64,000 bases of DNA from Paenibacillus sp. NAIST15-1 (GTDB lineage Bacteria > Bacillota > Bacilli > Paenibacillales > Paenibacillaceae): NCBI RefSeq assembly GCF_001894745.1, contig NZ_BBYF01000002.1:744001-808000 (forward strand), given 5' to 3'. Positions 1-64,000 of this stretch are shown one piece after another; position 1 is the stretch's first letter, and each line of letters starts with the position of its first letter. The notes beneath the pieces are model-generated. The model did no database searches, was not told the DNA's origin, and worked only from the letters and a program-made list of their open reading frames with translations. The translations under genes and the position numbers were made by a program.

Positions 1-2942
1 ACAAACTCCGACAAGATCTGCTGCGGATCACCACGGAACTATTACAAATCAGTGAAGCGGAAGTATCTGCTACGGATGAGATCAACGAGTATGGACTGGA
101 TCAGATAGGTTTGACCAATCTGGCCGGACGGATGAGTGAAATTTTGAATTTGGAGTTATCCGCCACCCTCTTCTCCGACTACGGGTCATTGGATGGGGTT
201 GCTCAATATTTGGTTGGTACTTATCCGGCTGCACTCCGCCGCCTCTATCACGAACCGGAAGGTCGCGTGCAGCTGGAAACGGGGATCGAGGCATCCATAT
301 CCCTAGAAGAAATCGCCTTTACCCTGCAAAGGCGGGAAGTGATGGAAGAGCGTTTGGCAATTATCGCATCGGATATTGATGAATTGCGGGATAAATTAAT
401 GGGTTTCCTGGAGGATAAGACTGATATTCCGGGTTTATTTATGAGCATCCCCCAAAGTGAAGGTATTTCCAGGTTTTTAATGGACGGAGAAGAAGGTATG
501 GAGTTTGTGAACCAGTTGTTCCGGAACCGGAAGCTTGCCAAGCTGGCCAGTGTTTGGGTGACGGGAGTGGATTTGGACTGGAAATTATTATATTCCGGTT
601 CCTATCCGCGTCGGATTTCCCTGCCCTTGTATCCATTCAAACGGGAACGGTATTGGCTCGACCGCCGATCGCATGGAAAATTCGGGTTAGTTTCAGGGCG
701 GATTCATCCTTTAATTGATAAGCTTCAGCCCGAATTAAGCCTTTGGTCCGAACTGGTTTATCAAAAAACAGTTCAAAGTTCCGAACCGCTGACAAATCAT
801 TATCAAATATTGGGCCGGACACTGTTGCCAGGCATGAGTTGTTTGGAAATGGCATACAGCGCATTTAATCACACCCGGGGAGATAGGAACTTTATTTTAG
901 CGGACGTGAGTTGGCGAAAACCTTGGGTAGAAGGTACGGCGACAGATGTAAGCATCAAGATCACCCATGATAATCAGCGGTTCTTATTCAGGGTCATCAG
1001 CAATAATAATGGACATTCCACGGTTCATGCCCAAGGGGAAATACAACAAATTGAAAAAACTTCTGCTATCGGGCAGCGAATATCCCCGGAGGCTGTAAAA
1101 GGGCGTTGTACCCGGAAGATGGATCGAGAAACGTTGGTAGAGGAATTGAATCGGACTGGACTTGAACTGGGATCGTATTATCAAATTATTCATGAAGTTT
1201 ATGCCAATGATTTCGAAGCATTGGGAAGCATCCGCCTGCCCGAGGCGTTTGAAAATGAAATGGAAGCTTATACGCTGCATCCGGCTATGTTGGAAGGCTG
1301 CCTGCCAATCATTGCGGCTTTCTTTGGCGGTAGTCCCGTTGCGGGACATCATCCTCTGCTTCCGTTTGCTATCAAGGCGGTGGAAGTTCTGCAGCCGGTA
1401 AGGGCTCAAGGTTACGCCTATTTTCAGCTAATAGGGGATAACTGTTTGAATATGGCGATTTTGGATGATTCCGGACAGGTCTGTGTGAAACTGCATAGCC
1501 TGGTGGTCAGGGAAATCACGGATCATTTTGAGTTTCACGGCCAAGGAGAAGGGTTCGTCATTTCGCCGGGAACTCCGGCAACGGAGGCTGTGGATGGGGA
1601 ACGGAAGCCGGTGGATGTTGAGCAACCAGGACAAGCTATCGCCCCCGCGTTACCTGCAACCCGAAGCGAAGATTTGCGGGAAAGTGCCAGAGATTACGTG
1701 CAAAGCCTGTTCGCCAAGATATTAAAAATTAGCAAAAACGATATCAATTCCCGAGAGAATTTCGATAAATATGGCGTTGATTCCATCGTGGGCATGGAGA
1801 TTTCCAAACAGCTTGAACGGGATTTCGGGACATTGCCTGTGACCATATTGATTGAGCATCCCACCATCGAAAAATTAAGCGCATATTTAGTAAGTCATTA
1901 TGGTAACGTCATCGAGGCCCGCGTGAGCATGTGCGCCGGGCCGCAAGTTAGCGAGGGAATATTCACAATTCCCGTGAATCTTTCTTCTGGGGATTCTACG
2001 GGATTCCAGGCACGCGGATCTGATAGGGAGCTTACATCACAATCAGTCGACCCACAAATTGAAATCATGGCGGTCAGTGAACAACTAGTTACAGAGCACA
2101 ATAATTACTGGAAACAAATCCGGTCTAGTGATGGAGGAGCGCCGGAGAAGGTGGATTATCTGAAAGAATATCTGAAACTGGTAGGGAAAGAGCGCGGCCA
2201 AATCGCTCACATGCGGGTGAAAACCAAAAATTCCGCCCGTATGGAAGTAGTAATGGCCGGAGAAGGGAAACCGGTGCTACTGATTCCAGGATTCGGAATG
2301 ACTGCTGCCCAATGGACTTATCAGTTGACCGGATTAGCTCAAAATCATCAGGTGATTGTTATCCATGCGCCTGGGGTTGGATTTAGCGAAGATAACGGGG
2401 ATCTATCCTTCACTGGTTTTTGTAGAACCTATCTGGAAGTTCTCGATGAGCTCGCGATTCAATATCCAATACATGTGATTGGGGCTTCTTGGGGCGGCAT
2501 GGTTGCACAGACTTTTGCTAGAGAATATCCTGACCGGGTGGCTTCGTTAATCCTAACATGCAGTCTGTGTCAGTTGCACATGACCGATCAAAACGAGCTA
2601 AAAGACCGGGTTCGAAAAGATTTCGAGAATATCAACGCTCACCAGTACTACCATTTATTGATGGAAAGTCAGATTACCAACCCGGTAGCCATAAAATATG
2701 CAGAGCAATTTCCGGAAGATGGGTTGTCTACGGTGGGTATCCTGCCCGAAATTTCGGTTCCCACTTTAGTCATCACTGGAAAAGAGGATCTGGGCGTTGA
2801 TATGCAGGAATCCCAATTGATCCGCAAGAGCATTCCGGATTCGCAATATTATGAAATGGAGGGCGCTGGTCATTTTCCGATGCTCACCCATCATCAACAG
2901 TACAATCAGAAAGTGCTCGAGTATCTGGCAAGACAGGAATGA
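1..2942 (+). CDS. trans-AT polyketide synthase, C-terminal part (5' end outside window)
   Basis: The reading frame is open from base 3, so this is the 3' part of a larger megasynthase gene. Domains in order: a carrier-like domain (about 3-230) whose phosphopantetheine motif reads GLDQIG, so the serine is Gln (codon 102-104). Next is a post-ketosynthase linker (about 294-660, ending YPFKRERYW) with no ketosynthase before it. A dehydratase-like double hotdog follows (about 700-1550). Then comes an intact ACP (about 1680-1905) with the serine of GVDSIVG at 1782-1784. Last is an alpha/beta-hydrolase thioesterase (about 2200-2920) with GASWGG (Ser 2487-2489), a later Asp in TGKED and His in GAGHF. 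No AT domain is seen, and the downstream HMGS/ECH pair fits a trans-AT system. The thioesterase would release the finished polyketide. The product is unknown. Confidence 0.9.
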   Translation, partial: KLRQDLLRITTELLQISEAEVSATDEINEYGLDQIGLTNLAGRMSEILNLELSATLFSDYGSLDGVAQYLVGTYPAALRRLYHEPEGRVQLETGIEASISLEEIAFTLQRREVMEERLAIIASDIDELRDKLMGFLEDKTDIPGLFMSIPQSEGISRFLMDGEEGMEFVNQLFRNRKLAKLASVWVTGVDLDWKLLYSGSYPRRISLPLYPFKRERYWLDRRSHGKFGLVSGRIHPLIDKLQPELSLWSELVYQKTVQSSEPLTNHYQILGRTLLPGMSCLEMAYSAFNHTRGDRNFILADVSWRKPWVEGTATDVSIKITHDNQRFLFRVISNNNGHSTVHAQGEIQQIEKTSAIGQRISPEAVKGRCTRKMDRETLVEELNRTGLELGSYYQIIHEVYANDFEALGSIRLPEAFENEMEAYTLHPAMLEGCLPIIAAFFGGSPVAGHHPLLPFAIKAVEVLQPVRAQGYAYFQLIGDNCLNMAILDDSGQVCVKLHSLVVREITDHFEFHGQGEGFVISPGTPATEAVDGERKPVDVEQPGQAIAPALPATRSEDLRESARDYVQSLFAKILKISKNDINSRENFDKYGVDSIVGMEISKQLERDFGTLPVTILIEHPTIEKLSAYLVSHYGNVIEARVSMCAGPQVSEGIFTIPVNLSSGDSTGFQARGSDRELTSQSVDPQIEIMAVSEQLVTEHNNYWKQIRSSDGGAPEKVDYLKEYLKLVGKERGQIAHMRVKTKNSARMEVVMAGEGKPVLLIPGFGMTAAQWTYQLTGLAQNHQVIVIHAPGVGFSEDNGDLSFTGFCRTYLEVLDELAIQYPIHVIGASWGGMVAQTFAREYPDRVASLILTCSLCQLHMTDQNELKDRVRKDFENINAHQYYHLLMESQITNPVAIKYAEQFPEDGLSTVGILPEISVPTLVITGKEDLGVDMQESQLIRKSIPDSQYYEMEGAGHFPMLTHHQQYNQKVLEYLARQE

Positions 2943-3156
2943 AAGTCCTTAATATTTGAAGATATGAACCCCACTGTAGGTATGAAGTAATAGGCACCTA
3001 AGGAGGCCGGGAGAAACTATTCCTATTGGATCGACCCAATTAGGAGACTACCGGTCTCCACTTCTTGTAAGGTAGAAAGAAAGATGATGATGAAATCATG
3101 AGGAAAAGGAAGAAAATCGGAAGAAACATAGATAGAATAAGGGAGGATTGTTTTTT

Positions 3157-4416
3157 ATGATTTCCGTAGGAATAGAAGCTATAAATGCTTTTGGTGGAAT
3201 GGCATACCTTGATGTAATGGAACTGGCAAATCATCGGGATTTGGACGCTCCAAGATTCAAGAATTTATTGATGAAGGAAAAAGCGGTGGCATTGCCATAT
3301 GAAGATCCGGTTACTTGCGCTGTGAATGCAGCAAAACCAATCATTGATTCTTTATCTGAAAGTGAAAAAAACCGGATTGAGCTAGTGATTACCTGTTCGG
3401 AATCCGGTATTGATTTTGGAAAATCAATGAGCACCTATATTCACCATTACTTGGGATTAAATCGCAATTGCCGTTTATTCGAGTTGAAGCAAGCCTGCTA
3501 TTCTGGAACTGCAGGTCTGCAAATGGCGGTAAATTTCATTTTGTCCCAGACTTCTCCTGGAGCAAAAGCATTGGTTATTGCAAGCGACATTTCACGGTTT
3601 TTGGTTGCTGAAGGTGGAGATGCACTGACGGAAGACTGGTCCTATGCAGAGCCTAGCGGTGGTGCTGGGGCTGTGGCGGTATTAGTTAGTGAACAGCCCT
3701 ATGTATTTCAAGTTGATGTAGGTGCAAACGGTTATTATGGCTTTGAGGTTATGGACACATGCCGTCCTATTCCAGATAGTGAAGCCGGCAATACAGATTT
3801 GTCTTTGATGTCCTATCTCGATTGTTGTGAACAGACATTTCTGGAATATCAAAAAAAGGTTGCTGGAGTGGATTATAGGAATACTTTTAACTATCTTAGC
3901 TTTCATACTCCTTTTGGAGGAATGGTTAAGGGAGCCCATCGCACTATGATGAGAAAAATGGCTAGAGCAAAGCCTGATGAGATTGAAGCAGATTTTGAGA
4001 TGCGTGTAATGCCAGGAGTAATCTACTGCCAACGGGTAGGCAATATAATGGGGGCTACGGTACTTCTTTCTTTGGCAAGTACAATTGATAAAGGTAATTT
4101 TGATACTCCTAAGCGGATTGGATGTTTTTCTTATGGATCCGGATGCTGTTCGGAATTTTATAGTGGAGTTGTTACGAAACAGGGACAGGAACGTTTGCGC
4201 CGCTTCAATATAGAAAAAGAACTGAATGAACGCTACCAACTATCCATGGAAGAATATGAACATTTATTGTTGGAGAGTGGAACGGTAAAATTCGGAACTC
4301 GAAATGTCAAGCTGGATCTGGGATTGATTCCGGGTGCCCTGGATAAAAGCCGTGGAAAACAGAGGCTTGTGCTAGAGGAAATCCGGGAATTTCATCGTGA
4401 GTACAGGTGGATATAA
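3157..4416 (+). CDS. pksG: hydroxymethylglutaryl-CoA synthase of PKS beta-branching (PksG-like)
   Basis: This is a 419-residue HMG-CoA-synthase family protein that closely resembles Bacillus PksG/BaeG along its whole length, judged from memory. It adds an acetyl-derived carbon unit to the beta-ketone of an ACP-bound polyketide, the first step of isoprenoid-like beta-branching. The active-site cysteine lies in QACYSGTAG, with a conserved His in FHTPFGG and the GCFSYGSGC motif near the C-terminus. ATG 3157 has GGGAGG ten bases upstream; the in-frame TTG at 3148 sits too close to that site. It lies about 200 bases after the PKS and is translationally coupled to the next gene. Confidence 0.93.
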   Translation: MISVGIEAINAFGGMAYLDVMELANHRDLDAPRFKNLLMKEKAVALPYEDPVTCAVNAAKPIIDSLSESEKNRIELVITCSESGIDFGKSMSTYIHHYLGLNRNCRLFELKQACYSGTAGLQMAVNFILSQTSPGAKALVIASDISRFLVAEGGDALTEDWSYAEPSGGAGAVAVLVSEQPYVFQVDVGANGYYGFEVMDTCRPIPDSEAGNTDLSLMSYLDCCEQTFLEYQKKVAGVDYRNTFNYLSFHTPFGGMVKGAHRTMMRKMARAKPDEIEADFEMRVMPGVIYCQRVGNIMGATVLLSLASTIDKGNFDTPKRIGCFSYGSGCCSEFYSGVVTKQGQERLRRFNIEKELNERYQLSMEEYEHLLLESGTVKFGTRNVKLDLGLIPGALDKSRGKQRLVLEEIREFHREYRWI

Positions 4417-5180
4417 TGAACTATCAAACGATAAAAGTCAATTTCCAAAACAAGATATGTTACATCCAGATCTATCGTCCGGATGAGAAAAACACAATAA
4501 ATGAACTTCTGATAGAAGAGTGTCATGCTGTTCTGGATCAGTGTGAGGAATCTATAAACATTGTAGTGTTGGAAGGCCTACCGGAAGTGTTTTGCTTTGG
4601 GGCAGATTTTCAGGACATGTACGCAAAATTGTCAAGCGGTCAGCTGGTCGAACCCAAACCGGAACGCTTGTATGATCTTTGGTTGCGATTTGCCACTGGT
4701 CCATACATAACGATTTCACACGTCAGGGGAAAGGTAAATGCCGGGGGGGTTGGGTTTGTTGCTGCCAGTGATATTGTGCTCTCGGATATGACTGCCCAAT
4801 TCAGCCTGTCTGAATTATTATTCGGAGTTTTCCCAGCAGCAGTCTTGCCTTTTTTAATTAGAAGAGTCGGGATTCGTAAAGCTAATTATTTGACGCTTAT
4901 GACCCAACCGTATTCAGTGCAACAGGCACTTGAATGTGGGATGGTTGATGCCTGTGATAACGATAGTCAAGCATTGCTTCGAAAGCACCTACTTCGTTTA
5001 AGACCGCTGTCTAAAAAAGCGATCTTAAGGTATAAAAGGTATATGGGCAGGCTTGATGAGACGCTTGAACTGTCCAAACAATTAGCTGTTGAAGCGAATA
5101 AAGAAGTGTTTTCTGATCCGCAAAACCTTGAAGGCATTCGCAGGTACGTCGAAAAAGGAATATTTCCTTGGGAGAACTGA
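4416..5180 (+). CDS. pksH: enoyl-CoA hydratase-like dehydratase of PKS beta-branching (PksH/ECH1-like)
   Basis: A 254-residue crotonase-fold protein. By recalled comparison it matches PksH (ECH1, dehydration of the HMG-ACP intermediate) rather than PksI (ECH2, decarboxylation). Shared stretches include NTINE.LIEEC, VLEGLPEVFCFGADF, HVRGKVNAGG and FSLSELLFG. The oxyanion-hole regions CFGADF and NAGGVGF are present. ATG 4416 overlaps the HMGS stop by one base (TAATG) and has AGGTGG eight bases upstream; an in-frame ATG at 4407 would add three residues, as in B. subtilis PksH. No ECH2, donor ACP or decarboxylating KS is present in the window, so those parts must lie upstream if the pathway is complete. 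Confidence 0.9.
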   Translation: MNYQTIKVNFQNKICYIQIYRPDEKNTINELLIEECHAVLDQCEESINIVVLEGLPEVFCFGADFQDMYAKLSSGQLVEPKPERLYDLWLRFATGPYITISHVRGKVNAGGVGFVAASDIVLSDMTAQFSLSELLFGVFPAAVLPFLIRRVGIRKANYLTLMTQPYSVQQALECGMVDACDNDSQALLRKHLLRLRPLSKKAILRYKRYMGRLDETLELSKQLAVEANKEVFSDPQNLEGIRRYVEKGIFPWEN

Positions 5181-5348
5181 TTAAGTGACGGAAGTATACG
5201 GTCCGCGCTTCAAGTATTTGAACGTTCACCAAGAGCGGCTGTTTACTGCCGTCAATATAGCTATTACCATTCATCGTCTTTAGTAAGATTTATTTATGCT
5301 CATCTACTTTTGTTCGTTTGGAATGATACCTTTATAAAGGAGAATACC

Positions 5349-6107
5349 TTGAGAATATTTGCTATTTCTGACATACATATAGATTTCCCTGAAAATTACA
5401 ATTGGCTTAAGCAAATATCCTGCGAAGACTACAAAAATGATATTTTGATTCTGGCAGGAGACATTTCTAATCAGATCATACACATAGAGGAGACTTTTAC
5501 AAGCTTAACTGCAAAGTTTTTAAAAGTTTTTTATGTGCCGGGGAATCATGATTTATGGGTAGTGAAAAATGAATATTCTAATTCCATGGAAAAGCTTAGA
5601 GCTATAGAAATAATAGCACAACATACAGGCGTTATTATGGAACCATATAGTATGGAGAACGTTTTGATTGTTCCGCTACTTGGGTGGTACGATTATTCAT
5701 TTGGTAGCCCTAATCAAGAAATTCTAAGTAATTGGGTAGATTTCATCGCTTGCAAATGGCCTTTTGGAAATGATGTAGTCCAAATTACGAAGTATTTCAC
5801 AGACCGAAATCATATCTCTATGCAGAAGGGCGATAGATTTATCATATCATTTTCTCATTTTCTTCCGAGAATAGACTTAATGCCTTACAATATTCCCACG
5901 AGTAAACAATTTCTCTATCCAGTACTCGGAAGTGTGTTGCTTGATAAACAGATACGTGAATTGGGATCTGATTTACATATATATGGACACAGTCATATTA
6001 ACAGAAAAATATGGAAAGATGGAATTCTTTATATTAATAATGCCTATGGGTATCCTTATGAAAAAAGTTACACGCATAGAAAATTATTGTGTGTGCATGA
6101 AATTTAG
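5349..6107 (+). CDS. calcineurin-like metallophosphoesterase
   Basis: A 252-residue protein with the full metallophosphoesterase signature: SDIHID near the N-terminus, GDIS, GNHD and GHSH. These residues build the two-metal site. The start is taken as TTG 5349 because AAAGGAG lies about seven bases upstream; the longer TTG at 5310 has no ribosome binding site. Base composition is AT-rich like the next gene. Metallophosphoesterases of this type are sometimes found next to phosphopantetheinyl transferases in NRPS/PKS clusters. The substrate is unknown; acting on a phosphopantetheine-related molecule is only a guess from context. Confidence 0.85.
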   Translation: MRIFAISDIHIDFPENYNWLKQISCEDYKNDILILAGDISNQIIHIEETFTSLTAKFLKVFYVPGNHDLWVVKNEYSNSMEKLRAIEIIAQHTGVIMEPYSMENVLIVPLLGWYDYSFGSPNQEILSNWVDFIACKWPFGNDVVQITKYFTDRNHISMQKGDRFIISFSHFLPRIDLMPYNIPTSKQFLYPVLGSVLLDKQIRELGSDLHIYGHSHINRKIWKDGILYINNAYGYPYEKSYTHRKLLCVHEI

Positions 6108-6161
6108 TAAACATGTGTTTTCATGTAATAATTTTTGCGGGAAGGCATGGGAGTAGACATA

Positions 6162-6926
6162 ATGAATCCGTATATTGGGGAAATAATTGTTGTAGATTCG
6201 GATAGTGCACTCTATAAATGTAGTGTTTGTTTTTGTAACTATTCTTATATCGTGGGACATTGTGAAGCGAAATCATTTCTCCATGTTGAGGAGTTAGAGT
6301 ATTTTAATAAGTTGAAATTTGAAAATAGAATAAAAAGTTACCTGATCGGAAGATATGTAGCTAAGCGAGCTTTTTTACATCAAACTAGCGAAAATAGCTT
6401 ACAACATGTATATATCAAAAGTGGAGTTTTTGGTCAGCCTGTGTTTGGAAGTCCATTTACGCATAATTTGCAGCTTAGTATAACTCATAGTGGTGATATG
6501 GGAGGGGCAATAGTTTTCCCAGAATCATGTCCGATGGGCATAGACATTGAGTGTATTTCAAATGTCTCTCGAAGTGGATTTATATCGCAAATCACTAACT
6601 CTGAAAAAAGTTTGATTTTCAATTCGCAGTCGGAAAATAGAATGAATGAATCTGGCGTTCTTGCAATAATATGGTCTGCAAAAGAGTCTCTTTCAAAAGT
6701 ATTAAAAACGGGATTGACCGTGCCATTTGAAGTGTTGGAGATAAGTGATATTACAAATGTAGGGGACTATTATATTTGCTATTATAAGAATTTTATCCAA
6801 TACTATACTCTTTCTACTTGCAAAGATGATTATTTATTGTCAATAACTTATCCTAAGAATCTGAAATTACAAAATATCGAACATGTTATTAAGGGATTTC
6901 ATGAGTCTGTGGAAAGTGTAAGATGA
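6162..6926 (+). CDS. 4'-phosphopantetheinyl transferase, Sfp type
   Basis: A 254-residue Sfp/Gsp-family transferase that would convert apo carrier proteins of the adjacent PKS to the holo form using coenzyme A. The Mg-binding motif reads MGIDIE and the second signature reads WSAKESLSKVLKTGL. ITHSG precedes them, as in the family. ATG 6162 is preferred because GGGAG lies eight bases upstream; TTG 6135 and ATG 6147 are in frame but poorly placed. It is the last gene of the cluster before a hairpin. The gene is clearly AT-richer than thyA downstream, which suggests separate ancestry from the housekeeping block. Confidence 0.92.
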   Translation: MNPYIGEIIVVDSDSALYKCSVCFCNYSYIVGHCEAKSFLHVEELEYFNKLKFENRIKSYLIGRYVAKRAFLHQTSENSLQHVYIKSGVFGQPVFGSPFTHNLQLSITHSGDMGGAIVFPESCPMGIDIECISNVSRSGFISQITNSEKSLIFNSQSENRMNESGVLAIIWSAKESLSKVLKTGLTVPFEVLEISDITNVGDYYICYYKNFIQYYTLSTCKDDYLLSITYPKNLKLQNIEHVIKGFHESVESVR

Positions 6927-6970
6927 TGTGAATAATAGAATGTCCATGAATCAAGTTTATCATCCATTAT

Positions 6971-7016
6971 TGTAGGCATGTTTATGTCATGAGTTTGTGA
7001 CAAAAACATGCCTACA
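6971..7016 (+). terminator. stem-loop ending the PKS cluster
   Basis: A perfect 13-bp inverted repeat (6971-6983 with 7004-7016) with a further 5-bp inner stem (6985-6989 with 6998-7002). It has no T-run after it, so it is either a weak or bidirectional terminator or a 3' RNA stabiliser. It marks the boundary between cluster and housekeeping genes. Confidence 0.6.
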
Positions 7017-7179
7017 TTCGTTTCTAGGGACATCATCATATCAACATACCTCAATTTTCCATCAATGATCTGCTACATCTAAACTGTTATATAAAGAAAA
7101 ATGAATATCTCGAAGAACAGTATTATTACGTGTGTAACAGACATAGCTACATAGCTCAAGGAATATTGCACAATTGAAG

Positions 7180-7211
7180 GGCAAGCCTTGCCGCTGATGG
7201 TCAGGCTTGCC
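7180..7211 (+). terminator. hairpin upstream of thyA
   Basis: A 9-bp perfect stem (7180-7188 with 7203-7211) followed by a pyrimidine-rich stretch. It lies in the 388-base gap between the transferase and thyA. Nothing else is evident in that gap apart from this and the 6971 hairpin. Confidence 0.4.
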
Positions 7212-7314
7212 TCTCTTGTCATAATGGAATGGGATACCGATGATTTTTTTACTCTGGAATGGTACACTAGGTAAGATACACTTCAGAACGGTAAGGAAAG
7301 AGAGTGAATAGAGA

Positions 7315-8109
7315 ATGAAATCATATTTGGCATTATTGCAGGATATTTTGGATCATGGCGTGAAAAAAGAAGATCGTACAGGCACAGGTACGATTTCCGT
7401 ATTTGGTCGCCAGCTTCGATTTGACCTAAATGAAGGATTTCCACTCGTAACGACGAAGCGTCTGCATCTTCGTTCGATCATCCATGAGTTGTTGTGGTTC
7501 CTTAGCGGCGATACGAATATCGGCTATTTGAAGGAGAACAAGGTAACGATTTGGGATGAGTGGGCGGACGAGAACGGCAATCTTGGTCCTGTATACGGCT
7601 CGCAATGGCGGAACTGGGAAACGAAAGACGGTCGTACGATTGACCAGATCGCGAATGTGATTGAGCAAATTAAGACGAATCCGGATTCCCGCCGGTTGCT
7701 CGTATCCGCGTGGAATGTAGGTGAGGTCGATCAGATGAAGCTGCCTCCATGCCATTATTCCTTCCAATTCTATGTGGCAGATGGCAAGTTGAGCTGCTTG
7801 TTGAACATGCGCTCTGTGGATACGTTCCTTGGTTTGCCTTTCAACATTGCAAGCTATGCGCTGTTAACGCATATGGTGGCGCAGCAATGTGATTTGGAAG
7901 TAGGCGAGTTCGTCTGGAGCGGTGGAGACGTTCATATTTACTCGAATCATCTGGAACAGGTGAATACGCAGTTGCAGCGCGATCCATTGCCGCTTCCGAA
8001 GCTGGTCATTAAGCGCAAGCCAGAATCAATCTTTGATTACCGCTTTGAGGACTTTGAGTTCGAAGGCTACGAATATCATCCAGCAATCAAAGCGCCTGTC
8101 GCTGTGTAA
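7315..8109 (+). CDS. thyA: thymidylate synthase
   Basis: At 264 residues this has exactly the usual length of ThyA, which methylates dUMP to dTMP using 5,10-methylene-tetrahydrofolate. Family landmarks are present: the N-terminal RTGTGT, the catalytic cysteine in [12 protein letters not shown], the [13 protein letters not shown] stretch and the C-terminal APVAV. It is followed within 90 bases by dihydrofolate reductase, which regenerates the folate it consumes; the two form the common thyA-dfr pair. Confidence 0.98.
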
Positions 8110-8194
8110 TCGAAGGTTGTTGTGCAATAACGCGCACGAATATTACATTCGACTTCTGTGACTCTGCTAAGAACGATCGAAGGAGGAATTGAAA

Positions 8195-8680
8195 TTGTCG
8201 ATTACGATGATATGGGCGATGGACGAACAACGGCTTATTGGCAAGGACAATGGAATGCCGTGGCATCTACCGAATGATATGAAGTTTTTCCGAGAGAATA
8301 CAAAAGGCAAGACTGTTGTGATGGGACGCAAAACGTATGATTCGCTGAACGGAGCACTGCCGAAACGGCGCAATCTTGTCTTGACGCGCAACCCAGCGTG
8401 GCGTACAGATGACGCTGAGGTGATCTCGGACATCACTTCCGTGCTTGAGCTTGCTCAAGATGAAGAAGTGATGATTATTGGCGGAGCCCAAATTTATAAT
8501 TTGTTTATGCCGTATGCGGACAAGCTGCTTGTTACGCGAATCGCGCAGACATTCGAGGGCGACGAGCATTTCCCAGAATACGATGAGCGTGTATGGGAGC
8601 TTGAGTGGGAAGAGTCAGGAATCGTTGATGAGAAGAATGAATACGATCATCTGTTCCAATCTTTTGTACGCAAAAAATAA
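8195..8680 (+). CDS. dfrA: dihydrofolate reductase
   Basis: A 161-residue DHFR that reduces dihydrofolate to tetrahydrofolate with NADPH. Visible landmarks are IWAMDEQRLIGKDNGMPWHLP with the acidic D of NDMKFF, GRKTYDS and VMIIGGAQIY. TTG 8195 is chosen because AGGAGG (8181-8186) lies eight bases upstream; TTG 8189 is only two bases from it. It is probably cotranscribed with thyA. Confidence 0.97.
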   Translation: MSITMIWAMDEQRLIGKDNGMPWHLPNDMKFFRENTKGKTVVMGRKTYDSLNGALPKRRNLVLTRNPAWRTDDAEVISDITSVLELAQDEEVMIIGGAQIYNLFMPYADKLLVTRIAQTFEGDEHFPEYDERVWELEWEESGIVDEKNEYDHLFQSFVRKK

Positions 8681-8899
8681 TTGAGATCGTAAATGTGTTG
8701 ATGTGCTATTGTGTGAAGAAATGCAAATGATTTGTTCATGACTCCATTGGAATATAGGCGTAAATTGAGTAGGATAGGTTGAAAAACATGTCGAAGAGTG
8801 CAATGAATGTCTGCATGAAAATCCATGAAACCGCAACAAAAGAATGACCTATCGACCTTACTCATACAAATATACGGATGGACGGATGGAGGAAATCGC

Positions 8900-10387
8900 A
8901 TGTCAACACCTACTGGATTTATGGAGTATCGCCGTCAGATTCCGGCTGATCGCGATCCATTGGAACGGCTGAAGGATTGGGAAGAGTTCCATAAGCATTT
9001 AAGTGAAGAAGAGCTTCGCACACAAGGCGCCCGCTGTATGGACTGCGGAACCCCATATTGTCATACAGGTATTGAAATGACGGGAGGAACATCAGGCTGT
9101 CCTGTGCACAATTTGATTCCAGAATGGAATCAGCTCGTGTATCGAGGGTTATGGCAGGAGGCACTTGAGCGCCTGCATAAGACCAATAACTTCCCTGAGT
9201 TTACAGGGCGTGTATGTCCTGCACCATGTGAAGGCTCTTGTACGGTAGGGCTAATTGGACAGCCAGTTACGATTAAGACAATAGAAGAAGCTATCATCGA
9301 ACGAGGATTTGAAGAGGGCTGGGTGAAGCCCGATCCTCCAGCTCAGCGAACAGGTAAGCATGTGGCTGTTGTAGGATCAGGTCCTGCTGGCCTAGCTTGT
9401 GCCGCGCAATTAAATAAAGCCGGCCATTCCGTAACCGTCTTCGAACGTTCAGATCGTCTTGGTGGCCTCCTCACGTATGGGATTCCAACGATGAAGCTGG
9501 AGAAGCAAGTTGTAGATCGCCGTATTCAGCTATTGGAGGCGGAAGGCATTCAATTTGTGACGAATACGGAAATCGGCAAGGACATCCCAGCTGATCAGTT
9601 AGTTGCCTCTCATGATGCGGTAGTTTTATGCGGAGGCGCAACGAAGCCGCGTGAGTTCCAAATAGAAGGAAGCAATTTGCACGGAATCCACTATGCGATG
9701 GATTACTTGAATGGTACGATTAAGAGCTATCTTGACTCCAATCTGGAGGATGGTCAGTATATTAATGCCGAGGGCAAGGATGTGATCGTCATCGGAGGCG
9801 GAGATACTGGAACAGATTGCGTTGCAACTGCGCTCCGTCACGGGTGTCGCAGTGTTACACAATTTGGTACGCATGCGAAGGCTCCGCTAGAACGAGATGC
9901 AAGTACAAATCCTTGGCCGCAGTTCCCGAACGTCTACACGCTGGACTATGCCCATGAGGAAGCCAAAGCCTTATATGGCAGAGATCCTCGTGAATTCTCC
10001 ATCATGACAACGAAGTTCGTCGGTGATGAAGATGGACAGGTGAAGGAACTGCATACGGTGCAGATTGAACGGATTGTCGATGAGACTGGACGGAAAATTT
10101 ATCAGCCGATTCCCGGTACGGAACGCGTATTCCCGGCCCAACTCGTGCTGATTGCGATCGGCTTCGATGGGCCGGAACAGACCATTGCAGGGCAACTCGG
10201 ACTGGCAACCGATCGTCGGACGAATGTGAAGGCCGACTATGGCAAGTATGCGACGAATGTAGGTAAAGTATTTGCCGCAGGAGATATGCGCCGTGGACAG
10301 AGTCTCGTCGTATGGGCGATCAATGAAGGACGAGAGGCTGCAAGAGAAGTCGATCGATATTTGATGGGAACTACACTATTGCCTTAA
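8900..10387 (+). CDS. gltD: glutamate synthase small (beta) subunit, GltD
   Basis: A 495-residue flavoprotein of the GltD family, normal length. The N-terminal iron-sulfur region has the cysteines of [18 protein letters not shown] and [12 protein letters not shown]. Two dinucleotide-binding motifs follow, [15 protein letters not shown] (FAD) and [10 protein letters not shown] (NADPH). It passes NADPH electrons to the large subunit that makes glutamate. The start is ATG 8900 with GGAGGAAA upstream; the longer in-frame TTG 8825 is rejected for lack of a site. The large subunit gltA/gltB is not adjacent, so the partner is elsewhere or this is a stand-alone oxidoreductase. Confidence 0.93.
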
Positions 10388-10426
10388 ATGTGAAAGTAGT
10401 GAATAATAGAACATAGTAACGTTAGT

Positions 10427-10467
10427 AAGAAGCTGCGCTTATTCTCACATGCGCGGCTTCTTCTGTT
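10427..10467 (+). terminator. terminator of gltD
   Basis: Hairpin with arms AAGAAGC...GCGC (from 10427) and GCGC..GCTTCTT (to 10462), then a short T-rich tail. Confidence 0.7.
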
Positions 10468-10489
10468 GTGTATGGAAAGAGGTGGTAGG

Positions 10490-12790
10490 ATGAAGACACT
10501 TGTCGTGGCTGAGAAGCCTGATATGGGACGCAACATCGCTTCTGTCATCGAGCCAAGGGGTCGTAAGCACCGGACGCATATTGAAGGGGATCACTACATT
10601 ATTACATGGGCAATCGGCCATTTGCTCGGATTAGCAGAGCCGCAAGCCTATGATGCGAAATATAAACGATGGAACTTCTACGATCTGCCGATTCTACCGA
10701 ACAGCTTCAAGATTGTGGCGGAACGCCGCACGAAGGATCAGTTGAAAATGATCGGGGAGTTGGCGAAACAATGCGATACAATCGTGAATGCATGCGATGC
10801 CGGGCGCGAGGGGCAATATATTTTCGCCCTAATTCAACAGCACTACAAATGGAAACAGCCCGTTAAGCGCTTATGGATATCCGACCTGACAGCAGACACG
10901 ATTCGCCGAGGATTCGGAGAGATGAAGGGTGCAGAGTATTATGAAGGGCTTACAGCTGCAGCAAGAGCCCGAAGTCAGGCAGATTGGATTATTGGGATGA
11001 ACGCTTCTCGCGCCTTTACAACGAAGCACAAGGCACTATTGTCGGTTGGACGCGTTCAGACACCAGTCCTTGCGCTTATTTATGACCGGGAGCAGGAGAT
11101 TGCGGCGTTCCAATCCGAATCCTATTATGAGGTTACAGCTGTATTTCAGCAGGGAGATACAACTTATAAGGGAACTAGACAGGGCGATCGAATTACGGAC
11201 GAGCAAAAGGCGACTGAGATTGCTGACAAAGTGAGAGGGAAGAGCGGACGAATTGCCGATTACCAGATCAAAGAAGGCAAGGAGTATCCGTACAAGCTTT
11301 ATGATTTAACACTGCTGCAGCGGGATGCTAACGCGCGTTTCGGATTCTCGGCAAAGAAGACACTGGATATAGCTCAAGCATTATACGAGAAGCACAAGGC
11401 GATTACGTACCCGCGGACGAACTCGAACTATGTGACGGAGCAAAATATTGGGGGCATGCATCAGGCGCTCAAGATGCTAATGAGTATGCCGGGTTATGCG
11501 GACTTGGCGGCGCAAGCAGAACCGAGTCGGGTTCATAAAAATAACCGCAGCGTGTGCAACCCAGACAAAGTTGAGGATCACCATGCCATTCTGCCAACGA
11601 CGAAGCGCCCGGGCACCTTATCGCCTGAAGAAGGCAAAATCTACGACTTAATCGTTCGTCGCTTGCTGGCGCACTTCTATCCAATTGCAGAGTATACACT
11701 TTATACGGTGTTAACCGAGGTCGAGCAGGAATCATTCAAGACGAGCATGAAGCAATGGCGAATACGGGGCTGGAAGCTCCTATATGATCATGATAAGGAG
11801 AAGTCCCGCACTAAGCGCTCGAAAAAGAAAGATGAGGATGAAGGGGATTCTCAATCATCCTCGGATCAAGTAGAGGAACTTAACGATACGGAGCAGTTCA
11901 ACCTGGACAAGAATCAGCCTGTGCATTGTCGCGAAGCGGAGATGGCTGCCAAGGCAACACAGCCGCCAAAGTCTTATACAGAGGGCACATTGCTGAAGGC
12001 AATGGAAAGCGCAGGGAAGCAGCTGGACAATGAAGAGCTGCGTGAAGTAATGAAGGATGCAGGGCTGGGAACCCCTGCGACGCGGGCGGCGACAATTGAA
12101 CGGCTGAAGCAAGTCGGATATATCTTGATGACTGGCAAACGTCTTACACTCGCAACCAAAGGTAAGACAGCTGTTGAGCTGATTCGCGGGGCAGGGGTAC
12201 ATCTTCTAACCTCACCAGAGATGACAGGGCAATGGGAGAGACGATTAACGCAGATTGCCAGAGGAGAGGCATCGGAAGATGTATTCATGGAAGCTGTGCG
12301 CAAGTTCACGCTTCATGTCATTGATTGTGTCGGCAAGCAAAGCCCTGTATCAGCCGAAGTTCTTGCATTGATCGAATCGGACAAGTCATCCAAGGGGAGA
12401 GGCAAGCCGCAAACCAGCGCCAAGACATCGAAGAGTTCCAAAGTGAAGGGTTCGGCGACGCAAGCTTCTGGTTCTAGCCGCTCATCAGAAGGAAGCGGAC
12501 AACATGCAGCACCTGAAACCTTCGGCATATGTCCTCGCGAAGGCTGTGGCGGTACGATAATTGAAGGGCGCAAGGGGTTCGGCTGTTCGAACTATAGGCT
12601 AGGCTGCAAGTTCGTTGTGTGGAAAAAGCAGTTGGCTACAGGGAAGACGATATCTCCGGTGATGATGCGCGAGCTATTGGAGAAGGGAAGCACGAAGAAG
12701 CTTAGCTTTACCAGAGGAAATGCAACGGTGAAAGGAAGATTGGTTCTAGCCAATCGATCAACTGGGGATTTGAAAGTGGTTGAAGAATAG
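10490..12790 (+). CDS. topB: DNA topoisomerase III (type IA)
   Basis: A 766-residue type IA topoisomerase that relaxes and decatenates DNA through a 5'-phosphotyrosine link. The N-terminal Toprim domain has VVAEKPDMGRNIA and the acidic NACDAGREG. The active tyrosine is in ITYPRTNSNYV. A later GTPATRAATIERL stretch is typical of TopB. The linker at about 12375-12500 is Ser/Lys-rich and low in complexity. A C-terminal zinc-ribbon-like domain follows, with CPREGC and CSNYRLGC. ATG 10490 has AGAGGTGG upstream. Confidence 0.95.
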   Translation: MKTLVVAEKPDMGRNIASVIEPRGRKHRTHIEGDHYIITWAIGHLLGLAEPQAYDAKYKRWNFYDLPILPNSFKIVAERRTKDQLKMIGELAKQCDTIVNACDAGREGQYIFALIQQHYKWKQPVKRLWISDLTADTIRRGFGEMKGAEYYEGLTAAARARSQADWIIGMNASRAFTTKHKALLSVGRVQTPVLALIYDREQEIAAFQSESYYEVTAVFQQGDTTYKGTRQGDRITDEQKATEIADKVRGKSGRIADYQIKEGKEYPYKLYDLTLLQRDANARFGFSAKKTLDIAQALYEKHKAITYPRTNSNYVTEQNIGGMHQALKMLMSMPGYADLAAQAEPSRVHKNNRSVCNPDKVEDHHAILPTTKRPGTLSPEEGKIYDLIVRRLLAHFYPIAEYTLYTVLTEVEQESFKTSMKQWRIRGWKLLYDHDKEKSRTKRSKKKDEDEGDSQSSSDQVEELNDTEQFNLDKNQPVHCREAEMAAKATQPPKSYTEGTLLKAMESAGKQLDNEELREVMKDAGLGTPATRAATIERLKQVGYILMTGKRLTLATKGKTAVELIRGAGVHLLTSPEMTGQWERRLTQIARGEASEDVFMEAVRKFTLHVIDCVGKQSPVSAEVLALIESDKSSKGRGKPQTSAKTSKSSKVKGSATQASGSSRSSEGSGQHAAPETFGICPREGCGGTIIEGRKGFGCSNYRLGCKFVVWKKQLATGKTISPVMMRELLEKGSTKKLSFTRGNATVKGRLVLANRSTGDLKVVEE

Positions 12791-12827
12791 CGGAACACGA
12801 ATATTCGTTTCTCCATTAGAAGCATAC

Positions 12828-12885
12828 ATGAAGAAGCCATATGCCCGCCCCATAGGGTGGAAACGAGACAGCATGGCTTCTTCAT
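12828..12885. terminator. bidirectional terminator between topB and the HAD gene
   Basis: A perfect 13-bp inverted repeat ATGAAGAAGCCAT (12828-12840) with ATGGCTTCTTCAT (12873-12885), lying between convergent genes. Confidence 0.7.
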
Positions 12886-12919
12886 GTTGTGTTCCGAATT
12901 GAACTTGGGTCTGCTTGAT

Positions 12920-13678
12920 CTAGCTCAGCTTGGAGGTGAGCAGCCATTCCTCGATAACACGAGGTACGTCAGCAAGCTTCTCTAAAGTGTACAGCGCTCC
13001 TTGGGGCTCGATCTCAATGTCAATGACGTTGTAGAGCCACTCATTCGGACGCTTTAAATAAATGACATGAAGTCCAGCTAAGAGGCCGGGTTGTACATCT
13101 GTCCGTACGGAGTTGCCGATCATCCATGTATTGGCAGGTGAGAAGCCTTGCTCCTTCACAATCTCTGCTAATGCTTCAGCTGTCTTATGCTGACGAATAA
13201 AAATGCGATCTCCGAAGTAGGCGGACAGCTTCATTTGGTCAATCTTGCGCTGCTGGATAACAGGCTCACCGCCTGTATACAGGTACAATTCATGACCTTG
13301 ATCACGAAGCAGTTCTAGTGTTTCAACCATTCCTGGATAAGGCTCAATTTCCATGTCATACACGCTAAGTCCGAGCTTCCAGAGCTGTTCCTTCTCCTCA
13401 TCAGAGGAATCTCTGCCTGTCAAGTTGCACAAGTGGTTGTACGTTTCAATGAAGGAACGAGGGAAATGCTCGCTCTGAAACCCGTTTTTCTGTACGCCAG
13501 CGATGTCGAACTTAGATTGGACGGACTTGATTTCTTGCGCGCTCATGTTCGATGAGTTGAACCAAGTCGTCATCGTATCCAAAAATTGATGAATGACAAT
13601 GTCAAAGTATTTGTTGCAATAAATGAGCGTGTCGTCCATGTCGAACAGTATTGTTTGTTTTGGCATTGATGTAGTCAA
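12920..13678 (-). CDS. HAD-superfamily hydrolase
   Basis: A 252-residue haloacid-dehalogenase-fold phosphatase. Motif I is FDMDDTL with nucleophile and acid aspartates. Motif II is the threonine of LYTGG, the lysine lies in IRQHKTAEAL, and motif IV is IGNSVRTDV. The cap domain sits between motifs I and II (C1 type). TTG at 13678 is preferred because AAGGAGG precedes it by about seven bases; the track-length ATG at 13708 has no site. The substrate cannot be read from sequence. Confidence 0.88.
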   Translation of the reverse strand: MTTSMPKQTILFDMDDTLIYCNKYFDIVIHQFLDTMTTWFNSSNMSAQEIKSVQSKFDIAGVQKNGFQSEHFPRSFIETYNHLCNLTGRDSSDEEKEQLWKLGLSVYDMEIEPYPGMVETLELLRDQGHELYLYTGGEPVIQQRKIDQMKLSAYFGDRIFIRQHKTAEALAEIVKEQGFSPANTWMIGNSVRTDVQPGLLAGLHVIYLKRPNEWLYNVIDIEIEPQGALYTLEKLADVPRVIEEWLLTSKLS

Positions 13679-13762
13679 TGTGATTTCCTCCTTGCGCCTT
13701 TCAGACATGACAAGCGTGAGGAGGATAGCGATAACCTTCCATTACGCATACTTTGTCAGTCG

Positions 13763-14686
13763 TTACAATTGTACTTGCACATAATCTTCTAGAAATACGG
13801 ACAAGTCGGACAACCCTTCCCGACGAAGGGCGATGGATTCCGAATCGCCGTCCCAATAGGTACGTATGTATCCAGCGGATCGAAGAACGGCCAAATGATG
13901 CTTCACGGTTCCTTTGGATAATGAGAGATGCTGTTGGATATCAGCGAATGAGCGTGAACCTTGACTAACGAAACGCAGCAGCTGCAGCCGTTCTTGGTCA
14001 GCAAGCGCTTGCGTCATGCGAAGCAGGCTGTGAGACGGCACGCAATCATCTTCAGCGGGCTCGTCAACCGCGTACAGGACAAGCAGCTTGTTCTTAAACG
14101 TGCACGTATTGTTCATCGGACGATAGTGCCACATTGGAGCAAGAATGCATTCGCGAATATGATTCTTCTCATCACGAATGACGATGCCATTCGTTGCAAC
14201 TTCGACAACTTCTTCTGGAGTTATTTTGCTCATTAAGAGCCGCTTCTCATCCGCATCTTGCAGCAAAATAGGCTCCCATTGCGGCAAGGTGTGCGAGATG
14301 TAATGCTCATACCAGCATTTCAATGCGGGTACATAATATCGTTGGCAATCCTCTCTGGTGAGCGAAATGTCTAGCAGGCCATACTGCTCCTGAACATGCT
14401 TCCATTGCTGATCAGTTGTCTGTTCCAGATGCTCGATGTACCCTGTAATATGACTGCCGCCTGTATATTCAAGCGCTATAGCATACAGCATGTCATAATC
14501 CGTTAGTGAATAACGCTTCACCTGACGAGCATGCTCCTCCCATTCACTGGGCATCATTTGCTCTGCTTGACGTACCCACGTCATGCCGTTGTCAACATTG
14601 CGAATCCATTTGCGGTGTACAAATAGCATGAAGCTTCCAATAAGTTCATATACCGATGAACAGTCGATACGAACATGATAGGTCAT
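13763..14686 (-). CDS. ArsR-like winged-helix transcriptional regulator with N-terminal sensor-like region
   Basis: A 307-residue protein. The C-terminal 90 residues are a winged helix of the ArsR type, with helix-turn-helix FADIQQHLSLSKGTVKHHLAVLRSAGYI. The N-terminal 210 residues match no family I recognise. This long layout differs from the usual 100-residue ArsR protein, and no metal-binding cysteine pair is visible in the HTH. AAGGAGG lies upstream of its ATG. It is divergent from the MFS transporter at 14810, which it probably controls. Confidence 0.8.
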   Translation of the reverse strand: MTYHVRIDCSSVYELIGSFMLFVHRKWIRNVDNGMTWVRQAEQMMPSEWEEHARQVKRYSLTDYDMLYAIALEYTGGSHITGYIEHLEQTTDQQWKHVQEQYGLLDISLTREDCQRYYVPALKCWYEHYISHTLPQWEPILLQDADEKRLLMSKITPEEVVEVATNGIVIRDEKNHIRECILAPMWHYRPMNNTCTFKNKLLVLYAVDEPAEDDCVPSHSLLRMTQALADQERLQLLRFVSQGSRSFADIQQHLSLSKGTVKHHLAVLRSAGYIRTYWDGDSESIALRREGLSDLSVFLEDYVQVQL

Positions 14687-14737
14687 GCCTGCGTAGCCTC
14701 CTTGGTAATGACAATGAGTGTCTACATTTATTATGAA

Positions 14738-14766
14738 TTGTATTGCATAGCATTGTCTACTATAAT
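14738..14766 (+). promoter_or_regulatory. sigma-A promoter of the MFS gene
   Basis: TTGTAT (14738-14743), 17-base spacer, TATAAT (14761-14766), 44 bases before the MFS start codon and within the divergent gap, so it is within reach of the ArsR-like regulator. Confidence 0.65.
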
Positions 14767-14809
14767 TGTGAAATGTTCATTTGATAGAGATAAATGGGGA
14801 GGTTTAAGA

Positions 14810-15991
14810 ATGGCATCTTGGCGGAACACGACAGATTCCCCAACTTGGAAATTTATAATTCTGATTATTGTTGTTATGATTACAGGTCTTAGTCAGGGGT
14901 TATTGCTGCCCTTACTTACGATCTTCTTGGAGCGGATGGGGGTTCCATCCGATCTGAATGCATTGAATGCTACCGCCCTCTACTTAGGGGTATTCTCCAT
15001 GATGTTCCTAGTAGAGCGGATACTTATTCGGCTTGGCTATAAGAAAATGCTGCTTGCCGGTATGGTGTCGGTTACGATCGCACTAGCGTTATTTCCGTTC
15101 TTCCCGAACATTTGGGTATGGTTCGTTCTGCGAATTGTTGTTGGTCTAGGTGACAGCGCGCTGCATTATGCGACACAGCTGTGGGCCGTGTCAGTCAGTC
15201 CAGCGAATCGACGGGGAAGAAACATCTCCCTATATGGGATGGCGTATGGGGTAGGCTTCAGCTTCGGGCCATTAGGCATTAATTTGTTGTCTATCCATGA
15301 TTCAGCACCGTTCATCGCGATTGTTCTCCTGTTCCTCATTGTTATGGCAATTGTATATGTGAAGCTGCCAAATGAAGAAGCTGCGATGATGAAGGACGGA
15401 TCGAGACCGGAGAAACGCTATCGCCGTTCCTACCAATGGGCCTGGTTCGCTCTGATGCCAGCATTCCTATACGGTTACATGGAAGCCTCGATGAATAGCA
15501 ACTTCCCTGTATACGCGCTTCGTCTCGGCATGGAACAGCATTGGATATCGTATTTGCTTCCATTCTTCGGGATCGGGGGACTTATTCTGCAGCTGCCGTT
15601 AGGCATGCTTAGCGACCGCATCGACCGCAAAAAAGTATTGATGGCATGCGGTATCTTAGGGGGATTAGGGTTCCTTATCATCCCGTTTGTGGGTACGAAC
15701 ATTTGGGGAATTCTCATTATGTTCATGCTCGTTGGAGGCTTGGTTGGTTCTTTCTTCTCATTAGGACTCGCGTATGCAGCAGACATATTGCCTAAGGAAT
15801 ATTTGCCGTCCGCTAACGTGATTGCATCCATTCACTTCAGCTTAGGGAGCATCATTGGGCCGAATTTAGCGGGCATTGGGATTCAATACGTATCAATTGG
15901 GAGCATGTTCTACTTGCTCGGGGCTTGGTATATTGGATTCTCACTACTCGGCTTCATCTTCAGACGGCGCAATAAAACGCTTGCAAGTTAG
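14810..15991 (+). CDS. MFS transporter
   Basis: A 393-residue, 12-helix major facilitator protein. The intracellular loop after helix 8 reads LSDRIDRKKVL, matching the family's loop motif, and hydrophobic segments cover the length. ATG 14810 has GGGGAGG upstream; the in-frame extension to 14675 would run into the divergent gene. Arrangement with the ArsR-like regulator suggests a regulated exporter, but the substrate is unknown. Confidence 0.88.
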   Translation: MASWRNTTDSPTWKFIILIIVVMITGLSQGLLLPLLTIFLERMGVPSDLNALNATALYLGVFSMMFLVERILIRLGYKKMLLAGMVSVTIALALFPFFPNIWVWFVLRIVVGLGDSALHYATQLWAVSVSPANRRGRNISLYGMAYGVGFSFGPLGINLLSIHDSAPFIAIVLLFLIVMAIVYVKLPNEEAAMMKDGSRPEKRYRRSYQWAWFALMPAFLYGYMEASMNSNFPVYALRLGMEQHWISYLLPFFGIGGLILQLPLGMLSDRIDRKKVLMACGILGGLGFLIIPFVGTNIWGILIMFMLVGGLVGSFFSLGLAYAADILPKEYLPSANVIASIHFSLGSIIGPNLAGIGIQYVSIGSMFYLLGAWYIGFSLLGFIFRRRNKTLAS

Positions 15992-16108
15992 GGGCTACCT
16001 TCCTTACACTAAGAGTACATGTTCGTGAACCGCTGCGCACATATAAATAGTCTCTCGCAGCAAACAAGCAGCGAACTGCCATTGTCGGAATGGAGAGGAG
16101 TCTTGACG

Positions 16109-16837
16109 GTGATTAGAGTAGATCAGTTAGTGAAGCAGTACCCTCCTGAACAGAAGGTATTGAAAAATATTAGCTTCGAAGTGCAGCCGGGCGAGTTCAT
16201 TGGTGTAGTAGGTGCGAGCGGCAGCGGGAAGTCGACACTGCTGAAATGTTTGGCGCTTCAGGAGAGATGGACAAGCGGCAAATTTATCGTTGACGGTGTG
16301 GATATCTTCGCGCAGCAGTTGAGCGGAAGACGGAAGGTGAAGCGGGAGTTCGCCTACTTGGAACAGAACCCAGTGCTGTCGGACAATCGCAAGGCATTGA
16401 AGAACGTCTTAATCGGACGCTTCCATCAAACTCCGCTATGGAGAATGGCTACCGGAATGATACGCTCAGACGACTACATGGGGGCAATGGATACCATTGA
16501 ACAGCTTGGCCTATTGGACAAGGCCCATAAGAAGTGTAGTGATCTGAGTGGTGGGGAGAAGCAGCGGATTGCCATTGCCAGGGCGCTTGTACACGGAGCA
16601 GACGTGCTGCTTGCAGATGAGCCTGTTCTCGGACTAGACCCGCAATCGGCTGAATCTGTATTGTCGACATTTCGAGACCTGTGCACGAAGCAGCGCAAGA
16701 TCGTTATTGCGGTATTTCATCAGGTTGAACTAGCAGAGAAATTCGCTACACGATTATGGGGACTTCATGACGGCACTATCGCAGTCGATGTGAAGGGCAG
16801 ACGGCTTCTTCAATCAGAGAAGGCTCTCATATTATAA
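16109..16837 (+). CDS. ABC transporter ATP-binding protein, PhnC-like, without partner genes
   Basis: A 242-residue ABC ATPase with Walker A GASGSGKST, Q-loop in YLEQNP, signature LSGGEKQ, Walker B VLLADEPVLGLD and the H-loop in VFHQVE. The insert NVLIGRFHQTPLWRMATG is characteristic of PhnC, the phosphonate importer ATPase. GTG 16109 has GGAGAGGAG eight bases before it. No permease or binding protein lies alongside: the neighbours are an MFS transporter and a DUF3298 protein. Confidence 0.85.
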   Translation: MIRVDQLVKQYPPEQKVLKNISFEVQPGEFIGVVGASGSGKSTLLKCLALQERWTSGKFIVDGVDIFAQQLSGRRKVKREFAYLEQNPVLSDNRKALKNVLIGRFHQTPLWRMATGMIRSDDYMGAMDTIEQLGLLDKAHKKCSDLSGGEKQRIAIARALVHGADVLLADEPVLGLDPQSAESVLSTFRDLCTKQRKIVIAVFHQVELAEKFATRLWGLHDGTIAVDVKGRRLLQSEKALIL

Positions 16838-16964
16838 TGAAGATTGGGAAAAAGTAAATAGGCAATTGTCACGCCATCTCTTATGGATGCATATGTTGTA
16901 AGGTGGGGGAAGAACGTTCTTTTCTCTCCGAACACTCACGCATCCGTAGGAGGTGGCTTTATTT

Positions 16965-17576
16965 ATGCTGTATCCATTGCCGATTCCGATCGAGCCTCAT
17001 GTTATTCGCAAGCCGAACCTGGAGGTGTACGTTCCTGTCGTTGTGGATCCGAAGCATCCACAAGCGGCGGAGCGTATGAATCATACCATACAAAATCAGG
17101 TCAGGGAATTAATTCGAACTTCCGGCTATGAGGAAGATCCGAAGAATATTCAGGTTCAAGGTTGGTACGAAATCAAATTAAACGAAAGAGGATACCTTAG
17201 TCTTACTTTAAGTGTATATGACTATCCCTATCATGCAGCCCATGGGATGACCTATCAGCGTGGGTTGACCTTTGAGACAGAGACAGGCAAGCTGATAAAG
17301 CTATCTGATTTGTTCAAGCCGGGGGCCCCTTACGTAGACGTGTTGTCTAAGCATGTCGCCGCACAGATTAAGACGCGGGATATCCAGACGCTAGAGCCAT
17401 TCAAGTCGATTCGTCCGGATCAAGATTTCTATATGACGGATAAATCGCTCGTTCTCTTCTTCCAGTTGTACGAAATTGCGGCGTATGTATATGGATTTCT
17501 GTACTTCCCGATATCAGTATACGAGTTGAACGACATTAAAGCGGATAATGGCATTATAGATAAGTTGTCATACTAA
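16965..17576 (+). CDS. DUF3298-type protein
   Basis: A 203-residue protein with the DUF3298/RsiV-type C-terminal domain: TYQRGLTFETETGKLIKLSDLF followed by a segment ending in a FQLYEIAAY..G pattern. In RsiV this fold is the sensor part of an anti-sigma factor that binds lysozyme; here there is no anti-sigma or membrane segment and no clear signal peptide. ATG 16965 is used; AGGAGG lies 11 bases upstream. Confidence 0.7.
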   Translation: MLYPLPIPIEPHVIRKPNLEVYVPVVVDPKHPQAAERMNHTIQNQVRELIRTSGYEEDPKNIQVQGWYEIKLNERGYLSLTLSVYDYPYHAAHGMTYQRGLTFETETGKLIKLSDLFKPGAPYVDVLSKHVAAQIKTRDIQTLEPFKSIRPDQDFYMTDKSLVLFFQLYEIAAYVYGFLYFPISVYELNDIKADNGIIDKLSY

Positions 17577-17803
17577 GCATCGAGGTAAGCATCGAGGCTC
17601 AAATATAGTACGAAGCATGTGTGCTGAGCAAGGAGGAAGTTTCTTTCCCAATGAATCATCGCTTTGTCACGGGTTTGTCACCATTAGGTGACTCTTTTTT
17701 TTTATAATGAGAGAGTATGCCTGTGAATAGGCTACAAAGACGAAGAGTAATGTGTTTCGACGAAAGAACGAATAATAGAAGCAACAAAGGAGGAATGGCA
17801 TGT

Positions 17804-19099
17804 ATGATAAAAAGCCGAACAATACGAAAAGCATCGCTACTCCTTCTACTGGCTAGTGTCATGTTAAGCGGCTGTCAGTGGGTTCAAGACCCCAAATCCA
17901 TGCTTAAGGAACCACGATTGTCGACAGATAAAGCGAATTTAAAATCGATTATTGACTCCCAAAAGCCTGAAGGAGCAAATATCATCCGGCCTCGCAATGC
18001 AGACGATCGCAGCACGATTCGCATTGCGGATTTGAACAATGATGGCAAGGGTGAGGCGATTGTATTCTATGAGACGCCAGACAAGGAAGTTCGAATCCAT
18101 GGTATGATCTTTAAATCAGATGGTGACACATGGACGAAGGTGTTCGACTTCGATGGTGAGGGTACTCAGTTGGACCGGGTTGAGCTGGTTGACTTGACAG
18201 GTGATAAGAGTCTTGAACTTGTGGTAGGTTATGGCAGCAATGACCCGAAGCTGAATAAGGGACTTGTTGTGTATCGATTCACAGACACAGAGATGGTCAG
18301 AATGTTCGAACAGCCGTATTCTCAATTCGTGATCGATGATCTGGATCAAAACGGTAAGAATCGATTGTTTATATTGAATAACCGCTCAGGTCAAATACCT
18401 GTCCTCTTTTCATTCGATTATCAAAATGGCAGGATGGTTAAATTTCATGAGTTGAGGTTATCATCTAATGCTAATGCGTACACGAATATGGTGTCTGGAT
18501 TTATATCAAAAGACCGCAAAGGACTCGTGCTTGATTCAGATGCAGGGGCCAACTACTATATATCAAATATTATCGGAATGAATAAGGATCATATGCTTGA
18601 ATCCTTGTTGCAAGAGGGCTTAACGGAAAGCAAATGGGGCGGTATTAAGAGCTCTGACATGAACGGCGATGGCATTATTGAGATCGGTATTCCCGAGCAG
18701 CCTCACGGCTGGGATCTGTATCAATCTCATGAAATCCCTTATTTTACAAACTTCTTCCAATGGGATGGACAGCATGGCTTGAAGTTAGTGGAGAAGCAAT
18801 ACCGCGACCATATGGATCGCTTCCATTTTTCTTTCCCAAAATCTTGGTATGGACGTGTGACTGTGGATACAAAATCGAAAAAAGATGAAATGCTCCGCTT
18901 TGTCGATCTTCATACGAACGAAACGTTCGCCATCATCCGATTCTTTACACCGGAGGCATGGGAGTCTTATAAGGAGAAATGGACGTACCTCAGTTCATTT
19001 GGTGACAAGATTATCGGCATTTACAGCAAGGAGCCACTGAATGCGAAACAAGGGGTCCCTAAAATACCAGAACTAGACAAAAGTGATAGTGATTCTTAA
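17804..19099 (+). CDS. lipoprotein with FG-GAP/VCBS-like repeats
   Basis: A 431-residue secreted lipoprotein. The signal peptide ends in the lipobox LSGC (Cys about residue 23). Calcium-binding-like FG-GAP loops are seen at DLNNDGKGEA, DLTGDKSLEL, DLDQNGKNRL and DMNGDGIIEI, as in beta-propeller proteins. ATG 17804 is preferred (AAGGAGG ten bases upstream) over ATG 17795. It sits 28 bases before a response regulator and its kinase, so it may be an extracellular partner of that two-component system; this is inference. Confidence 0.8.
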   Translation: MIKSRTIRKASLLLLLASVMLSGCQWVQDPKSMLKEPRLSTDKANLKSIIDSQKPEGANIIRPRNADDRSTIRIADLNNDGKGEAIVFYETPDKEVRIHGMIFKSDGDTWTKVFDFDGEGTQLDRVELVDLTGDKSLELVVGYGSNDPKLNKGLVVYRFTDTEMVRMFEQPYSQFVIDDLDQNGKNRLFILNNRSGQIPVLFSFDYQNGRMVKFHELRLSSNANAYTNMVSGFISKDRKGLVLDSDAGANYYISNIIGMNKDHMLESLLQEGLTESKWGGIKSSDMNGDGIIEIGIPEQPHGWDLYQSHEIPYFTNFFQWDGQHGLKLVEKQYRDHMDRFHFSFPKSWYGRVTVDTKSKKDEMLRFVDLHTNETFAIIRFFTPEAWESYKEKWTYLSSFGDKIIGIYSKEPLNAKQGVPKIPELDKSDSDS

Positions 19100-19127
19100 A
19101 GGAAATGAAGTAAGGAGATAAGTAGAG

Positions 19128-19826
19128 ATGACGAAAATACTCATTCTTGAAGATGAAGAATCAATCCGCAGCTTTATTGTCATTAATTTAAAGCGCAATG
19201 GATTCGATGTGGTGGAAGCAGATAACGGCAATGATGCTTATCAAATGATCATGAGCGATCCGACGATAGATATCGCACTACTAGACGTGATGGTACCGGG
19301 TATTGATGGCTTTGAGGTGTGTAGACGAGTAAGGGAACAGAATGAGCGGCTCGGAATCATCTTCCTGACTGCTAAGGTGCAGGAACAGGACAAAGTATAT
19401 GCCTTATCTGTTGGTGCGGATGATCATGTGAGCAAGCCGTTCAGTCCTACTGAGCTCGTTGCGCGCATTCAGTCCTTGCTGCGCAGGGTCAGCTCTTATC
19501 AGCACACTACCCAGAAGGTAGTGTATCAATCTGGTCCGTTCTCACTTGATTTAATTGCGAAACGATTTACCAAAAATAACCAAGCGATCGATTTAACTCC
19601 TACGGAATTCTCGCTGGTACAGTTTTTCATGGAGAAGGAAGAGATGACATTAAGTCGAGACGTACTGCTTGATCATGTATGGGGCAAGGATTATATGGGT
19701 GATCCTAAGATTGTGGATGTAAACATTCGCCGTTTGCGTCAAAAAATTGAGGATGAGCCATCATCACCAAGATTTCTTGAAACGGTATGGGGGCACGGGT
19801 ACAAATGGAAGGGAACAACTCCTTGA
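19128..19826 (+). CDS. OmpR/PhoB-family response regulator
   Basis: A 232-residue regulator. The receiver domain (1-120) has acidic EDEE, phospho-acceptor Asp in LLDVMVPG, Thr in FLTAK and Lys in SKPFSP. The C-terminal winged helix (about 135-230) has LTPTEFSLV and the VDVNIRRLRQKIE recognition region. The stop overlaps the start of the kinase gene by a few bases, so the two are translated together. Confidence 0.95.
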   Translation: MTKILILEDEESIRSFIVINLKRNGFDVVEADNGNDAYQMIMSDPTIDIALLDVMVPGIDGFEVCRRVREQNERLGIIFLTAKVQEQDKVYALSVGADDHVSKPFSPTELVARIQSLLRRVSSYQHTTQKVVYQSGPFSLDLIAKRFTKNNQAIDLTPTEFSLVQFFMEKEEMTLSRDVLLDHVWGKDYMGDPKIVDVNIRRLRQKIEDEPSSPRFLETVWGHGYKWKGTTP

Positions 19827-21262
19827 TTAAGCCGGGCATACGCCGCTCGGTAGTCATGCATTACTTCATCGTCGTCTTTATGACGATGCTGATGCTGGAA
19901 GTGGTCTTTCTCATCTCGGTGCGAACGTATTATTATGATTCAGTATCCAGCAATTTAACTAACCATGCATCCGTAACGACGAAATACTATCAGCAATATA
20001 TAAGTCTTAGTTCCAGTGAAGATGATCAAGGCATATTGCCGGAGCTGCTCGAATTATTCAAATTGCCGGGCGCCGAGGTGCAAATTCTGGATCGGACTGG
20101 GAAGGTGCTTATCTCCTCCAGTGGGTTCCGAATCGACAAGCCGATCAACTCACTCGATGTGATTACTGTACAGCAGCAAGGGAAGCTGGAACAATGGATC
20201 GGCAAGCAGCCTGGAACCGGTGAGTCGATAATGGCTGTGTCTGCTCCATTGTTAGAGAGAGGCGACATCAGCTACATTGTCAGACTTGTCACCTCACTAG
20301 AAGTAGTGAATAGTCAGTTGAATAGCATTGTGCTCGTGTCTATACTGATTTCGATTACGATATTAATCATTGTATTAGTGATTAGCCTTGGACTGGCGAA
20401 TTCGATCGTGAAGCCAATTAATGAGATTACGGCTGTATCCGCTCAGATGGCGCGGGGACGATTCGATGTCAGAGCCAAGGATGGATATAAGTACGAGCTT
20501 GGGGAGCTGTCTAAGACACTCAACTTCATGGCTCATGAGATTGTGCGAAGCAACCAATTAAAGAATGACTTTATCTCATCGATCTCTCACGAATTGCGGA
20601 CTCCATTGACGGGAATCAAGGGATGGAGCGAGACCTTGCTGTCTGGTCCGTTAGATGAAGGGGAGACGAAGCTGGGGTTGAACGTTATTCATAAGGAAAC
20701 GGATCGCCTAATTGGTCTTGTTGAGGAATTGCTAGACTTCTCGAAGCTGCAGGAGAATAAATTGCAGTTCCACTGGCGGCAGGTATCCATCGCGACAATT
20801 ATCGAAGACACGATCCTGCAAGTGAGAATGAAAGCAGAGAAGAAGCAAATTCGATTGGAGGAACGCGTCAGAGGTAACGAGCAAATTCTGAATGCGGATC
20901 CGAATCGATTGAAGCAAGTATTCCTGAATCTGATTGATAATGCGGTCAAGTTCTCCCCAGAAGAGTCGGTGATCACGATTCATACGTCGTGGGATGCGGA
21001 GAAAGTGGTTGTTCGTATTGTTGACCAAGGAATTGGAATAAGCGAAGAACACTTGACCAAAGTAATGGACAAGTTCTATCAAGTGAATCCTAGTCATGGC
21101 GGTACAGGGCTCGGACTGGCGATTACGTACGAATTGGTGAAGGCTCATGGAGGAGAAATGTCCATCGAAAGTGAGCCTGAGGTAGGGACGACGGTTATTG
21201 TGACCTTGCCGGTCAACATGCCGATTGAAGCAGATACGATAGAGGAATCTACGGATTTATGA
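19823..21262 (+). CDS. membrane sensor histidine kinase
   Basis: A 479-residue kinase. Transmembrane segments lie at about 10-30 and 170-190, flanking an extracellular sensor region of about 140 residues. HAMP, HisKA with ISHELRTPLTGIKGW, and a HATPase domain with N box NLIDNAVKF, DQGIGI and GTGLGL follow. TTG 19823 is supported by GGAAGGGA eight bases upstream and overlaps the regulator's stop. The signal is unknown; the upstream lipoprotein is a candidate partner. Confidence 0.92.
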   Translation: MIKPGIRRSVVMHYFIVVFMTMLMLEVVFLISVRTYYYDSVSSNLTNHASVTTKYYQQYISLSSSEDDQGILPELLELFKLPGAEVQILDRTGKVLISSSGFRIDKPINSLDVITVQQQGKLEQWIGKQPGTGESIMAVSAPLLERGDISYIVRLVTSLEVVNSQLNSIVLVSILISITILIIVLVISLGLANSIVKPINEITAVSAQMARGRFDVRAKDGYKYELGELSKTLNFMAHEIVRSNQLKNDFISSISHELRTPLTGIKGWSETLLSGPLDEGETKLGLNVIHKETDRLIGLVEELLDFSKLQENKLQFHWRQVSIATIIEDTILQVRMKAEKKQIRLEERVRGNEQILNADPNRLKQVFLNLIDNAVKFSPEESVITIHTSWDAEKVVVRIVDQGIGISEEHLTKVMDKFYQVNPSHGGTGLGLAITYELVKAHGGEMSIESEPEVGTTVIVTLPVNMPIEADTIEESTDL

Positions 21263-21290
21263 TCTCTTCGAATATCATTTGAATTTATAC

Positions 21291-21328
21291 GGCCTTTGCG
21301 TGATTAATTCATGCAAAGGTCTTTTTTT
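21291..21328 (+). terminator. terminator after the histidine kinase
   Basis: Arms CCTTTGC and GCAAAGG flank an AT-rich loop and are followed by a T7 run. Confidence 0.8.
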
Positions 21329-21453
21329 CGGGGAAATTAAGAAAATAGCATATCTTACTTCGACAAAACATACTATAATATGTATCATAATCATCCATGA
21401 TGTTGTCGTAATAACTCGATTGTTGTCGTCCTCATCGGAAGGAGGATAGGATA

Positions 21454-21969
21454 GTGGAACTATTTTTATTCGTTATATTTTCCGCGTCTGTCCCATTTAT
21501 TATTTACTTATACTTTGTCATCAAGCAGCGTTCATGTGTACAAGAAGCAGCGGTTACGGTAGATCGTAATGCGCTTATGCATGGACAGATGGACGAAGCT
21601 GAAGACGTGACGAGTCACTGCTCCATTCTTGTCGTGGAAGATCAGATGCCTATACGGATTTTATTGAAGGAAGCACTTGATGAACTGCCACTGGAAGTAA
21701 GGGAAGCAGAGACGGGAGAGCAGGCGCTTAATTCAATGCGTGCGTGTCCAAGTAAAATTGTGCTCATGGATGTGAGCCTACCGGATATGAATGGCCTGGA
21801 TGTACTGCATACGGTTCGTACAATGCGTCCAGATACCGAAGTTATAATGATGTCTGCCTATAGCGATGCAGACAAGGTTAACGAAGCGAAGGCGGCAGGA
21901 GCGATTGGCTTCTTCTCGAAGCCGTTCGACTTAGAAGAACTGCGCGCGTACATATCATCCAGACTGTAA
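21454..21969 (+). CDS. membrane-anchored, Spo0F-like single-domain response regulator
   Basis: A 171-residue protein. Residues 2-23 are a hydrophobic helix, followed by a linker of about 35 residues and then one receiver domain. The receiver resembles Spo0F by recalled comparison: VVEDQMPIRILL, Asp in LMDVSLPDMNGLDVL, MMSAYSDAD and FFSKPFDLEELR. There is no output domain. GTG 21454 has GGAGGATAGG upstream. The kinase gene starts 45 bases later. Spo0F itself is soluble and passes phosphate between sporulation kinases and Spo0B; a tethered version is unusual. The role is inferred. Confidence 0.85.
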   Translation: MELFLFVIFSASVPFIIYLYFVIKQRSCVQEAAVTVDRNALMHGQMDEAEDVTSHCSILVVEDQMPIRILLKEALDELPLEVREAETGEQALNSMRACPSKIVLMDVSLPDMNGLDVLHTVRTMRPDTEVIMMSAYSDADKVNEAKAAGAIGFFSKPFDLEELRAYISSRL

Positions 21970-22014
21970 CGGGCTGCGATATCTTGTCTTGACAATTGTC
22001 AATCGGAGGATGTT

Positions 22015-23856
22015 ATGTTTAGAACGATACATAGCCAACTAAGCGCCCGGGTAGTGACGACACTAGTGGCTGCGTTGGCCATTATTTTTTCATTTTCGTA
22101 TGAAGCTGTTCGTTCGATTATTGAGACGAGCATACAGAACAATTATTTGAATCAAGTTAAGATGGCCGCTCACGATGTTGAAGCGGCCATTCGTCACCAC
22201 AAGCTAATGGTGGAGACGTATGCGAGAGTCATTCAGGGCATATTCGACACATCTGGGCGAATCAAGGCTGAATTGAATCAATTGACAGAATGGTATGCAT
22301 TTCAACCGAAGGATCTCGTATTCGGGTACTGGTTCACCATGCAGACCGGTTCGAAATGGAAGGAGAAATTTACATCCTGGTTTGGTCATGATGAATCCGG
22401 TCTGCTCCGTAATTTCAATAAACAAGAACATGTGGACGAGTCACTGCCTCAGTATCGAGATGACCCGCAATACGACTATTATCATGGTTCAGTGAAGAAG
22501 AATGGAACCTATTTGACAGCACCATACATTGATCCTTATGTAAACCTACCGATGATATCCGTCAGCACGCCTGTATACGACTCAGGAGGCACACTGCTCG
22601 GTGTAGCCGGAGTTGATATACGGTTTGGCGATTTGAAGCAGTTAGCAAACAAGCTAAGTGTACACCCCAGCAGCAAGATTCTACTTACTTCCCTACAAGG
22701 CAATTTATTATACGACCCAGATGAAGAACGAACGATTTATGACAATATATACACCAATCTTAATGAAGATACAGCGACTTTATTACGCAAAGTAAATGAC
22801 TCTAAGGAGTCTATTATCATTGATGACTATCGTGGGAACTCCATGTATATATTCTCAATTCCGCTTGAGGAGACGAACTGGAGAGCAATCATTATGCTGC
22901 CTGCGGGAGTTATTAGCAGCGTGTTGCTTTACGTATGGGTCGTAACCCTAATTACGATCAGTTTACTTATTGTTGTGATTTACATCCTAATAAACTGGTG
23001 GATCCGCCGTTTGATCGTGACTCCACTGCATCAATTAGTCGAGGCGTCTCATCGTATTGCCGGTGGGGATTATGACGTGACAGTGAGAATCGAATCCAAT
23101 AATGAATTTTGCCAGCTCGGCTCAGATATGAATCGGATGAGTGAGGCGCTGCGTCAGAAGGCACAGATGGAGCAAGAAATGAAGCGTATGAGCGCACTGC
23201 AGGTTGTGGGAGAGATGGCTGCCGCGCTTAGTCATGAAATTCGAAACCCGCTAACGACAATCAAAGGATTTCTGCAGCTGCTTCGCAATAAGCCGGAGCA
23301 TGCGGATGAGCATGTCTATTTCCGTACGATGATGGAGGAAATTGAGCGGGCGAACATGATCATTACGGAGTATTTGACCTTGGCTAGACATAAATTCGTC
23401 CAATTTCGTCCTCATTGCTTGAATGAAATCATTACACAATTATACCCGCTTGTGCAAGCATCAGCGTCGGCTCGCTGCCAGGATATCCGCCTGGACATAT
23501 CACCAGTTCCTTCTATTGAAATGGATGAGAAAGAGATGAAGCAGCTTCTTCACAATCTCATTCGGAACGGACTTGAAGCGATGAGTGAAAACCAGGTGTT
23601 GACGATTCGAACTCGTATGAAAGGGGATAGGGTTCTTCTATGTATTGAAGATGAAGGGCCTGGCTTCCCAGCCGAGGTTTTATCCAGGGCAGGAACTTCT
23701 TTTGTCACGACGAAGGAGAAGGGGACAGGACTAGGCTTGTCCATCTGCTACAGTATCGTTGAGCGCCATGAAGGAGACCTTATCATTGAATCAGTGCCAG
23801 GTCGCACAGTTATCATAATTAGTCTCCCGCTATTCCGCAAGAAGCAAGAAGGATAG
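22015..23856 (+). CDS. Cache-HAMP sensor histidine kinase (sporulation-kinase-like)
   Basis: A 613-residue kinase with transmembrane helices at about 12-32 and 303-330. The large extracellular region between them has the double-Cache pattern (WFTMQTGSKW, YYHGSVKKNGTYLTAPYIDPY and GVAGVDIRF). HAMP follows (about 330-385). The HisKA motif is SHEIRNPLTTIKGFLQLL, typical of Bacillus Kin proteins and relatives. The ATPase has NLIRNGLEAM, DEGPGF and GTGLGLS. ATG 22015 is preceded by CGGAGGA. It forms an operon with the tethered Spo0F-like protein. Confidence 0.92.
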   Translation: MFRTIHSQLSARVVTTLVAALAIIFSFSYEAVRSIIETSIQNNYLNQVKMAAHDVEAAIRHHKLMVETYARVIQGIFDTSGRIKAELNQLTEWYAFQPKDLVFGYWFTMQTGSKWKEKFTSWFGHDESGLLRNFNKQEHVDESLPQYRDDPQYDYYHGSVKKNGTYLTAPYIDPYVNLPMISVSTPVYDSGGTLLGVAGVDIRFGDLKQLANKLSVHPSSKILLTSLQGNLLYDPDEERTIYDNIYTNLNEDTATLLRKVNDSKESIIIDDYRGNSMYIFSIPLEETNWRAIIMLPAGVISSVLLYVWVVTLITISLLIVVIYILINWWIRRLIVTPLHQLVEASHRIAGGDYDVTVRIESNNEFCQLGSDMNRMSEALRQKAQMEQEMKRMSALQVVGEMAAALSHEIRNPLTTIKGFLQLLRNKPEHADEHVYFRTMMEEIERANMIITEYLTLARHKFVQFRPHCLNEIITQLYPLVQASASARCQDIRLDISPVPSIEMDEKEMKQLLHNLIRNGLEAMSENQVLTIRTRMKGDRVLLCIEDEGPGFPAEVLSRAGTSFVTTKEKGTGLGLSICYSIVERHEGDLIIESVPGRTVIIISLPLFRKKQEG

Positions 23857-23949
23857 TTTGGATGTTGCCATAATTGACCAATGTATTATAAAATGGAAGA
23901 GTTATGCGCTAATATTCTACTTTTAAATCCAATTCCTAAGAAATAATGG

Positions 23950-23978
23950 TTGTATAACTATGCATCTTCGTGTATAAT
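23950..23978 (+). promoter_or_regulatory. sigma-A promoter of the amino-acid ABC transporter
   Basis: TTGTAT (23950-23955), 17-base spacer, TATAAT (23973-23978), about 60 bases before the binding-protein gene. Confidence 0.7.
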
Positions 23979-24039
23979 GATGTTACCTCACTAAGAGCGA
24001 GCGGGGAATATTACACATATACAGAGCGGGGTTGGAGCA

Positions 24040-24825
24040 ATGAAATCATTAAAAATTGTTGCAGCATGCACACTCATTCTATCATTATTAGTTGGTTGCG
24101 GTGCGAAGGAAGACCGTCTAGCAACTGTACAAGAGAATAAAAAGCTGGTACTCGGCACGAGTGCTGACTATCCACCATTTGAATTCCGTAAAACAATCGA
24201 CGGCAAGGATCAAATTGTCGGTTTCGATATTGAGATAGCGAAGGAAATTGCGAAGGATTTGGGCGCTGAATTAGAGATTAAGGATACATCACTGTCGTCA
24301 TTGCCTGAGGAACTGAAGACAGGCAAGATTGACATCGCAATCGCGGGACTAGATCCAACGCCTGAGCGGGAGAATGCAATGGAATTCTCTACACCTTATT
24401 ACTTGGCGGAAGCAGGGGTTATTGTACGTGCTGCAGACAAGGATAAGTATAAGTCACCTGAAGATTTGAAGGGCATGAAGATCGGCGTACAGCTTGGCTC
24501 AACCTTCGAGGATGTCGTTCAGCAAATCCCTGATGCGAAGAAGGAAATGCTGGATAAGGTGAACGACCTCGTTCTTGCACTGGAGTCGAATCGTTTAGAG
24601 GCTGTCGTTGTGGAGAAGCCTGTGGCAGCGGCATTTGCTGCGAATCGCAAGGAAGTCGCTGTCGCGCCGGTGGAATTGAAGCCAGTAAGTGAAGGATATG
24701 TAATTGGAGTACGCAAGGGCAGTGTGAAACTGCGTGATGAAGTGAATAAGACGCTTGAACGCTTGAAGCAGCAGGGCAAGCTGGATGAATTCATTACACA
24801 AGCGGTACAACTGGCGGAACAATAA
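24040..24825 (+). CDS. polar amino-acid ABC transporter substrate-binding lipoprotein
   Basis: A 261-residue solute-binding protein with signal peptide and lipobox VGCG. The core has LVLGTSADYPPFEF, GFDIEIAKEIA and the TPER..AMEFSTPYY stretch, all typical of the arginine/glutamine/cystine-binding type 3 family. It resembles B. subtilis ArtP (YqiX). A terminator hairpin separates it from the permease and ATPase, which fits higher expression of the binding protein. Confidence 0.92.
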   Translation: MKSLKIVAACTLILSLLVGCGAKEDRLATVQENKKLVLGTSADYPPFEFRKTIDGKDQIVGFDIEIAKEIAKDLGAELEIKDTSLSSLPEELKTGKIDIAIAGLDPTPERENAMEFSTPYYLAEAGVIVRAADKDKYKSPEDLKGMKIGVQLGSTFEDVVQQIPDAKKEMLDKVNDLVLALESNRLEAVVVEKPVAAAFAANRKEVAVAPVELKPVSEGYVIGVRKGSVKLRDEVNKTLERLKQQGKLDEFITQAVQLAEQ

Positions 24826-24880
24826 GATCAGATGGATTGCATCTATATGCGGTCTATACGGATCTCGATGTGATATGTTC

Positions 24881-24917
24881 GCTCCTCGTGGGAATTCAAC
24901 CAGTGAGGAGCTTTTTC
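24881..24917 (+). terminator. intra-operon terminator between binding protein and permease
   Basis: Stem GCTCCTC (24881-24887) with GAGGAGC (24905-24911) followed by TTTTT. It probably lets only part of transcription read on into the permease. Confidence 0.75.
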
Positions 24918-24977
24918 TCTTTATATAGAAGAAATGCAGATTAACAGTCGTGATAGATAGGGAAGGGGAAGTTTGTC

Positions 24978-25634
24978 ATGTTCGATTGGTTCGACATGTT
25001 ATGGACGTATAAATTAGGATTTGTATCCGGTGCTGGCATAACCGTACTGCTATCCGCGATATCCGTTCTGTTCGGATTACTATTGGGAGTGGCCATTGTC
25101 TTGATGCGGATGTCTAAAATAAAGCCGCTTAAATGGTTTGCTGTCACCTATATCGAGGTGTTCCGTGGAACACCGCTGCTTGTACAATTATTCATTATTC
25201 ATTATGGACTTGCAGAGTATGGCGTAGAATTCAGTGCACTAACATCTGGAGCGATTGCTCTATCCTTAAATAGTGGTGCGTATTTGGCTGAAATCTTTCG
25301 TGCCGGCATACAATCGATCGACCACGGTCAATTGGAAGCAGCTCGTTCTCTCGGAATGTCAAAACCAATGGGGATGCGCTTGATCGTACTTCCACAAGCG
25401 TTCCGCAATGTTATTCCGGCGATCGGCAACGAATTTATTACGATTATTAAGGAGACTTCAATTGTCAGCACCATCGGGATTGCAGACTTGATGTTTGAGA
25501 CAAATATCGTTCGTGCCAAAATTTATTCAGCGATGGGACCACTGATTGGAGCAGCGTGTATCTATCTCATTCTAACCTTCACTTTATCGAAAGTGGTGGC
25601 ACGTTTGGAAAGGAAGTTGAGCGAGCATGATTAA
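24978..25634 (+). CDS. amino-acid ABC transporter permease
   Basis: A 218-residue inner-membrane permease of the His/Glu/Gln/Arg family, with about five helices. The EAA loop reads [22 protein letters not shown], which contacts the ATPase, and the [15 protein letters not shown] stretch is a family hallmark. It overlaps the ATPase gene by eight bases. Confidence 0.94.
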
Positions 25635-26349
25635 AATTCAAAATTTGCATAAATCGTATGATAAATTGGAGATTTTAAAAGGGGTAAATGTCTCTATTGA
25701 TCGTGGTGAAGTGGTTGTAGTCATAGGCCCTAGCGGATCCGGAAAGAGTACTCTCCTTCGTTGCATTAATTTGCTGGAAACTCCGACACAAGGGGATATC
25801 CGCTTCGAGGATCAGTGCATCACTGACAAGTCGCACAACATTAACAAAACACGTGAAAAAATGGGGATGGTATTCCAATCGTTCAACCTATTTCCCCATA
25901 TGACCGTGCTGCAAAATATTACCCTTGCTCCAATAAAGGTGAAACATGTGCCAGAGGCTGAAGCAAATAAACTAGCAATGGAGCTGCTTGGCAAGGTTGG
26001 ATTGGCGGATAAGGCCAAGGCATTCCCTAGACAATTGTCCGGTGGACAGAAGCAGCGTATCGCGATTGCGCGAGCACTTGCTATGCAGCCGCATGTGATG
26101 CTGTTCGATGAGCCGACATCAGCGCTTGATCCAGAGATGGTCGGCGAAGTGCTTGAGGTCATGAAATCACTCGCCGGAGAAGGAATGACGATGGTAATCG
26201 TAACTCATGAGATGAACTTCGCACGTGAAGTGGGCGATCGTATTTTGTTTATGGATGGCGGCAATATTGTGGAGGAAGGTTCTCCAGACCAATTATTTAA
26301 CCATCCTAAGCATGCTAGAACGCAGGATTTTCTAAGCAGAGTATTGTAA
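25627..26349 (+). CDS. amino-acid ABC transporter ATP-binding protein
   Basis: A 240-residue GlnQ/ArtR-type ATPase. Walker A is [10 protein letters not shown]-loop is [10 protein letters not shown], signature is LSGGQKQ, Walker B is [14 protein letters not shown] and the switch histidine is in VTHEM. All family residues are intact. It is the last gene of the transporter operon, followed by a terminator. Confidence 0.95.
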
Positions 26350-26378
26350 AGAGGTATTGTAAATATATAGGTGTTCGA

Positions 26379-26408
26379 ATAGGCATCCTTAGGGGGTGCC
26401 TATTGTTG
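26379..26408 (+). terminator. terminator of the amino-acid transporter operon
   Basis: AATAGGCATCC pairs with GGTGCCTATT across a short loop, followed by TGTTGTTT. Confidence 0.75.
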
Positions 26409-26420
26409 TTTGCTTTATTA

Positions 26421-26462
26421 TGTAAGCGTTTTCGTTTACAAATCTGAAATATGTGCTATGAT
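26421..26462 (+). promoter_or_regulatory. promoter with overlapping cre-like palindrome before the riboswitch
   Basis: TTTACA (26435-26440), 16-base spacer, TATGAT (26457-26462). The near-palindrome TGTAAGCGTTTTCGTTTACA (26421-26440) covers the -35 box and is one base from the CcpA cre consensus in its left part. Whether this promoter drives the riboswitch gene, about 320 bases downstream, is not certain. Confidence 0.45.
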
Positions 26463-26614
26463 AGAAACAGAAAGATTACAAAAATGTCATCTCTGATTAC
26501 AAATTTGTTATGAAATAAAAAAAGTTTGAAGCTTCAATCCATTGGGGGGCGCGGGTTCCAGAGACTTACCATCATATTCCTGCGCACAGGTTACAAAATT
26601 GTGATATGATGCAA

Positions 26615-26766
26615 TCCGAGCCGAAACGACACACCCGTACGGGGGACTATTGACCGGTGTTCGATATTACGAGAACACCTTGGGGTGAATCGCTTATTCC
26701 GCAACTTGGAATGGCGTAGGGGAACTCCTTGACCCGAATCCGACAACTAACCCCGCAGGCTAATGC
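26615..26766 (+). ncRNA. c-di-AMP riboswitch (ydaO-yuaA leader)
   Basis: The leader carries the conserved ydaO/yuaA blocks in order: GAGCCGAAAC at the 5' end, CGGGGGACTATT, TTGGGGTGAATC, GTAGGG, ACCCGAATCCGACAACTAACC and a closing GGCTAAT that pairs with AGCC at 26619-26622. The adjacent gene encodes a LysM-3D wall protein, the classic target of this class. Known biology: c-di-AMP binding stops expression of wall hydrolases and K+ transporters. Confidence 0.9.
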
Positions 26767-26786
26767 ACAGGAGGAAAACAAAACAT

Positions 26787-27497
26787 ATGCGTAAAAGAAT
26801 TACACTAACGATTACAGCAGCTTTACTTGGACTTGCGTCCATTCTTCAAATTTTGCCGGCACAGGCTGAGCCCTATACGGTAAAAGAAGGAGAAACGTTC
26901 TATTCAATTGCTAAGAATTACAACATGAGTGTTGAATCCGTATTGTCGGCAAACCCGACAATTAATCCGAAAAATCTGTATGGTGGACTCTCCATCGAAC
27001 TTCCAAGCCCTGTTGTTCAAAAGTCGGTTTTGGAAGGGATGCCAGTCAATAATGCTTTGGGTGTAGCAAAAAATGACGAACAGGCAGTCAAAACGGCTTC
27101 GAATAATCAGAAAGCAGCAGTACAACAAGCTGCTCCTAAAAATGTAGTTCAATTGTCCTCTGGACGTACAGCGACATACAAGAAAACGATAAGCATGCGT
27201 GCAACAGCTTATACCGCTCATCCGAGTGAAAACGGAAAATGGGGCGCAGTAGATGCTTTGGGTAATGCATTGAAACTAGGTACAGTTGCGGTCGATCCAA
27301 AAGTGATTCCGCTTGGTACGAAATTGTATATTACGGGATATGATTTCAAACACTTGCCGACAGGCGGTATGGTTGCTGTAGCTACGGATACAGGCGGTGC
27401 AATCAAGGGGAAAAAGGTTGACATATTTGTACCGGTAAGCAAGAAGACAGGCAACACATTCGGCGTGCAAGACGTTAAAGTATACGTGTTGAAATAA
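26787..27497 (+). CDS. secreted LysM-3D-domain cell-wall protein
   Basis: A 236-residue exported protein. The signal peptide (about 1-30) ends AQA, then one LysM domain (YTVKEGETFYSIAKNYNMS, about 32-75) binds peptidoglycan. The C-terminal 3D domain (about 140-236) has the three aspartates seen in ALKLGTVAVDPKVIPLGT and ATDTGGAIKGKKVDIFV; this fold is related to lytic transglycosylases (YocH, YuiC). ATG 26787 lies 12 bases after AGGAGG; ATG 26763 is upstream of that site and is rejected. It is controlled by the riboswitch. Confidence 0.92.
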   Translation: MRKRITLTITAALLGLASILQILPAQAEPYTVKEGETFYSIAKNYNMSVESVLSANPTINPKNLYGGLSIELPSPVVQKSVLEGMPVNNALGVAKNDEQAVKTASNNQKAAVQQAAPKNVVQLSSGRTATYKKTISMRATAYTAHPSENGKWGAVDALGNALKLGTVAVDPKVIPLGTKLYITGYDFKHLPTGGMVAVATDTGGAIKGKKVDIFVPVSKKTGNTFGVQDVKVYVLK

Positions 27498-27550
27498 TAT
27501 CTACTATTATATATAGATGTAGATGAATACTTACAATAGCAATTGAACAA

Positions 27551-27577
27551 CAAGCCTCGCCATTATGGCGGGGCTTG
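27551..27577. terminator. terminator shared by convergent genes
   Basis: CAAGCCTCGCC pairs with GGCGGGGCTTG around ATTAT and is followed by TTTGTTTA. Confidence 0.85.
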
Positions 27578-27582
27578 TTTGT

Positions 27583-28755
27583 TTATTCCTTCTTTTCCTT
27601 CTGATCTTGGAGCAGATCAGGCAGGGTGACGAATTCATATTTCCGCTCCCTTAACTGCTGAATAATCGATGGGAGTGCTTTCACAGTTCCATGCAGATAC
27701 CCATTTTGTGTGCTTCCGCTGGCATGCTGCAATACAATGGAACCTGGGCGTACCCCACGCATCACATTTTGCAAAATACGTGAAGCGGTTAATCCACGCC
27801 AATCGTTTGTATCTACATCCCAATTGACGACCATGTATCCATTATCTCCTGCCCAGCGCAATTGCTCTTCGTTGATTTCTCCATATGGCGGACGGAAGTA
27901 TCGAGGCTTATATCCGGTAGACTGCTCGATAATGCGTTCAGTATCCTTCACCTGGTGTTCAAAAGCTGGAAGCGTCAGCTTTGTCAGCAACGGATGATTG
28001 TACGAATGATTACCGATCACATGCCCCTCGCGCACCATCCGCTCGACGAGTCCTGGATAAGCCTTGGCACGAGAGCCAACGAGAAAGAAAGTGGCTCGGA
28101 TATTGTGCTCCTTCAATATATCCAATACAAGCGGCGTAATGCGGTTATCCGGTGCGTCATCGAAGGTGAGCGCAACTTGTCGTTCTCCATGACGCTGCTT
28201 CGCATTCAATTTAAAGATATGTGGGTACTTCAACCGCAGTTCCGCAATCGTGAGATGCTGTTTCTTCATCTTATGCATGCTGGAGCGGGATGATTGTGAA
28301 GCTTGCGCCGCAGATTGCGACGGGGTTGATTTCTGACACTTGTGCTGGCGTTCATTCGAAGAGGAAGAACGCTGTTTCTGCTGGCCAGATTCTGACTCTG
28401 CCTGCTGCGACTCCAGTCTCTTCTGACTTTTCTGGTTATCACGCTCTTTATGCTCAGCTGATATGGTGAATTTAGGCATCTCAAGATGATCCGATGAAGC
28501 TGCATTCTCTTGCTTCTCCATAGCATGTGGGGAATGCATGTTCACAGAGTCTGCCTTGAAGATACGTGGTACTGGATGAGTGCGATCTTGTCTCCACAGA
28601 CTGTCTGCTGATGAATGGATCGATTCCGACTGATTTGGCTTGCTTGGTGGAAGATTGGGTATGGGAGGCGTTGCTTCCTGCGAACGATGGAAGCAGCCAG
28701 TAATACAGAGCAAACAAAGGGATAGTACAGATAAGCAGATTCGACAATGTTGCAT
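27583..28755 (-). CDS. polysaccharide deacetylase lipoprotein (NodB domain)
   Basis: A 390-residue surface lipoprotein. Lipobox CITGC follows a short signal peptide. A Ser/Gln-rich, low-complexity linker covers about residues 30-175. The C-terminal NodB domain has the metal and base residues in VALTFDDAPD, HSYNHPLL and RPPYGE, and a late histidine in LQHASG. It would deacetylate peptidoglycan or another surface glycan, like PdaA-type enzymes. The ATG at 28755 is chosen because a GGGGGAA site precedes it; the ATG at 28776 lacks one. Confidence 0.9.
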   Translation of the reverse strand: MQHCRICLSVLSLCLLCITGCFHRSQEATPPIPNLPPSKPNQSESIHSSADSLWRQDRTHPVPRIFKADSVNMHSPHAMEKQENAASSDHLEMPKFTISAEHKERDNQKSQKRLESQQAESESGQQKQRSSSSNERQHKCQKSTPSQSAAQASQSSRSSMHKMKKQHLTIAELRLKYPHIFKLNAKQRHGERQVALTFDDAPDNRITPLVLDILKEHNIRATFFLVGSRAKAYPGLVERMVREGHVIGNHSYNHPLLTKLTLPAFEHQVKDTERIIEQSTGYKPRYFRPPYGEINEEQLRWAGDNGYMVVNWDVDTNDWRGLTASRILQNVMRGVRPGSIVLQHASGSTQNGYLHGTVKALPSIIQQLRERKYEFVTLPDLLQDQKEKKE

Positions 28756-28946
28756 AGCGCCATTCCCCCATTCCATAAACAGTTCAATGTTCTTGTTATG
28801 TCCTTGGGGTGGTAGAAATATGCCCTTCCACTTACCTAGTACGGTAGGGAAATAATCTCATCGACTATAATTGTTAGGATGTTCACTTGTAACTTCTTGC
28901 TAATATTCTGAAAATTTGCGAAACCATTGTCACAATTCATACGCTA

Positions 28947-28962
28947 ATGTGACATGGGTCAC
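28947..28962. promoter_or_regulatory. Fnr-type operator upstream of pyrK
   Basis: TGTGACATGGGTCACA is a perfect TGTGA-N6-TCACA palindrome, the Fnr consensus of Bacillus. A possible -10, CATAGT, lies at 28986-28991. A start site there would place the operator at about -42, the position for an Fnr-activated promoter. The gap 28756-29148 also holds a long inverted repeat (29007-29014 with 29061-29068) in the presumed leader. Confidence 0.55.
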
Positions 28963-29148
28963 AGTGGGATGTCAACCAGAACATGCATAGTAGAAGTGTA
29001 AAGGTGAGAAAAGCTTATGCATAGGCCATATAGGCAGCATTCCATAAGGTTGTGAATGTGGGCTTTTCTTACGAGCAGGAATCTGCACATCTCAATAAAC
29101 GTGAGAAGGATGCAGACTGTCCTTACTCGTGAAAAAAGGAGCATACTT

Positions 29149-29850
29149 GTGTATACGATTCTTTCCAACGAACGCATCTCTGAAGGCATTTACCTCATGA
29201 CGGTGGAGGGTCAATTTCAAGCAAGCATGGGTCAATTCTTTATGCTGCGAGCCTGGAATACGGCACCTATTCTGTCTCGTCCAATTAGCATCTGCAATTT
29301 GGAGAAGGATAGCATCCAGTTCCTGTACAAGATTGCAGGAGAGGGTACGCGTTTAATTGCACAGCTGCGTGATGGAGACCGTATCCAGCTAGAAGGGCCA
29401 TTCGGCAATGGCTTCCCGCAAGTGGAGGGACGAACTGCACTTATCGGAGGCGGTATTGGCATTGCACCCTTATTATATACGGCGAAGCAGTTGGATAAAC
29501 CGGATATCTATCTTGGCTTTCGAGGGCAGTCCTATTTAACGGAAGCATACGAACCTTACGCGAATGAGTTGGTTGTCCGTGTAAACGGCAACCTCCTAGA
29601 TGACGTGGACTTAAGTAAATACGATAATGTGCTGGTGTGTGGTCCATTGGGAATGATGAAGGCAGTTGCCTTGCAAGCAGAAGGCTTGGATACGAAGGTG
29701 TATGTATCTTTTGAAAAACGTATGGCCTGCGGAATCGGGGCTTGTTATGTATGCTCAGTAAAGAATAAAAACGGCAACCGCAAAGTATGTGCGGATGGAC
29801 CTGTATTTTTGGCGGAGGAGGTGGAATGGCATGCGGAACTTAGCTTGTAA
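29149..29850 (+). CDS. pyrK: dihydroorotate dehydrogenase electron-transfer subunit
   Basis: A 233-residue PyrK protein. The FAD-binding region includes RPISICN and GEGTRLI; the NAD region has [11 protein letters not shown]. The C-terminal [2Fe-2S] cysteines lie in CGIGACYVC and a later CADGP. It carries electrons from PyrD to NAD+. GTG 29149 has AAAAGGAG six bases before it; the longer frame from 29056 lacks a site. It overlaps pyrD by 20 bases. No other pyr genes are nearby. Confidence 0.92.
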
Positions 29851-30766
29851 TGTAGCCGGCATTCCGTTCAACAATCCGATCGTGATGGCATCGGGAACGT
29901 TTGGCTTTGGGCAAGAATATGCCAAGTTATATGATATTAACAAGCTGGGGGGCATCTCCTGCAAAGGACTCACCCTACATCCACGTCTAGGGAATAACGG
30001 AACCCGGGTGTGGGAGACACCAGGCGGCATGATGAATAGTGTTGGGCTTGAGAATCCTGGTATCGATGCATTTTTGGAAGAGGAAATGGAATTCTGGGAA
30101 ACGATTGAGCCCGTGAAAATTGCCAATCTTGGCGGCAGTAATATAGAAGAATACGTCCTCGGGGCCTTGAAGATAACGAAGGATGCAGAAGAGCGGCGCA
30201 AAGCACGTGTTCGGGCTGTAGATATGATTGAGTTGAACATTTCATGCCCGAATGTGAAGGAAGGCGGTATTGCCTTTGGTGTGAAAACAGACGTTGCTCG
30301 TGAGGTCATTCGCGAAGTACGGCAAGTCACTTCACTGCCGCTTGCTGTGAAACTATCGCCGAATGCTGAGAATATTGTAGAAATGGCCGTAATGTGTGAA
30401 GACGAGGGAGCGGATTGTGTCTCTTTAGTAAATACGTTCTCGGGAATGAAGATTGATATTTATCAGCGGCGCAGTGTTTTTTCCAATACGTACGCGGGCT
30501 TGTCTGGGCCAGCTATTAAGCCAATTGCGCTGCGCATGGTTCATCAGGTGTCCCAGCATGTATCCATCCCCGTCATGGGCATGGGCGGCATCGCCTCCGC
30601 TTCGGATATTATTGAATTTATTATGGCCGGGGCTGAGGTGGTTCAAGTAGGCACATACAACTTCATGAACTTGCGTGCTGGCGAAGAGTTGCTTGCTGGT
30701 CTTCTAAGCTTCATGGAAATGGAGAACATTCAAAGTCTGGATGAGATTCGCGGCATTATTAAGTAA
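29831..30766 (+). CDS. pyrD: dihydroorotate dehydrogenase, class 1B catalytic subunit
   Basis: A 311-residue FMN enzyme that oxidises dihydroorotate to orotate in pyrimidine synthesis. It has [28 protein letters not shown] and the active-site cysteine region in IELNISCPN, then GLSGPAIKP and [10 protein letters not shown]. The N-terminal length and the adjacent PyrK mark it as the NAD+-linked 1B type. ATG 29831 follows GAGGTGG. Confidence 0.95.
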
Positions 30767-30813
30767 GGCCTTCTGGACAAATGTATTTCATTAAAGGGGG
30801 GGGCTCTGAATAC

Positions 30814-31161
30814 ATGCAGGAGCAACGACCGGGTGCAGACATAACCATTCAATATCGCAAAATTGGGCGAGACTACCTGTTCATCATTGCCGGGGGAGAC
30901 GAGCATATTGGGGCGGTATCTACCGCATATAGGGATCCGAGTACGGATGAGCACGAATGGGTTGTGCAGACGAATGGAGTTCCTGGGCATAAAGAATATG
31001 TACTGACAGAGCCAATGGCTAAGCAAGCGGCGAGTCAGCTTCAGGCTACGGTTACCGTATGTGCAGGGATACATTATGATAATCTAAGTTCGGCACATAT
31101 TGATGCAGTTGTTGATCATGCGTGGTCACAATTTTTGATTATGATGTCCACCCTTGATTAA
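30814..31161 (+). CDS. LpdD-like (prenylated-flavin chaperone-like) small protein
   Basis: A 115-residue protein. The pattern HIGAVSTAY, GVPGHKEYVL and VTVCAGIHYDNLS fits the LpdD-like family as I recall it, named after a gallate decarboxylase accessory protein. ATG 30814 follows a G-rich site. It is 48 bases after pyrD and ends at a terminator, so it is likely cotranscribed with pyrKD. What it does there is unknown. Confidence 0.6.
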   Translation: MQEQRPGADITIQYRKIGRDYLFIIAGGDEHIGAVSTAYRDPSTDEHEWVVQTNGVPGHKEYVLTEPMAKQAASQLQATVTVCAGIHYDNLSSAHIDAVVDHAWSQFLIMMSTLD

Positions 31162-31182
31162 ATCACAATGGTTAGAATACGG

Positions 31183-31220
31183 AGAAGAAGATTGGGCAAT
31201 CCTGATCTTCTTCTTTTTTT
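31183..31220 (+). terminator. terminator of pyrKD operon
   Basis: AGAAGAAGAT (31183-31192) pairs with ATCTTCTTCT (31205-31214), then a T run. Confidence 0.85.
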
Positions 31221-31345
31221 ATGGCTACCTACGAGTCATTATGTAAAGAAAGTATGAATGGAATGAAGATTTCTTTAAGCAGCGAGAGGAGTATACAATT
31301 TTCCACATTTCCGTATACAATAGAGATATGATTTTTTTGTTTTTT

Positions 31346-31371
31346 TGAAACAACTTCGGAACTGATTCGTA
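31346..31371 (+). promoter_or_regulatory. sigma-W-type ECF promoter
   Basis: TGAAAC (31346-31351), exactly 16 bases, then CGTA (31368-31371). This equals the B. subtilis sigma-W consensus and lies about 80 bases before pspA, itself a sigma-W target in B. subtilis. Confidence 0.8.
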
Positions 31372-31451
31372 TGAATGTGTAATGAAACATAATATTGAGC
31401 TGATGGGTATTTTGTTTCAATGGTTATGCACACAAAGGAGGAAACAATACA

Positions 31452-32129
31452 ATGTCCGTATTTAAACGTTTGCGTGATTTAACGATGTCTAATATTTATG
31501 CCTTGATCGAGAAGGCGGAAGATCCAATTAAGATGACAGATCAATACTTACGTGACATGCAAGAGGATTTGGAAGAAGCAGAACGTGCAGTAGCCCAGCA
31601 GATCGCGATCGAGAAGCGCTTCAAGCAGTCCTATGAAGAGCAAGAAGCACTTGTGAACAAGCGTGCTGAGCAAGCAGCAATTGCAGTACAGGCTGACAAT
31701 ATTGAATTGGCACGCCGCGCTCTGGAAGAGAAGAAGGCAGCAGAAGCGAAAATGAACGAGTACAAAGCGAGCTATGATCAGAACAAAGCTTCAGCAGACG
31801 CTCTTCGCGCGAAGCTGGAAGAAATGCGCAAGCAGTACACAGATATGAAGAACAAACGCGAAACGTTGGTCGCTCGTTTCAACGCTGCGAAGGCGCAAAC
31901 GGAAATCAACAAAGCAATGGCGGGATTCAGCTCCGATACTGCGATGTCAGGCTTGAAGCGTATGGAAGACAAAATGCTTCAAATGGAAGCTCAAGCAGAA
32001 GCAAGCAACGAAATCCGTGGAGCGGGAGGCAAGTCGCTCGATGATGAGTTCGCGAGCTTGACGAAGGATAAAGGTGTCGAGGATGAATTGGCAGCCCTGA
32101 TGAAGAAGTACGACAAATCTGCCGAATAA
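31452..32129 (+). CDS. pspA: PspA/IM30 (ESCRT-III-like) envelope-stress protein
   Basis: A 225-residue, nearly all-helical coiled-coil protein. It starts with SVFKRLRDLTMSNIYALIEKAEDP, the family's N-terminal membrane-binding helix, and continues with long Glu/Lys/Ala helices. It would polymerise on damaged membrane. It is the first gene of a four-gene operon behind a sigma-W promoter. Confidence 0.95.
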   Translation: MSVFKRLRDLTMSNIYALIEKAEDPIKMTDQYLRDMQEDLEEAERAVAQQIAIEKRFKQSYEEQEALVNKRAEQAAIAVQADNIELARRALEEKKAAEAKMNEYKASYDQNKASADALRAKLEEMRKQYTDMKNKRETLVARFNAAKAQTEINKAMAGFSSDTAMSGLKRMEDKMLQMEAQAEASNEIRGAGGKSLDDEFASLTKDKGVEDELAALMKKYDKSAE

Positions 32130-32309
32130 TCGGATACAGAAGACGCTTGTTATCTGTGTTACAAGCGTCTTTCTTTATTCTTGTACAGGTATATGGGCTC
32201 GTTAATGAAATAAAATGAAGAGAACACACTTTTACACGAGATTGCCGATTCTGGACAAACTGCTGTGTAAGCAGGCTTTCGTCCAAAGGGCAATGGGGGA
32301 GGATTCGAA

Positions 32310-32741
32310 TTGAGTTTCGGATTGGAAAACTGGTCAGTCCTGCTGGAGAATGTGCCGCGTATTGCGGTGTGGACAGCGATAGGAGCGGTGCTCTTATTCA
32401 TTCTCATGATTGTAGACTCCTTGTTTACAGGTTATAAGGATGTCCATGAAATGAGACAAGGCAATGTAGCGGTAACGACTCGCTTTATTATGAAGCTGTT
32501 CTCGCAAGGCTATATTTTATCTAGTTCTATTCGTGTTGCTTACAGCTTAGGCGAGGCATTGTTGATGTCTCTCTTCTCATTTGTCATATTGCTTATTCTA
32601 GAATTGCTAATCCGCTTGTTGTTCCGTACTGTATTCAACATGAACCTGGAAGAGGGGACGAAGCAAGGCAATATGTCGTATGCACTCGTGGCTGGTTCGC
32701 TGCATGTGGTTGGCGCGTTAATTATTGCAGCCTGCATATAA
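32310..32741 (+). CDS. DUF350 membrane protein
   Basis: A 143-residue protein with four predicted helices (about 16-38, 65-80, 83-105, 122-142). The pattern matches DUF350, a duplicated two-helix unit. TTG 32310 follows GGGGGAGG. DUF350 genes have been reported near pspA and DUF4178 in comparative studies of Psp systems. Confidence 0.75.
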   Translation: MSFGLENWSVLLENVPRIAVWTAIGAVLLFILMIVDSLFTGYKDVHEMRQGNVAVTTRFIMKLFSQGYILSSSIRVAYSLGEALLMSLFSFVILLILELLIRLLFRTVFNMNLEEGTKQGNMSYALVAGSLHVVGALIIAACI

Positions 32742-32772
32742 CAAGGGATTCAACAGGAAGGAGGCAGAACTA

Positions 32773-33279
32773 ATGAGCTTATGGAAACGCATTAAAAATA
32801 TTATGGCGAAGCCGGAAGCACCTCAACCAGAGAAAACGCCCTCTACGCTTGGCCCTGGGGATATTTGTGAAATCTCACTCGTCAGTTATGAAGTTATTGG
32901 CCGTACAGATTGGCGTACACGCAATTCTGCATGGCTGACACTGAGAGACGGATCACACATTAAATATTTATTCGTGGAGCAAAGAGAGCAGGCCTATTAT
33001 AGTCTGTACGATTCTATTGACGGACGTCTGGATGATGTAGAGGAAGTTCCTACAGAAATTGAACTGGATGGTAAGTGGTATTACATGGAAGACCAATATA
33101 ACGGCAGAGTCGTGTGTACAGGACAAACGCCATTTGGCGTATCTGGGGAGCAGTACGTGTGGCATTATCAAGCCGATGATCGTAAGCTGCTTCGCATTGA
33201 ATGGCAGGATGGACGATTCCAGTTGTATGAAGGAGATTCCGTCATATCCGCCGACGTACGTATTCTGCGCGGTTCTTAA
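32773..33279 (+). CDS. DUF4178 protein
   Basis: A 168-residue soluble protein. The core GDICEISLVSYEVIGRTDWRT, then WLTLRDGSHIKYLFVEQ and a late WHYQADDRKLLRIEWQDGR, fits DUF4178. ATG 32773 has GAAGGAGG ten bases upstream. No catalytic motif is evident. Confidence 0.75.
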   Translation: MSLWKRIKNIMAKPEAPQPEKTPSTLGPGDICEISLVSYEVIGRTDWRTRNSAWLTLRDGSHIKYLFVEQREQAYYSLYDSIDGRLDDVEEVPTEIELDGKWYYMEDQYNGRVVCTGQTPFGVSGEQYVWHYQADDRKLLRIEWQDGRFQLYEGDSVISADVRILRGS

Positions 33280-33288
33280 GAGGCGCCT

Positions 33289-34026
33289 ATGCGAAAATTC
33301 GGATTGGATTCAATCAAATGGCTTGTCATTTTCAGCTTACTGATTCCGTTGCTAACGGCTTGTGGACAGTATGATGTAGCGGAAACGTATCCGCTGGAGT
33401 CTGTTAGTCGTGATGGTAAGAGCACTTCCTATATTTATCGCGCTGAGAATACGACCGTGCCTGAAGTGGCCAAGGAGATTGCGGATAAACGCAAGCCGAA
33501 GCAGACTTCTGAACAGAGCGATGAGCGAATGTTTCTCGTCTATGATAATGAGCTCATTCAGGTGCAGCGCGACAAGGACAAACCAGAAGATTCGATTATT
33601 GAAGTGGCTTCACAGGAATACGTAAGGCAGAATTATGATCGAAGCTTCTTGGAGATGTACCTGCAATACAAGCTTCTCGATACACTGTTCGATTCATTAA
33701 GCGGGTATGGGAAGTACCGGGGTTATAATGAGCGTCGTACATACGAGCCGACGAAATCATACCAAAAGCCTACGGTGGAGGATAAGAAGAAGGCTCCTCC
33801 AATGACAGTGGATCGCAAGGGATCCATCTTCCGCAGAGGCTCCTCGACAGATACGTCGAAGAATACGGGGGGCGGGTTCTTCTCAAGGCAGCCGAAGGAT
33901 AATAGCAATCGCGGCTCCATATCACGAGGGGGGAGCGGGGGAAGTTATAATCCACCGAAAGTAAAAAAATCGAAACCGCCGAAGACTCGTTCCGGTTCGG
34001 GAAGTATATTCCGCCGAAAGCGATAG
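33289..34026 (+). CDS. DUF4247 lipoprotein
   Basis: A 245-residue lipoprotein with signal peptide and lipobox LTACG. The middle region (about 35-140) fits DUF4247. The C-terminal 90 residues are basic and rich in Gly/Ser/Arg/Lys (SRGGSGGSY, GSGSIFRRKR), likely disordered and able to bind anionic surface polymers. It ends the PspA operon. Confidence 0.75.
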   Translation: MRKFGLDSIKWLVIFSLLIPLLTACGQYDVAETYPLESVSRDGKSTSYIYRAENTTVPEVAKEIADKRKPKQTSEQSDERMFLVYDNELIQVQRDKDKPEDSIIEVASQEYVRQNYDRSFLEMYLQYKLLDTLFDSLSGYGKYRGYNERRTYEPTKSYQKPTVEDKKKAPPMTVDRKGSIFRRGSSTDTSKNTGGGFFSRQPKDNSNRGSISRGGSGGSYNPPKVKKSKPPKTRSGSGSIFRRKR

Positions 34027-34035
34027 CAGAAGGCA

Positions 34036-34077
34036 AATAAGAACCGCTCTTCTAGGATAGAAGAGCGGTTCTTATTT
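34036..34077. terminator. bidirectional terminator after the PspA operon
   Basis: A near-perfect 18-bp stem (AATAAGAACCGCTCTTCT with AGAAGAGCGGTTCTTATT) around AGGAT, with A- and T-rich flanks on both sides. Confidence 0.9.
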
Positions 34078-34159
34078 GATACTATTTCATTACAGTTGGT
34101 ACACAATGGATTTTCCATCCAATCCTCCTGATATTCTTCCAGGGGGAAATTAGAAGAGA

Positions 34160-35248
34160 TTACTCTTCCTCGTCCTGCCGCCGCTCAATAGCTTCAGACA
34201 TCGTCTTATCTGTCAGGTGTGCATAAATCTCCGTTGTCTCTGTCGAAGCGTGGCCTAGCTGTTCCTTTGTTTTGTAGATGTCATTTTGCAAATAATAATC
34301 TGTGGCGAATGAGTGCCGAAGCTTATGTACAGTTAGAGCAGGCTTGCCGTATCTCTTTGCATATTTAATAATCATCTGCTGAATAGCACGCTTCGTCATG
34401 CGGTTTCCTTCCTTCTCGCCATTCTTGATCGCGAGGAAGAAGGCTTTTTCCTTTTTAGGCGCTGCATACCGAGTTGATCTAGCCTCCAAGTATTCGGCCA
34501 AGTCCTGTCTTGCGCTGTCACGGTAATAAACTGGAGTCTTGAACGTCTCATCATTATGACCCTTGCGGTATACATAGACGAGCTTGTTGTTCATATCGAC
34601 ATCATCCATGTTGAGATTCACAACTTCGCTAACCCGCAACCCTGAATTCAGGATTAGGCTGACAATGGCAGCGTCCCGAACTGCATTCTGCGCATGCGCA
34701 TATGCAGCTTGTTTGTTATTGGCTACATCTTGGCCATAACCATCCCGCACATAATGAATGAACCCGTTAATCTCATTATCTTCAAGCAGCTTACCCTTCA
34801 GCTTAGAGGCGCTGTCTTTTGGTTTATGCACGCGTTTGATTTCGATCTTGGCCATTACATTGCGCTTCAATAACGGGTAGAAGTTCTCATCCTCCGCAAT
34901 TTGGCTCAAATAGTGGAATAAGGAGCGTAGCGATGACAGCTTGCGGGACACGGTCACACGAGCATTGGTTGTTTCTTTGTATGTCGTCAAATAAATGCGA
35001 AACGAAGTGATATGCTCCATGCGAAGCGATTCCAAATCTAATAAGGTAACATCCTTCTGATCATGCGCATCGGTTAATCGCTCGGACACGAGCCAGCCCA
35101 GAAATATTTCGTAGTCCCGCACATATTCCAACAAGGAGGATGGAGATAAATCGGGCATTTTATATTCAATAAATTGTTGCACGTACCAGGGCAGGGACGG
35201 CAGCTTGTGCTGAAGCACAGCACGGTCTCTCGTCTTCTGAATCGTCAT
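34160..35248 (-). CDS. xerS: tyrosine recombinase XerS
   Basis: A 362-residue recombinase with the length and N-terminal LPWYVQQF..Y pattern of XerS rather than XerC/D. Catalytic residues are in place: Arg205 (SGLRVSEV), Lys about 229, His308-x-x-Arg311 (HKLRHSF), His333 (LGHAS) and Tyr342 (EIYAH). In streptococci XerS alone resolves chromosome dimers. AAGGAGGT lies upstream of the ATG. Confidence 0.9.
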   Translation of the reverse strand: MTIQKTRDRAVLQHKLPSLPWYVQQFIEYKMPDLSPSSLLEYVRDYEIFLGWLVSERLTDAHDQKDVTLLDLESLRMEHITSFRIYLTTYKETTNARVTVSRKLSSLRSLFHYLSQIAEDENFYPLLKRNVMAKIEIKRVHKPKDSASKLKGKLLEDNEINGFIHYVRDGYGQDVANNKQAAYAHAQNAVRDAAIVSLILNSGLRVSEVVNLNMDDVDMNNKLVYVYRKGHNDETFKTPVYYRDSARQDLAEYLEARSTRYAAPKKEKAFFLAIKNGEKEGNRMTKRAIQQMIIKYAKRYGKPALTVHKLRHSFATDYYLQNDIYKTKEQLGHASTETTEIYAHLTDKTMSEAIERRQDEEE

Positions 35249-35394
35249 ATTGGGCAGAGACCTCCTTCCATACTCCTTCTATTGTAATGAACGAGTGATC
35301 CCGCGTAAAGAAGCCAATGGTCAAATAGTTGTTCAAACCAATGGGGAGAGATGCTACAATGGTTAAAGTTGTGCATACAAGGAGATAAGAAGAC

Positions 35395-36756
35395 ATGAAA
35401 CAGACTTACTCATTAAAGCAAAAATTGATTCAAATGCTACATATTTTATTGCCTATTTTCGTAACGCAAGTGGCAATGCAGCTGATGACATTCTTTGATA
35501 CGGTCATGTCAGGCAACTACCGAACTTCTGACTTGGCAGGTGTAGCGATCGCTACGAGTATTTGGGTGCCTGTATATACAGGGATAAGCGGGATATTTCT
35601 TGCGGTGACGCCAATTGTGGCGCAGCATATGGGAGCAGAACGCAAGCAGTTAATTGCTCCAAGTGTGACCCAGGCAGCATATTTAGCGGTTATCTTCGGA
35701 GCTGCTGTCATTGGGATCGGTATATTTGCGGTTGATCCGATTCTAACCTTTATGAAGCTGGATGCGGATGTTCACCGGGTGGCAAGAGAATATTTGACTG
35801 CAATCGGATTCGGAGTCATTCCATCCTTCCTTTATACCGTAATGCGCGCTAGCATTGATGGACTTGGCTTAACTCGGGTTACGATGATCATTACCCTGCT
35901 GTCCTTCCCAATTAACGTGCTGTTGAATTACTTGTTTATTTTCGGAAAAATGGGACTTCCTCAGTTCGGTGGGGCAGGGGCTGGAATAGCAACGGCAATT
36001 ACGTATTTCATTATTACATGCATCGCATTTGCATTTTTGCGTCGTAACGATCGCATGCGGGAAATGGGCATGTTTCGTTCTTGGAAGGGGATATCGCTTA
36101 CCCATTGGAAAGAGATTCTTCGCATCGGGATGCCGATCGGATTATCGATTTTCTTTGAAGTAAGTATTTTCTCCATGGTAACCATATTCATGAGTGAATA
36201 TGACACGGCAACAATTGCAGCACATCAATCGGCTCTCAATTTTGCTTCATTATTATACATGCTTCCGATGAGCATCGCGATGTCATTAACGATTCTCGTT
36301 GGATTCGAGGTAGGCGCTAAGCGATTCAAGGATGCGAAGACCTATGCGAGACTTGGTATATTTACAGCGGTGGGCTTATCCTCGCTCTGTGCGGTATTTC
36401 TGTTCTTGTTCCATAATGAAGTGGCAGGCATGTACACGAAGGAAGCGGGTGTGCGCGAGATTACATCGACGTTTCTAATGTACGCGATATTCTTCCAGCT
36501 GTCTGATGCAGTTGCGGCACCGGTGCAAGGAACGCTTCGCGGCTATAAAGATGTCAATGCCGTGTTCATGATCGCCTTCGCCTCGTATTGGATTATTGGT
36601 CTACCGTTAGGCTATGTACTGGCGAACTGGACGGATCTGCAAGCGTATGGCTATTGGATCGGACTGATTAGCGGTCTAGCAGCAGGCGCTGTTGCGCTGT
36701 TCACACGGCTTGCAATTGTAGAGCGGAGAGTACTGAAGGGTTTACAAAGAAACTGA
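35395..36756 (+). CDS. MATE-family efflux transporter
   Basis: A 453-residue, 12-helix multidrug and toxin extrusion protein. The MatE repeat pattern is visible in both halves: ILLPIFVTQVAMQLMTFFDTVMSG near the N-terminus and EILRIGMPIGLSIFFEVSIFS at the mid-point. GGAGATAAG precedes ATG 35395. The substrate is unknown. Confidence 0.92.
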   Translation: MKQTYSLKQKLIQMLHILLPIFVTQVAMQLMTFFDTVMSGNYRTSDLAGVAIATSIWVPVYTGISGIFLAVTPIVAQHMGAERKQLIAPSVTQAAYLAVIFGAAVIGIGIFAVDPILTFMKLDADVHRVAREYLTAIGFGVIPSFLYTVMRASIDGLGLTRVTMIITLLSFPINVLLNYLFIFGKMGLPQFGGAGAGIATAITYFIITCIAFAFLRRNDRMREMGMFRSWKGISLTHWKEILRIGMPIGLSIFFEVSIFSMVTIFMSEYDTATIAAHQSALNFASLLYMLPMSIAMSLTILVGFEVGAKRFKDAKTYARLGIFTAVGLSSLCAVFLFLFHNEVAGMYTKEAGVREITSTFLMYAIFFQLSDAVAAPVQGTLRGYKDVNAVFMIAFASYWIIGLPLGYVLANWTDLQAYGYWIGLISGLAAGAVALFTRLAIVERRVLKGLQRN

Positions 36757-36784
36757 TTAAATTGATTTAATAGTGCAGCAATGA

Positions 36785-36817
36785 AAACAAGAGGGCATCA
36801 GCTCTCTTGTTTTTTAT
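36785..36817 (+). terminator. terminator of the MATE gene
   Basis: ACAAGAG pairs with CTCTTGT around a short loop and is followed by TTTTTT. Confidence 0.85.
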
Positions 36818-36875
36818 ACCGTTTTTATTTGTAATCCATTGATCTAAGGGGTAGTTCTTTATACGTCTGTTCAAT

Positions 36876-36903
36876 ACGTTAAACAATATTTATTATGTAA
36901 ACT
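36876..36903 (+). other. dif-like 28-mer (weak)
   Basis: Bases 36893-36903 equal the XerD half (TTATGTAAACT) of the B. subtilis dif site as I recall it. Over 28 positions 22 match, while the XerC-side half is divergent. It lies 1.6 kb from xerS. It may be chance in an AT-rich gap. Confidence 0.25.
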
Positions 36904-36959
36904 TACTGAAGGGAATAATCCATGTACCTTATGAATCCAGTAAATAGGGGGATAAGAGA

Positions 36960-38405
36960 ATGAAAGTAGTTAGAGCAGTATGGGCTGTAACCATCGTACT
37001 CTTCATACTAATTAGTTCATTCACTCCAATATCGAGAAGCTATGCGATAGGGAAAGAAAGCGAACTTATCAGAGCCCGAGTAAATGCGGTAATCGACCTT
37101 GAGACCATTGAAGTGGATCAGGGTAAAAAAATTAAGTTGTATGGCGTAAATAGTAAATACTATCAAAAGTACGTAACATCTTTTAAAGAAGAGATTCTGT
37201 TTCCGACAGAGACAGGGGTCATCGCAGGATTTTCGAAGGCGTATTTCAAAGGCGAATCGGTCGAACATTTGGTACATAGAGCGCTCCAATTTTATAAGGA
37301 ATTATTGATTGGAAGAAGTGTGTATCTTAAGGAAGTTCGGACAAGTCAATCTTATATTGTTTACCTTGATCATGACAAGAAGCACAGCTTAAATCAAATT
37401 GCAGTAACGTCAGGCTATGTTACTGTTTCGAATGACAATCAGGAGCTTCCTGACTTATTGATTCAACAAGAAGAAGCTAGAAATGCTAAAACGGGATTAT
37501 GGAATATTACTGTATTTATCAAAGATGCGGGTGGGTGGAGTGAAAATAACTTCGTATATGTTGCTCTTACATTAGTAATACTGAATTTTGTAGTGAGTAT
37601 GTTCATCTTTGTTTTATATACAAAAAATAGGTCTCTATTAGGAACCATTGCTGTTTATGCGGGGTTTATCACGACTGCGGTAGCTACAATAGGCATATAT
37701 AGTTATAACGAGAGGCAATTGTTTTTCTGGGTACCACCGATGATTATTGTCATCTTTGCATTGATTGGCATAGGAGAATTTGTCTATTTTATATATTCAA
37801 AAAAAGCAAAAAGCTTGCTGTTCGTCACCGCAGAAATCGTTCTCTATATTATGCTTGTTATTGCAGGGTTCGGAATTCTATATCAGGGATATTCAAATAA
37901 TATAAGAACGCAAACTGAAATCTCTTATGCACTCCCCAATTTCAATTATGAATCAGGCATACGTACTGAAGAGCCTACGGGTAATTATATCTCGATACCG
38001 GAAAATGAATATAAACGTACTGAACATGGTGAGGTGGATTTCAAATCCATAGAACGAGTGAAATATAATCTTAGTTTTCTGAATGCGATTTATTTTAGTG
38101 CGACTACTTTTTTTACAGTTGGTTACGGAGATTTTTCACCGAAGGGTTTCCTGAAAATTATAAGTGTGATTCAAATGATTATCGGCTATCTGTCTCAAGT
38201 TATTTTGTTTAGTTTGCTTTTATCTAAAATCGCTTCATTTGGATCAAAAGTAGAAACACTTGCGAGTGAAGATACGATCCATTCATTTCCGAGCCGAAAA
38301 AGCAAACATCAACCCAAGCGACTATTCAACAAATATATCGTCATTGGATTATACATCTTTTATTTGATTGAAAATCTATGGTTATTGTACAAATTAGGCA
38401 AATAA
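36960..38405 (+). CDS. membrane protein joining a degenerate SNase-like domain to a K+-channel pore
   Basis: A 481-residue protein. A signal anchor (1-28) is followed by an extracellular domain (about 37-182) with the staphylococcal-nuclease pattern: RVNAVIDLETIEV, KLYGVNSK, LIGRSVYLKEV, LNQIAVTSGYV and AKTGLW. The nuclease residues are changed: D21 to E48, R35 to K59, D40 to N64, E43 to Y67 and R87 lost. The rest is membrane: helices at about 199-219, 226-247, 256-278 and 287-308. A final two-helix pore carries the selectivity filter TVGYGD (386-391) and ends at about 460. It looks like a ligand-gated or anchored K+ channel. The pairing is my reading from sequence. Confidence 0.75.
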   Translation: MKVVRAVWAVTIVLFILISSFTPISRSYAIGKESELIRARVNAVIDLETIEVDQGKKIKLYGVNSKYYQKYVTSFKEEILFPTETGVIAGFSKAYFKGESVEHLVHRALQFYKELLIGRSVYLKEVRTSQSYIVYLDHDKKHSLNQIAVTSGYVTVSNDNQELPDLLIQQEEARNAKTGLWNITVFIKDAGGWSENNFVYVALTLVILNFVVSMFIFVLYTKNRSLLGTIAVYAGFITTAVATIGIYSYNERQLFFWVPPMIIVIFALIGIGEFVYFIYSKKAKSLLFVTAEIVLYIMLVIAGFGILYQGYSNNIRTQTEISYALPNFNYESGIRTEEPTGNYISIPENEYKRTEHGEVDFKSIERVKYNLSFLNAIYFSATTFFTVGYGDFSPKGFLKIISVIQMIIGYLSQVILFSLLLSKIASFGSKVETLASEDTIHSFPSRKSKHQPKRLFNKYIVIGLYIFYLIENLWLLYKLGK

Positions 38406-38419
38406 CTGTGTGTAATTTT

Positions 38420-38458
38420 GATGTTAGTTATTTCAAAAGAGATGGAAACTAACACATC
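38420..38458 (+). terminator. possible terminator after the channel gene
   Basis: ATGTTAGTT pairs with AACTAACACAT with a two-base bulge; no T-run follows. Confidence 0.35.
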
Positions 38459-38804
38459 TATTATATCCACTCAATAAGCAATAGATTTATGAAGTAATGT
38501 TCAATATTTGTATACTTTTTTAGTTTAATGTGATAGGCTAGAAACGAATATGTAAGAGGAGGTATCTATTTAAGGACATGTGGACTAACTAATTGGACTC
38601 GTTATGGAATTGGATAACAACGATCCTGTGCTCTGCCACAATGGTGGAATGGTTAGAAAACACGTGTGCCTATTTACAGATACTCCTTATCGTAATAGTT
38701 CGGACAGAGGAAGCAGTGCAGGCTGAATTAGCTTGCTCCTGTTTTGTTTTGCCGCGACTTGTACCTATGCGTAAGCTACAGAATGCTTATGGAGGGTATG
38801 CTAT

Positions 38805-38840
38805 TTGTTTACGTTAGGGTTTCTTTATCGCACAATCTAA
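38805..38840 (+). CDS. 11-residue leader peptide of the ABC-F gene
   Basis: TTG start at 38805, eight bases after GGAGGG (38791-38796), encoding MFTLGFLYRTI and stopping at TAA 38838-38840, five bases before the attenuator stem. The spacing and position fit a ribosome-stalling leader that senses antibiotic. Another small frame (ATGCGTAAG at 38769 to TAG 38817, 16 codons) overlaps upstream and is a second candidate. Confidence 0.5.
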   Translation: MFTLGFLYRTI

Positions 38841-38845
38841 TCGTG

Positions 38846-38875
38846 ACTCATCGGCAGAGGCCGGTGAGTTTTTTT
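38846..38875 (+). terminator. attenuator terminator before the ABC-F gene
   Basis: ACTCATCGGC (38846-38855) pairs with GCCGGTGAGT (38860-38869) around AGAG, followed by seven T. It lies 37 bases before the ABC-F start codon and would stop transcription unless antiterminated. Confidence 0.8.
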
Positions 38876-38911
38876 GTTGCGCTTAGTTGCGCGGATAAAG
38901 GAGGTAAACGT

Positions 38912-40669
38912 ATGACGTTGTTGTTAAGCTGCAGAAATTTAGCGAAAGCCTTTGGAGATTTACAGGTGCTACGAAATGTTCAGCTCGATATTGCCAAGGG
39001 GGATCGCATTGGACTGGTCGGATGCAATGGTGCAGGCAAAACGACACTCGCCCAGTTACTATATGGAACAGTAAAGCCGGACACAGGTGTGATCACTTGT
39101 TTCGGAGATTCGATTGATATTGGATATTTAAAGCAATCGACTTCGTATTCAGTTCAAATGTTCAGTGAGATGTCGGAGTGCATGCTGGAGAAGGATGGGG
39201 CTTCCTCATTCATGACTGCAACAAGCATGATGGGCGTAAGACAGGTGCAGTCGTGGGAAATGGAGAGAGCTCGTCATCTGAGCGGAGGGGAGCGCACAAA
39301 GTTGGCGCTAGCTCATATCTGGTCAACTCGCCCTCATTTATTACTTTTAGATGAGCCTACGAACCATCTTGACTTGGATGGTGTGGAATGGTTGATTCGA
39401 GAACTGAATTCATACGATGGTTCGATGCTTGTCATCTCGCATGATCGATATTTTCTTGATCGGACGGTTCAGCGCACTATTGAGCTAGAGGATGGGGTTG
39501 CTCATGAATACATGGGGAACTACAGCGCGTATCGGGATGAAAAAGCTCGAAGATATCAGAATCAGCTGCATCAATATGAGACGGAGCAAAAGTATAAGGC
39601 AAAAATAGAAGTTGAAATCCACCGCTTGGAACAGTGGTCTTCCAAGGCGCATCGAGAAGCAGGCAAAGTTGGCAAGATGGTAGAGATGCGTACTGGGATC
39701 AAGGAGTTCTATCGTACCAAGGCCAAGAAAATGGATCGACAGGTGAAATCGAGGATAAAAAGGCTTCGTCGAATCGAATGTGAAGGAATTCAGAAGCCGC
39801 GAAAGGAGCAGCAGATTTATTTTGAATTTGATCATCCCGACAAACGGGGGAGACGAATGTTGGAAGCCAATCGGATTCATAAATCTGCAGGGAATAAGCT
39901 GCTGTTCCAGGATAGTTCATTTACCGTTCAGCGTGGAGATAGAATCGGACTTCTAGGGCCAAATGGGTGCGGGAAATCAACACTTATCCGGATGTTAATA
40001 GGGCAGCTTCAACCTGATCGTGGAGAGATCTGGCTAAGTCCAAGCATCAAGCCCGCCTACTTATCTCAGGAGCTGGACGATCTGGATGCGGAGCAATGCG
40101 CATTGGAATGGTACGGGTACGACTCTGATAGTCTTGCCGAAGTACGCACGGTACTCGCTCAGATGGGGATTGAAGCAGAAATGTTGATGAAGCCGATGAA
40201 GCAGCTGAGCCTAGGAGAACGGATGCGTCTCAAAATCGCGAACTTGATCGTCAATCGTTCAGACGTTCTTGTTTTGGACGAACCAACGAACCATTTGGAT
40301 TTACAGAGCAGGACGCAACTGGAGGAAACGTTAACCTCGTATTCTGGAACGATGCTGATCGCTTCCCATGATCGGTATTTTCTTGAACGAGTATGTCAAA
40401 AATGGCTGGTTTTTCATGACGGCAAAGTGACACTGTCACAACGCTCATTAAGTCAGGCAGTGCAAGTTGGCGATGATGGACAAGGTTCGGATCAGATGGC
40501 CTCCTCAGATGAGGTGTATGATCGGTTAATGGTAGAACATAAGTTATCCCACATTTTAGCCGAGCTATCACTGTGTAAACCAGGAGATAAGAAGTATACG
40601 GTACTAGATGAGGAATACCAGTTGTGGCTCCACAGAAAGAAGCATTTGGATCAATCTAGGCATAAATAG
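38912..40669 (+). CDS. ABC-F ribosome-protection protein (Vga/Msr/VmlR-like)
   Basis: A 585-residue protein with two ABC domains and no membrane part. First ATPase: GCNGAGKTT, LSGGERTK and LLLLDEPTNHLDLD. Second: GPNGCGKST, LSLGERMR and VLVLDEPTNHLDLQ. Between them is a Lys/Arg-rich helical linker (about 215-300) that in family members reaches the peptidyl-transferase centre. ATG 38912 follows AAAGGAGG. The leader peptide plus terminator upstream point to antibiotic-induced expression. Which drug is unknown, though lincosamide, streptogramin A and pleuromutilin are typical for relatives. Confidence 0.88.
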   Translation: MTLLLSCRNLAKAFGDLQVLRNVQLDIAKGDRIGLVGCNGAGKTTLAQLLYGTVKPDTGVITCFGDSIDIGYLKQSTSYSVQMFSEMSECMLEKDGASSFMTATSMMGVRQVQSWEMERARHLSGGERTKLALAHIWSTRPHLLLLDEPTNHLDLDGVEWLIRELNSYDGSMLVISHDRYFLDRTVQRTIELEDGVAHEYMGNYSAYRDEKARRYQNQLHQYETEQKYKAKIEVEIHRLEQWSSKAHREAGKVGKMVEMRTGIKEFYRTKAKKMDRQVKSRIKRLRRIECEGIQKPRKEQQIYFEFDHPDKRGRRMLEANRIHKSAGNKLLFQDSSFTVQRGDRIGLLGPNGCGKSTLIRMLIGQLQPDRGEIWLSPSIKPAYLSQELDDLDAEQCALEWYGYDSDSLAEVRTVLAQMGIEAEMLMKPMKQLSLGERMRLKIANLIVNRSDVLVLDEPTNHLDLQSRTQLEETLTSYSGTMLIASHDRYFLERVCQKWLVFHDGKVTLSQRSLSQAVQVGDDGQGSDQMASSDEVYDRLMVEHKLSHILAELSLCKPGDKKYTVLDEEYQLWLHRKKHLDQSRHK

Positions 40670-40699
40670 CTGAATGTAACGAATCATAGGAGTACATAC

Positions 40700-41368
40700 G
40701 TGCATGAGAGGGTGTCCAACAATATGAGAATGAAAAAGCATGTACTCCTGCCAATATATATGGCTATTCTGATGTTCATGTCGGGTTTCCAAAGCGGAAG
40801 TATTGTGCGATTGAATATGCCTGAAAATGAATTAGACTCTGTGGTGCACGCCTTACAAAAAGGCGGATATATTTTGTATATGAGGCATGGCGAAGCTACG
40901 GTTGGGCAGGATCGACCGACCGTGGATTTTCATGATTGCTCGACGCAGCGCAATCTGAGTGATACCGGAAGAGAGCAGGCTAAAATGCTTGGGGAGTCTA
41001 TGCGCAAACTCAATATTCCTGTTCAATATCCCGTTGTTGCGAGTCCATATTGCCGAACCCGAGAATCGGCAGAACTTGCCTTTGGTTCAGGCAATGTGGC
41101 TGTCGATCCTTCTTTGGCGGCTATCGCTAAGCTTAGCGATAGCACAATTTCAGCTGCAGAGAAACAAAGCATTGTGACGCAGGTAGAGAAAATGTTCGAG
41201 GTAGTACCCCTGTCTGGAACGAACAAAGTAATTATCGGTCACGCTTTTCCTGCCGGTGTTGCTGTCGGTGAGATCCCTTATATGGGGACTGTTGTGATTA
41301 AGCCCAAAGGGCCGGGGAATGGGTATGAGATTGTCCAAAAAATCAGTCTTCAAGATTTCATGAGATAG
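40700..41368 (+). CDS. exported histidine-phosphatase-family protein
   Basis: A 222-residue protein with an N-terminal hydrophobic segment (about 12-32) and the histidine phosphatase core: catalytic YMRHGEA (RHG motif), later SPYCRTRESAELAFG and VIIGHAFP with the second histidine. GTG 40700 has TAGGAG seven bases upstream; ATG 40724 is an alternative. The substrate is unknown. It follows the ABC-F gene by 30 bases. Confidence 0.82.
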   Translation: MHERVSNNMRMKKHVLLPIYMAILMFMSGFQSGSIVRLNMPENELDSVVHALQKGGYILYMRHGEATVGQDRPTVDFHDCSTQRNLSDTGREQAKMLGESMRKLNIPVQYPVVASPYCRTRESAELAFGSGNVAVDPSLAAIAKLSDSTISAAEKQSIVTQVEKMFEVVPLSGTNKVIIGHAFPAGVAVGEIPYMGTVVIKPKGPGNGYEIVQKISLQDFMR

Positions 41369-41396
41369 GATTCCGAACAAGCAAAAGTTCCTTCAT

Positions 41397-41431
41397 TTCG
41401 GAGGAAGGCGATCCGCCCTCCGTTTTACAGC
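41397..41431 (+). terminator. terminator after the histidine phosphatase
   Basis: CGGAG...GGC pairs with GCC...CTCCG, followed by TTTT. Confidence 0.65.
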
Positions 41432-41450
41432 ATTACAGGATGATTGTAGA

Positions 41451-41526
41451 ACGACACAAACATTGGTTCAAAACATCTTTACTAAATGGGTGGAAATCCA
41501 AGGTCAAGGACTAATGTTTGTGTCGT
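41451..41526. repeat. 76-bp element with 14-bp perfect inverted ends
   Basis: ACGACACAAACATT (41451-41464) is the exact inverse of AATGTTTGTGTCGT (41513-41526), with 48 bases between. There is no T-run on either side, so it is not an obvious terminator. It may be a miniature element or an RNA cruciform. It lies in the 343-base gap before rbsR. Confidence 0.5.
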
Positions 41527-41641
41527 AGATTTTCAACTACAAACACTCCTCAGATTCTACTTGATCAGAACCGCAGCCTGCCATGACCACTAAAAAGATG
41601 CTGCCAGCCATCCTACCTAGATAATGGAACAGCCATAAACC

Positions 41642-41689
41642 TTGTCAAAGGTAAATGATTGTGTTATTTTATATGTGTAACCGGTTTCA
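41642..41689 (+). promoter_or_regulatory. rbs promoter with perfect cre box
   Basis: TTGTCA (41642-41647), 17-base spacer, TATTTT (41665-41670). Immediately downstream, TGTAACCGGTTTCA (41676-41689) matches the CcpA consensus TGWAANCGNTNWCA at every fixed position and is the expected RbsR/CcpA target, so glucose should repress and ribose induce. Confidence 0.8.
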
Positions 41690-41711
41690 TGTTTAGAGGT
41701 GACTAACAACG

Positions 41712-42701
41712 ATGGCAACGATTAGAGACGTAGCGAAACATGCGGGCGTATCCGCAGCAACCGTATCGCGGGTAATCAACGATACTGGATATGTGCATGA
41801 TGATACCCGTAGGAAGATTGAAAGCGCAATCAAAGAACTTCACTATACGCCGAATGAAGTAGCTAGATCCTTATACAAGCGAAAATCCAGACTGATCGGT
41901 TTCCTACTCCCTGATATCACCAACCCTTTTTTTCCTGAGTTGGCGCGTGGGGTGGAGGATAAGATGCAGGAGAATGATTTTCGAATCATTTTTGGCAATA
42001 GCGATGAAAATATACAAAAAGAAAAAGAATATATCCAGACCTTCGTACAAAATAATGTGGTTGGCGTGATTGCATCCACGAATCATCCGGATGCAGATAT
42101 TTATCGGAAGCTGAAGATTCCAGTAGTATTTCTCGACCGTACGGTGGACAATCGCCCATCGGTATATGCGGACGGACATGAAGGTGGAAAAATAGCTGCC
42201 CATGAAATGATTGCCCGCGGCAGTCAGCGGATTACGGTCATGCAGGGGCCGGCTTCCATTCGGCCGGCACAGGATCGTTATCAGGGCGCAATTGATGTGT
42301 TGAACAGTCATGGGATGGATTACAACGTAATCCGGACTACATCGTTTTCGTTCACGGAAGCAGGAAAATGGGCGAAGGAATTGTTCGAGCGTTATCCGGA
42401 CACGGATGGCATCATTGCCAGCAACGACATTGTTGCTACGGCGGTGCTTCATGAAGCGCTTAGGCTTGGCAAGAATGTACCGGATGACGTGCAAATCATC
42501 GGCTTTGACGATATTCCGCTCAGCAGTCTCTTAACACCAGCACTGACGACGATCAGGCAGCCCGCTTATGATATGGGCAGAGCCTCGGCAGACCTTTTAA
42601 TACAATTATTAGAGAATGAAAATGTAGATCAGAAAATCATACAAATGCCCGTGACATTTACAGAGCGGGAAACAATGAGGAAGGTGGGGCAACATGGCTA
42701 A
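41712..42701 (+). CDS. rbsR: ribose operon repressor (LacI family)
   Basis: A 329-residue LacI/GalR regulator. N-terminal helix-turn-helix ATIRDVAKHAGVSAATVSRV, hinge helix and a periplasmic-binding-protein-like effector domain (about 60-329). It is the first gene of the ribose operon, in the same order as B. subtilis rbsRKDACB, and overlaps rbsK by eight bases. Confidence 0.93.
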   Translation: MATIRDVAKHAGVSAATVSRVINDTGYVHDDTRRKIESAIKELHYTPNEVARSLYKRKSRLIGFLLPDITNPFFPELARGVEDKMQENDFRIIFGNSDENIQKEKEYIQTFVQNNVVGVIASTNHPDADIYRKLKIPVVFLDRTVDNRPSVYADGHEGGKIAAHEMIARGSQRITVMQGPASIRPAQDRYQGAIDVLNSHGMDYNVIRTTSFSFTEAGKWAKELFERYPDTDGIIASNDIVATAVLHEALRLGKNVPDDVQIIGFDDIPLSSLLTPALTTIRQPAYDMGRASADLLIQLLENENVDQKIIQMPVTFTERETMRKVGQHG

Positions 42702-43572
42702 AATTATTGTAGTAGGAAGCTCATCAATTGATTTGGTCGTTACATCATCCAAACGCCCGGGGGCCGGTGAAACGGTTCTCGGGGAAAGCTTCAAAACCGT
42801 TCCTGGAGGCAAAGGAGCGAACCAGGCCGTTGCCGCAGCGCGGCTCGGAGCCGACGTAACCATGATCGGGCGCGTAGGAGACGATGCATTCGCAGCGCAA
42901 ATTTTGAACAACTTTAAGCAAAACAACGTTTGTGTCGACAATGTGGAACCGGTTCCACACATGGAAAGTGGAACAGCGCATATCATTTTGGCAGAAGGTG
43001 ATAACAGTATTGTTGTTGTGAAAGCAGCCAATAATGAAGTTACCCCGGAATATATCGACCATACGAGGGAAGCTTTTGAAGGAGCGGATATGGTGATGAT
43101 CCAGCAGGAGATTCCGGTGGAAACCGTTACTCATGTCAGCCGGATCTGCAAGAACCTTGGGATTCCGCTGCTGCTCAACCCAGCGCCAGCACGTCCACTT
43201 GATGATGAGGTAATCGAAAATGCCGCTTATATTACACCAAATGAGCATGAAGCGAAAATCCTGTTTTCATCTCTAACCGTTTCCGAGGCGCTGCGCAAAT
43301 ATCCGAACAAACTGTTTATTACCGAAGGCAGCAACGGAGTACGTTATTTCGACGGCTCTAATGAAGTACTCGTACCATCTTACAAAGTGCCCGTGGTGGA
43401 TACGACAGGCGCAGGGGATACCTTTAACGCCGCTTTTGCGGTCGCACTGGCTGAAGGAACAGCGATTTACGATAGCGTCCGTTTTGCCAACCGTGCAGCT
43501 TCCTTGTCTGTAACGAAGTTTGGTGCGCAGGGCGGCATGCCATATCGTCAAGAAGTGGAGGCGCAGATGTAA
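42694..43572 (+). CDS. rbsK: ribokinase
   Basis: A 292-residue PfkB-family kinase that phosphorylates ribose at O5. It has the N-terminal GGKGANQAVAAARLG motif and the C-terminal catalytic signature DTTGAGDTFNAAF. Confidence 0.95.
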   Translation: MAKIIVVGSSSIDLVVTSSKRPGAGETVLGESFKTVPGGKGANQAVAAARLGADVTMIGRVGDDAFAAQILNNFKQNNVCVDNVEPVPHMESGTAHIILAEGDNSIVVVKAANNEVTPEYIDHTREAFEGADMVMIQQEIPVETVTHVSRICKNLGIPLLLNPAPARPLDDEVIENAAYITPNEHEAKILFSSLTVSEALRKYPNKLFITEGSNGVRYFDGSNEVLVPSYKVPVVDTTGAGDTFNAAFAVALAEGTAIYDSVRFANRAASLSVTKFGAQGGMPYRQEVEAQM

Positions 43573-43573
43573 C

Positions 43574-43972
43574 ATGAAAAAACAAGGCATCTTGAACAGT
43601 CATATTTCGAAAATTTTGGCCGATTTGGGCCATACAGATACAATCGTCGTCGCCGACGTCGGTCTTCCCATCCCGGAAGGGGTCAAGAAAATTGATTTGG
43701 CGCTAACGTTAGGTACACCAAGCTTTGAGGAAACGGTCAATGCCATTGCAGCCGATATGGAAATCGAAAAAGTGGTGATTGCGAAAGAAATCAAAGCGCA
43801 AAATCATGAAGCAAATGCTTACATCCAGCATAAATTCGGAGATTGTGAAATCGAGGATTGTCCTCATGAAGAATTCAAGGAACTGACTCGCAAGGCCAAA
43901 GCTGTGATTCGCACGGGCGAGGCTAAACCGTTCGCCAATATCATTTTACAAGCAGGTGTCTATTTCGGTTAG
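43574..43972 (+). CDS. rbsD: D-ribose pyranase
   Basis: A 132-residue RbsD that interconverts ribopyranose and ribofuranose for rbsK. It has MKKQGILNSHISKILADLGHTD and the C-terminal KPFANIILQAGV. It starts one base after the rbsK stop. Confidence 0.95.
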   Translation: MKKQGILNSHISKILADLGHTDTIVVADVGLPIPEGVKKIDLALTLGTPSFEETVNAIAADMEIEKVVIAKEIKAQNHEANAYIQHKFGDCEIEDCPHEEFKELTRKAKAVIRTGEAKPFANIILQAGVYFG

Positions 43973-43977
43973 CAAGT

Positions 43978-44100
43978 GCTTACGAAGTAAGTTTTGCTGC
44001 AAAGAACATCCAGAGAAGCAACGTTCGCAAAACTAAGCGTAAGCTTCCGAAGTAGTTTTGCTGCGAAGAACAATCAAAGGAGCCATGCTCCGCAAAACTT
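43978..44100 (+). repeat. two tandem hairpin repeats between rbsD and rbsA
   Basis: Two related units of about 60 bases (43978-44034 and 44043-44100) each begin GCTT.CGAAGTA.GTTTTGCTGC and each fold: AGTTTTGC pairs with GCAAAACT (43990-43997 with 44027-44034; 44054-44061 with 44092-44099). The sequences are diverged but clearly the same unit. They may set the ratio of early to late rbs messages by protecting RNA ends. Confidence 0.75.
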
Positions 44101-44116
44101 GTAAGGAGGAGCCATT

Positions 44117-45598
44117 ATGCAGATTCAAATGAAAGGAATCCACAAAGCCTTCGGCAGCAACCAGGTACTATCCGGCGTTGATTTTGACCTGCGCGAAGGC
44201 GAGGTTCACGCCCTCATGGGCGAAAACGGTGCGGGCAAGTCCACCCTAATGAACATTCTGACGGGCCTGCATGCAAGAGATAAAGGAACCATCCTGATCG
44301 ACGGCAAGGAAACGTATTTTGCCAATCCGAAAGAAGCGGAGCGGCAAGGTATCGCTTTTATCCATCAGGAGCTAAATATATGGCCTGACATGACCGTGGT
44401 GGACAACCTGTTCATCGGGAAGGAGATGTCCTCGACTTGGGGACTTCTAAAATCCAAGGAAATGAAGGCGCTTGCAATTGAGCAATTCAAAAGACTCTCC
44501 GTTGATATACCGTTGAATATAGAAGCAGGACAATGCTCGGTAGGACAGCAGCAGATGATTGAAATCGCCAAGGCACTGTTGACGGACACCAAGGTCATAA
44601 TCATGGACGAACCAACCTCTGCGCTGACGGAAAGAGAAATTCAGAAACTATTTGAAGTCATTCAGTCCTTGAAAAAAGAAGGAGTATCGATTGTTTACAT
44701 TTCACACCGGATGGAGGAGATCTTCGAAATTTGCGACCGGATCACAGTTATGCGTGACGGCCGGACGGTAGACACCAAGCCAATTCCAGAAACCAATTTC
44801 GATGAAGTTGTAAAGAAAATGGTCGGCAGGGAGCTGACCGAACGCTACCCTGCTCGCAACCCTTCACCAGGTGAGGTTGTCCTGGAGGTAGAGCATGCAA
44901 CTCGCAAAGGATCGTTTGAAGATGTAAGCTTCAGCGTTCATCAAGGTGAAATCGTTGGTTTCTCCGGCCTGATGGGTTCTGGACGCACCGAAATCATGAG
45001 AGCACTGTTCGGATTGGATCGGCTGGATCAAGGCGAGGTCCGTATGTTCGGCAAGAAGGTCGAGATCAGAAAGCCGGTCGACGCAGTTAATCATGGAATC
45101 GGTTTCATTACGGAAGACCGCAAAGACGAAGGCTTGGTACTGGACTTTTCCGTTCGGGATAACATGGTTCTTCCAAGTATCAGCGGTTTTACAAAGAAAG
45201 GAATCATCTCGACGCAAAGTGAGAAGGTGTTCGTGGATGCCTTAATTAAGCGGCTGCAGATCAAAACACATTCAGCGGAAACCGCAGCTGGAAATTTGTC
45301 CGGCGGTAATCAGCAGAAGGTGGTTATTGCCAAGTGGATAGGCATCGGTCCGAAGCTGTTAATCCTCGACGAACCGACACGGGGCGTAGACGTTGGCGCT
45401 AAGCGCGAAATCTACCAGTTAATGAACGAACTGACAGGCCATGGCGTTGCCATCATTATGGTATCTTCCGAATTGCCTGAAGTGCTCGGCATGAGCGACC
45501 GCATCGTTGTTGTTCACGAAGGGCGAATCACTGGAGAATTAACAAAAGCAGAAGCGACACAGGAAAAAATAATGACGCTGGCGACAGGGGGACAGTAA
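44117..45598 (+). CDS. rbsA: ribose ABC transporter ATP-binding protein
   Basis: A 493-residue double-ATPase. First half: [26 protein letters not shown]. Second half: [30 protein letters not shown]. This matches RbsA/MglA. GTAAGGAGG precedes the ATG. Confidence 0.96.
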
Positions 45599-45599
45599 T

Positions 45600-46568
45600 A
45601 TGACATCCATAAACGATGCAAAAACAAGCAAAGGCTTTCAACTATCGCAAATGACGCAGAAACTCGGACCACTACTTGGTCTATTCATACTGATTGTCAT
45701 TGTATCCATTCTTAACCCAAGTTTTTTGGAACCGCTTAACATTTTGAACTTGCTGCGGCAGGTATCCATCAACGCGCTGATTGCGTTTGGCATGACCTTC
45801 GTCATTCTTACGGGCGGGATCGACTTGTCCGTCGGCTCAACCCTGGCATTATCAAGTGCGTTTGTAGCCAATATGCTCGTAGCCGGATATGATCCAATTC
45901 TGTCAATCCTCGCCGGCTGTTTGCTCGGTGGTGTGATGGGGATGATTAACGGTCTTCTGGTTACACAGGGCAAAATGGCTCCGTTTATCGCTACACTTGC
46001 AACCATGACGATATTTAGAGGTTTGACGCTTGTTTATACAGACGGAAATCCGATTACTGGGCTTGGTGACAGCATGACATTCCAATTGTTCGGACGCGGT
46101 TATCAGTTCGGCATTCCGGTTCCAGCAATCACGATGATTATTGCCTTCGCAGTATTGTGGGTGATTTTGCACAAAACTGCATTTGGACGCAAAACCTATG
46201 CAATCGGCGGTAACGAGAAAGCGGCTATCGTATCCGGTATTAAAGTGTCACGCGTTAAAATCATGATTTATTCCTTAGCAGGTATGCTCTCCGCTTTGGC
46301 CGGGGCTATCTTGACTTCGCGTCTGAACTCGGCGCAGCCGACTGCAGGTACATCTTATGAACTTGACGCAATCGCTGCGGTTGTCTTGGGCGGTACAAGC
46401 CTTTCCGGAGGCCGCGGACGAATTGTCGGTACGCTGATTGGTGCGCTCATTATCGGTACTCTGAACAACGGACTTAACCTGCTCGGCGTATCTTCCTTCT
46501 ATCAAATGGTGGTAAAAGGTATCGTTATTCTGATTGCGGTGCTCATCGACCGGAAGAAATCTGCTTAA
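45600..46568 (+). CDS. rbsC: ribose ABC transporter permease
   Basis: A 322-residue permease with eight to ten helices. LNILNLLRQVSINALIAFGM, GGIDLSVGS and the loop AIGGNEKAA are typical of RbsC. It follows rbsA with one base between stop and start. Confidence 0.96.
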   Translation: MTSINDAKTSKGFQLSQMTQKLGPLLGLFILIVIVSILNPSFLEPLNILNLLRQVSINALIAFGMTFVILTGGIDLSVGSTLALSSAFVANMLVAGYDPILSILAGCLLGGVMGMINGLLVTQGKMAPFIATLATMTIFRGLTLVYTDGNPITGLGDSMTFQLFGRGYQFGIPVPAITMIIAFAVLWVILHKTAFGRKTYAIGGNEKAAIVSGIKVSRVKIMIYSLAGMLSALAGAILTSRLNSAQPTAGTSYELDAIAAVVLGGTSLSGGRGRIVGTLIGALIIGTLNNGLNLLGVSSFYQMVVKGIVILIAVLIDRKKSA

Positions 46569-46586
46569 GCGAGAGGAGAGAATCAC

Positions 46587-47504
46587 ATGAAAAAGCTAAC
46601 GATAATACTGTCAGCGTTATTGCTCATTTTAACTACCGGCTGTTCTCTGGAGCCTCCAAGCTGGGCGAAGCCAAAAGCGGGTGGGGACTTAAAGGATATG
46701 AAAATCGGTTTGTCCGTCTCTACATTGAATAACCCGTTCTTTGTTTCCTTGAAAGATGGCGTTGTAGCCGAAGCTAAAAAACACGGCATAGAAACAATTG
46801 TCGTCGACGCGCAAAACGATTCGGCGAAACAAAGCAATGACGTTGATGACCTGATGCAAAAAGGCGTTAATGTACTTCTAATTAACCCTACCGATTCCGC
46901 AGCCATCTCGACTGCCGTTCAATCGGCGAATAGTCTTGGTATTCCTGTCATTACGCTCGACCGTTCGGCGGATCACGGCAACGTTGAAGCACTGGTGGCT
47001 TCAGATAATGTCAAGGGCGGCCGCATGGCGGCTGAATTTATCGAGAACCTGGTCGGCAAAAATGCGAAAGTCATTGAGCTTGAAGGTGTAGCGGGAGCAT
47101 CGGCGACCCGTGAACGCGGCAAAGGCTTCCACGAAGTGGCCGACCAGACTTTGAAAGTTATTGCGAAGCAAACGGCGGACTTTGACCGTACAAAAGGTCT
47201 CAACGTGATGGAAAACCTGCTTCAAGCAAATCCTGATGTACAAGCTGTGTTCGCACACAATGACGAAATGGCGCTAGGTGCGATTGAAGCCATTAAGAGC
47301 ACCGGCAAAAATATTCCGGTTATCGGATTTGATGGCAATGACGATGCATTAAAATCGATTCAGGAAGGCAAGCTGACAGCAACCGTAGCACAGCAGCCTG
47401 ACTTGATCGGACAGCTTGCGGTGCAAGCCGCATATGATGTGCTGCAGGGCAAGACAGTGGAAAAAACCATTCCTGCGCCGCTGAAGCTGGTGACTAAGGA
47501 ATAA
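46587..47504 (+). CDS. rbsB: ribose-binding lipoprotein
   Basis: A 305-residue periplasmic-binding-type protein anchored by a lipobox (TTGCS). MKIGLSVSTLNNPFFVSLKDG, NPTDSAAIS, TLDRSADHGNV and GFDGNDDAL mark the ribose-binding family. It is the last gene of the operon, followed by a strong terminator. Confidence 0.95.
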   Translation: MKKLTIILSALLLILTTGCSLEPPSWAKPKAGGDLKDMKIGLSVSTLNNPFFVSLKDGVVAEAKKHGIETIVVDAQNDSAKQSNDVDDLMQKGVNVLLINPTDSAAISTAVQSANSLGIPVITLDRSADHGNVEALVASDNVKGGRMAAEFIENLVGKNAKVIELEGVAGASATRERGKGFHEVADQTLKVIAKQTADFDRTKGLNVMENLLQANPDVQAVFAHNDEMALGAIEAIKSTGKNIPVIGFDGNDDALKSIQEGKLTATVAQQPDLIGQLAVQAAYDVLQGKTVEKTIPAPLKLVTKE

Positions 47505-47539
47505 GTTGTGAAATAAGCGTGGACGATTATCCGTTTAAG

Positions 47540-47600
47540 AAGCTTCCTTAATAGCAAACAGGCTCATGTTTGGGCCTGCTGCTGTTAAGGGAGCTTTTTT
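47540..47600 (+). terminator. terminator of the rbs operon
   Basis: A long imperfect stem: AAGCTTCCTTAATAGCAAAC.. with ..GCTGTTAAGGGAGCTT, followed by TTTTTT. Confidence 0.85.
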
Positions 47601-47626
47601 TGTTAAGCACTAATCATGATGCTGGG

Positions 47627-47965
47627 TGAACTATGAGCCGAGAAATGGACACTTTAAAACAAGTGCCTCTCTCGGGTCTGTACGTTAGAAAGGCAGGCGA
47701 AGCAAGACAAACATTAAGCACACCATTGCTCTTCGAGCTAATTAATCGAACCATTCGTCAATTCGGTCATATGAAAGACGAATTAGAGTACAAAGATTGT
47801 ACAAGTATTGACGAACTTCGGAATCGCATTAACGAGTATACTCACTTTTACAATACCGAGCGATATCAATGGACATTAAAGAAGATGACTCCTAACGAAT
47901 ATAGGAATCATCTTCTGGCAGCGTAGTGCTTTCTTTATCCTGTTCACATTAAGGGTTATAGTTCA
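47627..47965 (+). mobile_element. internally deleted IS3-family element, 339 bp
   Basis: The ends are TGAACTAT (47627-47634) and ATAGTTCA (47958-47965), a perfect 8-bp inverted repeat that continues imperfectly for about 18 more bases. The only coding content is the end of an IS3-type transposase. No target duplication is visible at the flanks. It lies just after the rbs terminator. Confidence 0.75.
47762..47926 (+). pseudogene. C-terminal fragment of an IS3-family transposase
   Basis: About 54 residues survive: FGHMKDELEY, SIDELRNRINEYTHFYNTER and TLKKMTPNEYRNHLL. This is the last part of an rve-type (IS150-like) integrase domain. The DDE residues upstream are gone, so it is not active. The in-frame part from 47633 before it is not transposase. 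Confidence 0.85.
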
Positions 47966-48045
47966 TCTAAAGTACAAGGAGTTCGTTTTATTACATTCGA
48001 GATATGTTCACCCTAAAAAGGTTCATACAAAATCCACTATTAGCA

Positions 48046-50046
48046 TTATGGCTTGGGTGTATATTCACTGACATTCATCGCATTGGCTTCGACAGAAATC
48101 CAATACGTAACTCCAGGTGTCTTCAAGTCTAGGTTTAAGGAATCTTCTGTGTACGGGCCAGAGGTGACTTTGAAGTTGCCTTCACGATCAACGGATACCG
48201 TTACATCTTCAATTTGTTTTGGCTTCTTCCCGCCCGTCTGTACCATCATCGTCGTCTGTTGGCCAGCAAGAATGGTGAATTTGCCTTCTACCGTTAAGGT
48301 GCGATCAGGATGATAGGTAGCGATAAGCGTATAATCTTTGATCACTTCAGGCTTTTTGTAGACTTCTCGTTCAGGTAAAGGAGGCAGGAATTCAACAGGT
48401 GTCCGACTGGCTGGTCTTGCGCGCAATGACTTCAGCTTCGGCTTCAGTTCTGTAAGCAATTGAACAGCCTCTCCGCGAGTCATTGTACGGTCTGGCTCAA
48501 AGCCAGTGAGCGTTGAATCCGTCGTCCCTTTCATATAATTCATACCAAGCACATACCAGATGGCATTGTAATTGACGTAATGGACGCCGTCAGCCGCAGC
48601 TATAATTTCTGCAACTTTTCCTCTCGTAATTGGCTTATCTCTAGCTGGAATGCTGGTCAATCCAAGCAGCGGGATGTTTCGCATCTCAGCAATCCGGTAG
48701 GCAGCATCAGCGGCATGCTTCTGTTTAGATGGGGCGTAATCCTCAATATGGATTTGATACTGTTGCAGGAACATCATCCAGAATTCAGCCTCTGTTACCG
48801 TGCTTGCAGGCTTACTTGCATTGAGTGGCGGATAAGTCTTCGTCTTTAAGCGCGGCAGCACTTTGACCTGAATTCGTTCAGAGGACAAATTCCCCACATG
48901 AGCGGTAACGTAATAATTGCCTGCTTTTATTCCCTTGAAGGTAGCAGTGGACACGAGCTTAAGACCTGCTGCGTTGCTGCTGACATAACGTACTTGGTCT
49001 GTCAACGGTTCCGTGACATTATCGTCATATCGTCCTATCATCTTAATGGAGGTCTCTTCGCCTTCATTTATCAGAATCTCTTTCAGAGCTCCCGATATGC
49101 TTACTATTTGATGGCCCTTGCCAGTCTTGAAGGACCAGGATAGGCGCTGTGGCTCGGATGAGCTATCGGTACGGTATGCCAGATTGATGCGATATGTATG
49201 ATAACCCTGTAATATGGACTTCGGATAAAGGAATAGGGTACGCCCGCTCGAGACTTCTGCATAAAAAGGAACGTTATTTCCCTTCTCGTCCAAGATGCTT
49301 GCTTCATGCCAATCCAGCTTGCCAGGGACTGACGCGGAAATAATATAGCCTGAATGCTCGACATTGAACTGATCCAATGGATTCGGCACTTCATTCCCGT
49401 AGAATCCTACTGGCACATTGGTCATCCCTTGATAAGGATAGACAAAGATACGGTTACTTTGCATGGAGGACTGGTATGAACCGCCTAGATTCACAACAGC
49501 TGTTCCATCAACAAGCGCGATCCCGATCTCGTTATAGGCAGAACCTAAAATAATGTCACGATGATAGGCGGTATCCAGCCATCCTTGCATGGCCATCGTG
49601 CTGCTCTTCTGTCCAAAATGCATGACTTCACCCGTTCGGTATGAAGTTCCATAATTCCAGCCGGCGGCTTTCATTCGTTCAAAAGGTCCAGTCCCCGTGA
49701 ACCCTTCCAGTCCCATTTTTTCTTGATGGGCACTTAAGGTAACCTTCTTTCCGCGTTCGTGCAAATTATAATATTTTGCATGATTGATGGCTGCTTGCGT
49801 TATTTCTTTATTAAGCTTTACAGGCGGCAGGCCAACACTTAGGCGAACCTCATTCAGCATCTCAAGGGCATCTAATTGATCCTGCGTGTAAGCCGTTGAG
49901 TCAGCGTTTGCGGCTGCCTTATTAAGCGGCATAAAAATAAAGTAAAAGACTAGCGCAAGGAATAGTGCAAAAAGCCCAAGGCGCGCAAAGTTCATTCGGA
50001 ATCGCCTATGGCTTAATTCGCTATTCCAATTTGTGATTGTAAACAT
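48046..50046 (-). CDS. secreted CAP-domain protein with SLH region
   Basis: A protein of about 666 residues. After a signal anchor (LGLFALFLALVFYFIF) comes a CAP/SCP domain (about 60-185) with MLNEVRLSVGLPPVKLN, HAKYYN, HFGQKSS and AYHRDIILGSAYNEIGIA. An Ig-like bacterial domain (about 205-300) and a Big-type segment follow. An S-layer-homology region (about 410-545) has ITRGKVAEII and MTRGEAVQLL. It should anchor to wall polysaccharide and resembles YkwD-like CAP proteins. The start is uncertain; ATG 50046 is used, and ATG 49995 would also retain the signal. Confidence 0.8.
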   Translation of the reverse strand: MFTITNWNSELSHRRFRMNFARLGLFALFLALVFYFIFMPLNKAAANADSTAYTQDQLDALEMLNEVRLSVGLPPVKLNKEITQAAINHAKYYNLHERGKKVTLSAHQEKMGLEGFTGTGPFERMKAAGWNYGTSYRTGEVMHFGQKSSTMAMQGWLDTAYHRDIILGSAYNEIGIALVDGTAVVNLGGSYQSSMQSNRIFVYPYQGMTNVPVGFYGNEVPNPLDQFNVEHSGYIISASVPGKLDWHEASILDEKGNNVPFYAEVSSGRTLFLYPKSILQGYHTYRINLAYRTDSSSEPQRLSWSFKTGKGHQIVSISGALKEILINEGEETSIKMIGRYDDNVTEPLTDQVRYVSSNAAGLKLVSTATFKGIKAGNYYVTAHVGNLSSERIQVKVLPRLKTKTYPPLNASKPASTVTEAEFWMMFLQQYQIHIEDYAPSKQKHAADAAYRIAEMRNIPLLGLTSIPARDKPITRGKVAEIIAAADGVHYVNYNAIWYVLGMNYMKGTTDSTLTGFEPDRTMTRGEAVQLLTELKPKLKSLRARPASRTPVEFLPPLPEREVYKKPEVIKDYTLIATYHPDRTLTVEGKFTILAGQQTTMMVQTGGKKPKQIEDVTVSVDREGNFKVTSGPYTEDSLNLDLKTPGVTYWISVEANAMNVSEYTPKP

Positions 50047-50327
50047 GATGCATAATCGTCCCCTTGTAGAAATTTGTAGATCCATGTAATAGTTCGACAG
50101 GACGATAACAATTCCTTTTTAGATAAGTCGAAATACCCATATAAATAAAAATGAACCTTGGAAAAATCCCCAAGATCCTTCATATGCTGCCTTCTCTTTT
50201 AACAAAGACTCTATAGCTATGATGCTATGGTATTGTAATGTAATGTAATGGTTGTCGCTTTTCTATGAATGGTTGAAAGGCTAGCTTAATCAATTGATGC
50301 GGTCAGATTTATTTGCCACTCAGATCC

Positions 50328-50364
50328 AAAACTACGTATAATATCAATTATACGCAGTTTTTTT
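50328..50364. terminator. hairpin terminator-like, 5' of the broken recombinase
   Basis: AAAACTACGTATA pairs with TATACGCAGTTTT around ATATCAAT with T-rich ends. The gap 50086-50403 otherwise shows nothing. Confidence 0.6.
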
Positions 50365-50403
50365 GAGGCTATTTTGCAGCATAATCGAGGGAGAAAATGC
50401 GTT

Positions 50404-50800
50404 ATGGATCGCAAGCATTGTGCGGTGACAAGTTTCTATAAAGCACTAAATGAATTCGAGCTGACGAATGTGAATCCATCCATCGGTGTGAAGAAGTCGA
50501 AGACGGAGATGAATCGTGCACCAGTGTATATGAACCCGGAACAATTGCGCCAGCTTCTCGTGCGGACAGAAGGAAAGTATCGGGAGCGCAATCTGGCAAT
50601 TCTGATGTTGATGGGATATGGGGGTCTTCGGGTTGGTGAGCCATTCCTTTGCAACGATGCTGCTGCAGAGCGAGGCAGACATACGAACCGTACAGGAGAT
50701 GTTCGGACATGCCTCCATTCAAACAACTACGGTCTACACTCACGTATCTGATAAGCAGAAAGAAGAAGCCATCAATCGTCTGCTGACCTTCATCAATTGA
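50404..50800 (+). pseudogene. tyrosine recombinase/integrase, deleted and frameshifted
   Basis: Frame one (50404-50645) encodes FYKALNEFELTNVNPS.., NPEQLRQLLV and the catalytic-Arg stretch GYGGLRVGE. Frame two (50646-50800) resumes with [24 protein letters not shown], keeping the His-Arg-like and Tyr motifs. The roughly 90 residues between the Arg and His motifs are missing and the N-terminal domain is absent, so the gene is dead. Confidence 0.8.
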
Positions 50801-50911
50801 AGCAGATATTTGCAGCAATGCAGCTGATGCGTTTACAATAAGAAGGCAAACGAATAACGAACCTGCCCTCACTACACACTATATGGTATCAGGGAATAGA
50901 GGAGGGGTTGA

Positions 50912-53467
50912 ATGAATGCAATCAAGACGAAGCTGCAAGCGTTATTGCATAATAAGCGGCTTGTTCAGACGCTGAAAATAGCCTTTCCATTAGCAGTCAT
51001 CATTTTCGTCTTTATTCAAGGAAAGAAGGAATTATCCAGATTTTCACTTCGGGAATCGCTCCATGCGATACGATTAATATCGAGTGAGTATTTTACGGGG
51101 CTCATAGTTCTAGGCGGACTAGCGGTTGCGACCATGTTTTTCTATGATCGCCTGCTTCTGCGTTCAATTAAAGCTCCTGTTACCATAGGGAAAACGTTTC
51201 GAGTATCCTGGATCGCGAATACCTTTAACGGGATTGTCGGCTTTGGTGGGATCGCAGGGGTAGGGATTCGAACCGTTTTGTATCGTCAATTTACAGGCGA
51301 TGCCAGCAGGCTGCTGATTGCAATTGCATGGATGGCGCCTTCTATGATTAGTGGGTTGTCCCTATTGGGCATCCTAGTACTGCTGCATGTGTTCCCTGCG
51401 AGTGAACTGCTCGCCGCCAAGGGGTGGCTATGGGTTGTCCTAGTCGGGGTGGCTTTGTTCTTCCCCGTGTATTTACTCTTCTCACGTTGGAAGGGAAGAG
51501 CGAATGCGAACGCCAAACTGACATTCGGATATACGGTTGTGTCATTTATCGAATGGCTCGCTGCAGGATCAGTTGCATACGTTATCTTGCTTATGCTGAA
51601 AGCAGACGTCTCCTTCGCTGAAGTCGTCGGTGTATTTACGGTTAGTGCCATAGCCGGCCTTATCAGTATGGTGCCCGGCGGATTCGGAACATTCGATATT
51701 ACGTTCTTAATCGGCTTGCAAGCATTAGGAGTTGCAGACAGTACAGTATTTACAGCACTGCTGCTGTACCGGACCGTGTACTATTTCATCCCATTTACAC
51801 TTGGCTTAATCTTCGCAGCATTCGAGTTCGGCGAAGTTGCGGTCAAGAAGTTCGAGGATCACCCGACGTTAGGTTCATATATTGAATCTGGCAGCATCTT
51901 GTGGTTCGTACAGCGCTCGTTATGGAATTCGCTGTCTGCTTGGTCAGTCGTAATCTTGCTGTTTATGACTTCTATATTTTTATTTACATACACGTTCACT
52001 GAGCCATCATGGGAATCATCCATGTTCGTTCTGCCGTTATTTCATGGTTCTGTATTTCCGATTGTGAATGGTATCTTACTTGGTGCCAGCCTGTTGATCC
52101 TGCTGCAATTGAAGGGACTCTTCGAGCGCACAATTCGGGCATATGTGATGACCCTGGCAGCCTTAGCGATATGTACGCTGCTGACATTTCTGCTAGGAAC
52201 GACGATTCGCCATACGTTGTGGCTGTGCGGGATGCTGCTGTTCCTGTTCCTTATTCGCTCACAGTTCACTCGTTATCGATTCCCGTTAACGAAGAGTACG
52301 ATATTCTTCACAACCTTATTCGGATCACTACTCATGGTTCTGTACATGATGCTGGGATACATGCTAGCAGAATTCCATGAGAAGGTTGCGGATGCAGCAA
52401 CTTACACACTTAGCTATGGCCAATTTACAACAACACTAGTTACTGGTCTGCTAGTAGCGGCTATTATGTACGTGATTGGGGTACTTGTATTCGAGCGCCA
52501 TCTGAAGAAGCCGCTAGGTAGAGATTGGCGTAGCGATGATCAAGTGCTTCTGACTGGCATTAATGGCTGGATGTATCAGAATGTTACGGACAAGCGTGTC
52601 TTCTCAGTCAACAGCGGCAAAATTCGCTTTCCCTTCATTATTAAGGGACGGCGGGTAATTATGCTTGGCATGCCGCAGCTGGAGCGGATGAAAGCGAAAG
52701 AACATGATGCTCTTCATTCCCTGTACGAACATGCGGATCGCTTCGGTCTCGATATTGTGTTCTATCAAGCAGGCATAGATGGCATGCCACTGCTTCATGA
52801 CTATGGTAATGACTTCTTCAAAGTAGGGGAAATTGCACGGTATGAATTCACCGAGCCGAGCATGGCATCGCCGGAGCACCGGTATGAGCAAAGCAGCTTC
52901 CCGTTGGAAGCTGAACATGTTCAGCAAGTCATAGACGCGGCCAGCAGCTGGGAGTCCGCGACACCAGGGTATATCGAGACGCTTCAACGATTGCTGACGG
53001 TATCGGATGCCACGCTCCAACTCGTTCGCTTATTTAATGAAACGGATGGAGATCTCTTGCTTGGATACGTTGTGCTGAGAGTCGATGAGGCCTCTGGGAC
53101 GGTAATGATCGGCGATATTCGTTCTTGCCGCGGCTTATGTCAACCCGAACAGGATGAAGTACTTCAGCAGCTACGTGATATCATCGTATGGATCGGACAG
53201 CATCATCATTGCAGGCAGCTAGTCAGCGGATTAATACCGTTGTCCCATGTTGAATCGGATTGTGCACCCTATTTATGGACAGAACGAACTGCCGTTGCAA
53301 TATTCCGAAGAATCCGTGAGCTGTATCCAATGAATAACTATAGAAGAATATGGCTAGCATTATTCGATGTTACGTGGGAGCCGCAGTATATTGCTTTCCG
53401 CAAGCAGCGTCATATGAACTGGACGGTATGGCGGGTAACGCGTATTATTCGGCGTTTGCAGCGATAG
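50912..53467 (+). CDS. mprF: MprF: phosphatidylglycerol lysyltransferase-flippase
   Basis: An 851-residue membrane protein. The N-terminal two thirds (about 1-530) are 14-helix flippase-type, with GKTFRVSWIANTFNGIVGFGGIAGVG. The C-terminal soluble part is the aminoacyl-phosphatidylglycerol synthase fold but is divergent. GEIARYEFTEP and LSHVESDC stand where GEEARV and PLSNV are usual, and the end reads YRRIWLALFDVTWEPQYIAF, without the usual GLRRYK-type basic motif. The protein would raise resistance to cationic peptides if active. ATG 50912 follows GAGGAGGGG. Confidence 0.85.
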   Translation: MNAIKTKLQALLHNKRLVQTLKIAFPLAVIIFVFIQGKKELSRFSLRESLHAIRLISSEYFTGLIVLGGLAVATMFFYDRLLLRSIKAPVTIGKTFRVSWIANTFNGIVGFGGIAGVGIRTVLYRQFTGDASRLLIAIAWMAPSMISGLSLLGILVLLHVFPASELLAAKGWLWVVLVGVALFFPVYLLFSRWKGRANANAKLTFGYTVVSFIEWLAAGSVAYVILLMLKADVSFAEVVGVFTVSAIAGLISMVPGGFGTFDITFLIGLQALGVADSTVFTALLLYRTVYYFIPFTLGLIFAAFEFGEVAVKKFEDHPTLGSYIESGSILWFVQRSLWNSLSAWSVVILLFMTSIFLFTYTFTEPSWESSMFVLPLFHGSVFPIVNGILLGASLLILLQLKGLFERTIRAYVMTLAALAICTLLTFLLGTTIRHTLWLCGMLLFLFLIRSQFTRYRFPLTKSTIFFTTLFGSLLMVLYMMLGYMLAEFHEKVADAATYTLSYGQFTTTLVTGLLVAAIMYVIGVLVFERHLKKPLGRDWRSDDQVLLTGINGWMYQNVTDKRVFSVNSGKIRFPFIIKGRRVIMLGMPQLERMKAKEHDALHSLYEHADRFGLDIVFYQAGIDGMPLLHDYGNDFFKVGEIARYEFTEPSMASPEHRYEQSSFPLEAEHVQQVIDAASSWESATPGYIETLQRLLTVSDATLQLVRLFNETDGDLLLGYVVLRVDEASGTVMIGDIRSCRGLCQPEQDEVLQQLRDIIVWIGQHHHCRQLVSGLIPLSHVESDCAPYLWTERTAVAIFRRIRELYPMNNYRRIWLALFDVTWEPQYIAFRKQRHMNWTVWRVTRIIRRLQR

Positions 53468-53522
53468 TGTGATTCATTTCATACGAAAATGATAAAATTT
53501 TGAAAGTTACAGAAAATACATG

Positions 53523-53555
53523 AAAAGGCTTGGAGGCTGCTCCAGGCCTTTTTTA
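53523..53555 (+). terminator. terminator of mprF
   Basis: AAAAGGCTTGGAG pairs with CTCCAGGCCTTTT around GCTG, followed by TTTT. Confidence 0.8.
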
Positions 53556-53692
53556 TTGTGAAAAACCGCTTACAGCTCTGCTTTTCGACCGTACTCGCGG
53601 GTGGGACACGCTCGATAGTTCTGTTACAATAGGGGTGTTTCAGAATAGGAACGGATTTTCATCAAAGTCTTATCATCAGAAGGTGGTTCCTT

Positions 53693-54070
53693 ATGCTAGG
53701 ATTTGCAATTTTATTAGGCTTCAACATCGCAGGTGTGTGGCTGCACAATTTGCTTCATCTCCCGCTGCCCGGCAACGTGCTTGGCTTGGTGCTGTTCCTG
53801 ATTGCACTTGGCATGAAGTGGGTGAAGCTGGAGTGGGTTGAACAATCCGCTCAATTCCTGCTTGATCATATGTTGTTGTTCTTCATCCCTTATGTAGTCG
53901 GTATTATGGCATTTATGCCTGTTTTGAGTGCACATTGGTTCAGCATTTCTGCTGGAATTATAGGCAGTACACTGGTCGTTCTCTGGATGACAGGCTTCGT
54001 TGCTTCGAAGATGGAGAAGAAACCGGATGAAGCTAATGAGATGCCGACAAGAAAGGAAGATGCAGCATGA
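53693..54070 (+). CDS. cidA: CidA/LrgA-family holin-like protein
   Basis: A 125-residue membrane protein with four helices. LPLPGNVLGLVLFLIAL and the FFIPYVVGIMAFMPVL pattern match CidA/LrgA, proteins linked to murein hydrolase control and pyruvate transport. It overlaps the next gene by four bases (ATGA). Confidence 0.88.
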   Translation: MLGFAILLGFNIAGVWLHNLLHLPLPGNVLGLVLFLIALGMKWVKLEWVEQSAQFLLDHMLLFFIPYVVGIMAFMPVLSAHWFSISAGIIGSTLVVLWMTGFVASKMEKKPDEANEMPTRKEDAA

Positions 54071-54759
54071 ACCTTTTATCATGGACACAACAGCCATTGT
54101 TCGGAATAGCTGCAACGATCGTTGTGTATGCATTATCCCGTGTACTGCATGTGCGTTTCAAATGGATGCATCCGATCCTCTTTTGCTCGGCGGTGTTGAT
54201 CGGTTTTCTCGTCATTGGCAATATCCCGCTCCAGGATTACAAAAATGGGGCAGATATTTTGGCACTTATTCTTGGGCCAGCGACAATCGCGCTCGGTGTT
54301 CCTATTTATAAATATCGCGAGCTAGTCAAAAAGCAATTTGCTGCAATCTGCTTGTCCATTACGTGCGGCTCTATCGTGGGAATTGTGAGTGTGGCGGCGA
54401 TCATGATGAGTTTAGACGGGGCGAGGGAAGTTATGCTGAGCATGCTGCCGAAATCAGTCAGTTCTCCAATCGCAGTTGAAATTTCCAAGTCATTGGGTGC
54501 TATGCCTGAACTGTCTGCTGTATTTACCGTATTCACAGGGGTTGTTGGTGCATTGTTCGGTACAACCTTCCTGCGGATGACTGGTATTCGCGGCGAAGTG
54601 CCGCTTGGGATCGCAATGGGGACGGCTGCGCATGGATTCGGGACTGCGAAGAGCTTGGCGGACTCAGAGAAGCAGGGGACATTCAGTGGATTGGCAATGG
54701 GGTTAGCGGGCCTGATTACCTCCATTCTTTTCACACCGATTTATATGTTCCTTATGTAA
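54067..54759 (+). CDS. lrgB: LrgB-family protein
   Basis: A 230-residue, seven-helix membrane protein. LGPATIALGVPIYKY, SVSSPIAVEISKSLG and GTAAHGFGTAKSLADSE are typical of LrgB/CidB. It is coupled with the cidA-like gene upstream. Confidence 0.92.
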   Translation: MNLLSWTQQPLFGIAATIVVYALSRVLHVRFKWMHPILFCSAVLIGFLVIGNIPLQDYKNGADILALILGPATIALGVPIYKYRELVKKQFAAICLSITCGSIVGIVSVAAIMMSLDGAREVMLSMLPKSVSSPIAVEISKSLGAMPELSAVFTVFTGVVGALFGTTFLRMTGIRGEVPLGIAMGTAAHGFGTAKSLADSEKQGTFSGLAMGLAGLITSILFTPIYMFLM

Positions 54760-54811
54760 GAGGTAAGAACCCGATCTATGGTCAGCATGGATTGGTTAAT
54801 AAGAAGATCAG

Positions 54812-54847
54812 GACGTTCTTCGCAATCTGCGGGGGGCGTTTTTTTGT
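54812..54847 (+). terminator. terminator after lrgB
   Basis: ACGTTCTTCGCA pairs with TGCGGGGGGCGT with several G-U pairs and is followed by seven T. Confidence 0.7.
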
Positions 54848-55052
54848 ATGTGCTATTATCTATGATGCAACGAATGAAGGGGAGACCCCCTACTGTTGCG
54901 TCCCATATGTATCGTTATCCCTTCGGGGAAATGAAATGAAATGAAACATTTTTGGTTCTATCACGTTGATACTTATGTGGACTTCTCTGAGCATACAATT
55001 CAGACGTATCACTAATTTCGTATAAAAGGTATGGAGGAAAGGAGTTGATTCC

Positions 55053-56207
55053 TTGAAAGCAACGATATGGGCATGGGGGATCCTCTTGGGATTAAGTTTG
55101 CCGTCTCTCGCAGGTGCAGCAGGTACATACTCTGCCGAAAAGGTGTACACCGATCAGCAGAGCGGAGCGGTCTATTATAATGTTGAGCGAATTGATCTGG
55201 AGGCACGTGAGGAGCGTGTCGTCGTTCAAATGGCTGATGGGCAATGGAAGAAATGGGATCCGAGCATTCGGAGCATGCGAGTAGAAAAGGGTCAGCAGCA
55301 TCCTCTGCTCAAGACCAATTATGCAGATAATATTGAAGGCGGGATGCAGTATACGTATGATCCTGAGGATCAGGGAGTTGTGAAGGGTAAAGTGTTTCGT
55401 TCCTCGCCAGACCGCAAATGGGGAATCCATGAGCGGCTATATTTTGAACCGACTGCAGAAGGGTACATGACCACGGTTCATAGCTATATACTGCGCAACA
55501 ATCAAACAGGGCATACGAAGGAATGGCTTCGAACTAGCTATTCGACAGGGGCTGTCTGGCTCTCGGACAATCGCATCATATACAGCCGGTTGAATGGAGA
55601 GAAATCGAATCAAGAGGAGATTGTGATCTTCGACCCTGCAACAAGTCAATTGGAACGGATCGTATTCGGCAATCTTAGAGGCATTGATCCTGAGAAGGGA
55701 TACGTGGTATATACATTGAATAAGCCGGATCGTCCTCTATATGTGTTGGACTTGAAGAAGCGGATATCCAAGCTGTTGAAGGATTGGGCTGCTGCAGAGG
55801 CATATTTGCCGAAGATGGACAATGCCAAGGATGCTACCGCAGATTTGCCGACTGACTTCGATCTGGATGCATTGCCCGAGGAAAAAATAACGATGAAGAT
55901 CCAGCGCGATTACGAGGTTAAGGTTGATAAGGCATCGATTCGCGTGCCGATCGTATTTGAAGAAAAAGGGTATATTCGTATCCCTGTTAAACCGCTCGCG
56001 GATGCATGCGGCTGGCAGCTTATCAAGCTAGAGAAGCTGAAAAAGCAGAATGGCGCTCATCGATTTAAGCTTGTGAATGGCAGCCGAACTATGGAGCTGA
56101 ATGCGGAGAATAGTGTGCTGGAAGAAGGAACACTCTATGTTACACCTGATCAGATTAAGCAGCTTGGATACAAGTCAGTTCATGTGACTTACAATCCAGA
56201 ACGCTAA
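55053..56207 (+). CDS. secreted protein with C-terminal stalk (copper amine oxidase N-like) domain
   Basis: A 384-residue exported protein. Signal peptide (about 1-23) ends AGA. The middle (about 25-275) looks like a beta-rich repeat or propeller and is not recognised. The last 90 residues fit the Paenibacillus 'stalk domain' (DUF-type copper amine oxidase N-like): GYIRIPVKPLADACGWQL and RTMELNAENSVLEEGTLYV. TTG 55053 has AAAGGAG upstream. Confidence 0.75.
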   Translation: MKATIWAWGILLGLSLPSLAGAAGTYSAEKVYTDQQSGAVYYNVERIDLEAREERVVVQMADGQWKKWDPSIRSMRVEKGQQHPLLKTNYADNIEGGMQYTYDPEDQGVVKGKVFRSSPDRKWGIHERLYFEPTAEGYMTTVHSYILRNNQTGHTKEWLRTSYSTGAVWLSDNRIIYSRLNGEKSNQEEIVIFDPATSQLERIVFGNLRGIDPEKGYVVYTLNKPDRPLYVLDLKKRISKLLKDWAAAEAYLPKMDNAKDATADLPTDFDLDALPEEKITMKIQRDYEVKVDKASIRVPIVFEEKGYIRIPVKPLADACGWQLIKLEKLKKQNGAHRFKLVNGSRTMELNAENSVLEEGTLYVTPDQIKQLGYKSVHVTYNPER

Positions 56208-56239
56208 TCCATACTCATAACGATAAGGTATTGGTTTCG

Positions 56240-56271
56240 ATAGGGGATGCATCTGCATGCCCTATTTTTAT
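56240..56271 (+). terminator. terminator of the stalk-domain gene
   Basis: ATAGGGGATGCA pairs with TGCATGCCCTAT around TC, followed by TTTTA. The gap 56208-56587 otherwise holds a TATAAT at 56471 with no good -35. Confidence 0.75.
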
Positions 56272-56587
56272 TCGTCCATAATAGGCGCTGCAGCCGATCC
56301 ACAATACCATCATGCTGTGTTCCAAATGCTATCTTACGGTGGTATATGTGATGGTCGTAAACATACTTCATGCTGGATTGGTAAATGATTCAATCCGTCT
56401 CCTTCGGAAGGTGATGTGCTAGTTCTTGGTTCGTATCTGGTAAGTGGACAATAAGTCGATAAGTATGGACTATAATCAAAACCATAAACCTGTACAGCAG
56501 GTATAATAGTTGCAACATCTTGAAAACGCTTCCTTCGCGATGGAGTTCGCATTTCACACATTTCATGTAACGAAAGGAGTCGAATTG

Positions 56588-58264
56588 ATGAACAAGATGA
56601 AGAAATGGGCAAGCTTCATTGTCGCTGCCGTCCTGCTTATGTTCACCTTCCACACAGCCTTTGCCGAAGAAAATGAGCTCAAGGAGCCAGATGGAATGAG
56701 AAATGTAGCGAGCGGAATATCTTATTCTTATTCTCAGCCCCCTCATGAAAATTACCCAGATGATGGAACGAAGTTGACAGATGGCAAATATGGTGACGTC
56801 AATGACTTCATGGATGGGAACTGGTCGGGATTGTTGAAGGGGAAGACGAGAGAAATCACATTTGACTTAGGTGAGAGCAAGTCGATCGGCCGAATTAAAT
56901 CACACTTTCTCTATAACAACAGCGTAGGCATTTATACACCGACCATAGTGTCTTACTATGCATCCGAGGATGGCCAGAATTGGGCTCCGGTGAAGTACAT
57001 GAATTCTCCAGCCCCGCTATGGTCTGATATTCCGACAGCTGGCTATGAATATGTATGGGATGCTGCAACAGATCGAGTTCCTCATCCTTCCAGTCAAGCG
57101 AAGAAGATCTATGCGCGCTATGTGAAGATCGCAGTCACCACACAAATATGGGTGTTCATGGATGAGGTAGAGATCTGGGGTGTTGACGGCAAGACGTCTG
57201 ATGCGTATGCTCTTCGTCCAGTAACACCATCGTATTTGAAGCCGGGTAATGATACAGCAGGAATCCGCGATCTGTGGCTTATGTACAATGGAATGTACGA
57301 TAATAATCGAGGCAATTGGACGAAGGAGAAGCTCATGCCGTATGTCAGCTACGTCGATAGTAATGGTCAGCCGACAGACTGGATGTATGACGGCACGCTC
57401 GTGCTAGGCCTTCGTACGCCGGATTTCCAACGGGACTTTGGGTATTCAGCAAATCTTGAAGACTGGAAATGGTATTTGGATAAGACGTTCAAGCCGGGCG
57501 GAGACCTGAGCGCATTGAATGACACGGTTAAAGAAGTGGGAGAGAAGCTGAATGATCTGAACCATAAGATGAAGGTTGTTATCATGATCCCGAATCCGGG
57601 TGAGGGGATATCCAACTTTGGAGATATCGACGGAGATGGCATTTCTGAGAACTTTGTACCAAGTGAGGTAGGGGAAGAGCAGTCCTATGCGAATCGGCAG
57701 AAGGCTGTTGACTGGTATTTGGAACAAGTCAGAACAAAATGGATGAAAGGCCGTTATGACAGCTTGGAGATCTCCGGCATGTACTGGCTGGATGAAGGGG
57801 TATCAAACGGGAAGACGTCAGATGAAAGGTTAATTAAGCATATTGGAGAAATTGTGCATAAACGCGGACAGAAGCTGTTCTGGATTCCATACTTCGGTGC
57901 GAATAAGAATTATGCGGCTCGGGCTCTGGGATTCGATGCAGCAGCGCTTCAGCCGAACCACTTCTGGGACGGCAGCAATCCAGAACGAATTGAGGACGCA
58001 GCTTATTTGGCGAAGCATCATGGTCTCGGTGTTGAGTTAGAGACAGACGAAGCGATGTTCGAGAATGAAGCTTCACGCGGGAATTATATTGATTACTTGA
58101 ACGGTGGGGTCGATTATGGATACATGACGGAAGCGTTCAAGGCCTATTACCAAGGAGTTGATTCCTTGCTCACCAGTTCACGCAGCAGTGACCCTCGGAT
58201 TCGTGAGCTATATGATTGGATGTATCAATTTGTGAAGGGGACGTATCAGAAGCAGCCTCGATAA
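56588..58264 (+). CDS. secreted discoidin-DUF4855 protein, copy 1
   Basis: A 558-residue exported protein. Signal peptide (about 1-27) ends in AFA. An F5/8 type C (discoidin)-like domain follows (about 35-205): DDGTKLTDGKYGD, EITFDLGESKSIGRIK and YARYVKIAV. The DUF4855 domain (about 215-555) has the ten-or-so conserved blocks LMYNG, KLMPYVSYVD, MKVVIMIPNPG, GMYWLDEG, FWIPYFG, AALQPNHFW, LGVELETDE and YDWMYQFV. It looks like a glycoside-hydrolase-type barrel. Activity is not known. ATG 56588 follows AAAGGAG. Confidence 0.8.
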   Translation: MNKMKKWASFIVAAVLLMFTFHTAFAEENELKEPDGMRNVASGISYSYSQPPHENYPDDGTKLTDGKYGDVNDFMDGNWSGLLKGKTREITFDLGESKSIGRIKSHFLYNNSVGIYTPTIVSYYASEDGQNWAPVKYMNSPAPLWSDIPTAGYEYVWDAATDRVPHPSSQAKKIYARYVKIAVTTQIWVFMDEVEIWGVDGKTSDAYALRPVTPSYLKPGNDTAGIRDLWLMYNGMYDNNRGNWTKEKLMPYVSYVDSNGQPTDWMYDGTLVLGLRTPDFQRDFGYSANLEDWKWYLDKTFKPGGDLSALNDTVKEVGEKLNDLNHKMKVVIMIPNPGEGISNFGDIDGDGISENFVPSEVGEEQSYANRQKAVDWYLEQVRTKWMKGRYDSLEISGMYWLDEGVSNGKTSDERLIKHIGEIVHKRGQKLFWIPYFGANKNYAARALGFDAAALQPNHFWDGSNPERIEDAAYLAKHHGLGVELETDEAMFENEASRGNYIDYLNGGVDYGYMTEAFKAYYQGVDSLLTSSRSSDPRIRELYDWMYQFVKGTYQKQPR

Positions 58265-58394
58265 GCCTCGATAAACGATGAATGGGGAGCGCAGCGAAGC
58301 ACGGAATAGACATAAGTCATCAAGAATGGGTGATCAACCCATGCTTACTCAATACACGATTTTATTGAAAAATCGACGAGAGGGGTTTTTATTG

Positions 58395-60077
58395 ATGATT
58401 AAGTTGAAGAGAGTCGTGAGCTTCGTCGCAGCTTCTATCATGCTGCTGTCCACCTTCCAAGCTGCATTAGCGGTAGATATTGAACCTACAGTGGCCACCG
58501 ATGGGATGAGGAATTTGGCAAGCGGGATTTCGTATTCCTTCACCCATCAGCCACCTGATGAAAATTACCCAGACGATGGAACGAAGCTGACAGATGGAAA
58601 GTATGGAGATGCCAATGATTTTATGGATCCGAACTGGACCGCATTGTTAAAAGGAAAGACGCGTGAAATCATATTTGATTTGGGCGAAAGCAAATCGATT
58701 GGGAAGATTAAGTCTCACTTTCTCTACAATCATGAAGTAGGCATCTATACACCAGAAATTGTCTCCTATTATGCCTCAGAAGACGGGATGAATTGGGCCC
58801 CTGTAAAATACATGAATTCTCCGGTACCGCTCTGGACCAATATTCCGACTGCAGCCTATGATTATGTGTGGGACGCAGCGGTAGATCGAGTTCCCCATCC
58901 ATCCAGTCAAGCGAAGAAAATCTATGCCCGGTATGTGAAAATTGCCGTTACGACAGAGATTTGGGTGTTCATGGACGAAGTGGAGATATGGGGTGTAGAT
59001 GGAAAAACAGCGGATGCATATGCGCTTCGCCCAGTCACATCTTCTTATTTGAAGCCGGGAAATGATACGGCAGGCATTCACGATCTGTGGCTCATGTACA
59101 ACAGTATGTATAGTAATGATCGCGGCAATTGGACAAAGGAGAAGCTCATGCCGTACGTCAGTTATGTTGACATCAACGGAGAGCCGCAGGACTGGATGTA
59201 TGATGGAACGCTTTTATTAGGCATTCGTACGGCGGATTACCAGCGGGATTTTGGGATTAACGCAGTACTTGATGACTGGAAATGGTATCTGAACAAAATG
59301 TTCAAGCCGGGCGGGGATTTGAGCGAGTTAAATGCTGCTGTGACAGAAGCAGGGAATAAGCTGAATGATTCGCATCATAAGATGAAAGTCGTCATTATGA
59401 TTCCGAATCCTGGTGAGACGATTTCCAATTTTGGAGATGTCGATGGGGACGGGATCTCTGAGAACTTTGTGCCTAGTGATGTTGGCGCGGAACAATCCTT
59501 TACGAATCGGAAAAAGGCTGTTGATTGGTATTTGGATCAAGTAAGAACAAAATGGATGAAAGGCCGATACGACCGTTTGGAATTGGTTGGAATGTATTGG
59601 ATGGCCGAATCGATGGGACGAGACAATTCATCGGACGAGAAGTTGGTCAAGTATGCTGGAGATATCGTGCATAAGAGAGGACAGAAGCTGTTCTGGGTTC
59701 CGAATTTTGGTGGCAACAGGAACTATGCAGCACGTGCGATAGGGTTCGACGCGACAGCGCTGCAGCCGAACCATTATTGGGGTGGAACTAACCCAGATCG
59801 GATTGAAGATGCGGCGTACTTAGCGAAGCATCACGGTCTAGGTATTGAGATGGAGATGGATGAGGATGCATTCACGAATGATGCATCACGCGACTATTAC
59901 ATTGATTATTTGAATGGAGGGGTCGACTTTGGCTATATGAACGAAGCATTCATGGCTTATTACCAAGGTGTAGATGCCCTGCTCGACAGTTCTCGCAGCA
60001 GTGATCCGCGGATTCGTGAGCTTTATGATTGGATGTACCAATTTGTGATGGGTACGTATCAGAAGCAGCCTCGATAA
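58395..60077 (+). CDS. secreted discoidin-DUF4855 protein, copy 2
   Basis: A 560-residue paralogue of the protein before it, very similar along its length (roughly four-fifths identity by eye) with the same discoidin-DUF4855 layout. It starts after GAGAGGGG at ATG 58395. The gap to copy 1 is 130 bases. The high identity suggests recent tandem duplication. Confidence 0.8.
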   Translation: MIKLKRVVSFVAASIMLLSTFQAALAVDIEPTVATDGMRNLASGISYSFTHQPPDENYPDDGTKLTDGKYGDANDFMDPNWTALLKGKTREIIFDLGESKSIGKIKSHFLYNHEVGIYTPEIVSYYASEDGMNWAPVKYMNSPVPLWTNIPTAAYDYVWDAAVDRVPHPSSQAKKIYARYVKIAVTTEIWVFMDEVEIWGVDGKTADAYALRPVTSSYLKPGNDTAGIHDLWLMYNSMYSNDRGNWTKEKLMPYVSYVDINGEPQDWMYDGTLLLGIRTADYQRDFGINAVLDDWKWYLNKMFKPGGDLSELNAAVTEAGNKLNDSHHKMKVVIMIPNPGETISNFGDVDGDGISENFVPSDVGAEQSFTNRKKAVDWYLDQVRTKWMKGRYDRLELVGMYWMAESMGRDNSSDEKLVKYAGDIVHKRGQKLFWVPNFGGNRNYAARAIGFDATALQPNHYWGGTNPDRIEDAAYLAKHHGLGIEMEMDEDAFTNDASRDYYIDYLNGGVDFGYMNEAFMAYYQGVDALLDSSRSSDPRIRELYDWMYQFVMGTYQKQPR

Positions 60078-60091
60078 TTGGTTCGGCTTAT

Positions 60092-60132
60092 AGAAGATGG
60101 CTACGGTGCACTCCGGTTCATCTTCTTTTTAT
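60092..60132 (+). terminator. terminator after DUF4855 copy 2
   Basis: AGAAGATG (60092-60099) pairs with CATCTTCT (60119-60126), then TTTTTATTT. Confidence 0.85.
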
Positions 60133-60225
60133 TTCTATGGGCCATACTCTGGTCATCCATCGGTGTTTTTGAAGCCGCATGATGAGATTACGGAACTGCA
60201 AGTGCTAATACAGATGTTCTAAAAA

Positions 60226-60252
60226 ATGGGGCTGCCGCATGGCAGCTCTTTT
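60226..60252 (+). terminator. second hairpin in the gap
   Basis: GGCTGCCGCATGGCAGC stem of about seven base pairs followed by TCTTTT. Confidence 0.6.
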
Positions 60253-60351
60253 GCATGACTTCTCAGAGAATAGAATATTTATTAGTTGAATAGTTTATCC
60301 AGTTTGATATGATGAGATAGGTTGAATTATCCAAAAATGAGAGGTCGATTC

Positions 60352-60438
60352 ATGAAGGGAGTGGGTACGAAGAGAATTGTAAGCGTTTTGCTATCAATTT
60401 TATGTAAACGCTTTATTGCAAAGATTAAAGGAGAGTGA
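60352..60438 (+). CDS. 28-residue upstream open frame of the third DUF4855 gene
   Basis: ATG 60352 follows GAGAGG and the frame reads MKGVGTKRIVSVLLSILCKR... to TGA 60436-60438, which overlaps the start region of the next gene. It may be a leader or chance; no family is recognised. Confidence 0.3.
   Translation: MKGVGTKRIVSVLLSILCKRFIAKIKGE
60378..60416 (+). promoter_or_regulatory. cre-like inverted repeat before the third DUF4855 gene
   Basis: TGTAAGCGTTTTGC (60378-60391) and TGTAAACGCTTTAT (60403-60416) each resemble the CcpA cre box except at the last two positions. Their cores AAGCGTTT (60381-60388) and AAACGCTT (60406-60413) are exact inverses. This suggests carbon-source control. Confidence 0.45.
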
Positions 60439-60442
60439 ATTT

Positions 60443-63400
60443 GTGAAAGTAAAGAAAAGCATAAGCCTGCTGACTGCTTCCTTCATGCTTGCTTCTGTGA
60501 TCATGACATCGTTTTTCTCAACAATAGTGTCTGCAGATTATTTGCCCAAAAACAGTGAAAAATCCAATGGCGCTTCGAATATTGTGATTATGAACACCGG
60601 ATATGATAACCGAGAGAATACGAATGGCACGAAGAGAGGGGAGTACGGGAAGGATCATTTTCTCCCTTATGTAGGATACTTGAATCAAGATGGAATTGCA
60701 GAGGATGCGTTCTTCGATACATTCCTCCTGCTCACGAAGACATCCCCCTACAAGGGCAGTCTCACTCGCTATTACCCATGGGCGGCAGGAAGCAATCCAG
60801 GAACTTGGCAGGATTGGAAATGGTCGATAGATCGCTTGTTCGAGAAGGGGTTGCAGCTTGATGGCTTGGATGCAGCAGTTGAACAGGTGGGGAAGGATTT
60901 GCATGAACCAAATAAAAAGGTAAACGTGTACGTTACATTGCCTTTCCCAGATCCACAGAGCAAGAACTTTGGGGATTTCAATGGCGATGGCACAGTGAAA
61001 AATCTAGAAAACTTGAACACGCGCAAAGAGTTAATCCGCTGGTACATCGACACGTTAACCGCTCGTTTCGAGCAACAGCAGTATAAGCATTTGAAGCTGA
61101 GCGGCTTCTATTGGCTCCAAGAGGATCTCGATACAACTGTACCTGGGGAGCAGGAGAGTACGGCATTCGCATCCCAGTATTTGCAGCAGCAGCACGGCAT
61201 GCGTCTGGGCTGGCTTCCGTGGTATGGTGCAGGGGAGAAGGCGAATGGGAACCGGCTAGGCTTTGACTTCTCAGCCCTTCAGCCGAACCATTATGGCGAC
61301 GACAGCACCACAATTGAGCGGGTGGAAGAGATAGCGGACTTGGCTTATGCCAATGAAGCGGGAGTCAAAGTAGAGCTTGATCAGCGTATTGTGGACGCTC
61401 CGCGGTATCGTCAAGCATTTTACAACTATTTAATTACAGGTGTGAAGAAGCAGTTTATGAATCAGTCTCTTCTTGCGTATTATCAAGACGTGTACGCAAT
61501 CTATGATCTCTATCATTCTGAGGTACCGGAGGCGAAGCAGATGTATACGGATCTATACAGGTTTGCCACGGGCAAGTTTATTCCTCCGCAAGGGAATTTT
61601 GCAGGCAGAGTAGTTGATCGTCAGGGCAATGGTATCGCAGGAGCAACGTTAACGGATAAGGCAGGGAATGCTGTCACCACTGATACAGATGGTCAGTTCG
61701 CGATGAACGGTCTGTATGCAACAGAGAATTCCTTTGTCGTAGAGAAACAAGGATTATCCAGCAAATCTATTGGCGTCAACATCCATGATAAGCAGACGAT
61801 TTATCGCGATATTATGCTAGAGAATTCTGGTGAGTCGACAGTAACAGAATCTCGTTCGCTCGTAGATTTTGAAAGCGATATTAAATCTGGAACGAATAAC
61901 GGTGACCATGTCAAGCGGACAACGGTTACAGATGCTACATACGTGCTGCAAGGAGAGAAGTCGCTGAAGATTGATTTCAAGGCGTATCCACATAGCTGGA
62001 TCGCGGCGTATATCGACTCCGATTATGACGGGTTCGAGAAGGAGCTTCCAGAAGAATCCTATCCAGCCTATGCACTCAAGGATTGGAGCGAGTATGATGC
62101 TGTTAGCTATGCGGTATACAATGCTTCTTCCAAGCCACAGGAGATTCGCGAGGTCTATATGTATGAATATGATTGGGGCAAGACCTATGCCAGAAACATC
62201 ATGTTCCCGCCTGGTCAATGGACCATTATTACGAAGTCGATTCAGGAGCTGAAGCAGGCAGGAATCAATACGGAAAATATCATTCGCTTTGCCCTTATGC
62301 GCAACAGGCAATCGGAGGACGCCACGTTTTACCTTGATGATCTGAAGCTATTAAAATATGAAGCGAACCGTACTGCTCCGGAATATCGGATCATGCTTCC
62401 TTCTAAGCTGGAAACCATGGATGTTGGGGCGTTGTGGACACCTATTGTAATCGACAAAAATGATGCCCAACAAAAGAAAGTACATGCGGTCTTCGCGAGC
62501 TCGGACTCAAGCATTGTTGAAGTGACCTCAGATGGCAAGCTGCAGGCTATCAAGCCTGGAACTGTCGTGATTCGCGCACAAGTAGGTCCGGTAGAAGTGG
62601 AGTCTGTCGTAATTGAGGTTGCTCCTTGGGCCTATAATCAGATAATGGGGAATGAAACACCACTATCTATCAACCATGGCTTCCAAAATCCAGTACTTCA
62701 CGATCCATTGCAGGGTGGAACGCAATATGTCATGAAAACCGGCAGCAACTTGAAGATTGCTCACAAGTACAATGACTGCAATGATATGTGGATTGTGTTC
62801 GATCATGCTGGTGCGAATAAGCTCTACGGGATGAAAGAATGGAGGCTTAGTCCGAATGTGGACAAGGATGCCGATCCCGACTTGACGCGCCCATCGACTA
62901 TGTTGTGGCCTGATATATCGGATTGGATTGGCCCTTATATCGTTGGTGCCAATGATAATGGCAACGGCAAAGGTCAGGATTTCACGGGTGGCAATCATAA
63001 TTATGATGGCGGCGAGAACAGTTCTACGACAGGAAGAACCGTTAAATATAATGTGTGGGTGGACGGGAAACAGCTTCAAGATGGGACAGCAATCGCCGGG
63101 ACCAAGGTGAAAATTGAGGTTGTGAATCGAATTCAGGGCTTCAATACGAAGGAGCAGGACGGACGTGGTCGTGAAATCTTGCAGGAGACGGTTACGTATG
63201 AAATCGAAGGCGGCAAAGTACAAGTTCATACGGAAATTATGCCTCTGGAAGAGATTACGTTATATCGTTATTATGGATTGCAGTCCGTCAACGGAGCATG
63301 GAATCAAGAAGTACGCTACTATGCAGGGGAGACGGAAGTAGGCAGAAGCGGCTCGGGTGTGTATAGTGATTCGGGAACGAAAGCCCAGCATCCAGACGTA

Positions 63401-64000
63401 GATAAGTATTGGCTGAGTTCAGCAGTACAGGATGGGAGCCAGCATCAGCTGCTCGTGACGCTGAATCGCAATTACGGACTTGGTAAATTGCAATATCTGG
63501 CTGATGATCAACCGATTGTCTTTACTCAGAAGTATGGGAAATCCTACTTCCTGCAAGTCTTTAACAAATCAGTTGTATTGGAACAGGGAGAGAAGGTTGG
63601 CTGGCAGGGAACCTATCAATTCTTTTCTACTCCAGCACAGGAAAGAACGATTAGATTGCTGAGCCAGTATGCCAATGGATATGCTGTACCTACAGAAGAT
63701 GCTATCTATCATTGGGAAGTCATCGGTGATGCGGTTGAGAAAATCAGTGAATCCAGTAACAGCGTGACCATGAAGGGGGTAAAACCAGGTACGGCAGCGG
63801 TTAACGTTACAATGAACTACAATGGCAAGTCAGAAACCTTCCGTTCTACGGTACAAGTAGGGGACAGCGGGATCGTAGATACTACTGAACTTCAGCAGCT
63901 GTATGAGGAGGTATCGTGGTTGCTTCAGCAAACAGGTAGTGAATTCATTCAGGCCAAATGGCAATTGGGAGAAAAAACGATTGAGGTCATGAGACATCTG
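60443..64000 (+). CDS. large secreted DUF4855 multidomain protein, 3' end outside window
   Basis: At least 1186 residues with no stop in this window. Signal peptide (about 1-32) is followed by a DUF4855 domain (about 45-380) that is more divergent than in the two previous copies: MNTGYDN, FLPYVGYLN, VNVYVTLPFPD, GFYWLQED and FSALQPNHYG. Next come a carboxypeptidase-regulatory-like domain (about 390-450), a long beta-rich region resembling carbohydrate-binding modules, and two Big_2-type segments with KLQAIKPGTVVIRA and KGVKPGTAAVNV. GTG 60443 follows AAAGGAGAG. It may be surface-attached by a C-terminal part not seen here. Confidence 0.75.
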   Translation, partial: MKVKKSISLLTASFMLASVIMTSFFSTIVSADYLPKNSEKSNGASNIVIMNTGYDNRENTNGTKRGEYGKDHFLPYVGYLNQDGIAEDAFFDTFLLLTKTSPYKGSLTRYYPWAAGSNPGTWQDWKWSIDRLFEKGLQLDGLDAAVEQVGKDLHEPNKKVNVYVTLPFPDPQSKNFGDFNGDGTVKNLENLNTRKELIRWYIDTLTARFEQQQYKHLKLSGFYWLQEDLDTTVPGEQESTAFASQYLQQQHGMRLGWLPWYGAGEKANGNRLGFDFSALQPNHYGDDSTTIERVEEIADLAYANEAGVKVELDQRIVDAPRYRQAFYNYLITGVKKQFMNQSLLAYYQDVYAIYDLYHSEVPEAKQMYTDLYRFATGKFIPPQGNFAGRVVDRQGNGIAGATLTDKAGNAVTTDTDGQFAMNGLYATENSFVVEKQGLSSKSIGVNIHDKQTIYRDIMLENSGESTVTESRSLVDFESDIKSGTNNGDHVKRTTVTDATYVLQGEKSLKIDFKAYPHSWIAAYIDSDYDGFEKELPEESYPAYALKDWSEYDAVSYAVYNASSKPQEIREVYMYEYDWGKTYARNIMFPPGQWTIITKSIQELKQAGINTENIIRFALMRNRQSEDATFYLDDLKLLKYEANRTAPEYRIMLPSKLETMDVGALWTPIVIDKNDAQQKKVHAVFASSDSSIVEVTSDGKLQAIKPGTVVIRAQVGPVEVESVVIEVAPWAYNQIMGNETPLSINHGFQNPVLHDPLQGGTQYVMKTGSNLKIAHKYNDCNDMWIVFDHAGANKLYGMKEWRLSPNVDKDADPDLTRPSTMLWPDISDWIGPYIVGANDNGNGKGQDFTGGNHNYDGGENSSTTGRTVKYNVWVDGKQLQDGTAIAGTKVKIEVVNRIQGFNTKEQDGRGREILQETVTYEIEGGKVQVHTEIMPLEEITLYRYYGLQSVNGAWNQEVRYYAGETEVGRSGSGVYSDSGTKAQHPDVDKYWLSSAVQDGSQHQLLVTLNRNYGLGKLQYLADDQPIVFTQKYGKSYFLQVFNKSVVLEQGEKVGWQGTYQFFSTPAQERTIRLLSQYANGYAVPTEDAIYHWEVIGDAVEKISESSNSVTMKGVKPGTAAVNVTMNYNGKSETFRSTVQVGDSGIVDTTELQQLYEEVSWLLQQTGSEFIQAKWQLGEKTIEVMRHL

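Follow-up and report, generated by a model that had tools for sequence, protein, structure and literature searches.

An SNase-like domain without the nuclease residues, fused to a predicted K+-channel pore in Paenibacillus sp. NAIST15-1

A Predicted Exported Domain and a Channel Pore in One Reading Frame

The window, a stretch of 64,000 nucleotides from Paenibacillus sp. NAIST15-1, contains an open reading frame in which a staphylococcal nuclease (SNase)-like domain is followed by transmembrane (TM) helices and a K+-channel pore (Table 1). The gene stands alone between the genes of a MATE-family transporter (35395–36756) and an ABC-F-like ATPase (38744–40669, labeled by eye). Further upstream, Pfam matches mark a cluster of PspA/IM30, DUF350, DUF4178 and DUF4247 genes at 31452–34026. 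At 29056–30766, the reading frames of the Fe-S subunit (29056–29850) and the catalytic subunit (29789–30766) of dihydroorotate dehydrogenase overlap in different frames; the true start of the latter may lie further downstream than 29789.

Table 1. Features of the channel gene and its surroundings, in positions of the window; residue numbers refer to the encoded protein
Feature	Positions	Strand	Basis
Variable slot	36816–38483		DNA comparison with closest congener G002
Ribosome-binding-like AGGGGG	36946–36951	+	By eye
CDS, SNase-like domain and K+-channel pore, 481 aa	36960–38405	+	Open reading frame with ATG start; Pfam
Signal peptide, residues 1–29, end SYA, hydrophobic helix 3–21	36960–37046	+	Cleavage site by eye
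SNase-like OB-fold domain, residues 35–186, predicted extracellular, active site lost	37062–37517	+	Pfam, hhalign, model, structure comparison
Three TM helices, residues about 201–219, 226–244, 254–272	37542–37805	+	Hydropathy
M1, outer pore helix, residues 283–312	37806–37895	+	Hydropathy, model; Clostridium profile homology starts here
Long M1-to-pore loop, residues 313–368, predicted extracellular	37896–38063	+	Family alignment, hydropathy
Pore helix and selectivity filter	38064–38147	+	TVGYGD, residues 386–391, 38115–38132
M2, inner helix, residues 397–426	38148–38237	+	Hydropathy, model
Basic, predicted cytoplasmic tail with hydrophobic helix 459–477 near its end	38238–38402	+	Hydropathy

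Hydropathy gave seven hydrophobic segments, found in the same order in the window protein and the three full-length homologs described below, which together form the four-member family. In the window protein they are the signal segment (3–21), the three TM helices as tabulated, M1 (286–304), M2 (403–421) and the last helix; the 98-residue stretch between M1 and M2 holds the M1–P loop and the pore. A full-length structure model placed the helices before M1 at residues 194–223, 226–249 and 258–279. The signal peptide is assigned on the N-terminal hydrophobic segment seen in all four members. Lys and Arg outnumber Asp and Glu in the tail and in the short loops that follow TM1 and TM3, which fits a cytoplasmic location of these parts. 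With three TM helices before M1, and M1 entering canonically from the inside, the N-terminal domain would lie outside, as the signal peptide also suggests. Judging by the number of TM helices, the distribution of charges and a canonical orientation of the pore, the SNase-like domain is thus predicted to be extracellular, and the description of it as exported in the first-pass annotation is borne out at that level. The same annotation had the protein ending in the pore, which is incorrect: the basic tail and its hydrophobic helix (together ~55 residues) come after M2, and the helix is present in four of the four members.

A Two-Helix Pore of the K+ Type

The pore matched Ion_trans_2 (PF07885) over residues 369–423 with 50.2 bits (cut-off 22.5), and the TVGYGD filter between its two TM helices is invariant among the four members, in line with the earlier description of TM helices leading to a two-helix TVGYGD pore. 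Ion_trans_2 and SNase (PF00565) both match every member at E ≤ 1, and the window protein has no other Pfam match above cut-off. The subunit is predicted to be tetrameric, probably.

We compared the protein with the known classes of channel. Among the Pfam matches listed at E ≤ 1 there was neither an RCK/TrkA_N nor a cNMP-binding domain, nor a solute-binding or glutamate-receptor domain of the GluR0 type. An S4-type voltage sensor was not seen, since none of the three TM segments predicted ahead of M1 contains Arg or Lys, and the single Ion_trans_2 stretch with one filter per chain does not give the two-pore layout of K2P channels. As the sole PF07885 match of its genome at E ≤ 0.001, the protein is probably the organism's only channel of this family; it is also the sole PF00565 match at that threshold.

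The nearest relatives of the pore among the matches found were eight uncharacterized Clostridium-type proteins (L020–L022 and L024–L028) with open frames of 242–323 codons, several TM helices, the same TFFTVGYGD core and, by eye, no SNase-like part. They share the M1–P–M2 module and TVGYGD filter of two-TM/P-loop channels with the window protein. In profile comparison, the homology was demonstrable from M1 to M2 only (P = 3.5e-16); taken alone, the region preceding the pore gave none (P = 0.18). The simplest origin of the fusion would be the joining of an exported SNase-like domain to a channel of the Clostridium type.

A Nuclease-like Fold with Altered Catalytic Positions

The Pfam match to SNase was marginal, at 22.0 bits against a cut-off of 21, and covered residues 101–182, beginning past the first strands of the domain. 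When the genomes were searched with PF00565, the channel protein scored 25.0 bits in its own genome and the homolog of genome G277 26.8 bits, the copy of G257 being absent from the matches listed. Because the match was marginal and began late, we added three lines of evidence, which all agree: profile–profile comparison controlled by shuffling, template-free modeling and structure comparison. The hhalign score against SNase exceeded those of 100 out of 100 shuffles. For the template-free model of the domain, made with three family sequences, the best 50 VIA-align rows listed were all SNase or Tudor-SN chains. The NCBIfam nuclease model EcnA aligned with residues 35–183 over positions 3–150 of its 151, at 19.7 bits, which is below its equivalog cut-off of 180.

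Other searches gave less. The domain profile found no SNase match among PDB sequences, and for the domain model the best Foldseek E-value was 7.4e-3. Of the 66 matches that Foldseek gave at E ≤ 10 for the full-length model, none reached E ≤ 0.001, and the 50 rows listed contain no SNase. In VIA-align, the top 11 rows for that model were helical, and SNase/Tudor-type rows, covering about residues 33–182, appeared from rank 12. On the profiles and the model, the N-terminal domain is predicted to be an SNase-like OB-fold. A spurious SNase hit was rejected on the agreement of the three added lines of evidence, and the proposed fold similarity survived a structure search that could have overturned it. 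The top structural matches of the domain model include the SN-like domains of Tudor-SN/SND1, which is eukaryotic and not known to be part of a channel.

We read the catalytic positions from a joint alignment of the four members with 30 canonical SNases. Positions are D19, D21, T22, R35, D40, T41, E43 and R87 in what we take to be the numbering of Staphylococcus aureus nuclease, and residues are given in the order window/L003/L004/L016. In the window protein, D21 is replaced by E, R35 by K, D40 by P and E43 by T, R87 falls in a gap, and T41 is kept. Across the family, the residues at D21 are E/E/V/E and those at R35 K/K/P/K, and, as placed by the joint alignment, P/Q/E/D are found at D40, T/T/E/E at E43 and T/T/L/I at T41. 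R87 is a gap in all four members. The canonical residue is present in 30 of the 30 SNases at each of these positions, T41 excepted (28 of 30). Shared with the staphylococcal nuclease family, besides the predicted fold, are D19 and T22 of the DGDT motif, retained in every member, and the C-terminal G-[LIV]-W motif. Unlike staphylococcal nuclease, the window protein has lost the catalytic residues and the R87-bearing loop, has an insertion after strand 3 and is fused to a channel; in the alignment, the loop after strand 5 is also shortened in all four members.

The insertion makes the placement of the DTPE segment uncertain. If the segment is placed by eye directly after LYG, the window protein has N, S and Y at D40, T41 and E43, and the family has N/S/S/N, S/I/N/V and an invariant Y. 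The placement of the joint alignment would keep D40 and E43 in L016 and E43 in L004. Under both placements, D21, R35, D40, E43 and R87 all differ in the window protein (5/5), as the first-pass annotation had stated of the five key residues. As judged by alignment, the domain of the window protein thus lacks the catalytic residues of an active staphylococcal-type nuclease.

The Fusion Is Rare but Conserved

Three further full-length homologs were found, with identities to the window protein of 54, 48 and 38% (53, 47 and 37% in the four-member alignment). The four members carry four different genus labels (g1, g9, g10 and g42) and two family labels (f1 and f6). In the genus sample, the window's own genome was the only one out of 19 with the channel. 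The family sample of 394 genomes gave 14 matches at E ≤ 0.001, three of them full length (own, G277 and G257) and 11 confined to query residues 366–470, and the order sample of 296 genomes gave 10 matches, three full length (own, G257 and G481) and seven to the pore region. When one genome from each of 84,980 species was scanned by pattern, a set that may leave out the window's own genome, 13 loci were found, 11 of them within query residues 341–442; the two full-length loci, in Paenibacillus pinihumi and P. whitsoniae, were taken to be those of G277 and G481. In the class sample, 157 of 398 genomes matched the four-member profile, and among the matches listed all but the own genome lie within model positions 357–483. 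No relative was found in plasmid, phage and viral collections, and the anti-phage defense library gave no match.

The mean identity over the six pairs was highest in the pore and filter (78%), followed by M2 (57%), M1 (50%), the SNase-like domain (48%), TM1–3 and the M1–P loop (36% each) and the tail (24%). Outside the pore module, no other large region is as well conserved as the SNase-like domain.

We looked for stand-alone relatives with a profile of the domain. Among 266 genomes of the order there were four matches, three being the fused protein and the fourth, in G408, an RNase Z-like protein (labeled by eye) that was counted as chance; among 299 genomes of the phylum, the own genome was the only match. 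As far as sampled, the SNase variant appears tied to the K+ channel, the domain occurring only in fused form. The survey of the domain pair in other genomes that had been proposed shows the fusion kept in each of the four full-length members, and separately encoded homologs, which would have spoken against it, did not turn up in the order and phylum genomes. A chance joining or an assembly artifact was rejected, the frame being open and three full-length homologs under other genus labels keeping the fusion. With its recurrence in a few distant relatives, the pairing appears to be a genuine, if uncommon, type of channel.

A Variable Slot Between the MATE and ABC-F-like Genes

A relative of the MATE gene is present in 19 of the 19 genomes of the genus sample and the channel in none of the other 18. 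In the congener with the highest DNA similarity (G002), matches of 87–89% extend up to 36760. A final match of 31 bases reaches 36815, after which the similarity breaks off and sets in again at 38484, with about 89% identity from there on. Between its MATE and ABC-F-like genes, that genome has a small tyrosinase-like reading frame (L117, 895–1536, minus strand) unrelated to the channel; its tyrosinase match, at 22.1 bits, is just under the cut-off of 22.6. The G+C content in 1-kb windows is 0.33–0.40 over the channel gene versus 0.425–0.491 elsewhere in 30000–46000. The patchy distribution, the variable slot and the low G+C suggest that the gene was gained by horizontal transfer, loss elsewhere being the alternative.

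Within about 17–21 kb around the four family genes, no gene-length neighbor is shared; outside the channel gene, the loci have in common 24 short fragments of 9–44 codons over the six pairs. An operon or a neighboring partner was rejected on the lack of gene-length matches beyond the channel gene in these stretches of the four loci.

Possible Roles of the Outer Domain

With no RCK, cyclic-nucleotide or voltage-sensor part recognized and a large soluble domain predicted outside, extracellular control appears most likely. We give a probability of roughly 0.5 to control of a K+ channel by its non-catalytic SNase-like domain on the outside of the cell; topology, tetramer, conduction, gating and ligand of such a channel are inferred. 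The OB-fold would act as an extracellular regulatory head on the channel subunit and bind a wall-space ligand, which could be a peptide, a wall polymer, an ion or a nucleic acid. A ligand-driven conformational change would pass to the pore via TM1–3 and M1 or via the long M1–P loop, and the response of the pore would alter K+ flux and membrane potential. More tentatively, these proteins may represent a new class of bacterial K+ channel gated by a ligand: an exapted, dead nuclease fold outside the cell would bind this ligand, be it of the wall space or intercellular, and a pore of canonical orientation would open or close in response.

The main rival to extracellular control, if a somewhat doubtful one, is a passive head that serves in folding, export, tetramer assembly or wall anchoring or caps the pore entrance of a channel that is constitutive or set by the membrane. 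Non-catalytic OB-folds can act as scaffolds, no ligand pocket was identified in the SNase-like domain, and the long M1–P loop is predicted to be extracellular too. The higher identity of the domain (48%) than of TM1–3 and the M1–P loop (36% each) suggests specific contacts, although assembly contacts would equally account for its conservation. Sensing of extracellular DNA, nucleotides or RNA that opens the K+ pore is improbable. The ancestry of the domain argues for it, and the SN domains of SND1 are described, in the available part of PMC13179928, as capable of direct RNA binding, but in the alignment all four members lack R87 with its loop and have a shorter loop after strand 5, R35 has become K/K/P/K, and none of the ten neighboring proteins scanned with Pfam is a nuclease or a DNA-uptake protein. 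Given the missing R87 loop and the insertion after strand 3, binding of nucleotides in the manner of SNase seems unlikely, and the missing loop makes DNA or nucleotide sensing a weak option. Net charge was uninformative on nucleic-acid sensing, the four domains having 0, −9, −3 and −10 versus −11 to 5 in the 30 canonical SNases. The evidence favors DNA neither over other ligands nor over a structural role. Least probable is a weak or altered nuclease or phosphodiesterase activity retained beside the pore: D19 and T22 are kept in every member, a glutamate stands at D21 in three of the four and one homolog may keep D40 and E43 under one alignment placement, but R35 and R87, found in all 30 canonical SNases, are replaced or missing in four of four.

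Relation to Known Channels and Other SNase-like Proteins

For most of the well-characterized bacterial K+ channels, control comes from the cytoplasmic side or from voltage. The one bacterial K+ channel with an extracellular ligand found in our search of the open-licence literature was GluR0, which is gated by glutamate and, according to the accessible text of PMC2950845, combines an extracellular glutamate-binding domain with a K+-type filter; its membrane orientation is reported to be opposite to that of KcsA (PMC13099474, in excerpt). The window protein resembles GluR0, as portrayed in these excerpts, in having a K+-type filter together with a putative sensor domain that is predicted to be extracellular. 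The glutamate-binding domain of GluR0 is split and its pore reportedly inverted relative to KcsA, whereas the window protein has an N-terminal SNase-like head and a predicted canonical orientation. Constructs in which small K+ pores were fused to sensor domains, reviewed in PMC12332018 (consulted in part), show that pore and sensor modules can be coupled, and SND1 is an example of SNase-like folds with binding roles in a multidomain protein (PMC13179928, in the portion available). An SNase-like head is not mentioned in the available parts of PMC2950845, PMC13099474 and PMC12332018. Judged from titles and the beginnings of abstracts, no description of an SNase–channel fusion was found in the open-licence PMC literature, which agrees with the earlier remark that no channel gated by such a domain had been described.

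If extracellular control is true, a compact channel with a pseudo-enzyme head on the outside would add a second design beside GluR0, tie signals of the wall space to the membrane potential and serve as a simple model of how an outer domain drives a K+ pore.

Among the other weak SNase matches, six loci were read (L091–L096), none of them a channel by eye. The three checked with Pfam had the architectures Cu_amine_oxidN1–SNase–RCC1, SNase–RCC1 and SNase with a sub-cut-off LTD match. SNase with RCC1 repeats is found at L091 (1049–2869, minus strand) and L093 (1058–2611, minus strand) and, by eye, at L092 and L094, all in other genomes with the same family label. Their SNase domains look partly degenerate, one of L091 and L093 has the copper amine oxidase N-terminal domain in addition, and these proteins put the SNase fold to another use. 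In the protein of L095 (1765–2670, plus strand), the SNase-like domain is followed by a region at the C-terminus that resembles a lamin tail and matches LTD with 33.4 bits against a cut-off of 34.3. This protein is lipoprotein-like, with a lipobox recognized by eye; that of L096 is similar by eye.
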